Of a stretch of DNA of 36,789 nt, positions 1 to 36,789 are shown piece after piece. Location: positions 1 through 36,789 of the forward strand of contig CABXCC010000014.1 of NCBI GenBank assembly GCA_902510475.1, in the 5' to 3' direction. The DNA comes from an uncultured Bacteroidota bacterium (GTDB taxonomy: Bacteria; Bacteroidota; Bacteroidia; Flavobacteriales; Flavobacteriaceae). The notes under the pieces were generated by a model. It was not told where the DNA came from. It saw only the letters and a program-made list of their open reading frames with translations, and searched no databases. Made by a program: the position numbers and the translations under genes. Position 1 is the stretch's first letter. Every line of letters begins with the position of its first letter.

Positions 1-1
1 T

Positions 2-2914
2 ATCATAAGCTATGTTGGTTTTATAACGCAAGAAATTAAACTTAGTGGGCAAAAGAATTTGAATATAACATTAGAGGAAGATCTCTTCGGTCTTGAGGAG
101 GTAACAGTTGTTGCCTATGGTGAGCAAAAAAAAGAAAGTGTAATTGCTGCAGTTACATCAGTTGACCCCACAGAATTAAGAATTCCAACAAGCAATCTTA
201 CAACTTCACTTGCTGGAAGAGTTGCGGGATTGATCTCCTATCAAAGAAGCGGCGAACCGGGAAGAGATAATGCAGAGTTTTTCATACGAGGTGTAAGCAC
301 CTTCGGCTATGCTAGATCCCCACTAATTTTAATTGATGGAATTGAAACCACCTCAACTGATCTTGCGAGGCTTCAACCGGATGATATTGCAAGTTTTTCA
401 ATAATGAAGGATGCTACTGCAACAGCGCTTTACGGAGCAAGAGGGGCAAATGGTGTTATTATGGTCACCACAAAAGAGGGCAAGCAAGGAAAAGTTAAGC
501 TTAATGTGAGATACGAAAAGGCATACACATCCGCTACCAAGAGGGTTTCCATTGCGGATCCAATTACTTATATGAGGTTACACAATGAAGCATTAGCAAC
601 AAGAGATCCTTTAGGAGGCAGAATATATTCTTTGGAAAAAATCCTAATCTCACAAGATCCAAATAGAAATCAAATGGCTTACCCAACAATAAATTGGTTT
701 GACGAACTTTTAGAAGACTATACATTAAACAGTAGATTTAATTTTAATGTAAGCGGAGGTGGGAAAATAGCCAGGTATTATTTAGCGGCAACTGTTAATA
801 CTGATAATGGAAATTTAAAAATTGAACCTCAAAATAATTTTAATAATAATATTAATTTTAATAGAATATCTCTTAGATCTAATGTGAATATTAATTTAAC
901 ACCAACTACTGAGGTTGCTGTTAGATTTAACGGGAATTTTGATGATTATAATGGACCTTTGAACGGAGGTGAGGAAATATATAAGCAGGCGATGCAAACA
1001 AACCCTGTTTTATACCCAAAATACTATATTCCTGACGCTAATTTTTTTAATTCAACTCATATACTATTTGGTAATTATGGTCAGTTTGGAGATTACCTTA
1101 ATCCTTACGCTAACATGGTTAGGGGTTATAAAGACGAAAGCTATAATAATGTTCTTGCTACGGTTGAAATTAAACAAAATCTTGATTTTATAACCAAAGG
1201 TTTAAAGGCTAGAGCTCTTGTAAATACCTCAAGGTATTCTTTTTATAATCTTGAAAGAAAATACAACCCCTTTTATTACACATTGGCAAACTATGATTTT
1301 CAAAGTGACATATATTCCTTAATCGCTTTAAACCCAAATCAAGGAACCGAATATTTAGAATATAACGAAGGGGCTAAAACAATTTCTAACTCGGTTTACT
1401 TTGAAGGTTCACTAAACTACAACAGAATATTAAACGAAAAACATAATATTTCGGGTATGTTAGTTGGTATAATCCGTGAATTGAAATACGCAAATAACGG
1501 TAATCTGCAAACCTCTTTACCTTACAGAAATATTGGTCTTTCTGGCAGATTTACTTACGCCCTAGACAGCAAATATTTTGCTGAATTTAATTTTGGATTA
1601 AACGGATCTGAAAGGTTTGCTAAAAGTGAAAGGTTTGGATTTTTCCCTTCCTTTGGATTTGGGTGGTATATGTCGAACGAAGACTTCATGAAAAAGTTTG
1701 AAAACGCGATTACAAAACTAAAATTTAAAGGAACTTACGGTTTAGTTGGTAATGATCAAATTGGAAGTGCATCAGACAGATTTTTCTATATTTCTCAGGT
1801 TAATTTAAATGATGGAGGAATGGGATCAATGTTTGGGGAAGAATTTAGCAATTATATAAACGGAGTCAGTATAGACAGGTATGCAAATGATCAAATTACA
1901 TGGGAAAAAGCTAGAATGATGAATATTGGATTTGAGTTAGGTTTATTTGGTATGGTAGATTTTCAAGCTGATTATTTTACAGAATACCGATCTAATATTT
2001 TAATGGACAGAGCACAAACCCCTTCAACTCTAGGATTACAAGCACCTATTAGAGCGAATGTTGGTGAGGCGTCTTCAAAAGGATTTGAGTTTACAATAGA
2101 CTATAAACAAGATTTTCGAAATGATTTTTTTCTCTCTGCTAGAGCTAATTTTTCATATGCAACAAGTAAATATGAAGTGTATGATGAACTAGATTATGTT
2201 TCGGCAGGACTACCTTGGAGATCAAGAATAGGATTAAATCTCTCTCAACCCTATGGATACATAGCCGAAAGATTATTTATTGATGAGGCTGATATCGCAA
2301 ATTCCCCCCTACAAACTTTTGGGGAATACATGCCAGGAGATATCAAATATAAAGACATTAACAATGATGGTATAATTGATATTAATGATGAAGTACCAAT
2401 CGGCTATCCCACCACTCCTGAAATAATTTATGGTTTTGGTGTGTCTAGTAGTTACAAAAACTTTGACCTTTCATTTTTCTTTCAAGGATCTGCAAGATCA
2501 TCATTTTTCATCGATGCCTATAGGACATCCCCTTTTATTGATACGAGTGGAAGCGCCATAGGAAACAATGCATTATTAACAGCATGGGCAAATGATTATT
2601 GGTCAGAAAATGACAGAAACCTTTATGCTGCTTGGCCAAGGTTATCTGATCAATTGATTGATAATAATAATAGAAATAGTACTTGGTGGTTAAGAGATGG
2701 TGGATTTTTAAGATTAAAGTCATTAGAAATTGGGTATTCTATCAACCCCGAAGATATTGAAAGATTTAAACTTGAATCCATGAGAATATATTTAAGTGGT
2801 ACAAATTTATTAACCTTTAGTAAATTTAAAATTTGGGATGTTGAAATGGGTGGAAACGGATTAGGGTACCCAATTCAAAGAGGCATTAATCTTGGACTAA
2901 ACATGAATTTTTAA
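2..2914 (+). CDS. susC: SusC-like TonB-dependent outer-membrane transporter (5' partial)
   Basis: The reading frame is open from base 2, so the gene begins upstream of the window; the first visible residues are the end of a CarboxypepD_reg-like domain, followed by the LEEVTVVAYGEQKK linker typical of SusC/RagA proteins. The plug domain follows (LAGRVAGL, FFIRGVSTFG, LILIDGIE, MKDATATALYGARGANGVI are all visible), then a long beta-barrel ending in the aromatic residue F (GLNMNF). The product forms the active, TonB-energised outer-membrane channel that imports oligosaccharides captured by its SusD partner. The stop is 1 bp before the susD start, and the mannosidase genes downstream suggest alpha-mannose-containing oligosaccharides as cargo. 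The signal peptide and the TonB-contact end lie outside the window. Family assignment is secure; the substrate is inferred from context only. Confidence 0.97.
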   Translation: MISYVGFITQEIKLSGQKNLNITLEEDLFGLEEVTVVAYGEQKKESVIAAVTSVDPTELRIPTSNLTTSLAGRVAGLISYQRSGEPGRDNAEFFIRGVSTFGYARSPLILIDGIETTSTDLARLQPDDIASFSIMKDATATALYGARGANGVIMVTTKEGKQGKVKLNVRYEKAYTSATKRVSIADPITYMRLHNEALATRDPLGGRIYSLEKILISQDPNRNQMAYPTINWFDELLEDYTLNSRFNFNVSGGGKIARYYLAATVNTDNGNLKIEPQNNFNNNINFNRISLRSNVNINLTPTTEVAVRFNGNFDDYNGPLNGGEEIYKQAMQTNPVLYPKYYIPDANFFNSTHILFGNYGQFGDYLNPYANMVRGYKDESYNNVLATVEIKQNLDFITKGLKARALVNTSRYSFYNLERKYNPFYYTLANYDFQSDIYSLIALNPNQGTEYLEYNEGAKTISNSVYFEGSLNYNRILNEKHNISGMLVGIIRELKYANNGNLQTSLPYRNIGLSGRFTYALDSKYFAEFNFGLNGSERFAKSERFGFFPSFGFGWYMSNEDFMKKFENAITKLKFKGTYGLVGNDQIGSASDRFFYISQVNLNDGGMGSMFGEEFSNYINGVSIDRYANDQITWEKARMMNIGFELGLFGMVDFQADYFTEYRSNILMDRAQTPSTLGLQAPIRANVGEASSKGFEFTIDYKQDFRNDFFLSARANFSYATSKYEVYDELDYVSAGLPWRSRIGLNLSQPYGYIAERLFIDEADIANSPLQTFGEYMPGDIKYKDINNDGIIDINDEVPIGYPTTPEIIYGFGVSSSYKNFDLSFFFQGSARSSFFIDAYRTSPFIDTSGSAIGNNALLTAWANDYWSENDRNLYAAWPRLSDQLIDNNNRNSTWWLRDGGFLRLKSLEIGYSINPEDIERFKLESMRIYLSGTNLLTFSKFKIWDVEMGGNGLGYPIQRGINLGLNMNF

Positions 2915-2915
2915 T

Positions 2916-4856
2916 ATGAGATTTAATAAAAACTACATACTAATCATTTTCTTCTTTTTATCAGCATGCGAAAAAGATTTTCTAAATGTTGTCCCTGACA
3001 ATATTGCTACAATTGATCTTGCATTTAATAACAGAGCAACTGCTGAAAGATTTTTATCCACTTGTTACACTTATATTCCAGAGCATGCTCATGCTGAACA
3101 AAACTTTTCATTAATTGCAGGAGATGAAATTTGGTATTACGCTGAAAATGATTTTTACATGAATAATGAAACGAGCATTAGGGTTGCCAAAGGTCTTCAA
3201 AACTCTTCATCACCTTATTTAAATTACTGGGAAGGAGGGAGAGGTGCTCCACATAGTTTATTTGTAGGATTAAGGGATTGTAACATTTTTCTAGAAAATT
3301 TAATTTCTGTCCCAGGACTTGAGGAGGACGAAAGACAAAGGTGGCTAGCTGAAGTTAAAGTGTTAAAAGCATTTTATCATTTTTGGCTTCTTAGAATGTA
3401 TGGACCCATTCCAATTATAAGAGATAATCTATATGTGGGGGCATCCTTAGAAGAAAGTCAGGTCCCAAGAAATTCCGTTGATGAAGTAGTTGATTATATT
3501 GTTGAATTAATTGACGAAGTAATTGCAAGTGAAGCTCTTCCAGGAATTATAAATTATATTTATACCGAACAAGGAAGAATGACATTGCCTGCAGCCAAAG
3601 CAATAAAAGCCAAAGCTCTTGTTCTTGCTGCTAGCCCTCTATTTAATGGTAATCCAGATTTTAGTGAACTAATAAGTCCTGAAGGTAACCCCTTAGTTAG
3701 CCAAACATTCGATCAAAATAAATGGATACTCGCAAAAGACGCACTGCTAGATGCTGTCAATGAAGCACACTCAAACGGCCATTCCCTTTATCAATTTACA
3801 GATCAAGTTCCAATTAATGGAGATATAAATGATGTTGTTAGACAGGAATTAACCCAGAGAGCTGCGATTACTGAGCCCTTCAATCCAGGCATTGTCTGGG
3901 CATTTGAACCAGCATGGACCGGGGATTTACAAATGTGGAGTCAGCCAAGATGGACAGCTGATCACCAAGCTCTATTTGGATACACTAAGAAATCTCATGC
4001 GCCAACTTTAAATATGGTTGAAACATTTTATACTAAAAATGGAGTGCCAATCAACGAAGATATTTCTTGGGATTATGATAACCGATTCAGTGTAACTTCG
4101 ATAAACGAGGATGATGAATATCATGAATATTATGTGGAAAGTAATTACAGCACAGCTAAACTCCACTTAGACAGAGAGCCTCGTTTTTATTCTACAGTTG
4201 GTTTTGACGGAGGTAAATGGTTTTCATTGGAAACTCCAAACATTAATGAAATTCCATTCTTAAATGCTAAAGCTGGTGCCCCATCCGGGAAAAACGGTTT
4301 TGAAATATATTCTATCACAGGTTACTTTGCAAAAAAACTTGTACACTTTGAAAATATAATCTCTTTACAAGGATCAACAATTAAGGGTTATTCATTTCCG
4401 ATAATTAGAATGTCAGATTTGTATTTAAATTATGCTGAAGCCCTAAATGAAACGAAAGATTCTCCTGATGCAGAGGTATACGAATACATACAGGCTGTTA
4501 GATATAATGCAGGATTAGATCAAGAGGGTGATCTCTTAAATACATGGGCTCAATATTCTAATAACCCTGGCAAACCTACTACTAAAGAAGGAATGAGGGA
4601 AATTATTAGACAAGAAAGAATGGTTGAGTTAGCCCTAGAAGGGTATAGATATTGGGATTTAAGGAGGTGGAAATTAGCTGAGGAATATTTTAGTAGACCT
4701 ATAAGAGGGTGGAATATTGTTAGGCCAGATGTTGAAGGGTTTTATGAAGTTGAAAATATATACTACAGAAATTTTTTAAAGAAAGATTATTTGTGGCCAA
4801 TAAGTCAAAACGAAATTTTAAGAAACCCTAATTTAATTCAAAATCCAGGATGGTAG
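2916..4856 (+). CDS. susD: SusD/RagB-family glycan-binding outer-membrane lipoprotein
   Basis: This 646-residue protein has a lipoprotein signal peptide with lipobox L15-S-A-C18, so it should be anchored on the outer face of the outer membrane over the SusC channel. The body is the alpha-helical TPR-like SusD fold: an N-terminal region with AEVKVLKAFYHFWLLRMYG (helix plus the conserved YGPIPI turn), and the hallmark C-terminal block with RQERMVELALEGYRYWDLRR and the ending LWPISQNEILRNPNLIQNPG. SusD proteins hold the glycan and act as a lid on SusC. It follows susC by 1 bp and overlaps the upstream region of the next gene, supporting translational coupling. The ligand is probably an alpha-mannoside, judged only from the GH92 genes in the same operon. 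Confidence 0.97.
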   Translation: MRFNKNYILIIFFFLSACEKDFLNVVPDNIATIDLAFNNRATAERFLSTCYTYIPEHAHAEQNFSLIAGDEIWYYAENDFYMNNETSIRVAKGLQNSSSPYLNYWEGGRGAPHSLFVGLRDCNIFLENLISVPGLEEDERQRWLAEVKVLKAFYHFWLLRMYGPIPIIRDNLYVGASLEESQVPRNSVDEVVDYIVELIDEVIASEALPGIINYIYTEQGRMTLPAAKAIKAKALVLAASPLFNGNPDFSELISPEGNPLVSQTFDQNKWILAKDALLDAVNEAHSNGHSLYQFTDQVPINGDINDVVRQELTQRAAITEPFNPGIVWAFEPAWTGDLQMWSQPRWTADHQALFGYTKKSHAPTLNMVETFYTKNGVPINEDISWDYDNRFSVTSINEDDEYHEYYVESNYSTAKLHLDREPRFYSTVGFDGGKWFSLETPNINEIPFLNAKAGAPSGKNGFEIYSITGYFAKKLVHFENIISLQGSTIKGYSFPIIRMSDLYLNYAEALNETKDSPDAEVYEYIQAVRYNAGLDQEGDLLNTWAQYSNNPGKPTTKEGMREIIRQERMVELALEGYRYWDLRRWKLAEEYFSRPIRGWNIVRPDVEGFYEVENIYYRNFLKKDYLWPISQNEILRNPNLIQNPGW

Positions 4857-4864
4857 ATATTATT

Positions 4865-6073
4865 ATGAACTATAAGAATTTAAAAATTAAAACTTTTTTA
4901 TTAATCATTATCTCAATGATTTCATGTACAGATGATTCCCAACATGGACCATATGGAGCTGATAATGTAGCTCCTGGACCTGTTATAGTTGAGGGTGTTT
5001 TAAACACTGCTGGTGGAGCAGTGATATATTTCACACCTCCAAATGATGAAGATCTTTTATATGTCAAAGCTTCGTTTGAAGACGAAAACTCAACTGCCAG
5101 AGAAGTAATTGTTTCTGCAGTAATTGATTCTTTAAATATTGTAGGATTTGCAGAGGTAGGAACTTACCCTGTTAATCTAATCGCGGTTGATAGAGGCGAA
5201 AACGAATCAACTCCAACAACAATTAGTATATCTCCACTAGAGGCTCCGATTCACGGCATCCTAAATTCTATGATAGGAAATGCAGATTTTGGAGGTATTA
5301 ATATTGCTTATGAAAACCCAACTCGAGCTGAGGTCTCATTAAATATGTCCACGTTAGATAGTGACGGTAATCTCGTATTTAGAGAGTCTTTTTACACAAG
5401 TCAAGCTAACAATTCATATAGTTTTAGAGGTTATGATCCGGTATCTACTGTTTTTGTAATTTATGTTGAAGACAAATGGGGTAACCAGACCGAGACTAGA
5501 AGTTTTGAGGTAGTACCACTAGAAGATGTTTTTTTGGAGAAAGCATATTGGGCAATAGAATCAATGCCGGGTGATGAAAGTTTTAGCGAGTATGGTTTTT
5601 CAGCAAATCAAATATGGGATGGGTACTGGAGTAATCAATGGAACTGTGGTCATACAAATTTTCTTCCTTTGCCTCATCAATTAACTTTAGACCTTGGACA
5701 AACCACAAAATTAAATCGATTTAAGCTTTATCAAAGAGGAGGGTCTGAGCTTTATAAACACGGAAATCCAAAAATATTTAAAATTTATGGAAGAGAAAAT
5801 CTTGATGCATTACCAATTTATGACCCAGATGATCCTGGTGATGGATGGATTGATCTTGGAACATTTGAGTCGTTTAAACCATCCGGGCTTCCCCCAGGCT
5901 CAAATACGGCTGAAGATTACGAATTTCAAGATAACGGTGAAGATTTTGTCTTTGGATATGATGCTAGACAATATGATATAAGATACATAAGACTTGTAAA
6001 CATTGAGTCTTGGAATAATCAAATGGTTACTGTAATTGGAGAATTATCCTTTTGGGGGAGTATAATAAATTAG
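4865..6073 (+). CDS. DUF4959/DUF5126/DUF5000-type surface lipoprotein of the mannosidase locus
   Basis: I choose the ATG at 4865 over the one at 4850 because it places the lipoprotein signal directly at the start (lipobox S-M-I-S-C21) and removes an overlap with susD. The 402-residue protein looks like the three-part lipoprotein often next to susD in GH92 loci: a DUF4959-like Ig-type N-terminal domain (about 40-130), a DUF5126-like middle domain (about 135-225), and a C-terminal DUF5000 discoidin-like beta-sandwich (about 235-400; LPHQLTLDLGQTTKLNRFKL and IYGRENLDAL are visible, ending ELSFWG). It probably contributes to glycan binding at the cell surface (SGBP-like role). The domain names are from recognition of characteristic sequence, not a search. 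Its C-terminal module is homologous to both modules in the next gene. Confidence 0.85.
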   Translation: MNYKNLKIKTFLLIIISMISCTDDSQHGPYGADNVAPGPVIVEGVLNTAGGAVIYFTPPNDEDLLYVKASFEDENSTAREVIVSAVIDSLNIVGFAEVGTYPVNLIAVDRGENESTPTTISISPLEAPIHGILNSMIGNADFGGINIAYENPTRAEVSLNMSTLDSDGNLVFRESFYTSQANNSYSFRGYDPVSTVFVIYVEDKWGNQTETRSFEVVPLEDVFLEKAYWAIESMPGDESFSEYGFSANQIWDGYWSNQWNCGHTNFLPLPHQLTLDLGQTTKLNRFKLYQRGGSELYKHGNPKIFKIYGRENLDALPIYDPDDPGDGWIDLGTFESFKPSGLPPGSNTAEDYEFQDNGEDFVFGYDARQYDIRYIRLVNIESWNNQMVTVIGELSFWGSIIN

Positions 6074-6075
6074 AT

Positions 6076-7839
6076 ATGAAAAGAAGTAATTACATAATTT
6101 ATTTAAAATTAATAACCTTTTTATTTATTATTAATTCTACTTCGTGTGATGATATGAATTCAATTCATGAAGATTATCTTCAGGGCGAACAAGTTTATGC
6201 GGGAAAGCTAGATACACTGGAAGTGCGTCCCGGTTATTACAGGGCTCAATTAGAAGGTCAAACACAATTTTTAGGAAATTCAAATCAAATTATAATCGAA
6301 TATGAGGATCAAGTAAATGTTTATGAAATAAATGAGGAAAATATATATGATGGTATTTACAGTATGATTCTTCCCGATCTAGAAGAAAAATCTTATGAAT
6401 TTACAGTTACAACTCAAGATGAAATTGGAAATCTTTCCGTTTCTCAAGTAGTAGCTGGAAATGTTGTTGGTGATGTTTTTCTTTCTGACCAAGACCCAAG
6501 AGAAATAATAGATTTTACATCCGAGGTTGACGGAACATATGCTAATTTTTTTGGAAATGCTCAATCCGAAAATGTAATCTTTACAACAATTAGTTACGAA
6601 AATGAGTTTGATGAAATTACGGTTGATACTTTATTTTTTGAACAGAATAGAAAAAAACTAATTTTATTTAAGCCTAACGGAAATTTAACAACAACCTCTG
6701 TTGTACAGTCAGGCTTAAATGGTATCGACTCATTAGCTTTAGCTCCCTTAAGTTACAACATGCCAGATGTCCCCTATTCTCAACTTAACAAAAATTATAT
6801 GCGACTTGTGAATATGCCAAGTGATAATCCTGGAAATTTCAACGGAGCTAATCCAAATGAATATTTATTTGACGGGGATACGTCATGGAACGGAGATGAC
6901 ACATTTACTTATAACTCAGGACCAAATAGTTTACCTCATCATTTTACAGTTGATCTAGGGGTTAAGACTAATTTGAGAAGAATTGATTTAAACATGATAG
7001 ATGCTGCTATTGATGCTTCAAGTAATGCTACACACGTTCAAATTTGGGGAAGGGATAATATTCTTTTTGCAGAGACCGATGCAAGTGATGAAAACCTATT
7101 TATCAATGCCGGTTGGGTTTTACTTCACGAAGAAGAAATAACCAATACGTTTGAAGGAATGGCGAGCTTATCAATAGCTCCTTTAAGTTCTTTAAAACGA
7201 TTTATTAGGGTCAGGACAACAGGTTCAGTTGGAAACCAAGAAGTAAAATTTACAGAGTTAACGTTTTACGGAGAGGATACCGAACCTATTAATTTAGATA
7301 AGTCATTACATAGCTTACAAAATATGCCAAGCGATAATCCAGGCACATCTTATGGTGGTAATCCTGAAAACCATTTATTTGATAACAATAATTTTTATTC
7401 TGGTGACAGCTACAGCTACCACTCTGGTGAAAATGCAATACCTGGACATTTTACAATTGATCTTGGAGTGTCAACTTACCTATCAAAAATTGATATTGAT
7501 TTTCGTCCGACTTGGAGTTTTTCAGGTAATACTCCAAATGAGTTAGAGATTTGGGGAAGAGAAGACTTAATTGATGCTGAAACATTGCCTATTTTTGAGA
7601 GTGATGGAAATTCTGTGATTTCAGAACCTGTTTCAGCAGCATCGTTTGAAGATGCAGGTTGGGTCCTAATTCATACAGAATCTTTTGACGGATCAAATAT
7701 CAGCGATATAGAACTTAACTTTAGTAGTGAGCAAAAATCTAGATATGTAAGAGTTAGATATACTAGTACCGTAGGAGAAAGTGCATGCCAATTCATAGAA
7801 ATGGAATTCAACGGATTTGGCTCATTTCCGATCAACTAA
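6076..7839 (+). CDS. DUF4998 lipoprotein with two tandem discoidin-like modules (putative surface glycan-binding protein)
   Basis: The ATG at 6076, 2 bp after the previous stop, gives a lipoprotein signal with lipobox S-T-S-C24; the earlier ATG at 6052 lies inside the previous gene and adds a non-signal tail. Residues about 35-150 resemble DUF4998 (YAGKLDTLEVRPGYYRAQLE). The rest contains two copies of a discoidin/F5-8C-like module, starting about residues 242 and 411. Both carry NMPSDNPG (residues 246 and 416), then GxNPxxxLFD, a GHFTIDLG-type strand, EIWGRE/QIWGRD, and RYVRVR/RFIRVR. The 587-residue protein has no recognisable catalytic domain, so a surface glycan-binding role is inferred. 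The tandem duplication gives it two binding modules. It is in the middle of the susCD-GH92 operon. Confidence 0.85.
   Translation: MKRSNYIIYLKLITFLFIINSTSCDDMNSIHEDYLQGEQVYAGKLDTLEVRPGYYRAQLEGQTQFLGNSNQIIIEYEDQVNVYEINEENIYDGIYSMILPDLEEKSYEFTVTTQDEIGNLSVSQVVAGNVVGDVFLSDQDPREIIDFTSEVDGTYANFFGNAQSENVIFTTISYENEFDEITVDTLFFEQNRKKLILFKPNGNLTTTSVVQSGLNGIDSLALAPLSYNMPDVPYSQLNKNYMRLVNMPSDNPGNFNGANPNEYLFDGDTSWNGDDTFTYNSGPNSLPHHFTVDLGVKTNLRRIDLNMIDAAIDASSNATHVQIWGRDNILFAETDASDENLFINAGWVLLHEEEITNTFEGMASLSIAPLSSLKRFIRVRTTGSVGNQEVKFTELTFYGEDTEPINLDKSLHSLQNMPSDNPGTSYGGNPENHLFDNNNFYSGDSYSYHSGENAIPGHFTIDLGVSTYLSKIDIDFRPTWSFSGNTPNELEIWGREDLIDAETLPIFESDGNSVISEPVSAASFEDAGWVLIHTESFDGSNISDIELNFSSEQKSRYVRVRYTSTVGESACQFIEMEFNGFGSFPIN
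6799..7839 (+). repeat. Internal tandem duplication encoding two discoidin-like modules
   Basis: The two modules start near 6799 and 7306 and are offset by 510 bp. At the DNA level the starts are still close: aatatgccaagtgataatcc at 6811 against aatatgccaagcgataatcc at 7321. Elsewhere only the protein pattern (LFD, DLGV, WGR, IRVR/VRVR) is retained, so the duplication is old except for this conserved strand. Confidence 0.8.
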
Positions 7840-7849
7840 TATTAAAATC

Positions 7850-9994
7850 ATGAAAAAGGAATATAAATTTTTATTTATTTTTTTTCTGATTTTTAAAATC
7901 TCATTCTCTCAAGAATATTCGAAAATTGTTGATACCAAGATTGGATCAACAGGTGAAGGTTTAGCGTGTGGATATAATTTTATAGGAGCAACCTACCCCT
8001 TTGGAATGGTGCAATTTACTCCAACCTTTTTCTCTGCCCATAAAGGTTTTGTTATAACTCAATTAAACGGTGCCGGTTGTTCAAATCTTGGGGATTTCCC
8101 AATACTGCCAATAAGTGGAATTATAGAAAAGTCTCCAAATGATATGAATTCATATAAAAAATTTGAAGAGATTAAAACAACACAAGCAGGATATCTTTCG
8201 TTAAAAATGAATGAAAAGATCGATGTTGATTTGACAGTAACTAAAAGATCTGGAGTCGGTAAATTTAATTTTAAAAACTCTAATTATGGAACGTTAATAA
8301 TCGGAACCGGAATAAATTCCTCTCCCTCTGAAAAAATTAAAGATGCGTTTGTAAAGGTCACATCTCCTAACAGCTGTGAGGGTTTTACTAGAGGTGGCGA
8401 TTTCTGCGGGACTGAAACAGATTATAAAGTTTATTTTGCAGCAGAATTTGATAGGCCATCAGAATTTAACGGGACTTGGAAAGGCAATAAACTTTCAACA
8501 AAAAAAAGCAGTGTAGGGAGAAATAGTGGAGCTTACTTTACTTTTAACACCGATGATATTGGCAAAGTAAGCTACAGGATTGCCATATCATATGTTTCAA
8601 TTGAAAATGCAAAAGAAAATCTAAAAGCCGAAAATAAATCTGTAAAATTTGAGGATTATAAAAAACAAACTTCTCAGGTGTGGGACGAATATCTTTCCAC
8701 AATAAAGATTAAGTCAAATAATGAGGATAGGATAAAACAATTTTATACTCATTTTTATCATTCGTTAATTCATCCAAATATTGTTAGCGATATCAACGGT
8801 GAATATATGGGTGCTGATTTTAAAGTTCACAAACTGGAAAAAGGTCGTGAACACTATAGCTCCTTTAGTGTCTGGGATACATATAGAACTCAAGGACAGC
8901 TTGTAGCAATGTTATTTCCTAAAAAGAGCAGCGATATGATGCAGTCCTTAGTACATTTTGCAGAGGAGGCAGGAGGCTATGGGAGATGGATTTTAGCTAA
9001 TATTGAAACAGGAATTATGCAAGGTGACCCTACCCCTATTTTAATTTCAAATTCTTTTGCTTTTGGGGGTGATGATTTTGATCTTGAAAAAGCATATAAA
9101 TACATGAAGAGAGGGGCTTTGGTTCCAAGGGTTTACTCTCAAAAACAAGAAATTAGACCTTACTTAGAAGAATATATTAAATACGGACAAACATTTGCTT
9201 CAATGTCATTGGAATATGCTTCATCTGATTTTGCAATTTCTCAATTTGCATTAAGCGCTTTATCCAATAGACCTGACTATGAATTCTTTAAAAAGAGATC
9301 ACAGCATTGGAAAAATATTTATAATTCGAAAACCAAATGGCTAAACTCTAGATATCCAAATGGAGTTTGGAAAGACAAGGATCATGATTGGAGAGAAGGG
9401 ACTTATAAAAATTATTTTTGGATGGTACCACACAATCTTAAGGGCTTGATCGATACTATTGGTGGGAAAAAATTTGCAGAACGGAGGCTTGACTCATTAT
9501 TTGTGAAACTTGATGCTGAGTATGAAGAAGACTGGTTTGCTTCTGGAAATGAACCAGATTTTCAAGTTCCATGGATTTATAATTGGATAGATAAACCAGA
9601 AAAAACCGCAAAAACAATCCAACGAATCCTTAATGAAATGTATAGCAGTAGTGAAAATGGCCTACCAGGAAATGATGATTTAGGTACTATGGGTGCTTGG
9701 TATGTTTTTGCTTCAGTCGGACTTTATCCTTTGATTCCTGGTGTTGGCGGATTTTCGTTAAATATTCCTCAGTTTGACTCAATTGACATCAAGCTTCCTG
9801 AAGATAAAATTTTAAAAATTAGAAAAAGAGGGGACGAAAATTATTTCATAAATTCATTAAAATTTAGGGAAAAACCCCACTATTCAACGTGGATAAATTG
9901 GGATATGATAAAAAAAGGAGGAGTATTAGATTATCATATTTCTGACAAAAATAATGATAAATGGTTTTTAAATGCTCCGCCTAGTTATAACTAA
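7850..9994 (+). CDS. GH92 alpha-mannosidase, divergent type (first of three)
   Basis: The ATG at 7850 starts a Sec signal peptide (about 20 residues, SFSQ at the cleavage region) and a 714-residue exported enzyme. GH92 enzymes are calcium-dependent, inverting exo-alpha-mannosidases with an N-terminal beta-sandwich and a C-terminal (alpha/alpha)6 barrel. Visible family blocks are KIGSTGEGLACGYNFIGATY at the N-terminus, W342-D-T-Y-R, REG (E516, expected general acid), SGNEP (565-569), and GNDDLGTMGAWY with D609/D610, one of which should be the general base. Compared with its two neighbours it has S instead of H before GNEP, and REGTYKNYFW instead of EGNAWQY, so it belongs to a different GH92 branch and probably cleaves a different linkage. 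It sits 10 bp from each neighbour in the operon. Exact linkage specificity cannot be read from the sequence. Confidence 0.93.
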   Translation: MKKEYKFLFIFFLIFKISFSQEYSKIVDTKIGSTGEGLACGYNFIGATYPFGMVQFTPTFFSAHKGFVITQLNGAGCSNLGDFPILPISGIIEKSPNDMNSYKKFEEIKTTQAGYLSLKMNEKIDVDLTVTKRSGVGKFNFKNSNYGTLIIGTGINSSPSEKIKDAFVKVTSPNSCEGFTRGGDFCGTETDYKVYFAAEFDRPSEFNGTWKGNKLSTKKSSVGRNSGAYFTFNTDDIGKVSYRIAISYVSIENAKENLKAENKSVKFEDYKKQTSQVWDEYLSTIKIKSNNEDRIKQFYTHFYHSLIHPNIVSDINGEYMGADFKVHKLEKGREHYSSFSVWDTYRTQGQLVAMLFPKKSSDMMQSLVHFAEEAGGYGRWILANIETGIMQGDPTPILISNSFAFGGDDFDLEKAYKYMKRGALVPRVYSQKQEIRPYLEEYIKYGQTFASMSLEYASSDFAISQFALSALSNRPDYEFFKKRSQHWKNIYNSKTKWLNSRYPNGVWKDKDHDWREGTYKNYFWMVPHNLKGLIDTIGGKKFAERRLDSLFVKLDAEYEEDWFASGNEPDFQVPWIYNWIDKPEKTAKTIQRILNEMYSSSENGLPGNDDLGTMGAWYVFASVGLYPLIPGVGGFSLNIPQFDSIDIKLPEDKILKIRKRGDENYFINSLKFREKPHYSTWINWDMIKKGGVLDYHISDKNNDKWFLNAPPSYN

Positions 9995-10004
9995 ATAAGA
10001 AAAA

Positions 10005-12257
10005 ATGCAGAAAAAAATATATGTAATAATCGCTGTTGTATTTATCTCTTGTGCAACATATTTGGGAAAGAGTGATAATTTAATAAATTATGTGGATCCA
10101 TTCATCGGATCTGGTGGTCACGGTCATGTTTTTGTCGGAGCAAATGTGCCATTTGGAGGTGTTCAGGTTGGTCCTACGAATTTTAATAAAGGTTGGGACT
10201 GGTCTTCTTCTTATCATCACACTGACAGTATTGTAAAAGGATTTTGTCATATAAATGTGAGCGGTACAGGAATGTCTGATTTAGGTGAGTTAACGATTAT
10301 GCCAGCTACTGGAAAATTAATGACTGGTGCCGGTACGCAAAATAATCATATGGCAGGATATTCCTCTCTTTACTATAAAGATAAAGAACATGCAAGTGTA
10401 GGCTATTACAAAGTACATTTAGAGAGGTACGATATTGATGTTGAACTAACAGCTACAGAAAGGGTTGGATTGCATAAATATAGATTTCCCGAGTCTAATC
10501 AGTCCAGAGTTATTATTGATCTCGGAGAAGGAAGTGCAGATAGACCCACGGAAACATACTTGAAAAAAATTAATGATACCCTTTTTCAAGGACACAGATT
10601 TTCCTCCGGATGGGCTAGAGACCAAAGAGAATATTTTAGTCTAATAATTTCGAAACCTGTAGATGATTTTATTCTTTACGACAGACACAAAAAATTTAAG
10701 GGTGAAGAAAGAAAAGGAGATTACGTAAAAGGGTTTTTAGAATTTTCAACAAAAAGCAATGAGAATATTATGGTTAAAATGGGAATATCTACAGTAAGCT
10801 CAAAAAATGCGTTAGAAAATATGATGATTGAGCTACCTCACTGGGATTTTTCGATGGTTAAAAAAGACGCTGAGAAAAAATGGGAGAAAGAACTTTCTAA
10901 AATCAAAATTAAAACAGACGACAAAAAGAAAAAGAGAGTTTTTTATACAGCTATGTATCACACGATGATTGCTCCAAACTTATATCATGATTTAAACGGA
11001 GAATACAGAGGAACTGATAAAATAGTTTATAAGGACTCCTCCTTCACTAATTATACATTGTTTTCTCTTTGGGATACATATAGAGCAGCTCACCCAATGT
11101 ACACGATAACCCATCCGGAAAGGGTGAGTGATTTTATTAATTCAATGGTTAAAATATATGAACACCAAGGTAAATTACCCGTTTGGCATCTTCGCGGAAA
11201 TGAAACCAATACCATGCCTGGCTACAGCGGTATCCCGGTTGTTATCGATGCTGCCTTAAAGGGGTTTGAAAATATTGATCTTGAAAAAGTATATGAAGCT
11301 GCAAAAGTAAGTGCAACAGGAGATTTTGAGCCTGGAGTTAAAGATTTGATGGAAAGAGGATATATCCCTGCTGATTTTATGGTAGAATCCATAGCAAGTA
11401 GCATGGAATATGCAATTGGAGATTGGGGTATAGCACAATTGGCAAAAAAACTTGGAAAAACAGAAGACTATGAATATTTCTTAAACAGGTCTAAGGCTTA
11501 CAAACAGTACTTCGATCCCGAAACCAGATTTATGAGAGGTAAACTTTCTGATGGTTCATGGAGAACCCCATTCAATCCTGTCTCAGCTGAACATCGAGTA
11601 AATGATTATTGTGAAGGAAATGCATGGCAATATCTTTGGCTTGTACCTCAAGACCCGGAGGGGTTAATAGAATTATTAGGTGGAGATGAAGCATTCAATA
11701 AAAAATTAGATGAATTGTTTAGCATGTCTTCAGAATTAGGAGAAGAGGCCTCAATGGATATTACCGGTTTAATAGGTCAGTATGCTCACGGTAATGAACC
11801 AAGTCATCATACTACTTACATGTATGCATATTCTGGTGAGCATTATAAAATAGCCGATAAAGTTAGGTACATAAACAATGAATTATATACTGACGAGCCA
11901 GACGGACTTTCCGGTAATGAGGATTGCGGGCAAATGTCTGCATGGTACATATTATCTTCAATGGGATTCTATCCTGTAAATCCATCTAATGGAGCATATG
12001 TATTTGGATCACCTCTTTTTGATGAAGTCTCTTTAAATATTCCAGGTCAAAATAAATTTAAAATTACTGCTAAGAATAACAGTGATGAAAATATTTATAT
12101 TCAGTCCGTTTCACTAAACGGAGAAGATTACAAATATTCTTACATTACTCACAAACAAATTTTAGAAGGTGGTGAATTGAAATTTGTCATGGGTCCAAAT
12201 CCAAATAAAAATTTTGGTACAGAAAAAAAATACAGACCTAAATCAATAGTTTATTAA
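10005..12257 (+). CDS. GH92 alpha-mannosidase, lipoprotein (second of three)
   Basis: This 750-residue protein begins with a lipoprotein signal (lipobox F-I-S-C16), so it is probably membrane anchored. It is the most canonical GH92 of the three: YVDPFIGSGGHGHVFVGANV at the N-terminus, W356-D-T-Y-R, CEGNAWQY with E537 as the expected catalytic acid, HGNEPSHHTTYMY (H595, E598) around the calcium and +1 subsite region, and GNEDCGQMSAWY with D640 as a likely base. GH92 enzymes release mannose from the non-reducing end of alpha-mannosides. In the operon it would act on oligosaccharides bound or imported by the SusCD pair. The start is 10 bp after the previous stop and its stop is 2 bp before the next ATG. 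Confidence 0.95.
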   Translation: MQKKIYVIIAVVFISCATYLGKSDNLINYVDPFIGSGGHGHVFVGANVPFGGVQVGPTNFNKGWDWSSSYHHTDSIVKGFCHINVSGTGMSDLGELTIMPATGKLMTGAGTQNNHMAGYSSLYYKDKEHASVGYYKVHLERYDIDVELTATERVGLHKYRFPESNQSRVIIDLGEGSADRPTETYLKKINDTLFQGHRFSSGWARDQREYFSLIISKPVDDFILYDRHKKFKGEERKGDYVKGFLEFSTKSNENIMVKMGISTVSSKNALENMMIELPHWDFSMVKKDAEKKWEKELSKIKIKTDDKKKKRVFYTAMYHTMIAPNLYHDLNGEYRGTDKIVYKDSSFTNYTLFSLWDTYRAAHPMYTITHPERVSDFINSMVKIYEHQGKLPVWHLRGNETNTMPGYSGIPVVIDAALKGFENIDLEKVYEAAKVSATGDFEPGVKDLMERGYIPADFMVESIASSMEYAIGDWGIAQLAKKLGKTEDYEYFLNRSKAYKQYFDPETRFMRGKLSDGSWRTPFNPVSAEHRVNDYCEGNAWQYLWLVPQDPEGLIELLGGDEAFNKKLDELFSMSSELGEEASMDITGLIGQYAHGNEPSHHTTYMYAYSGEHYKIADKVRYINNELYTDEPDGLSGNEDCGQMSAWYILSSMGFYPVNPSNGAYVFGSPLFDEVSLNIPGQNKFKITAKNNSDENIYIQSVSLNGEDYKYSYITHKQILEGGELKFVMGPNPNKNFGTEKKYRPKSIVY

Positions 12258-12259
12258 AA

Positions 12260-14599
12260 ATGAAAAAAGCTGTCATTCTATATTCTTTATTTTTTATTTT
12301 TTTTATCACAAAAACAACAGTAGCAAATGAAGATTATGTCAAATATGTAAATCCGTTAATAGGAACAGATACTTCATTTGAACTTTCAAACGGCAACACG
12401 TATCCTGCAATAGCAAGACCATGGGGAATGAATTTTTGGACACCCCAAACCGGAAAAATGGGTGATGGATGGGGGTACACTTATAAAGCAGAGCATATAG
12501 TTGGATTTAAGCAGACCCATCAACCAAGTCCATGGATAAATGATTATGCTGCCTTTTCTTTAATGCCTTCCATTGGAAAATTATCGGTTCTTGAAGATCA
12601 AAGGAAAACAAAATTTAATCATGATAATGAAATTGTTGAACCACATTATTATTCTGTTTTTTTAGATGACATAAATACAAAAGTTGAATTTACTGTAACA
12701 GAGAGATCATCCTTTTTTAGATTTCATTTTCCAAGAACTGCAGATGCTAATATTATAATTGATGCATTTTTTAAAAATTCTGAAATCAAAGTAATTCCTA
12801 ACGGGAATAAAATAATGGGCATTGCTAAAAATAATTCGGGTGGAGTTCCTGATAACTTTGGAAACTATTTTGTGATCGAATTTGATCGGCCTTTTACAAA
12901 ATCTGGCGTATGGGATGGAAAAGGAAATATTATTTCAAAAAATCATTTAAAAGGGAAGCATGTGGGTGCATATGTTTCTTTTAATACTGAAAAAAAAGAA
13001 GCATCAACCTATCGTTCGATTAAAACGCAGGAGTTTTATAATATAATTGAAGTAAAGGTATCATCTTCATTTATAAGCCATGAGCAAGCGTGGATAAACC
13101 TAAAAAGGGAGTTGCCTGAAGATAAAAACTTCATTGAAATTCTGGCTGAGGGTCGTAAATCATGGAATAATGAATTATCAAAAATAAAGGTTGAAACAGA
13201 AAACACGACTTATGGAATTTCAAACAAAACTAAATTCTATTCGAGCTTCTACAGAACCATATTATTTCCCAGACAATTCCACGAATATAACGAAGATGGT
13301 AAACAAATTCATTACAGCCCATATAATGGTAAAGTCTTGGATGGACCTTTATACACAGATAATGGTTTTTGGGATACATTTAGAGCTGTTTTTCCTTTTT
13401 ATACAATATTATATCCAGAAAAACTTGGGGAAATTATGCAAGGTATTATGGTAAACCCTTATAAAGAAAGTGGATGGTTACCCGAATGGTCAAGTCCAGG
13501 ACATCGCGATTGTATGATTGGGTCTAACTCTGCCTCTATAATTGCTGAAGCCTATATCAAGGGTATAAAAAATTTTGATATTAATACTGCTTATAATGGC
13601 ATTATAAATAGTTCAGAAAATGAAGGTCCATTAAGCTCCGTTGGAAGAAAAGGGGCTTTTGAGTACAATAAATTGGGTTATATTCCTTTTGATTCATCGA
13701 TTAACGAAAATGTAGCAAGGACATTAGAATATGCTTACAATGATTTTTCTATATGGAAACTTGCAGTGGAATTAGATCGCCCAAAAGATGAAATCAGATT
13801 ATTTAAAGAAAGAGCTTATAATTATAAAAATGTATTTGATTCATCCACAAATTTTATGAGAGGAAAATTAAAAAACGGAAATTTCCAATCTCCATTTGTA
13901 CCAGATGCATGGGGTGGAGCATTTACTGAAGGAAGTTCATGGCATTATACATGGTCTGTTCTACATGACCCACAAGGTCTTATAAATTTAATGGGTGGAA
14001 AAAAAGATTTTGTAAAAAAACTTGATGAAGTCTTCACATCTGAACCTACGTCTGATTTTTCTTATTATGGATTTAAAATTCATGAAATATTAGAAATGGA
14101 ACTGCTTAATATGGGGCAATATGCACACGGAAATCAACCAATTCAGCACGCAATTTATTTTTATAATTATGCTCAAGAGCCGTGGAAAACTCAAGAAAAA
14201 ATTAGATATGTATTAGATAATTTATACGGAGCTGAACCTGACGGATATTGTGGTGATGAGGATAATGGTCAAACTTCAGCTTGGTTTTTATTTTCCTCAT
14301 TAGGATTCTATCCAGTAGCACCAGTTACAATGGAATATATTATTGGAAGTCCGCTATTTGAATATGTAGAAATTTCATTGCCTAACGGGGAAAAATTTAT
14401 TATTGATTCGTCAGAAAATAGTATTGAAAATATATATGTTAATGGTATAAAACTAAATGAAAAATATTATGATAAGAATTGGATACACCATGAAGATTTG
14501 ATAAGCGGAGGTAAGCTGATTTTTGATATGAAAAAGACACCCAATTTTAATTGGGGTTCATCAAAAAGCAGCATCCCCTATTCTATGTCAAATGAGTAA
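12260..14599 (+). CDS. GH92 alpha-mannosidase, exported (third of three)
   Basis: The 779-residue protein has a cleavable signal peptide (cleavage expected after about A22) and the GH92 blocks YVNPLIGTDTSFELSNGNTY, W371-D-T-F-R, TEGSSWHYTW (E557, expected general acid), HGNQPIQH (H623, Q626) and GDEDNGQTSAWF (D666-E-D668). The HGNQP form, with Gln where the second enzyme has Glu, and the SFELSNGNTYPA N-terminal block mark a third GH92 subgroup. It is the last gene of the polysaccharide locus; after its stop the strand changes to a tRNA gene. It likely works with its two neighbours to strip different mannose linkages from one branched glycan, an inference from gene order and motif differences. 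Confidence 0.94.
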   Translation: MKKAVILYSLFFIFFITKTTVANEDYVKYVNPLIGTDTSFELSNGNTYPAIARPWGMNFWTPQTGKMGDGWGYTYKAEHIVGFKQTHQPSPWINDYAAFSLMPSIGKLSVLEDQRKTKFNHDNEIVEPHYYSVFLDDINTKVEFTVTERSSFFRFHFPRTADANIIIDAFFKNSEIKVIPNGNKIMGIAKNNSGGVPDNFGNYFVIEFDRPFTKSGVWDGKGNIISKNHLKGKHVGAYVSFNTEKKEASTYRSIKTQEFYNIIEVKVSSSFISHEQAWINLKRELPEDKNFIEILAEGRKSWNNELSKIKVETENTTYGISNKTKFYSSFYRTILFPRQFHEYNEDGKQIHYSPYNGKVLDGPLYTDNGFWDTFRAVFPFYTILYPEKLGEIMQGIMVNPYKESGWLPEWSSPGHRDCMIGSNSASIIAEAYIKGIKNFDINTAYNGIINSSENEGPLSSVGRKGAFEYNKLGYIPFDSSINENVARTLEYAYNDFSIWKLAVELDRPKDEIRLFKERAYNYKNVFDSSTNFMRGKLKNGNFQSPFVPDAWGGAFTEGSSWHYTWSVLHDPQGLINLMGGKKDFVKKLDEVFTSEPTSDFSYYGFKIHEILEMELLNMGQYAHGNQPIQHAIYFYNYAQEPWKTQEKIRYVLDNLYGAEPDGYCGDEDNGQTSAWFLFSSLGFYPVAPVTMEYIIGSPLFEYVEISLPNGEKFIIDSSENSIENIYVNGIKLNEKYYDKNWIHHEDLISGGKLIFDMKKTPNFNWGSSKSSIPYSMSNE

Positions 14600-14604
14600 T
14601 TTTG

Positions 14605-14679
14605 TCGGGATGACAGGATTTGAACCTGCGACCCCACGGCCCCCAGCCGTGTGCGCTAACCGGACTGCGCCACATCCCG
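14605..14679 (-). tRNA. tRNA-Pro(GGG)
   Basis: Read on the minus strand, the acceptor stem is CGGGATG at 14679-14673 paired with CATCCCG at 14612-14606, with discriminator A at 14605. The anticodon stem CACGG/CCGTG (14651-14647 and 14639-14635) encloses the seven-base loop CTGGGGG, giving anticodon GGG (14644-14642), which reads proline CCC/CCU. The T arm contains GGTTCAAATCC. The bases after the discriminator are CAA rather than CCA, so CCA must be added post-transcriptionally. It lies between the GH92 operon and the cupin gene with no integrase nearby. Confidence 0.95.
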
Positions 14680-14685
14680 TTTTGA

Positions 14686-14693
14686 CAAATATA
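14686..14693 (-). promoter_or_regulatory. Putative -7 promoter box for tRNA-Pro
   Basis: On the minus strand this reads TATATTTG, a perfect match to the Bacteroidota -7 consensus TAnnTTTG. It ends 6 bases before the 5' end of the tRNA, an appropriate distance for transcription to start at the tRNA edge. Confidence 0.65.
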
Positions 14694-14704
14694 AATTATA
14701 TGTT

Positions 14705-15028
14705 ATGAACAAAAAGGTAAATATCAATAATTTAAAATCTGAAGAAATAGTTTCTGGATTTCACGGTAAATTTATAAATGGTAAACGAATGACATGGGCT
14801 TTTTGGGAGATTGAAAAAAATGCCTCGATACCATCGCATTCACATATTCATGAACAAATAATGCACGTGGTAAGTGGAAAATTTAGCTTCACAATTAATA
14901 ACGAAACAAGTATCTTTTCCGATGGTGACACAATTGTAATCCCCTCAAATCTGCCTCACTGTGGAACTGCAATAACCAATTGTAAAATCATGGATGTATT
15001 TAGTCCAAAAAGGGAGGAATATAAATGA
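14705..15028 (+). CDS. Small single-domain cupin protein
   Basis: This 107-residue cytoplasmic protein is almost entirely one cupin barrel. Cupin motif 1 is seen as IPSHSHIHEQIMHVVSGK (residues about 39-56, with histidines and a glutamate suited to metal binding) and motif 2 as GDTIVIPSNLPHCG. Such proteins bind a divalent metal and act as small isomerases, oxygenases or ligand sensors, but nothing here fixes the substrate. The stop overlaps the start of the next gene by 4 bp (ATGA), so it is translationally coupled to the SDR gene and probably acts in the same small pathway. Linkage to the mannosidase locus is possible, but the minus-strand tRNA lies between them. Confidence 0.85.
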   Translation: MNKKVNINNLKSEEIVSGFHGKFINGKRMTWAFWEIEKNASIPSHSHIHEQIMHVVSGKFSFTINNETSIFSDGDTIVIPSNLPHCGTAITNCKIMDVFSPKREEYK

Positions 15029-15810
15029 AAATAAATTTAAAAGATAAAAAGGCACTTATTGGTGGAAGTAGTAAAGGCTTAGGCTATGCAGTTGCTAAAC
15101 AACTTGCTGTTTGTGGAGCTATGGTAACATTAGTTTCAAGAAATGAACCTTTATTGAAAAAAAATATGATTCAACTAAAAAAGTTGACAGGGTTTAATCA
15201 TAATTATATTGTAGTAGATTATAACGACTCTGAAGAGTACAATAAAATAGTTACTGAATTTTTTAAAACAAATTCTGTTGATATTTTGATTAATAATACA
15301 CAGGGGCCCAATGCAGGAGATGTCTTAAGTGTCTCTGAATCAGATTATAAAAATGCTTTTAATCTTTTATTTCAAAATACTGTTAATACATCAATGGCTG
15401 CAATAAAAGGAATGAAAAAAAATAATTGGGGGAGAATTATCAATATGACATCCGTTTCTGTGAAAGAACCCCTATCCTACCTTGCCCTTTCGAATACTAT
15501 TAGATCTGCGGTAACTAGCTGGGGAAAAACTTTATCAATCGAATCTGGAAAAAACAATATAACAGTAAATAATATCCTTACAGGATTCTTTAATACTGAA
15601 AGATTAAACCAACTCAACTCTGAAAAGGCAAAAAAGTTTAATGTAAGTGCCGAACAGGTCTTTGATAAAATGTCTGAAATGGTTCCTCTAAAAAGAATTG
15701 GAGAACCCGAAGAATTTGGATATTTAGTCGCCTTTTTATCTTCTGATTATGCAAACTATATAAATGGCATTAACATTCCGATTGATGGAGGTCTACTTAA
15801 ATCAATGTAA
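15025..15810 (+). CDS. SDR-family oxidoreductase with degenerate catalytic motif
   Basis: The 261-residue protein is a short-chain dehydrogenase/reductase: the cofactor loop GGSSKGLG (13-20), the INNTQG variant of the NNAG motif (89-94), the S143 region (NMTSVSV), and the C-terminal IPIDGG block are present. At the active site, where classical SDRs have YxxxK, this protein has L153-A-L-S-N157, so the catalytic Tyr and Lys appear replaced by Leu and Asn. SDRs of this LxLSN type exist in other bacteria and their reactions are mostly uncharacterised. It overlaps the cupin gene by 4 bp. The oxidoreductase label should be read as a fold assignment rather than proven chemistry. Confidence 0.88.
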   Translation: MKINLKDKKALIGGSSKGLGYAVAKQLAVCGAMVTLVSRNEPLLKKNMIQLKKLTGFNHNYIVVDYNDSEEYNKIVTEFFKTNSVDILINNTQGPNAGDVLSVSESDYKNAFNLLFQNTVNTSMAAIKGMKKNNWGRIINMTSVSVKEPLSYLALSNTIRSAVTSWGKTLSIESGKNNITVNNILTGFFNTERLNQLNSEKAKKFNVSAEQVFDKMSEMVPLKRIGEPEEFGYLVAFLSSDYANYINGINIPIDGGLLKSM

Positions 15811-15813
15811 GAA

Positions 15814-16521
15814 TTACTCTAAGATTACCGTCCTATTGGAAGGATTAAATGGAGAATCAATTAAATTACCCGATGCATCAATTAACTCTAGTTTAATTTT
15901 AATTTCACCTTTTGGTAATCCTTCAATATAATATGGAGCCCATTCTTCAATGATAAATTCTTTATCCTGAATTGTTGCTCTAACTTTATTTCCATTAACC
16001 GAAATTTCACTATTAATCAAATAAAAATCAAGTAATAACTTTTCAGTATCAACTCCTTTGTAGGTTCCTTTCGGCCTACTGTAAAATAAAAATTCATTAT
16101 TTAAATCAATATTTTTTTCACCCACTTGTGTTAATACAAAAGCGTTTTTATTTTTCACGGATTCATGATAAGATCTTGATAAAAATGCTAAAATGACATT
16201 ACTACTGTCATTAAGTTTTTTACTAAATATATTTTCATAATGAGCTGAATATGGGCCATTGTTCACAATAAAATGAATATGCTGTCCTTTTGCAGAATTT
16301 GCTAATTGATAATCGAAATCTTTTAGTGTCTGCATCCCAAGTTCATATTGATTCACATCAAAGGAAAATTTATAGCCTTCATCAATAACTATTGGTTCGT
16401 TCATTTTAAGAACTGAATTAGAATATTCGGGTGATCCTTCAACCTTAGTTATAGAAATTTTGTTAGGATTATTACAAGAAATCAACAATATAACGGCGAT
16501 AAAAAAATAGAGTTTATTCAT
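15814..16521 (-). CDS. Conserved flavobacterial lipoprotein of unknown function
   Basis: The 235-residue product begins with a lipoprotein signal (lipobox L-I-S-C16). The body contains GQHIHFIVNNGPYSAHYE, LAFLSRSYHESVKN, FYSRPKGTYKG and EEWAPYYIEGLPKGE, a pattern I associate with a flavobacterial family sometimes labelled phosphopeptide-binding protein in databases; I know of no experiment supporting that label. The histidine-rich HIHFIVNN strand and two beta-rich halves suggest a beta-sandwich. The gene converges with the SDR gene (3 bp between the stops) and starts just after a terminator, so it probably has its own promoter or depends on read-through. Confidence 0.75.
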   Translation of the reverse strand: MNKLYFFIAVILLISCNNPNKISITKVEGSPEYSNSVLKMNEPIVIDEGYKFSFDVNQYELGMQTLKDFDYQLANSAKGQHIHFIVNNGPYSAHYENIFSKKLNDSSNVILAFLSRSYHESVKNKNAFVLTQVGEKNIDLNNEFLFYSRPKGTYKGVDTEKLLLDFYLINSEISVNGNKVRATIQDKEFIIEEWAPYYIEGLPKGEIKIKLELIDASGNLIDSPFNPSNRTVILE

Positions 16522-16544
16522 AATATAAATCTATAAATATTAAA

Positions 16545-16575
16545 CAAAAAAAGCACCCAAAAAGGGTGCTTTTTT
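16545..16575 (-). terminator. Intrinsic terminator after the NTF2-like lipoprotein gene
   Basis: A six-pair stem gcaccc (16553-16558) / gggtgc (16564-16569) with an A5 loop is flanked by A and T runs on both sides. On the minus strand it is followed by seven U residues and lies about 20 bp after the stop of the upstream minus-strand gene. The flanking runs would also allow function in the other direction. Confidence 0.85.
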
Positions 16576-16589
16576 GGATTTTTAAGTAA

Positions 16590-17090
16590 TTATTCAACAG
16601 GTGGTGCAGGAGGCAACATCATGTCATAAACAAAAAATCTGTTAACCAATCCGTCAACGATTTCTGCATCAATCATAGAGTTCTTTTTGATCTCTTCTCC
16701 ATCAACTGTTAAAGTCATTGAATGGCCAACAACTACCCATGTTGATCCACTTCCAACAGCTTCATAAGGAAGAGCCCAGTATATATCCCACATTGGGTTT
16801 TCAGCTTCAAACCATGCAGTTAAAGCCTCAGCATGCATTTCTTTTCCATTTATTCTACTACCGTCTGGGCCTGCAATTGCAATTTTATCTGTTTCCATAG
16901 ACATAATTGCATCCATGTCTCTTTCATTATGAGCTTTTATATAATTCATCCAGATATCAGTAATATCATCTGAACCAACTACATATTTTTCACCTTCAGC
17001 TCCAGTGAAAAATCCTGCCCCTACTTGTTCAGCAGGTGCATTACAGGCTGTAAATGTTACAGTTAAAATTAAAATAAATATTTTTTTCAT
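16590..17090 (-). CDS. NTF2-like (SnoaL-type) exported lipoprotein
   Basis: The 166-residue product has a lipoprotein signal (T-F-T-A-C16). The mature part has the cone-shaped NTF2-like/SnoaL pattern: an N-terminal helix (DIWMNYIKAHNERDMDAIMS), then GPDGSRINGKEMHAEAL and strands ending NRFFVYD. This fold is used by small isomerases and by ligand-binding proteins without activity; no catalytic set is recognisable, so a function is not assigned. It is 33 bp downstream of the AhpD-like gene on the same strand and could be co-transcribed; a strong terminator follows it. Confidence 0.8.
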   Translation of the reverse strand: MKKIFILILTVTFTACNAPAEQVGAGFFTGAEGEKYVVGSDDITDIWMNYIKAHNERDMDAIMSMETDKIAIAGPDGSRINGKEMHAEALTAWFEAENPMWDIYWALPYEAVGSGSTWVVVGHSMTLTVDGEEIKKNSMIDAEIVDGLVNRFFVYDMMLPPAPPVE

Positions 17091-17123
17091 AGTTTATAAT
17101 TTATTGTGTTTGTATTAATTAAT

Positions 17124-17522
17124 TTATTCTTTATTATCTCTTCCAATTATTTTGTTGAAAGTTTCAACATCAAATTCATTTCCATACAGTAATGTAGAAA
17201 ATCTTTGAATCTCAGCAGCAATTTGAATTGCAGCTTTTATTTCGTCATCAGTAGCTCCCGCTTTTTTGGCAAATTCAATCTGAGCTGCTATGCAGTATTC
17301 ACATCTGATTGCAGCTGAAACAGCAATAGCAACCAATCTACCTTCTTTGACGTCTATTGGGCTTTCATCGGACCAAAGCATATTAAACTCGTCGAAATAT
17401 TCTGCTGCCTCTTCAGCCATAAATTCAGGATACATTACATTCCATGGAGCTTCCTTTTTTTCTTGTTCTTGACTAAAACTCAAGCTTGTTATTAAGAAAC
17501 ATATTATAGTTAATCTTTTCAT
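17124..17522 (-). CDS. Exported AhpD/carboxymuconolactone-decarboxylase-like protein
   Basis: The 132-residue protein carries an N-terminal signal peptide (cleavage near SFS-Q18) followed by one CMD/AhpD-like helical domain with the redox-type C74-E-Y-C77 motif and the family signature FAKKAGATDDEIKAA. In AhpD the second cysteine is followed four residues later by a histidine that takes part in peroxidase chemistry; here that position is Q81. Export is unusual for this family, which is mainly cytoplasmic. A thiol-redox role in the periplasm is possible but not demonstrated. It precedes the NTF2-like lipoprotein gene by 33 bp. Confidence 0.85.
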   Translation of the reverse strand: MKRLTIICFLITSLSFSQEQEKKEAPWNVMYPEFMAEEAAEYFDEFNMLWSDESPIDVKEGRLVAIAVSAAIRCEYCIAAQIEFAKKAGATDDEIKAAIQIAAEIQRFSTLLYGNEFDVETFNKIIGRDNKE

Positions 17523-17572
17523 ATTAAAATTATTAAGTTAGACCTACAATATAATAAAATTGATGAAATAAT

Positions 17573-17605
17573 TTAAAAAAAACACCCCATAAAGGGGTGT
17601 TTCAA
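17573..17605 (-). terminator. Intrinsic terminator after the fasciclin gene
   Basis: The stem aacacccc (17581-17588) / ggggtgtt (17594-17601) with a five-base loop gives eight pairs. On the minus strand it is followed by an eight-base T run and lies about 30 bp after the fasciclin stop codon. Confidence 0.88.
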
Positions 17606-17629
17606 ATTAAAGTGGAAATATTAAATAGT

Positions 17630-18598
17630 TTACGGTAAAACGACAGTATCTATTGCGTGAATAATTCCATTATTTGCCTGTACATCAAGCAAAATAATAT
17701 TACTTGTTCGATCGTTATTATCTGTTAAAATTCCCGCTCCATTATCATTGAAATTAAATAGTAGACTACCTCCTTGTGCAGTTGTAAATTCCGAACCTCC
17801 AGATAATGTTACTGAACCTTGGTTTATTCCAACAACTACATGATATGAAAGTACAGCACTTAGTGTTGGCTCATCTATATCGTTTAAACTACTAATTCCT
17901 AGTTCAGTCAAGAGATTTACAAATCCACTGTTAATTGGAGCAAATACTGTAAAAGGTGAAGGTGGGGATCCTGCTGGTATGCTAAGTAATCCAACAAAAT
18001 CTTGTGTTAAATCTTCTCTTGTTAAAGCTTGAACTAATACTTCAAAATTAGGGTCAGCTAGTGCAAAAGTTACAATTGACGGTAAACCGATAACAGCATC
18101 TACCACATGAACAACTCCATTTGTAGCCGCTACATCAGGTGTTATCACATTGGAAACACCGTTAAAATTCACCCCATTATCTGTGTTTACATAGATAGAC
18201 ATATTTGTATCAGATGCATCACTAATTGCCTGAGTATTTGCATATCCGTTACTCAAAGAATTAGATTCTAAATCTCCTACAATCACATGATTAAGCAGTA
18301 CGTTTGTTAAAAGATCGACTGGAATATCGTCTAAGCTAGTAGCGTTAATACTGGCTAAAAAGGTATCAAAGGCATCATTAGTCGGAGCTAAAACCGTGTA
18401 GGGCCCGTCTCCAGTTAATGCTGCGTCTAAGCCAGTAACTTGAAGAGCTGAAACCAAAGTGGTTAAGCTCTCTTGTTGTGAAGCTATGTCAGTTATTGTG
18501 CCTGCACAGCAAAGATTGTCATTATCATTATCATCATCACAAGAAACAATAAAGATAGAGATTAATGCAATCGCTAAAATTTGAATTTGTTTTTTCAT
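17630..18598 (-). CDS. Lipoprotein with two fasciclin (FAS1) domains
   Basis: I use the ATG at 18598, which gives MKKQIQILAIALI and a lipobox I-V-S-C20; the frame opens earlier only through a TTG at 18655 with a non-signal leader. The mature protein starts with an Asp/Asn-rich linker and CC pair, then two FAS1 domains (about 35-170 and 175-320). Each has the H1 block (PYTVLAPTNDAFDTF; PFTVFAPINSGF) and the H2 block (VVHVVDAVIGLP; IIHAIDTVVLP). FAS1 domains act in cell adhesion and surface attachment, in line with an outer-membrane-anchored lipoprotein. It is monocistronic, downstream of the menaquinone operon on the same strand, with a strong terminator. Confidence 0.93.
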   Translation of the reverse strand: MKKQIQILAIALISIFIVSCDDDNDNDNLCCAGTITDIASQQESLTTLVSALQVTGLDAALTGDGPYTVLAPTNDAFDTFLASINATSLDDIPVDLLTNVLLNHVIVGDLESNSLSNGYANTQAISDASDTNMSIYVNTDNGVNFNGVSNVITPDVAATNGVVHVVDAVIGLPSIVTFALADPNFEVLVQALTREDLTQDFVGLLSIPAGSPPSPFTVFAPINSGFVNLLTELGISSLNDIDEPTLSAVLSYHVVVGINQGSVTLSGGSEFTTAQGGSLLFNFNDNGAGILTDNNDRTSNIILLDVQANNGIIHAIDTVVLP

Positions 18599-18676
18599 AT
18601 TTGTTTTTAAATGTTTGAGTAGAACCTTGGGCAAAGGACGTGCCAAAAAAAACAAAAAATTGAGGCTGTTAACAAA

Positions 18677-19705
18677 TTAGCTGGGAAGTTTTTGAATGTT
18701 TTTTTGGATAATTAGCCTACTTATTTTTCCATTATACATTGGAAATGAGTCTATTGAGAAAATATTTTTTGGTATTTCATATTGATTTAAATTAACAAAA
18801 GACTCTCTACAATTTTCTGGGATATTTTTTTCAAATACCAAAACAACCTTTTGCCCTAAAACCTCGTCACTAATCGATGAAATAATTAATCTATTAGAGA
18901 AAAACTTTGACAATTTAATTTCAATCTCTTCTGGATTAATCTTAATGCCACCAGAGTTTATTATGAAATCTTTTCTGCCTATCCAACTAAATTGTTTAGA
19001 TGAATGAAGTGTTACAACATCATTTGTTTTAATTAATTCTGAAGACAGGTGTTGTGTATTAATAGCTAAACAACCGTTAAACTCAAAAAACTCAACTCCA
19101 GGTAAAGCAGAAAATTTGTCCTCGTTCTTGGACAGACATCTAGCAGCAATGTGTGTAATTGTTTCAGTCATACCATAGGTTTCATAAACCTTTGATTCTA
19201 TTTTTAAAATTTTTTCTCTCAAATCATAGCTAACAGGACTACCCCCAACAATGACTGTTTTCACATACTTTATGTTATCTAAAGATTTTTCTAATTGCAT
19301 AGGGGTAAGGGCAATAAAATCATAAACAGAAGATATTTTTTTAATTGGCTCTGATGAAATAGGGAAAAAATTTAAATCCCATCCGATTACCATCGACCTC
19401 ACAAGCATCATTTTTCCTGCAATATATTCAATTGGGAGGCAATTTATAACTTTTGACCCCTGCGGTAATTCAAAGAATTTCGCTGTTAATCTTGCAGAGG
19501 AGATCATGTCTTTCTTTTTTAGGCTTATGGATTTAGGGGAGCCTGTTGAGCCAGATGTTTTAACAATGATAAATTCATTACCATCAAACCATGAGGTTAA
19601 AAAATCATGATAAGGTTTATTGTTTTTAAAATGGGAAACTAAACTCTTTTGAGAATAAGAGATCCCGTCAAGTTTAAAATTTGTATTTATTAAATCTTTT
19701 GTCAA
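18677..19705 (-). CDS. menE: o-succinylbenzoate-CoA ligase (MenE)
   Basis: The enzyme activates o-succinylbenzoate with ATP and CoA to o-succinylbenzoyl-CoA. It is an AMP-forming adenylating enzyme: the P-loop-like VKTSGSTGSPKSISLKK (about 52-68), the YETYGMTET core motif, the IGRKDFIINSGGIKINPEEIE hinge region (shown in part by GRKDFIINSGG) and the C-terminal Lys in NGKISR are visible. At 342 residues it is shorter than proteobacterial MenE (about 450), which is usual for Bacteroidota. The start is a TTG at 19705, overlapping the menC stop by 4 bp (TTGA); no ATG lies before the ATP-binding motif, so TTG is the only plausible start. It is the last gene of the menaquinone operon. Confidence 0.93.
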   Translation of the reverse strand: MTKDLINTNFKLDGISYSQKSLVSHFKNNKPYHDFLTSWFDGNEFIIVKTSGSTGSPKSISLKKKDMISSARLTAKFFELPQGSKVINCLPIEYIAGKMMLVRSMVIGWDLNFFPISSEPIKKISSVYDFIALTPMQLEKSLDNIKYVKTVIVGGSPVSYDLREKILKIESKVYETYGMTETITHIAARCLSKNEDKFSALPGVEFFEFNGCLAINTQHLSSELIKTNDVVTLHSSKQFSWIGRKDFIINSGGIKINPEEIEIKLSKFFSNRLIISSISDEVLGQKVVLVFEKNIPENCRESFVNLNQYEIPKNIFSIDSFPMYNGKISRLIIQKNIQKLPS

Positions 19706-20754
19706 ATGTTCTTATTGAAAAAATTTAAATCCCAGCTTTTATCATTTTTTAGAAATAATTCATCTACTTCTATATACAAGGGAGACTGAATATTATTAGA
19801 AAATAACATACCAGTCCCTAAGCCTTGCCTTAGATTATTTTCTTTTGTAGCAACCCATTGAGCAATAGCATTTAAACCTACATTGCTTTCAAGGGCGCTA
19901 GTTGCCCACCATTTGATATTTCTTTTTTCAGCAAAATAAATCCACTCGTTTGAATCCATAAACCCACCAAGTAAGCTTGGTTTTAATATTAAAAAATGAG
20001 GTTTAATAGTATCTAATAATTTTTCTCTTTCTGAGCTTAAATTAACACCAATAAGTTCTTCATCCAAGGCAATTGGTAAGGGAGATAATTCACAAATTTT
20101 TGCCATCTCACTGAATTGTTTTGGTTTTATTGGCTGTTCGATAGAGTGAATTGAAAAATCACTAAGTCTTTTTAATTTTTCTAAAGCAGTCTCGTTAGCA
20201 AAGGCACCGTTTGCATCCAATCTTATTTCTAAGTCTTTTTTATTAAATTCTTTTCTTAAATTTTTTAGTAAGTTGATTTCACTTTCAAATTCAAGGGATC
20301 CAACTTTTAATTTTAAACAATTAAAGCCATTATCTAATTTGCTTTTTATTTGTTTTTTCATAAATGCAATTTCACCCATCCATATCAGTCCATTAATTGG
20401 GATCCCTTTTTGATTATTGCTAAAATCTGAATTAAATAAATGGAACGGTTCATCAAGCCCCTCTATACCTTTATGTGCAGTTTCTATTGCAAATTTAATG
20501 GCTGGAAATTGGTTATAACTTTTGAAATTTATCTGCTCACCTGTTGATATATCATTGCAAACTTGTTTTAGTTTTAATTCAATTTCATGAATATTATCTA
20601 AACTTAATCCTGGAATTATACTGCATTCACCAATCCCGTAACTTTTTGCGTCCCTTAAAATTAGAAACCAGCTATCTTTTTTTGAAAGAACATTCCTTGA
20701 TGTTTTTCCAGGTAAAATAAAATTTAAAGTATGTTTAAAAAAACTTGCTTTCAT
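19702..20754 (-). CDS. menC: o-succinylbenzoate synthase (MenC)
   Basis: MenC dehydrates SHCHC to o-succinylbenzoate. This 350-residue protein has the enolase-superfamily arrangement: K148-L-K150 on one side of the barrel, metal ligands D180 (RLDANGAF), E206 (SIEQPI) and D231 (ALDEEL), and K258 (LILKPSLLGG) on the other side. The N-terminal capping domain is recognisable (GIGECSIIPGL). The start ATG at 20754 overlaps the end of menA by 20 bp and the stop overlaps menE by 4 bp, so translation is likely coupled. All catalytic residues expected for an active OSBS are present. Confidence 0.95.
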   Translation of the reverse strand: MKASFFKHTLNFILPGKTSRNVLSKKDSWFLILRDAKSYGIGECSIIPGLSLDNIHEIELKLKQVCNDISTGEQINFKSYNQFPAIKFAIETAHKGIEGLDEPFHLFNSDFSNNQKGIPINGLIWMGEIAFMKKQIKSKLDNGFNCLKLKVGSLEFESEINLLKNLRKEFNKKDLEIRLDANGAFANETALEKLKRLSDFSIHSIEQPIKPKQFSEMAKICELSPLPIALDEELIGVNLSSEREKLLDTIKPHFLILKPSLLGGFMDSNEWIYFAEKRNIKWWATSALESNVGLNAIAQWVATKENNLRQGLGTGMLFSNNIQSPLYIEVDELFLKNDKSWDLNFFNKNI

Positions 20755-21712
20755 TAATTAGAAAAATAGCAATTAGAATTGAATATAAAAATACAGATAA
20801 TGCAAGTTGTTTTAACAAAGGTCTAAACTCATCTGGGTTTTTTGCAAAATAAACCTTAATTAAGTGAAATATGAAAGGGATTAGAGATAGAATAATCAAA
20901 AAATGATTATATGATATTTCAAAATTTTCCATTTTATTTTCGGTTTTACAAGTCACATAATCATAGATTGAAAATTGATTACTCCAAATAATAGTTAGCG
21001 TTAAAGACAACACAATTAAAAAAAAATGATAATACTTTGAAAGCTTAAAACCTATCCGAGTTGGTATTGTTTTCTTCCTCATCTTTGTATCATTTTCAAT
21101 ATCTCTTATATTATTAAGGTTAAGTACTCCCACGCAAAGTAATCCTAAAGAAATTGCAATTGGCAGTAGGACAAAATCTAGTTTAAGGGTATATAAAAAA
21201 GATGAACCCATTACACTAATTAATCCAAAAAAAATAAAGACAAAAATATCACCAAATCCTTTGTATCCATAGGGTGATTTCCCCATAGTATATTTAATAG
21301 CAGCAACAACTGAAAAGATGGATAGAATCAAAAAAATTAGTAGTAAATAATAATTTGTTCCAAAAGAATATTTGATTAAAAAATAAGAAAGCGAAACAGA
21401 AATAAATATATTAATCAGTATTACTTTTTTTAATTCTGAGGGTGATATTTCCCCAGAAGCAATAGATCTCTTTGGGCCAATTCTATTATCATCGGTTCCT
21501 AAAATCCCATCGCCATAATCATTTGCAAAATTTGATAAAACTTGATAAGAAATTGCTGTAAGTAGTGCTAATATGAATATTATAATATCAAATTTTTGTA
21601 GAAAAAAAGAGTAAGAGGAGCCTATTATAATTCCAGAAATTGACAAAGGAATGGTTTCGAGTCTAGCAGCACTAATCCAGCTTTTTAATTTCTTTTTTGA
21701 GTTAATTTCCAA
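20735..21712 (-). CDS. menA: 1,4-dihydroxy-2-naphthoate polyprenyltransferase (MenA)
   Basis: MenA is the integral membrane UbiA-family prenyltransferase that joins DHNA to a polyprenyl chain to give demethylmenaquinone. The protein has about eight or nine hydrophobic segments and the two Asp-rich motifs: NFANDYGDGILGTDD near residue 60 and NNIRDIENDTKMRKKT near 200. Family members normally begin near SWISAARLETIPLS. No ATG precedes that block. I choose the TTG at 21712 (LEINSKKKLKSWI), 19 bp after the menB stop; the alternative TTG at 21778 would add 22 residues and overlap menB by 47 bp. The 3' end overlaps menC by 20 bp. Function is secure; the exact start is not. Confidence 0.92.
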   Translation of the reverse strand: MEINSKKKLKSWISAARLETIPLSISGIIIGSSYSFFLQKFDIIIFILALLTAISYQVLSNFANDYGDGILGTDDNRIGPKRSIASGEISPSELKKVILINIFISVSLSYFLIKYSFGTNYYLLLIFLILSIFSVVAAIKYTMGKSPYGYKGFGDIFVFIFFGLISVMGSSFLYTLKLDFVLLPIAISLGLLCVGVLNLNNIRDIENDTKMRKKTIPTRIGFKLSKYYHFFLIVLSLTLTIIWSNQFSIYDYVTCKTENKMENFEISYNHFLIILSLIPFIFHLIKVYFAKNPDEFRPLLKQLALSVFLYSILIAIFLINESKFF

Positions 21713-21731
21713 ATAAAATGATTTTATGAGT

Positions 21732-22550
21732 TTAAGGGAATTTTGGATATTTTTTAAAATTCGGATCTCTTTTTTCAAGAAATGCTTCTTTTCCTTCCTG
21801 AGCTTCTTCGGTTAAATAATATAACAAAGTAGCATCACCTGCCAACTGCATAAGCCCATGTTGTCCGTCAAGCTCAGCATTAAGGCTTCTCTTAATCATT
21901 CTTAGTGCTAAGGGACTTCTTTTTTGCATTATTGAACACCATTCCAATACCGTTTCTTCTAATTTTTCAAAAGGGACTACTTTATTAACCATTCCCATTC
22001 TTAAGGCTTCATCAGCAGAATATTGTTGACACAAAAACCAAATTTCTCTGGCTTTCTTTTGACCTACATGTCTTGCCAAATAAGAAGAGCCAAAACCTCC
22101 ATCAAAACTTCCAACTTTTGGCCCAGTTTGTCCAAAGATTGCATTATCGCTTGCAATTGTTAGATCACAAACCACATGTAAAACATGTCCACCGCCAATC
22201 GCATAGCCATTTACCATTGCAATGACAGGTTTTGGTAATTCTCTTATCTTTTTGTGAAGGTCCAGTACGTTTAATCTAGGGACACCATCATCTCCAATAT
22301 AACCTCCGGTACCCTTCACGTTCTGATCACCACCGCTACAAAAAGCCTTATTTCCGATTCCTGTAATAACAACTATATCAATGTCATTTCTTTCTCTGCA
22401 AATATCAAATGCATCAAGCATGTCATTATTGGTTTCTGGCCTAAAAGCATTATAAACTTTTGGTCTATTTATGGTAACTTTTGCCACTCCATTATAAAAC
22501 TCAAATTTTATATCTGTATATTTTTTTATTTCACTCCAAGATACATTCAT
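21732..22550 (-). CDS. menB: 1,4-dihydroxy-2-naphthoyl-CoA synthase (MenB)
   Basis: MenB closes the second ring of the naphthoquinone by an intramolecular Claisen condensation of o-succinylbenzoyl-CoA. The 272-residue crotonase-fold protein is highly conserved: [14 protein letters not shown] (28-40), CSGGDQ (71-76), the oxyanion-hole segment GYAIGGGH (115-122), and [13 protein letters not shown] (140-152). The GQTG form matches type I, bicarbonate-dependent MenB enzymes such as that of Escherichia coli. The C-terminus is the typical [14 protein letters not shown]. The ATG at 22550 lies 17 bp after the menD stop. Confidence 0.97.
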
Positions 22551-22567
22551 ATTGATTATATGTTAAT

Positions 22568-24337
22568 TTATGATTTAGACAAATATCTAAAATAATCCTT
22601 TAAAATTTTTGCACTTTTTATGCCAGAAGTTTTTATTTCCAAAATCTTTGGTTTTTTAGATTTTCTAAAAAATGTTCTCATTGCAATATTAAGTCCAAAT
22701 TTGGTTGACACCCTATTGTAATTACAGTTAAACATTTTAGAAATATTTCTTGCAGATAAATTATGTTTAGTTTCTATAAATTCAGAAAAAATATCATTTT
22801 CCTTATGGCCTGGAAGTATTTTAAATATCCCACCTCCTTGATTATTTACTATTATTATTCTAAAATCCGGCTTGGTATAATTATTCCATAAAGCATTCAT
22901 GTCATAGAAAAAACTCAAATCACCCGTAACAAGTAAAACAGGAGAATTGTTATTTATTGAACTTCCTATTGCAGTTGATGTACTTCCGTCTATTCCACTA
23001 GTTCCTCTGTTGGCAAACATATTGTTTTGATTTCTTAAATCAAATAATTGAAAATATCTTATTGGTGTACTATTAGCAACTTGAATATCATATTTTTTCG
23101 GAATCCATTCTGATAAAGTCTCAAATACTTTTAAATCTGAATAATTTGCAATTTTGGTGAATCTTTCATGTAAGTTTTTTTTACTCAAATTTTGCCTATT
23201 CCATAAAACTGAATAATTTGATTTTTGAGATTTAATATTCATGTTTTCAAAGAATTTATCAGGGCTCATATTTAAATGCTCAACTCCTAAATAAAAAGAA
23301 TCATTACAAGAATTTTTTCCGATATGGAAATGTTTCTTTGCTTTAAAATTCCTTAAGAATAATTTTATTTTTTTTGAAATAATCATTCCACCCATTGTAA
23401 TAATTACATCTGGTGATAACTCTTCAAAAATCTCAGGTGAATCTTGTTGTAATTCTATGGGCCCAATTATGCGGTCAATATTTGAAATAAAAGACTCATT
23501 ATGAATATTTGAGGTGTGCTCCTTTAAAACAACCATAGATTTTAATGAGTTAATTTTCTCAATGGATTTATTTGATAAGATGTCGTTTTCAGCTACACCA
23601 ACTAAAATCAATATTCTTTTTTCTTTTTCAATTTCTTTATAAACCTCTGCTATTTTATTTTCAGAAATTAATGACTCCAGTAATTTTTTTCTGATATTAA
23701 TTGTTATTGATGGTGAACTAACAAAATCATATAAAGGCTCCTCCATGGGTATGTTTAGGTGTATAGGCTTGTTATTATTTATACAATTATTAAAGGCCTC
23801 TTCGATTATTAATTCATTATCGTTTTGTATTGATTTTTGTTTACTTAAAATTGAAGAAGCAGTTGATTTACCATCGATAATTTCTTGTTTGTTACTTTTA
23901 ATAATTTCCTCAGTTGAATGAGTACAATCTTGTTTTAATGTTTTTGAGTAAATTATATTTTTTTCAAAAACATTGTTTTGATTTATAGTTTGGCCATCAC
24001 CAATATTTAATTTATACGAAGGCCTGTCAGCAGATAAAATAATTAAAGGAATCTCACTATAATAAGCTTCTGCTATCGCGGGATAGTAATTTAATAAAGC
24101 GGATCCTGAAGTGCACACTAAAATTGTTGGTTCCTTTGACCTTTGTGACAATCCCAAAGCAAAAAAAGCAGCCGATCTTTCATCTACTATACTATAACAC
24201 TTGAAATTATTATTAGATGCAAATCCTATTGCCAAAGGCACATTTCTAGATCCTGGAGAAATTACAACATTAAAAAAGTTGAAATTTAAACAGGATAAAA
24301 TAAGGGATTGAGCAACAGGTATTACGGAGTACTTCAT
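22568..24337 (-). CDS. menD: SEPHCHC synthase (MenD), thiamine diphosphate-dependent
   Basis: MenD condenses isochorismate with 2-oxoglutarate to SEPHCHC. The protein has the conserved N-terminal VISPGSRNVPLAI, the cofactor-activating Glu in VDERSAAF (E53), FANRGTSGIDGS, and the ThDP motif starting TGDLSFFYDMNAL and ending VNNQGGG. I choose the ATG at 24337 (MKYSVIPVAQ), since the TTG three codons upstream would sit inside a perfect TAnnTTTG box. At 589 residues it is slightly longer than usual; a segment around residues 135-170 (Ser/Lys/Ile-rich) looks like an extra loop before the PIHLNIPMEEPLYD block. It is preceded by menF with a short gap. Confidence 0.95.
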   Translation of the reverse strand: MKYSVIPVAQSLILSCLNFNFFNVVISPGSRNVPLAIGFASNNNFKCYSIVDERSAAFFALGLSQRSKEPTILVCTSGSALLNYYPAIAEAYYSEIPLIILSADRPSYKLNIGDGQTINQNNVFEKNIIYSKTLKQDCTHSTEEIIKSNKQEIIDGKSTASSILSKQKSIQNDNELIIEEAFNNCINNNKPIHLNIPMEEPLYDFVSSPSITINIRKKLLESLISENKIAEVYKEIEKEKRILILVGVAENDILSNKSIEKINSLKSMVVLKEHTSNIHNESFISNIDRIIGPIELQQDSPEIFEELSPDVIITMGGMIISKKIKLFLRNFKAKKHFHIGKNSCNDSFYLGVEHLNMSPDKFFENMNIKSQKSNYSVLWNRQNLSKKNLHERFTKIANYSDLKVFETLSEWIPKKYDIQVANSTPIRYFQLFDLRNQNNMFANRGTSGIDGSTSTAIGSSINNNSPVLLVTGDLSFFYDMNALWNNYTKPDFRIIIVNNQGGGIFKILPGHKENDIFSEFIETKHNLSARNISKMFNCNYNRVSTKFGLNIAMRTFFRKSKKPKILEIKTSGIKSAKILKDYFRYLSKS

Positions 24338-24343
24338 TTCAAG

Positions 24344-24351
24344 CAAATTTA
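24344..24351 (-). promoter_or_regulatory. Putative internal -7 promoter box upstream of menD
   Basis: The minus strand reads TAAATTTG, a perfect match to TAnnTTTG, ending 6 bases before the menD ATG and just after the menF stop. If active it would give an mRNA with almost no leader and let menDBACE be transcribed apart from ubiE-menF. No -33 TTG at the ideal distance was recognised, so it may be chance. Confidence 0.4.
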
Positions 24352-24364
24352 CTAAATATATGTC

Positions 24365-25390
24365 TTAAACTTCATGAAATACGTTAAGCATTATTTGAGA
24401 TTTATTAATGATTTCATTCCATTCATCGATCGGATTGCTTTCTTTAGTTATTCCTCCGCCAACGTAAAGCGTTAGATCATTATTAAGAATTTTAGCACAT
24501 CTAATATTAACATAAATATCACAATCATAATTATCAATAAAACCAAGATATCCGGTATAATATGATCTGTCATAATCTTCAAAATTATTTATATACTTTA
24601 TTGCTAAATCCTTTGGGGTTCCCGCAACAGCTGGAGTTGGATGAAGCTTATTGATTAAAACTGTGGACTGATGATTTGTTTTGGCTTTTAATAATGTTTT
24701 CAAGTGATATAAAGTGCCTGCCTTTACAGTTTGTAATACTCCAATTTCTAAATCACTACACGACCCTTTTAAATCTTTAATTATTTGTTCCTCAACTATT
24801 TTTTGCTCCCTAAATTCTTTGTCACTCCATGTCTGGTTAAGATCCTTTTTTGTTGCCGCAAGCGCACATGTTGTTAGGGATCCTTTTTCTGTAGAGATTA
24901 ATTTTTCTGGTGATGCCCCTGTCCAAATACCGATGTTAGGGTCATAAAAAAAATAACAAAAAGCATCATGGTTTAACTGAATTAACTTTTTAAAATAATC
25001 CACATATTTTTTAGAATCTATGCTTAAATTAAAAGTTGATGAGCAGACTACTTTTTCTAAATCTGTAGAATTAATTTGATTTATTGCATTCTCAATGGAT
25101 TCAATATATGATTTTCTTTTTTTTGAAAAATTATCAATTTTAATATTTGAATTCATTTCAAATCTTCTATCTAAATAAAATTCAGTCTCTGTTATTTTGG
25201 AGGGAGTTAAGATTAATCCTTTGGAGTCATGATTAAAAGGCATAAATAAAAAACCCTTCTCCTTATTTATTGCATTTAAAGATAAATAAGAAACATTTCC
25301 CTGCCAGCAAGTTATTTTATTATGACTAGGTTTTTTAAAAACGACAAAGGGGTCTTTATTTTTAAGTAAAAAATTAAATTCAGAAATCAT
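24365..25390 (-). CDS. menF: Isochorismate synthase (MenF/EntC-type)
   Basis: The enzyme converts chorismate to isochorismate, the committed step of menaquinone synthesis. The C-terminal chorismate-binding domain is clear: LEKVVCSSTF with the active-site Lys (about 108-117), GIWTGASPEKLIS, TCALAATKK, LHPTPAVAGTPKDLA, DRSYYTGYLGFID and DIYVNIRCAKI, ending in the ITKESNPIDEWNE block. The 341-residue length is short for MenF, with a reduced N-terminal region, as seen in other Bacteroidota. The start codon overlaps the ubiE stop by 4 bp. A hotdog thioesterase often found between ubiE and menF in related bacteria is absent here. Confidence 0.93.
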   Translation of the reverse strand: MISEFNFLLKNKDPFVVFKKPSHNKITCWQGNVSYLSLNAINKEKGFLFMPFNHDSKGLILTPSKITETEFYLDRRFEMNSNIKIDNFSKKRKSYIESIENAINQINSTDLEKVVCSSTFNLSIDSKKYVDYFKKLIQLNHDAFCYFFYDPNIGIWTGASPEKLISTEKGSLTTCALAATKKDLNQTWSDKEFREQKIVEEQIIKDLKGSCSDLEIGVLQTVKAGTLYHLKTLLKAKTNHQSTVLINKLHPTPAVAGTPKDLAIKYINNFEDYDRSYYTGYLGFIDNYDCDIYVNIRCAKILNNDLTLYVGGGITKESNPIDEWNEIINKSQIMLNVFHEV

Positions 25391-26106
25391 TTTGTTGCAA
25401 TATAAATTGTGGAAGAACCGAATAATTTAGGATTTATTTGAACCTTTTTAAAACCAACTGATTTTAATATTTTTCCGAATGCCTCTCCACACGGAAAAGC
25501 TTCAGCAGAATTTAACAAATAGTTGTACGCTGAGATATCCTTCGAAAATAAACGGGCCATTAAAGGAATATAAGTTCTAGTAAATATGGAATAGAACAAT
25601 TTCATAATTTTATTTTCTGGGACCGAAGTCTCAAGTATAATAAGTGTACCTTTTTCATTTAAGATCCTAAAGCTTTCCTTTAATCCCTTTTGTAAATCTT
25701 GAAAATTTCTAACACCAAATCCAATTGTTACTAGGTCAAAGTAATTGTCTTTGAAATTCAAATTTTCAGCATCTCCTGTTTGTAAACTCACGGATTCACT
25801 TAGTTTCATTTTTGATATTTTTTCTCTACCAACATTAAGCATTTTTTCAGAAATATCTACCCCGGTCACTTTACAATCTGAAATACTTCCTAGATTAATT
25901 GCAATGTCTGCAGTTCCAGTTGCAATATCAAGTGCATTTTTAGGCTTGAGCTTTTTGGCAATACTCAGAATATTTTTCTTCCACCTCTTGTGATTATTAA
26001 ATGTCATAATTCCGTTAAGCAAATCATATTCAAAGGATATTGAGTCGAACATTTTTTCAACTTGATTTTTTTTTGAGCTTTGAGATTTTTGATTCGGTTT
26101 CAACAT
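25387..26106 (-). CDS. ubiE: Demethylmenaquinone methyltransferase (UbiE/MenG)
   Basis: This SAM-dependent class I methyltransferase carries out the last step of menaquinone synthesis, C-methylation of the naphthoquinone ring. Key features in the 239 residues are FDSISFEYDLLNGIMTF near the N-terminus, the SAM-binding motif I ALDIATGTADIAINLG (about 59-74), GDAENLNFKDNYFDLVTIGF, and the family ending with SAEAFPCGEAFGKILKSVGF. It is the first gene of the operon; its 3' end overlaps menF by 4 bp. A -7 box lies 16 bases before the ATG. Confidence 0.95.
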   Translation of the reverse strand: MLKPNQKSQSSKKNQVEKMFDSISFEYDLLNGIMTFNNHKRWKKNILSIAKKLKPKNALDIATGTADIAINLGSISDCKVTGVDISEKMLNVGREKISKMKLSESVSLQTGDAENLNFKDNYFDLVTIGFGVRNFQDLQKGLKESFRILNEKGTLIILETSVPENKIMKLFYSIFTRTYIPLMARLFSKDISAYNYLLNSAEAFPCGEAFGKILKSVGFKKVQINPKLFGSSTIYIATK

Positions 26107-26122
26107 GAATATTTTGACAGTG

Positions 26123-26130
26123 CAAATCTA
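26123..26130 (-). promoter_or_regulatory. Putative -7 promoter box of the menaquinone operon
   Basis: The minus strand reads TAGATTTG (consensus TAnnTTTG), ending 16 bases before the ubiE ATG in the divergent intergenic region. It likely drives ubiE-menFDBACE. Confidence 0.6.
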
Positions 26131-26198
26131 ACGATTAATGTAGATTAACTTTAATATTTAATTAACAATAATCATGCTTAAAATCGATGATTAGATTA

Positions 26199-26206
26199 TA
26201 GATTTG
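26199..26206 (+). promoter_or_regulatory. Putative -7 promoter box of the outer-membrane barrel gene
   Basis: TAGATTTG matches TAnnTTTG and ends 14 bases before the ATG at 26221. It is divergent from the menaquinone promoter about 70 bp away and has the identical octamer. Confidence 0.6.
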
Positions 26207-26220
26207 TAAAAAAGCTAGAA

Positions 26221-26871
26221 ATGAGATATTTTTTAATTCCATTATTTATACTATTATTCACTAAAGCCTATGGCCAAGATGTTCAGCCAGTAGAAGTAAT
26301 AAAATCTGATAGACAGGTAACAGAACTTTTGGATGAACTTGGAAATCATGAAATAAAACTAGATGTGATTGATTTTTTGACGCAGCCTGCTCTTAATATT
26401 GGATATGAAAAAATAAACGATCCTTATTCTTCTTTTGGAGCAGATGTGTTTGTAAACTTTAATGATAATAATTCATCTTACTCTTGGTCGGCAAAATTTT
26501 CATTGAATCCTTATTATAGATTTTATTTTTTAAATAAAACTGATTTCGGTGGTGAGGGATATTTTGCAGAACTATTCATTAAATTTTCAAATATAGAATT
26601 CGGTAGAGAAACATACTATTATGATCCAATGCCTAATGAGCCCTATTCAATGTCTGAAGAAATAAAAGCGTGGGATATTGCGCCTGGCTTTGGAGTAGGG
26701 AGAAAATGGGTTAACAAAAAAGGGTGGACTTTTGAATACATGGTTGGAGTAGGAAGATTCTTATTTGCTGAAGACGGGAATGATGATTGTATAAACTGTG
26801 GCTATAGCGTGGATGACAATAGGCCTGAAGCTACTTTTAAAGGGGGTATTTCAATCGGTAAAAGATTCTGA
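26221..26871 (+). CDS. Predicted outer-membrane beta-barrel protein (DUF3575-like)
   Basis: The 216-residue protein has a cleavable signal peptide (cleavage after TKAYG-Q19) and alternating amphipathic strands ending in F (GGISIGKRF), a typical outer-membrane barrel ending. Segments such as QPALNIGYEKINDPYSSFG, FSLNPYYRFYF and WDIAPGFGVGRKWVNKKGW resemble the DUF3575 barrel family common in flavobacteria. A disordered acidic loop with two cysteines (DDCINCG) lies before the last strands. The transported substrate, if any, is unknown. It is monocistronic, divergent from ubiE and convergent with the following lipoprotein gene. Confidence 0.8.
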   Translation: MRYFLIPLFILLFTKAYGQDVQPVEVIKSDRQVTELLDELGNHEIKLDVIDFLTQPALNIGYEKINDPYSSFGADVFVNFNDNNSSYSWSAKFSLNPYYRFYFLNKTDFGGEGYFAELFIKFSNIEFGRETYYYDPMPNEPYSMSEEIKAWDIAPGFGVGRKWVNKKGWTFEYMVGVGRFLFAEDGNDDCINCGYSVDDNRPEATFKGGISIGKRF

Positions 26872-26889
26872 TTTTTTCCTTCTTGAGTG

Positions 26890-27285
26890 CTACTGACAAT
26901 TAGAACTTAACCTCCAAAATTTAGCACCATTTTCATTAAGCATTACGCCCCCGTCACATTCAAATGTAACAATCACTTGTATTCCTTCAATAATTAAAGA
27001 ATATCCATCGTATTCATAGGACTCTGTTCCTGGAATTCTGTCTGTAGCATCTAATGCATTAAAGTCGTCATCAGTACACTGATCTGGCCAACAATCTGGA
27101 TAAGATGTATATCTAAGACCATCATCATCATATTCATACATTGTGTTTGCTTGTGTTCTATCATCAGGATCAGGAGACCATAACCATTTACCTTCAATTG
27201 AATAATAAGGTGCCGGCAAATTAGTATCCTCTTCGCAGGAAACCAGTGCAAAAAAGGCAAATAATATTATGTACAAGTTTCTCAT
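26890..27285 (-). CDS. Small acidic lipoprotein, lipocalin-like, unknown function
   Basis: The 131-residue product has a lipoprotein signal with lipobox L-V-S-C17. The mature part is acidic and rich in Tyr, Asp and Cys. The motif SIEGKWLWSPDPDDRT followed by short strands (YSLIIEGIQVIVTF) and the ending AKFWRLSSNCQ resembles the small lipocalin-like lipoproteins of flavobacteria, with GxW near the start of the barrel. Four cysteines in the mature part may form disulfides. No partner or function can be read from context; its promoter region carries a GC-alternating palindrome. Confidence 0.7.
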   Translation of the reverse strand: MRNLYIILFAFFALVSCEEDTNLPAPYYSIEGKWLWSPDPDDRTQANTMYEYDDDGLRYTSYPDCWPDQCTDDDFNALDATDRIPGTESYEYDGYSLIIEGIQVIVTFECDGGVMLNENGAKFWRLSSNCQ

Positions 27286-27298
27286 GAATAATTTTTCT

Positions 27299-27306
27299 CA
27301 AATATA
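27299..27306 (-). promoter_or_regulatory. Putative -7 promoter box of the 26890-27285 lipoprotein gene
   Basis: The minus strand reads TATATTTG, a perfect TAnnTTTG match, ending 13 bases before the ATG. Confidence 0.6.
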
Positions 27307-27316
27307 AGAAAATAAA

Positions 27317-27330
27317 CTATGCGCGCATAG
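27317..27330 (-). promoter_or_regulatory. 14-bp perfect palindrome, candidate operator
   Basis: ctatgcgcgcatag is a perfect inverted repeat and an alternating pyrimidine-purine tract in otherwise AT-rich DNA. It is 10 bp upstream of the -7 box TATATTTG of the lipoprotein gene, between where the -33 and -7 elements would bind, so a bound regulator would block or assist polymerase. A related element stands before the Kazal lipoprotein gene. Confidence 0.45.
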
Positions 27331-27339
27331 CAAATAATC

Positions 27340-27366
27340 AAAAAGCTAAAATAATAGCTTTTTTGG
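27340..27366 (-). terminator. Weak intrinsic terminator after the cold-shock gene
   Basis: agcta (27344-27348) pairs with tagct (27355-27359), extended by A/T pairs on both sides. It is about 50 bp after the cold-shock gene stop on the minus strand and is followed by a run of U on that strand. Confidence 0.6.
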
Positions 27367-27410
27367 TTTTAATTAGGAAATATTAGTTGGGTTAAATGCT
27401 ATAGAGACAA

Positions 27411-27602
27411 CTATGCAAGTTCTACTTTTGTAGCAGCTTTTCCTTTTCTACCTTCACCTTCTTCATACTCTACTTTATCACCTTCTTTAATTGTAAGATT
27501 ACCAAGTGCTGAATAATGAACGAAAAGGTCTTCTCCTGTTTCGTCGTTTGTAATGAATCCATATCCTTTAGATTCATTGAAAAATTTTACTGTTCCTTTC
27601 AT
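27411..27602 (-). CDS. CspA-family cold-shock protein
   Basis: This 63-residue protein is a complete single cold-shock domain: [17 protein letters not shown] at the N-terminus with RNP1 (KGYGFI) and RNP2 (LFVHYSAL), ending with the usual [14 protein letters not shown]. It binds single-stranded RNA and DNA and acts as an RNA chaperone. The -7 box at 27622-27629 leaves an expected leader of only about 13 nt, too short for the long thermosensing leader of Escherichia coli cspA, so that form of cold regulation is unlikely here. Confidence 0.97.
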
Positions 27603-27621
27603 TGTAAATTATAAATTTCAG

Positions 27622-27629
27622 CAAATGTA
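27622..27629 (-). promoter_or_regulatory. Putative -7 promoter box of the cold-shock gene
   Basis: The minus strand reads TACATTTG (TAnnTTTG), ending 19 bases before the ATG. Confidence 0.6.
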
Positions 27630-27671
27630 ATCTATATTATTAAAGAAAAAGAGTTTTTGACGCAATAATTT

Positions 27672-27980
27672 TTACTTTTTATAATTATCGTAAAAATATA
27701 AAGGCATTGATAAAGAAAATCCAACAAAAAATAGAGAAACAATATATTTTACAAAACAATTTGTTTTAATTTTTTTTTGTGAATATTGATAAATCAAAAA
27801 AACCAAGAATGAGCTTGCTGCAACAGTGATATCCATTGTAATCATTGAAATTGCATGATTGGAGTAAATTTCAGACCAAAATCCCTCCATTGACCAATTA
27901 TTTCCTTCTAAAAAATAATACAACTGGTAATATGGTAATACAACTCCCAATACACACAAAACAAAAAATATTTTTTTCAT
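27672..27980 (-). CDS. DUF2834 family small membrane protein
   Basis: The 102-residue protein has three predicted transmembrane segments: residues about 3-23, 45-65 and 78-95. The spacing and the motifs VLPYYQLYYFL near the N-terminus, ISMITMDITVAASSFLVFLI in the middle and SLSMPLYFY at the end fit DUF2834. Its function is unknown. It lies upstream of the cold-shock gene on the same strand, 69 bp away, and is divergent from the CPXCG gene. Confidence 0.8.
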   Translation of the reverse strand: MKKIFFVLCVLGVVLPYYQLYYFLEGNNWSMEGFWSEIYSNHAISMITMDITVAASSFLVFLIYQYSQKKIKTNCFVKYIVSLFFVGFSLSMPLYFYDNYKK

Positions 27981-28061
27981 AGTCTTCTATTAATTTATTT
28001 ATGAATTTAATAAATCATACGAATCTTTATCATATCATTGTAATATAAAAATTAAATAATT

Positions 28062-28244
28062 TTGTTAGAATCTTATTTTGACTGCCCTTACTGCTGGGAA
28101 AATCAATTAAAAATGGTTGATTCATCAATTAGCGACCAAAATTTTATTGAGGATTGTGAAGTGTGTTGTAACCCAATTGATTTTAATATTAAATTAAATA
28201 ATAATGAAATAATATTTTTTTCGGTTGATGTGATCGATCAATAG
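28062..28244 (+). CDS. CPXCG-motif cysteine-rich small protein
   Basis: This 60-residue protein contains C8-P-Y-C11-W and EDCEVCCNPIDF (C32, C35, C36), the arrangement of the CPXCG cysteine-rich family, a probable zinc ribbon of unknown function. The frame has a stop at 28053 and no ATG before the CPYC motif, so it must begin at a non-ATG codon: TTG at 28062 is best; ATT at 28059 is possible. The chosen start overlaps a perfect TAnnTTTG octamer (28057-28064). It lies 23 bp upstream of the enoyl-reductase-like gene and may be co-transcribed with it. Confidence 0.82.
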   Translation: MLESYFDCPYCWENQLKMVDSSISDQNFIEDCEVCCNPIDFNIKLNNNEIIFFSVDVIDQ

Positions 28245-28267
28245 TATAAATTTATCTGATTTTCAAT

Positions 28268-29479
28268 ATGGAAAATAATCGAGATTTTGATTTAATAATA
28301 TGGGGTGCTACTGGTTTTACCGGAAATTTAGTTTGTGAATACATAAACAAAAATTATGAATTCAATGAATTAAAGTGGGCAATCGGAGGGAGAAACCAAA
28401 ACAAACTTTTAAAACTTCAAAAAAAGTTAGAAATTGACGACTCTAGAATTATTATTGCAGATAGTTTTGATAAGGAAAGTCTTATAAAAATGGCTAAAAG
28501 ATCAAAAGTCATATGCTCAACTGTTGGCCCCTATGCAAAATATGGAACATATTTAGTTGAAGCCTGTGTTAAGGCAAAAACAAATTATTGTGATATTACT
28601 GGGGAAACTCAGTGGATAAGAAGAATTATCGACAAATATCATTCAACAGCAAAAGAAAAACATATTAAAATAGTTAATTCCTGTGGGTTTGACTCAGTCC
28701 CATCGGATATGGGTGTTTACTTTTCTCAAAAAAAAGTTTTTGAGAAAACAGGTAAATATGCTCGAACGATAAATATGAGGGTAGCTGGTGCTAAAGGAGG
28801 TATTAGTGGTGGAACTTATAATAGCCTATCCAATGTTTTAGAAGAAGCAAGAGTTGATAAAGATGTTCGAAAAACTTTAGCAAACCCTTATGGTCTGAAT
28901 CCTGAAGGAAAACAATTTGGGCCTGATAAGCCTGATCTCAGGAAAGTAACTTTTGACAAAGCATCTAAATCTTGGATAGCTCCTTTTGTAATGGCTGGGA
29001 TTAATACAAAAATTGTCAGAAGAAGTCATGCCTTGATGAATTTTATTTATGGCTCTGACTTTTCTTATGACGAAGCCACCATCACTGGTAAAGGAATTTC
29101 TGGAAAAATAAAAGGTTACGTTAGCCTAATTCCGATCTTTCTGGCAACAAGGAAAAAAGGTAGCTTATTAAAAAATATTGTTGATTTTATATTACCAAAG
29201 TCAGGTGAAGGGCCGTCGGAAAAAACAAGAATTAACGGATACTATAATCTTAGGTTTTATCTAACAATGGATAATACAACATATATGAGTAAAGTAACAG
29301 GAGATATGGATCCTGGATATGGTTCAACTTCTAAAATGTTAGCCGAAAGTGCAGTATGCTTAGCTTTAGACAAAACTCCTGAAATCTATGGAGTCCTTAC
29401 TCCATCTACAGCCCTGGGAGATCCCCTAAAAAAAAGGCTTGAGGAAAAAGCTGGCTTAACATTTAAGATAAATTTTTAA
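28268..29479 (+). CDS. Saccharopine dehydrogenase-like / trans-acting enoyl reductase family protein
   Basis: The 403-residue protein begins with a Rossmann fold: LIIWGATGFTGNLV with the GATGFTG nucleotide loop at 13-19, followed by AIGGRNQNKL and STVGPYAKYGTYLVEAC. The NSCGFDSVPSDMGV block is typical of the group related to mycobacterial trans-acting enoyl reductases and to saccharopine dehydrogenase-like oxidoreductases. It would reduce or oxidise a lipid-like or amino-acid-like substrate with NAD(P); the true substrate is not known. Its 3' end overlaps the convergent next gene by 4 bp. Confidence 0.88.
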   Translation: MENNRDFDLIIWGATGFTGNLVCEYINKNYEFNELKWAIGGRNQNKLLKLQKKLEIDDSRIIIADSFDKESLIKMAKRSKVICSTVGPYAKYGTYLVEACVKAKTNYCDITGETQWIRRIIDKYHSTAKEKHIKIVNSCGFDSVPSDMGVYFSQKKVFEKTGKYARTINMRVAGAKGGISGGTYNSLSNVLEEARVDKDVRKTLANPYGLNPEGKQFGPDKPDLRKVTFDKASKSWIAPFVMAGINTKIVRRSHALMNFIYGSDFSYDEATITGKGISGKIKGYVSLIPIFLATRKKGSLLKNIVDFILPKSGEGPSEKTRINGYYNLRFYLTMDNTTYMSKVTGDMDPGYGSTSKMLAESAVCLALDKTPEIYGVLTPSTALGDPLKKRLEEKAGLTFKINF

Positions 29480-29925
29480 AAATTCTTTTTTAGATAAATA
29501 TTTTGATTGATTTTTCCGCTTTTTTCTTTGAGGAAGATAGACCCTTCTTTTAAAACCCATTTATTATTTTCTGAGCCTATATTTATTTTTTTGTTTAACG
29601 AGTCATCAATTAAAATTTCGTTATCAACTATTGACCATTTTATCTCTTCTTGTTCTTCATATTCTAAAAAGTCTACGGTAAGTAAAGCCGTATTGTTTTT
29701 TTTAAAAAGCACATACATGTCAGCTGAATCGATAATATCTTCGGCAAATCCAGACGCTAACTCAATAGCCATTTTTTCAAGCATATCTAGATTTTTAGTT
29801 TCTTCCTTTAAGAGCTGTTTCACTTTTACCTTTACCTCCCACTTACCAATTATATCTGATTTAGTAATTTTATTTTGAGAAAATGAAATTGAAAAAATTA
29901 ATAAAAAGAAATAAACAATTCTCAT
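29476..29925 (-). CDS. Small exported lipocalin-like protein, unknown function
   Basis: The 149-residue product has a cleavable signal peptide (SISFS-Q17) and a GKWEV motif at the start of the mature domain followed by regularly spaced strands, suggesting a lipocalin-like or DUF-type barrel. Lys and Glu dominate the central helix (KQLLKEETKNLDMLEKM). No functional residues can be recognised. It is 18 bp downstream of the AMP nucleosidase gene on the same strand and so may share its transcript. Confidence 0.65.
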   Translation of the reverse strand: MRIVYFFLLIFSISFSQNKITKSDIIGKWEVKVKVKQLLKEETKNLDMLEKMAIELASGFAEDIIDSADMYVLFKKNNTALLTVDFLEYEEQEEIKWSIVDNEILIDDSLNKKINIGSENNKWVLKEGSIFLKEKSGKINQNIYLKKNF

Positions 29926-29943
29926 GTTATTGATTTGAATAAA

Positions 29944-30720
29944 TTAGAATTTTAGATGCCTGACAGTATCAGTATTGTCATATTTAATTATTTCTCTTAA
30001 AGAAGCAATTCCAAGTTCTAAATGATTCTTATCATATAGTTTTGAATTCTTGTCATCCTCTTTATTGGTTTTTATTCCGTCTGGTATCATCGGTTGATCT
30101 GTTACTAGAAGTAATGCACCTGTAGGAATTCTATTATGAAATCCAACAGAAAATAAAGTTGCTGTTTCCATATCAATAGAGTAGGCTCTAACTTTTTTCA
30201 GGTATTTTTTGAACTTTGCATCAAACTCCCAAACCCTTCTGTTAGTGGTAAAAATAGTCCCTGTCCAGTAGTCTGTTTTATTGTACTTTAAAGCAGAAGA
30301 TATTGCTCTTTGTAATGAAAATGATGGCATTGCTGGCACTTCAATTGGGAAATAATCATTTGACGTTCCTTCTCCTCTAATTGCCCCAATTGGTAAAATA
30401 TAATCTCCGATTTGTATTCGATTTTTTAGGCCGCCACATTTACCAAGAAACAATACTGCTTTGGGCATCAATGCTGTCAATAAATCCATTATTGTTGCTG
30501 CATTAGGGCTACCCATACCAAAATTTATTATTGTAATATTGTTATGTGTAGAAGACGGCATGTTTTTACCTAATCCGTCAACTTCAACATTATTCAAAGA
30601 TGCAAAATCATCAACATAACTTTGAAAATTTGTCAATAATATATATTCTCCAAAATCTGGAATGTTAACGCCTGTATATCGTGTTATCCAATCTTTTACA
30701 ATTTCTTTTTTTGTTTTCAT
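29944..30720 (-). CDS. amn: AMP nucleosidase
   Basis: This 258-residue protein matches the short Bacteroidota AMP nucleosidase: the PNP/UDP phosphorylase fold is shown by INFGMGSPNAATIMDLL, LFLGKCGGLKNRIQIGDYIL, the substrate loop GEGTSNDYFP, and SIDMETATLFSVGF, which carries the purine-phosphorylase-type Glu/Asp active-site segment. It hydrolyses AMP to adenine and ribose 5-phosphate and helps set adenylate levels. It lacks the extra N-terminal domain of the Escherichia coli enzyme. A TAACTTTG box (30725-30732) ends only 4 bases before the ATG, so transcription would start at or near the start codon. Confidence 0.92.
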   Translation of the reverse strand: MKTKKEIVKDWITRYTGVNIPDFGEYILLTNFQSYVDDFASLNNVEVDGLGKNMPSSTHNNITIINFGMGSPNAATIMDLLTALMPKAVLFLGKCGGLKNRIQIGDYILPIGAIRGEGTSNDYFPIEVPAMPSFSLQRAISSALKYNKTDYWTGTIFTTNRRVWEFDAKFKKYLKKVRAYSIDMETATLFSVGFHNRIPTGALLLVTDQPMIPDGIKTNKEDDKNSKLYDKNHLELGIASLREIIKYDNTDTVRHLKF

Positions 30721-30724
30721 AGTA

Positions 30725-30732
30725 CAAAGTTA
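30725..30732 (-). promoter_or_regulatory. Putative -7 promoter box of amn (leaderless arrangement)
   Basis: The minus strand reads TAACTTTG (TAnnTTTG), with only four bases between the box and the amn ATG. With normal spacing, transcription starts within a few bases of the start codon. Confidence 0.5.
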
Positions 30733-30739
30733 GTAAATA

Positions 30740-30769
30740 AAAAAAACCCCGAAAATCGAGGTTTTTTAT
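30740..30769 (-). terminator. Intrinsic terminator after the NTF2-like lipoprotein gene
   Basis: The hairpin aacctcg / cggggtt (read on the minus strand) has seven pairs including one G-T wobble that exists only in the minus-strand RNA; on the plus strand this pair would be a C-A mismatch. It is followed by a run of T on the minus strand and lies about 17 bp after the stop of the gene at 30786-31286. Confidence 0.82.
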
Positions 30770-30785
30770 TTCACAAAAACAAAAT

Positions 30786-31286
30786 TTAATCTTGTTGTGG
30801 AATTCCTTGTGAATTTACTCTCGGAGACCAGTGAGAATGCATCACCTTCCATTCTCCATTATCGTTTACCCACGTTTGAGATGCCCTAGTTGCATAACCA
30901 ACATTCTGCTCACCCTCTTCAAAATTAATTAGACCATCTGCGTCAAATGTGATGACAGCTGTATTCATATCTGAAGACATAAAAACTTGATGATTTGACA
31001 TTTCAAATGTGCCAAAGTTCCATCCTCTGGTTGTGTTTGTAACTTGTTGTTCATCTTGAGCAACAAGTATTGATCCATTTGAATTATAAATTGTAGTTCC
31101 CAGATCTGATGAAATCCATTTACTGGCTGTATCCCAATCTTGGGTAATATACGCTTGCTGATAATCATTAGAGGCAGAAATTAAATCTGCTGCTAATTGT
31201 TCTGTATCAACTTTTTCTATAGTAACATCTGCATTATTGCAGGAAAAGCTAAACATTACAGCAAGTAAAAAAATAAGTTTTTTCAT
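30786..31286 (-). CDS. NTF2-like (SnoaL/DUF4440-type) lipoprotein
   Basis: The 166-residue product has a lipoprotein signal (lipobox S-F-S-C16) and a mature domain with the NTF2-like order: a helix with ASNDYQQAYITQDWDTASKW, a second helix region, then strands and the terminal RASQTWVNDNGEWKVMHSHW typical of SnoaL/DUF4440 proteins. No catalytic residues can be assigned. It is the second lipoprotein of this fold in the window; the other is at 16590-17090, with low sequence similarity. It is followed by a strong terminator. Confidence 0.8.
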   Translation of the reverse strand: MKKLIFLLAVMFSFSCNNADVTIEKVDTEQLAADLISASNDYQQAYITQDWDTASKWISSDLGTTIYNSNGSILVAQDEQQVTNTTRGWNFGTFEMSNHQVFMSSDMNTAVITFDADGLINFEEGEQNVGYATRASQTWVNDNGEWKVMHSHWSPRVNSQGIPQQD

Positions 31287-31353
31287 AATTAAAAAATAAT
31301 TAGTTAGTAATATAATAACTGTGAAAAACAGAAATTATTGTGTGAGAAATTCT

Positions 31354-31794
31354 TTATTCAGCTGAAGATCTGCTGATAGTATATTCAAGAAGTAAGAGTA
31401 CTATTATTATGGAACCATTTGCAACAGCAAGTTCTAAAATACTTGCATTGTTATTAGAAAGGGCGTTAATTGCTGAAACTCCAATCACAACAAAGAAATA
31501 AGTCATTTCTTTAACTTTAATTGTTTCAGTTCTAAATCTAAGAATTGCAAAAATTGCAAAAAGACCAAGGGCAAATCCTAAGTCTAATTTTACATTACTA
31601 AGTAAAAAACAAAGTAAGAAGGTGATTAGTCCTGCGGAATTATAAGTAAAGAAAAATTCGTTAAGTGACTTTTTACCTTTATTATTATATCTTAAATAGA
31701 TGAATTTAGAAATAAAAAAAACAACAAAAACATTTAATAAAAGAATTGTAATTAAATCTGACAAGTCCTGATTATTTGCAAAAATTAAATCCAC
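31354..31794 (-). CDS. DUF4956 family membrane protein
   Basis: The 146-residue protein has four predicted transmembrane segments and the DUF4956 signature ALGLFAIFAILRFRTETIKV followed by KEMTYFFVVIGVSAINAL. The family is found near polyphosphate/VTC-like and other membrane genes, but its biochemical role is not established. It starts with GTG at 31794; no ATG lies in frame before the first membrane helix. An alternating TGCGCATGCA tract lies 17 bp upstream. Confidence 0.85.
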   Translation of the reverse strand: MDLIFANNQDLSDLITILLLNVFVVFFISKFIYLRYNNKGKKSLNEFFFTYNSAGLITFLLCFLLSNVKLDLGFALGLFAIFAILRFRTETIKVKEMTYFFVVIGVSAINALSNNNASILELAVANGSIIIVLLLLEYTISRSSAE

Positions 31795-31907
31795 AATAAA
31801 TATTTTTTAGTTGCGCATGCAATTAAGAAAAAAAATGAAAGAATTCCTAATCATATTTGAGTTTTAAAACAGTTTTGTAAATTGTTATAAACTATAAGCA
31901 AACAAAA

Positions 31908-31997
31908 ATGGAATGGTATAAAAAAAACAGGAAGTATCTTTTTGCAGTAGTAGTCTGCTGGTTTATTTACAGACTAGTTACTTCGATGATGTATTAA
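31908..31997 (+). CDS. Tiny single-helix membrane protein (29 aa), hypothetical
   Basis: An ATG at 31908 opens a 29-codon frame: a basic N-terminus (MEWYKKNRKY), one hydrophobic segment (LFAVVVCWFIY), then RLVTSMMY and a stop at 31995. The charge pattern and single helix are those of real small inner-membrane proteins. The stop overlaps the convergent minus-strand gene by 4 bp, and the gene fills what would otherwise be an unexplained 200-bp gap. No homologue is recognised by eye, so it could be a chance frame. Confidence 0.5.
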   Translation: MEWYKKNRKYLFAVVVCWFIYRLVTSMMY

Positions 31998-32314
31998 TCA
32001 AGCATATATTTTATTGCAAGTGAGCTTTTAGAAAATGAAATTTTTAATTCGTTTTCTTTTTCATTAGACCTTTTAATTTTTAAGGATAAGTAATTTGTAT
32101 TGTAAAATCTATTAATTAAGTCACTTAGTGCAGTTCCTTCAATGATTGGGTTCCTTTTTTGTTTTTTGAATATTGTATTTATTGCAAGCTGCGAATTGTT
32201 TTTAATTTTAAATTCTTCAAACGAGATGTTTTTAAATTGTATAATGTCTGAAGTGCCTTTAGAAAACAATAAAAAGCCCTGAAGGAAAAAAAAACAAAAT
32301 AATAATTGCTTCAT
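31994..32314 (-). CDS. Small exported protein, unknown function
   Basis: The 106-residue product begins with a hydrophobic signal-like segment (LLFCFFFLQGFLLFSKG). The remainder is Lys/Asn/Ser-rich with KNISFEEFKIKNNSQLAI and SLKIKRSNEKENELKISF, without a recognisable domain. It is divergent from the Kazal lipoprotein gene, with which it shares a 95-bp intergenic region containing the TATGCATGCATA palindrome. Confidence 0.55.
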   Translation of the reverse strand: MKQLLFCFFFLQGFLLFSKGTSDIIQFKNISFEEFKIKNNSQLAINTIFKKQKRNPIIEGTALSDLINRFYNTNYLSLKIKRSNEKENELKISFSKSSLAIKYMLD

Positions 32315-32364
32315 AATTTTGAAGGTACAAAATAATTTTAACTGTTAATTTTTATTTAATAAAT

Positions 32365-32376
32365 TATGCATGCATA
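32365..32376 (+). promoter_or_regulatory. 12-bp perfect palindrome, candidate operator
   Basis: tatgcatgcata is a perfect inverted repeat of strictly alternating pyrimidines and purines, 10 bp upstream of the -7-like box TATCTTCG (32387-32394) of the Kazal lipoprotein gene. The layout matches that of the 27317-27330 palindrome in front of another lipoprotein gene, in sequence and distance to the -7 box. Confidence 0.45.
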
Positions 32377-32386
32377 GCAATTTTTG

Positions 32387-32394
32387 TATCTTCG
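32387..32394 (+). promoter_or_regulatory. Putative -7-like box of the Kazal lipoprotein gene
   Basis: TATCTTCG is a one-base variant of the TAnnTTTG -7 consensus and ends 15 bases before the ATG at 32410. Confidence 0.4.
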
Positions 32395-32409
32395 AAAAAA
32401 TTTACTCTG

Positions 32410-33756
32410 ATGAAAAAATATATCTACCTCTTATTACTATCGATTTTTGTTGTCTCATGTTCTAATTCTGATATAAATCAGCCTATTGAAGATATGTCAA
32501 CTGCTGAGCATATTGAACTCATTAAAAACCATAATGATAAAATTGAAATTAGTTTTGAGGAACTACCCGAAGTTTCCAAAAACTACATCAATTCACTAGA
32601 AAACAATGTTACAATAGGACAAATATTACATGCCGAAAATTTAGGGTACGAGGTTCAAATCAACCGAGAAACTAAAAATTTAGTTTCCCTTTTAAACATG
32701 ATTTATATTTACTTTAATCAAAATGGTGAATTACTTTTTGATGACGAATATGATGAAAATAATAATGGAAATTATGATGTTTTTGAACAATGGGAAAACT
32801 TTATGTGTTTTGATGTACAATTTCCAATTTCAGTAAATATGCCTGATGGTTCTCAAATTTCAATTGGCAACGAGGATGAATTATTTGAAGCTGTTGAATC
32901 TTATTATGAGATGAATGACGAATTTGAGGGTATACCAGAAATAAATTTTCCATTCAATATCATTTTTTATTATGAAGATGAAAACGGAAATGAAGCAGAA
33001 GATATAGTAGGAGTTGAAAGTTATGAAGAGCTAGAAATGTATTATGAATTGTGTGAAGAAGGTTGGGGTAATGATGAAGGTGAAAATTACTGGGCACAGA
33101 TCGATTGCTTTGATCTAGTTTATCCAATTTCCATTATGAATCCTGACGGTGAGATACTTTCTGTCAATAGTGAAGAAATATTAAATGAATATGTAGAGCA
33201 GTGGTATATTGACAATGAATGTAATGATGATGAATGTGGTGGATTTGAAATAGTATTTCCTTTGACAGTTGAATATTATTCTGAAACTAATGATCAAATT
33301 CAGACTGTTACAATTGATTCAGGTGAAGAATTGTCAAATTATATTGAAGAGTATTGTTCTGACGATGCCTGTCCGGAAATTTATGATCCTGTGTGTGGAT
33401 CTGATGGTTTCTCCTATGACAATTATTGTTATGCAGAATCTGCTGGAATATATGAATATTCGTCGGGTGAATGTGACGATGAAGGGGATGTAGACACCTG
33501 TGGTGAAGTGGTTTTTCCAGTGACCATAGAAGCTCCAAACGGGGAGCAGTATACAGCAAATAATGAAGAGGAAATTTATGAATTTATGGAAGAGTGGTTT
33601 TCAAATAATTGTAATAATGTAGATTGTGATGATGCTGAATTTGAAATTGTTTATCCAATAACGATGGAATTCGTCTCAGGAAATGAGGTTGTGACGGTTG
33701 TTGTTCAATCTGAGGAAATGCTCAGTTCTTTAAACGAGCAATTTTGTGGAGACTAA
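32410..33756 (+). CDS. Repeat lipoprotein with an inserted Kazal-type protease-inhibitor module
   Basis: The 448-residue product has a lipoprotein signal (V-V-S-C17). Residues about 35-110 look PepSY-like (SFEELPEVSKNYI ... FNQNGELL). An EF-hand-type loop follows: D115-E-N-N-N-G-N-Y-D-V-F-E126 has acidic or Asn ligands at positions 1, 3, 5, 9 and 12. Three acidic repeats of about 83 residues span 133-215, 233-316 and 364-446. Each begins C-x-x-V/L-x-F/Y-P-I/V and ends in Cys. Between repeats 2 and 3 is a Kazal module (321-355) with YDPVCGSDGFSYDNYC and a terminal GEC. By alignment with ovomucoid third domain, the P1 position is E323. One of the usual Kazal cysteines is Ser (S344). A cell-surface inhibitor of a Glu-specific protease is a hypothesis only. 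Confidence 0.85.
   Translation: MKKYIYLLLLSIFVVSCSNSDINQPIEDMSTAEHIELIKNHNDKIEISFEELPEVSKNYINSLENNVTIGQILHAENLGYEVQINRETKNLVSLLNMIYIYFNQNGELLFDDEYDENNNGNYDVFEQWENFMCFDVQFPISVNMPDGSQISIGNEDELFEAVESYYEMNDEFEGIPEINFPFNIIFYYEDENGNEAEDIVGVESYEELEMYYELCEEGWGNDEGENYWAQIDCFDLVYPISIMNPDGEILSVNSEEILNEYVEQWYIDNECNDDECGGFEIVFPLTVEYYSETNDQIQTVTIDSGEELSNYIEEYCSDDACPEIYDPVCGSDGFSYDNYCYAESAGIYEYSSGECDDEGDVDTCGEVVFPVTIEAPNGEQYTANNEEEIYEFMEEWFSNNCNNVDCDDAEFEIVYPITMEFVSGNEVVTVVVQSEEMLSSLNEQFCGD
32806..33054 (+). repeat. Protein repeat 1 of 3 in the Kazal lipoprotein
   Basis: It encodes residues 133-215, starting CFDVQFPISVNMPDG and ending with the helix SYEELEMYYELC. The second half-unit (NFPFNIIFYYED) echoes the first, suggesting each repeat is itself a duplication. 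Confidence 0.75.
33106..33357 (+). repeat. Protein repeat 2 of 3 in the Kazal lipoprotein
   Basis: It encodes residues 233-316, starting CFDLVYPISIMNPDGE, with the inner half FEIVFPLTVEYY and ending SGEELSNYIEEYC. An extra CNDDEC pair (271/276) is present. Confidence 0.75.
33499..33747 (+). repeat. Protein repeat 3 of 3 in the Kazal lipoprotein
   Basis: It encodes residues 364-446, starting CGEVVFPVTIEAPNGE, with the inner half FEIVYPITMEFV and ending SEEMLSSLNEQFC. It shares with repeat 2 an extra Cys pair (401/406). Confidence 0.75.
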
Positions 33757-33849
33757 TTATATGTCTTAAAAAAACAAACATCTTTCAGAGACAACTTAAT
33801 TATTTTTTTCTTAACTTAAATAGCTAACTATTTAATAACCAATTAATTA

Positions 33850-33945
33850 ATGGGATACAAAAATGAGTTTTTTATATACCTATGGGTCACCCTAATTATT
33901 TATGCTATTCTATATACTTTTTATAAAAAATATCTAAAAAAGTAA
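33850..33945 (+). CDS. Tiny single-helix membrane protein (31 aa), hypothetical
   Basis: An ATG at 33850 opens 31 codons: MGYKNEF, a hydrophobic core FIYLWVTLIIYAILYTF, and a strongly basic end YKKYLKK before the stop at 33943. The positive-inside pattern fits a single-span membrane protein with its C-terminus in the cytoplasm. It lies 93 bp after the Kazal gene and 1 bp from the stop of the convergent gene at 33947. There is no recognised homologue; it might be a real small protein or a chance frame. Confidence 0.5.
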   Translation: MGYKNEFFIYLWVTLIIYAILYTFYKKYLKK

Positions 33946-33946
33946 T

Positions 33947-34327
33947 TTACATAGATCTAATTACTGGCACACCTAGAATACCACTAACACAATAATCTGT
34001 TGTTAGCGAAACTAATTCTCCAAACATTTTTTCTCTTTCTTGACCTAGTGCCATATGTACTTGACATCCCTCAGGACCACGATAAATTTCTGTAATTCCA
34101 TAGAGGGTGTTTCCGGTTTCACCACTTGCAGGATCTAAAGGATTATTGAATTCTGGACTTTTAAGTACAGCGTAACATAATACTACAGGTTCAATATTAC
34201 CCTCTATATGATGTGTTTCTTTCATAAAACTTTCGTGCGTATTGAGAAACGTTTCCATTCTGTCAGTTTGATCATTTGGGACTTTAAAAGCTATATGAAA
34301 GCCAAAAGAGTCAGTTGTAATTTTCAT
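33947..34327 (-). CDS. Conserved small cytoplasmic protein, function unknown
   Basis: The 126-residue protein has no signal peptide or membrane segment. Its pattern (FGFHIAFKVPNDQTDRMETF, later LYGITEIYRGPEGCQVHMAL) suggests a ferredoxin-like alpha/beta fold such as a dimeric alpha-beta-barrel protein, with conserved-looking His, Cys and Tyr residues. I cannot assign a family or reaction. It is monocistronic and divergent from the flavin monooxygenase gene, with an 87-bp intergenic region. Confidence 0.6.
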   Translation of the reverse strand: MKITTDSFGFHIAFKVPNDQTDRMETFLNTHESFMKETHHIEGNIEPVVLCYAVLKSPEFNNPLDPASGETGNTLYGITEIYRGPEGCQVHMALGQEREKMFGELVSLTTDYCVSGILGVPVIRSM

Positions 34328-34414
34328 AATAATAAATTTTAAAAATATTAAATTATAAAAAATATAAAATATCTTAGTGGATTGTCACATTTTTATTTCA
34401 TTTAGAAAAATTAT

Positions 34415-35854
34415 ATGAAAAACTTTACTGACATAATCATTATTGGGGCAGGCTTATCTGGAATAGGAGCAGCTTGTCATTTAGAAAGAAAAAATCCCGA
34501 AAAATCCTATCAAATTTTTGAGTCCAGAAAAGAAATTGGAGGAACTTGGAGTTTATTTAAATATCCGGGTATTCGATCTGACTCAGACATGTACACCTTT
34601 GGATTTTCATTTAAAACTTGGGATAATCCAAAATCATTTGCAGATGCGCCTAGTATTTTAAGTTATCTAAAGGAAGCTGCAGAGGAGTATAATGTTAAAG
34701 AAAAAATTAAATTTCAAACTCAGGTTTTAGAAGTTAGTTTTAATGCTGAAAATAAAATCTGGTCTATTACTACTTTAAATAATAATGTAAAAGCTATACA
34801 CCAATCTAATTTTTTATTTTCCTGCACAGGATATTATAATTACGATAAAGGGTATACCCCAAATTTTAAGGGGTTAAAAGATTTTCAAGGAAAAATAATT
34901 CACCCCCAACACTGGCCTGAAAAATTAAATTATGAAAACAAAAAAGTAATTGTAATAGGTAGTGGGGCAACTGCTGTTACTATAATTCCTAAAATGGCAG
35001 AAAAAACATCTGAAATTACGATGCTTCAGAGATCGCCAACATATGTTGGCGCATTTCCAAATAAAGATAAGACAGCAAAGTTTTTGAAAGCATATCTGCC
35101 TAAAAGCTTAGCACATAAATTCATTAGATTTAAAAATATTTTTGTTCAAATTTTATTTTTTCAAGCATGTAAGATATGGCCAAAAAAAATAAAAAAATGG
35201 CTCGTTAATGGTGCGCAAAGACAATTAGGCAAATTTCCTGCAAAACCACATTTTGAGCCAAAATATAATCCTTGGGATCAAAGATTTTGTGTAGCTCCTG
35301 ACGGAGATCTTTTTAGGTCGATAAGAAGCGGTAAAGCCAAAGTAATTACAAACGAAATTGACTGCATTACAAAAAAAGGAATCAGATTAAAAAACGGTAC
35401 TGATCTTAATGCTGATATCATTATTACAGCTACTGGGTTGGAGCTCTTGGCTTTTGGGGGGGCTAAAATCAAGGTCAATGACAAAGATTATAATCCATCA
35501 GAGGCAGTTACCTACAAGGGATTGATGTTAAGTGGTCTACCAAATTGTATATTTTTTGCTGGTTATACAAATGCGTCATGGACCTTGAAAAGTGATTTAA
35601 CAAGTGAATACTCAAGCAGACTATTTAAATATATGAGTAAAAATAATTTTAAATCATTTGTTCCAATTATTAAAAATAAAAAGATGATTATTTCTCCCCT
35701 CTTAAACTTAAATTCAAGTTATATACATAGATCATCCCATTTATTTCCAAAGCAAGGGTCAAAACTACCGTGGAAATTATATCAAAATTATTTTTTAGAT
35801 TTTATAACACTAAGGCTAAATAAAATTAATGGTGATTCTATAAAATTTAAATAA
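34415..35854 (+). CDS. Flavin-containing monooxygenase of the Baeyer-Villiger type
   Basis: The 479-residue protein has two dinucleotide-binding motifs, GAGLSG (11-16) for FAD and GSGATA (182-187) for NADPH, and between them the Baeyer-Villiger fingerprint F157-x-G-xxx-H163-xxx-W167 (FQGKIIHPQHWP). GGTWSLFKYPGIRSDSDM after the FAD loop is also typical of this group. Such enzymes insert one oxygen next to a carbonyl or on S or N using NADPH and O2. The substrate is unknown. The next gene begins 23 bp downstream on the same strand, so the two may share a transcript although no metabolic link is evident. Confidence 0.92.
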   Translation: MKNFTDIIIIGAGLSGIGAACHLERKNPEKSYQIFESRKEIGGTWSLFKYPGIRSDSDMYTFGFSFKTWDNPKSFADAPSILSYLKEAAEEYNVKEKIKFQTQVLEVSFNAENKIWSITTLNNNVKAIHQSNFLFSCTGYYNYDKGYTPNFKGLKDFQGKIIHPQHWPEKLNYENKKVIVIGSGATAVTIIPKMAEKTSEITMLQRSPTYVGAFPNKDKTAKFLKAYLPKSLAHKFIRFKNIFVQILFFQACKIWPKKIKKWLVNGAQRQLGKFPAKPHFEPKYNPWDQRFCVAPDGDLFRSIRSGKAKVITNEIDCITKKGIRLKNGTDLNADIIITATGLELLAFGGAKIKVNDKDYNPSEAVTYKGLMLSGLPNCIFFAGYTNASWTLKSDLTSEYSSRLFKYMSKNNFKSFVPIIKNKKMIISPLLNLNSSYIHRSSHLFPKQGSKLPWKLYQNYFLDFITLRLNKINGDSIKFK

Positions 35855-35877
35855 ATATATTTATTAATATTATGATT

Positions 35878-36789
35878 ATGAAAAATTTATATAAGCTACT
35901 ATTTTGTCTTTTATTTCTCACCTGTAGTTCAGGGGATGATAATGATGAAAATCAAATTATCGATCCTACAGTTAGTATCTCAGCAAACATAAGCTCACTA
36001 ACTTTTGAAAATACAATGGTGTCTCAGGCTTCCGTTTCAAAATTAATAATTATAAATGCTGAAAATGCAACTTCTCAAATAACCGTTACTGCACCAGATG
36101 GATATGAGGTTTCGGTTAATAATTCTTTTTCAAGCAGTATTTCTTTTCAGCCTGAAATTTCAAATGAAGTATATGTGCGCTTTGCTCCAAGTGAACCTGT
36201 AAATTATTATTCTACACTCCAGATTTCTTCTGAAGAACTTGACAATGTTATAAACGTTAATTTATTTGGAATCGGAAGTCCTTTAAAATTTACTTATCAG
36301 GCTTTTGAAAACCAACCTCTTGGATTTGGTGGCGGATTTAATCAATCTGCAGTTCAAATATTTGATCTACACAATGACCTTTCTGATATCAGCGAAATTA
36401 AAATGTTCTTACAAATAGACTGCCCAAGCTCAGGATGTGATGACTGGGACCGATTTGCAAACATTAAAGTTAAAGATCAATCGACCGGAAACTGGTACGA
36501 AATAGGCAGGTATATAACTCCCTATTGGGTTGGCACTCAACAATTAGATAGAGGGTTAGAATTTGATGTTACTGATTTTAAATCTTTTTTAACCGGTACA
36601 ACAGAATTAATGATTTATATTGAAAATTGGACTGCTAAAGCAGATATAGTTTCTGTAGAATTTGATTACGTTTCTGGAATACCTGACTATGCATATTATG
36701 TTGTTTCTGAAGTTTTTAATCTTCATTCAAATTCGATAAGCGGAATTCCATACGGGGTTGATCATAATATAGATTTAGATAAATCTATT
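35878..36789 (+). CDS. Peptide-N-glycosidase F (PNGase F) homologue, lipoprotein (3' partial)
   Basis: The frame is open to the last base, so the 3' end lies outside. The ATG at 35878 (preferred to 35872) gives a lipoprotein signal (L-F-L-T-C16). Residues about 30-132 form an Ig-like beta domain (ITVTAPDGYEVSV, VYVRFAP). From about 135 the sequence follows mature PNGase F of Elizabethkingia closely: IKMFLQIDCPSSGCDDWDRF, NWYEIGRYITPYWVGT, RGLEFDVTDFKSFL, ELMIYIENW, GIPDY and GIPYG. The expected catalytic D191 (WDR; D60 of mature PNGase F) and E249 (IENW; E118) are present at the same 58-residue spacing, as is the disulfide pair C182/C187. PNGase F cleaves the Asn-GlcNAc amide bond, releasing whole N-glycans. 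The third active-site residue (E206 in PNGase F) is beyond the window. Confidence 0.92.
   Translation, partial: MKNLYKLLFCLLFLTCSSGDDNDENQIIDPTVSISANISSLTFENTMVSQASVSKLIIINAENATSQITVTAPDGYEVSVNNSFSSSISFQPEISNEVYVRFAPSEPVNYYSTLQISSEELDNVINVNLFGIGSPLKFTYQAFENQPLGFGGGFNQSAVQIFDLHNDLSDISEIKMFLQIDCPSSGCDDWDRFANIKVKDQSTGNWYEIGRYITPYWVGTQQLDRGLEFDVTDFKSFLTGTTELMIYIENWTAKADIVSVEFDYVSGIPDYAYYVVSEVFNLHSNSISGIPYGVDHNIDLDKSI

Follow-up and report, generated by a model that had tools for sequence, protein, structure and literature searches.

PNGase F, which removes sugar chains from proteins, is widely used as a laboratory tool, and to our knowledge little context is available for its natural role. The stretch of DNA analysed here (36,789 nucleotides, referred to as the window) ends within a gene whose product resembles this enzyme, in an uncultured, small-genome, probably marine flavobacterium. 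The locus raises the questions of whether the gene product is a genuine PNGase F, where in the cell it would act, and what use would be made of the glycan and the protein that it separates.

A type I PNGase F at the contig edge

The visible part of the gene comprises the following features:

35878..36789, + strand: predicted lipoprotein, PNGase F of type I; first 304 codons, gene cut at the contig end
35878..35925, + strand: MKNLYKLLFCLLFLT, a short signal peptide of the lipoprotein type; Cys16 is the candidate lipidated residue, and SSGDDND comes next
35971..36276, + strand: Ig-like (ASH/Cep192/PapD-like) beta-sandwich, residues about 32-133
36298..36789, + strand: N-terminal catalytic domain of PNGase F plus the beginning of its C-terminal domain (residues 141-304); includes D191 (=D60), E249 (=E118), W190 (=W59) and C182/C187 (=C51/C56)

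The open reading frame contains no stop from 35878 (or from an in-frame ATG at 35872) up to the end of the window, and the start at 35878 is favoured because two relatives (L003 and L004) have only the later Met. The window spans the whole of contig C14 (assembly 1.23 Mb, 65% complete), so that the gene breaks off where the assembled contig does. When the same assembly was searched for the missing third with a limit of E 1e-40, which a short fragment could escape, the one match covered residues 1-304.

At the level of sequence comparison, the match of the visible 304 residues to PNGase F is far beyond chance (phmmer against 1PNF, E 1.3e-54). From residue 141 onwards the protein aligns without gaps with residues 10-173 of PNGase F at 51.8% identity, D191 and E249 correspond to D60 and E118, with the same spacing of 58, and the Pfam family N-glycanase_N passes its cut-off (25.7 versus 22.4 bits); no NCBIfam model matched the protein. 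The block alignment from which the original prediction had concluded homology to PNGase F is thus correct. A viral or plasmid origin of the gene was also considered and rejected, as 0 relatives were present in viral contigs and plasmids yielded one match, at 27% identity.

The remainder of the protein can be followed in relatives, of which the closest (L002 = L021, isolate AG-390-J14; AG- isolate names presumably denote open-ocean single-cell genomes) shares 97% identity with the window protein across its 304 residues. Its protein has 445 amino acids and matches residues 10-313 of 1PNF with an E value of 5e-122 and 55.8% identity over 303 residues, and both N-glycanase_N and N-glycanase_C are over the Pfam cut-off. 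A stop or frameshift just past the window, which had been named as a danger to the original prediction, is absent from this relative, which has a normal stop and no frameshift; this holds for relatives, the window gene itself being cut. The complete two-domain catalytic part, for which the original prediction had suggested a check, was found in the relative, both in its Pfam domains and in a structure model that matches 1PGS.

This AlphaFold2 model, for which 15 aligned sequences served as input, has a mean pLDDT of 72, with blocks of 83-95 in the Ig-like domain (residues 31-130). Values drop under 50 in several loops of the catalytic part, among them 323-340 and 358-392, and these loops contain part of the active site. 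In a Foldseek search 1PGS was the top match (E 1e-32, TM 0.84 by target length), followed by type II PNGases; HYDIN-type PapD-like domains were also among the matches.

Residue conservation was counted in 53 homologues, after removal of duplicates (L021-L026, L049, L055, L059), two fragments (L018, L038) and the window fragment (L001); a further genome from the close-relative search (G695) has no locus and stands outside the homologue set. D60 and E206 are present in 53/53. The third catalytic Glu, which the original prediction could not see, is thus invariant in the relatives, including the 97% identical one, where it is E337, but the window gene itself ends before it. Position 118 is Glu in 52/53 and Asp in 1/53 homologues, and each of the six PNGase F cysteines, as well as W59, W120, W191, W207, R248 and W251, is found in all 53. 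The position of R61 is occupied by Arg in 32/53 and by Val in 21/53.

The identity of the protein is deduced from homology, and this last position makes the site partly variable; a diverged relative with another amidase or a binding function, rather than a true PNGase, is nevertheless very improbable, because the window protein retains the Arg (R192) and its visible part has 52% identity with PNGase F, and because the relatives keep all other catalytic and aromatic site residues tested, save the one Asp at E118. Val beside the catalytic D60 occurs in L017, L053, L054, L057, L060-L063 and others, and may, from its pattern in the alignment, mark a specificity subgroup.

According to passages of PMC9522356, Glu118 bars core alpha-1,3-fucose in type I PNGases and is replaced by Gly in type II, and enzymes with Glu or Asp at this position are predicted or have been shown to reject core alpha-1,3-fucose. 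The Glu at position 118 of the window enzyme thus predicts type I specificity. Membership of type II was rejected, as position 118 is Glu and the N-terminal domain is Ig-like, and we assign the gene product to the type I PNGase F enzymes with high confidence.

Candidate lipid anchor and Ig-like domain

The lipobox named in the original prediction could be confirmed as a candidate: Cys16 is invariant across 22 aligned sequences, and a loose ad hoc rule, applied without a signal-peptide predictor, finds a candidate lipoprotein Cys in 54/54 sequences, the window fragment included. At least two acidic residues follow at +2 to +8 after the Cys in 46/54. By eye, these acidic tails resemble the lipoprotein export signals SDDFE and SDDDD, which are given for Flavobacterium johnsoniae and Bacteroides fragilis in passages of PMC5080379, the SSGDDND of the window being a loose match.

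The looseness of this match would also suit a periplasm-facing lipoprotein that trims glycopeptides or glycans after their import. This arrangement is improbable, in view of the wide spread of the acidic tail and of the Ig-type spacer and protein-sized substrate, which would fit the outside of the cell better; in addition, the available part of PMC10154615 places the action of N-glycan-removing bacterial enzymes outside the cell. Display of the enzyme on the cell surface is the preferred reading.

The N-terminal stretch matches Cep192/ASH-type Ig models, the best being Pfam Cep192_D4 with an E value of 1e-6, which is under the cut-off. Together with the beta-sandwich in the relative's model, this bears out the predicted Ig-like domain. 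Scanned with a profile derived from 13 such domains, 30 of the 53 homologues have one Ig-like domain, 16 have two, 1 has three and 6 have none; L030, from the cultured species Psychroserpens mesophilus, is one of those with two. The anchor and the Ig-like domain had been viewed as an unusual addition to PNGase F; this view did not survive the comparison, since 47/53 homologues carry one to three Ig-like domains and 53/53 a candidate lipoprotein Cys. As far as can be judged from such profiles and motifs, a lipoprotein with an Ig domain is the usual form among close type I relatives.

In a midpoint-rooted tree of 52 homologues (L028 was omitted) and PNGase F, the true root of which is uncertain and for which the homologues were gathered with Ig-bearing queries, PNGase F groups with L069, an Ig-free lipoprotein, inside Ig-bearing branches. 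Given this nesting, calling the Ig domain an addition to PNGase F probably inverts the true direction. That the Ig-free forms constitute one clade was rejected with the same tree and homologues (AU test, p 1.8e-23). A literature search, mainly of openly accessible papers, retrieved no report of an Ig-bearing, anchored or marine PNGase, and on the strength of this search the Ig-tethered lipoprotein architecture of PNGase F is undescribed.

Distribution of PNGase F-like proteins

PNGases had been called rare in bacteria in the original prediction, which the genome counts do not support. The C-terminal domain of PNGase F is present in 202/395 sampled Bacteroidia genomes, and close type I relatives (E <1e-40) occur in 31/397 genomes of the family, the window's own included, and in 17/21 genomes of the window's genus (assemblies of 1.0-1.5 Mb, 56-86% complete). 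Ten PNGase F-like proteins of Bacteroidia were inspected by eye: eight (L041-L048) are type II-like, with Gly within a FIGNY-like stretch and about 560-590 residues per frame; the other two, L039 and L040, are group 1-like, with IDTW. Most frames of the weaker Bacteroidia matches, among the matches listed, are long and divergent. Divergent long PNGase F-like proteins (frames of about 640-1200 amino acids), for example L019 and L020, are encoded in many Bacteroidia, and L020 ends in what was judged by eye to be a T9SS-type tail.

Genes beside the PNGase gene

The gene directly before the PNGase gene is:

34415..35854, + strand: FMO-like flavoprotein, 23 bp upstream of the PNGase gene

An FMO-like gene adjoins the PNGase gene in the loci of the genus that were compared, even where the order is swapped (L026, genome G011), and in G001, which has no PNGase match, the FMO-like gene lies on the opposite strand. 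A contiguous polysaccharide utilization locus (PUL) around the PNGase gene was considered and rejected: besides genes that match no Pfam family, the neighbours are FMO-like, DUF952, DoxX-type and CIA30 genes and one for a Kazal-bearing lipoprotein. Two loci outside the genus were annotated; the neighbours are recG, patatin and glutamate synthase at L030, lactate dehydrogenase and a T9SS-tail protein at L031, and homologues of these neighbours are found at several other loci. No protease was recognised among the PNGase neighbours scanned, several of which have no Pfam match.

The Kazal-bearing neighbour (32410-33756) resembles a lipoprotein and has its Kazal-type protease-inhibitor domain near residues 316-357. 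The counterparts in six sibling genomes align over residues 1-319 and about 350-448, the Kazal part being absent, and separate small Kazal frames (about 70-96 amino acids, some with an internal stop) occur in the genus. As read from these alignments, the Kazal domain has been gained or lost within one genus.

A SusC/SusD-GH92 locus on the same contig

A locus at the other end of the contig, which the original prediction did not mention, gives the most specific hint of how the enzyme may be used:

2..2914, + strand: SusC/RagA TonB-dependent transporter (TIGR04056 E 2.5e-274, Plug), 5' end cut at the contig start
2916..4856, + strand: SusD/RagB-type glycan-binding lipoprotein (PF07980 E 3e-56, PF14322)
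4850..6073, + strand: surface glycan-binding-type protein (DUF4959/DUF5126/DUF5000), putative role from position
6052..7839, + strand: surface glycan-binding-type protein (DUF4998, F5/8C and DUF5000-like stretches), putative role from position
7817..9994, + strand: GH92 alpha-mannosidase a, closest solved structure 6F8Z (E 2e-90)
10005..12257, + strand: GH92 alpha-mannosidase b, closest solved structure 6F8Z (E 1.5e-180)
12260..14599, + strand: GH92 alpha-mannosidase c, closest solved structure 2WVX/2WW1 (E 1e-271)
14604..14679, - strand: tRNA-Pro(GGG), directly past the GH92 locus (4 bp)

The structure 2WW1 is BT3990, as stated in a passage of PMC9522356. No sulfatase, GH18, GH85, GH130 or GH20 was found among the genes from SusC to GH92c (2-14599).

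The GH92 locus lies beside tRNA-Pro(GGG) in the window and in five other GH92-bearing regions scanned (L084, L088, L089, L097, L099). In genome G005 (L091), the gene 66 bp past the tRNA-Pro is the gene at 28.0-28.4 kb of contig C3 of G001, and the genes further beyond follow the G001 order; about 20.5 kb of G001 C3 (28.4-49.0 kb, divergent genes and the GH92 locus) are absent at this site. The occurrence of the locus at tRNA-Pro in six regions and the empty site in G005 indicate that it is a variable island. Three genes on the other strand precede SusC in G001 and encode a T9SS tail, an S74 domain and a SASA-type carbohydrate esterase domain; the SASA-type frame has 1111 amino acids, and the region (L084:3-3304 and L102:8476-13304) lies inside the island.

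Does the PNGase go with the GH92 locus?

Between the PNGase locus and the GH92 locus lie 21 kb with menaquinone and other genes. The conserved linkage was rejected as proof of coupling: the 21 kb form a syntenic block with the menaquinone genes, so that its conservation inside a single genus says little, and the two are unassociated in their occurrence, GH92 being found in 16/31 PNGase-positive versus 188/366 PNGase-negative genomes of the family (Fisher p = 1.0). Within the genus (n=21), 11 genomes have both, 6 have PNGase without GH92 and 4 have GH92 without PNGase; these genomes are incomplete (56-86%). In G001 the GH92 locus and the syntenic region, FMO gene included, are present, yet there is no PNGase match; G005 has the PNGase and an empty island site, and in G015 the two are on separate contigs. 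These patterns indicate that the PNGase and the GH92 locus can exist apart.

Such independence would be expected if the PNGase served the use of protein as a nitrogen source, that is, if N-glycans were stripped to clear the way for proteases and were lost or used by others, the substrate of the GH92 enzymes being independent. The 6/17 PNGase-positive genomes of the genus without GH92, among them G005 with its empty tRNA-Pro site, the missing association over 397 family genomes and the neighbours at L030 and L031 are all consistent with this explanation. It leaves the GH92 loci of the genus unexplained, however, as GH18 (1/21) and GH85 (0/21) are scarcely available for glycan release, and the neighbours scanned include no recognised protease. 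On balance, use for protein alone is rather unlikely.

The same scarcity of GH18 and GH85 suggests that the PNGase may be the N-glycan-releasing step in the genus. The genomes contain GH130 in 0/21, GH20 in 9/21 and SusD-type genes in 21/21 cases; the first two counts imply that a feeding model that combines the PNGase with the GH92 locus does not account for how the chitobiose core is processed.

A possible role in N-glycoprotein feeding

The explanation that we consider probable combines an anchored type I PNGase F on the cell surface with use of the released high-mannose N-glycans by the SusC/SusD-GH92 system. The short, Cys-terminated signal peptide would anchor the PNGase lipoprotein in the outer membrane, and the acidic linker and one ASH-type Ig domain would act as a spacer that keeps the two-domain catalytic unit off the membrane, the unit itself most likely being displayed on the cell surface. 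There it would hydrolyse the GlcNAc-Asn amide in eukaryotic N-glycoproteins without core alpha-1,3-fucose, for example algal ones of the high-mannose type, whereby the glycan would be freed and Asp left in the protein. A SusC/SusD system such as that on the same contig would be likely to import the freed glycan, and the three GH92 alpha-mannosidases would trim it, while the bared protein would become accessible to proteases. Confidence in this joint PNGase-GH92 feeding model is moderate.

It should be noted that 68/69 N-glycans reported for the diatom P. tricornutum in passages of PMC8678454 are high-mannose; the share is biased, because the glycans were released with PNGase F, which according to that paper would miss fucose- or xylose-modified cores.

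A wider proposal is that, in small-genome planktonic flavobacteria, a surface-tethered type I PNGase replaces an endo-GlcNAcase and frees Man-rich GlcNAc2 glycans, that the tRNA-Pro island with SusC/SusD and triple GH92 consumes these glycans in part of the genus, and that the Ig-tethered lipoprotein is the ancestral type I form. Taken as a whole, this proposal is tentative, and the balance tilts somewhat against all of its parts holding together. Anchored PNGase F relatives are present in 17/21 genomes of a genus with assemblies of 1.0-1.5 Mb, and GH18 or GH85 in 1/21. If the reading is true, N-glycoproteins of plankton would be a regular food of these flavobacteria, and the lipoprotein forms would be a fresh source of PNGases.

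Comparison with known systems

The closest characterized counterpart is PNGase F (EMTypeI) of Elizabethkingia meningoseptica (1PGS/1PNF/3PMS), with which the full-length relatives of the window protein share both catalytic domains, D60/E206/E118, three cysteine pairs and the active-site Trp and Arg residues. Classical PNGase F is secreted and has neither a lipoprotein Cys nor an Ig domain. The type II PNGases PNGF-II (4R4Z) and 7ZGN, a PNGase for plant and insect N-glycans, have the catalytic fold in common with the type I form (Foldseek E 2.5e-10 to 8.6e-9). According to parts of PMC9522356, type II enzymes also have an extra N-terminal domain, which is bowl-like (NBL), whereas that of the window protein is Ig-like, and they accept core alpha-1,3-fucose with Gly at 118, where the window protein has Glu. 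The group 1 PNGases of Bacteroides, 3KS7 (B. fragilis) and 4QHB (B. vulgatus), again share the fold, at 14-16% identity in the Foldseek alignments; they have Asp at 118, a small beta insert and no N-terminal domain, and BF0811 of B. fragilis, a member of this group, behaved like PNGase F (both from passages of PMC9522356).

Of the components of a high-mannose N-glycan PUL, the window locus has SusC/SusD and three GH92, while GH18/GH85 are absent from it and the PNGase is 21 kb away. The high-mannose system of B. thetaiotaomicron likewise comprises three GH92, and GH92c of the window is very close to BT3990, which we take to belong to the BT3987 operon, presumably with a SusC/SusD pair of its own. 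That operon contains a GH18, whereas the window locus has none and the would-be releasing PNGase lies outside it. As described in the available part of PMC10154615, the GH18 enzyme BT3987 and three GH92 are encoded in one operon and trim high-mannose N-glycans sequentially.

The GH92-rich PULs of North Sea Bacteroidetes (PMC6794258 and PMC6298971, both in part) contain several GH92, as does the window locus. Those without sulfatases are described with GH130, GH20 and GH18 in passages of PMC6794258, whereas the window locus carries none of these. The term "PNGase" has 0 occurrences in the available text of the two papers, and N-glycoproteins had already been proposed as the target of GH92-rich marine PULs in a passage of PMC6298971. 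The PNGase described here adds a candidate releasing enzyme to this idea.
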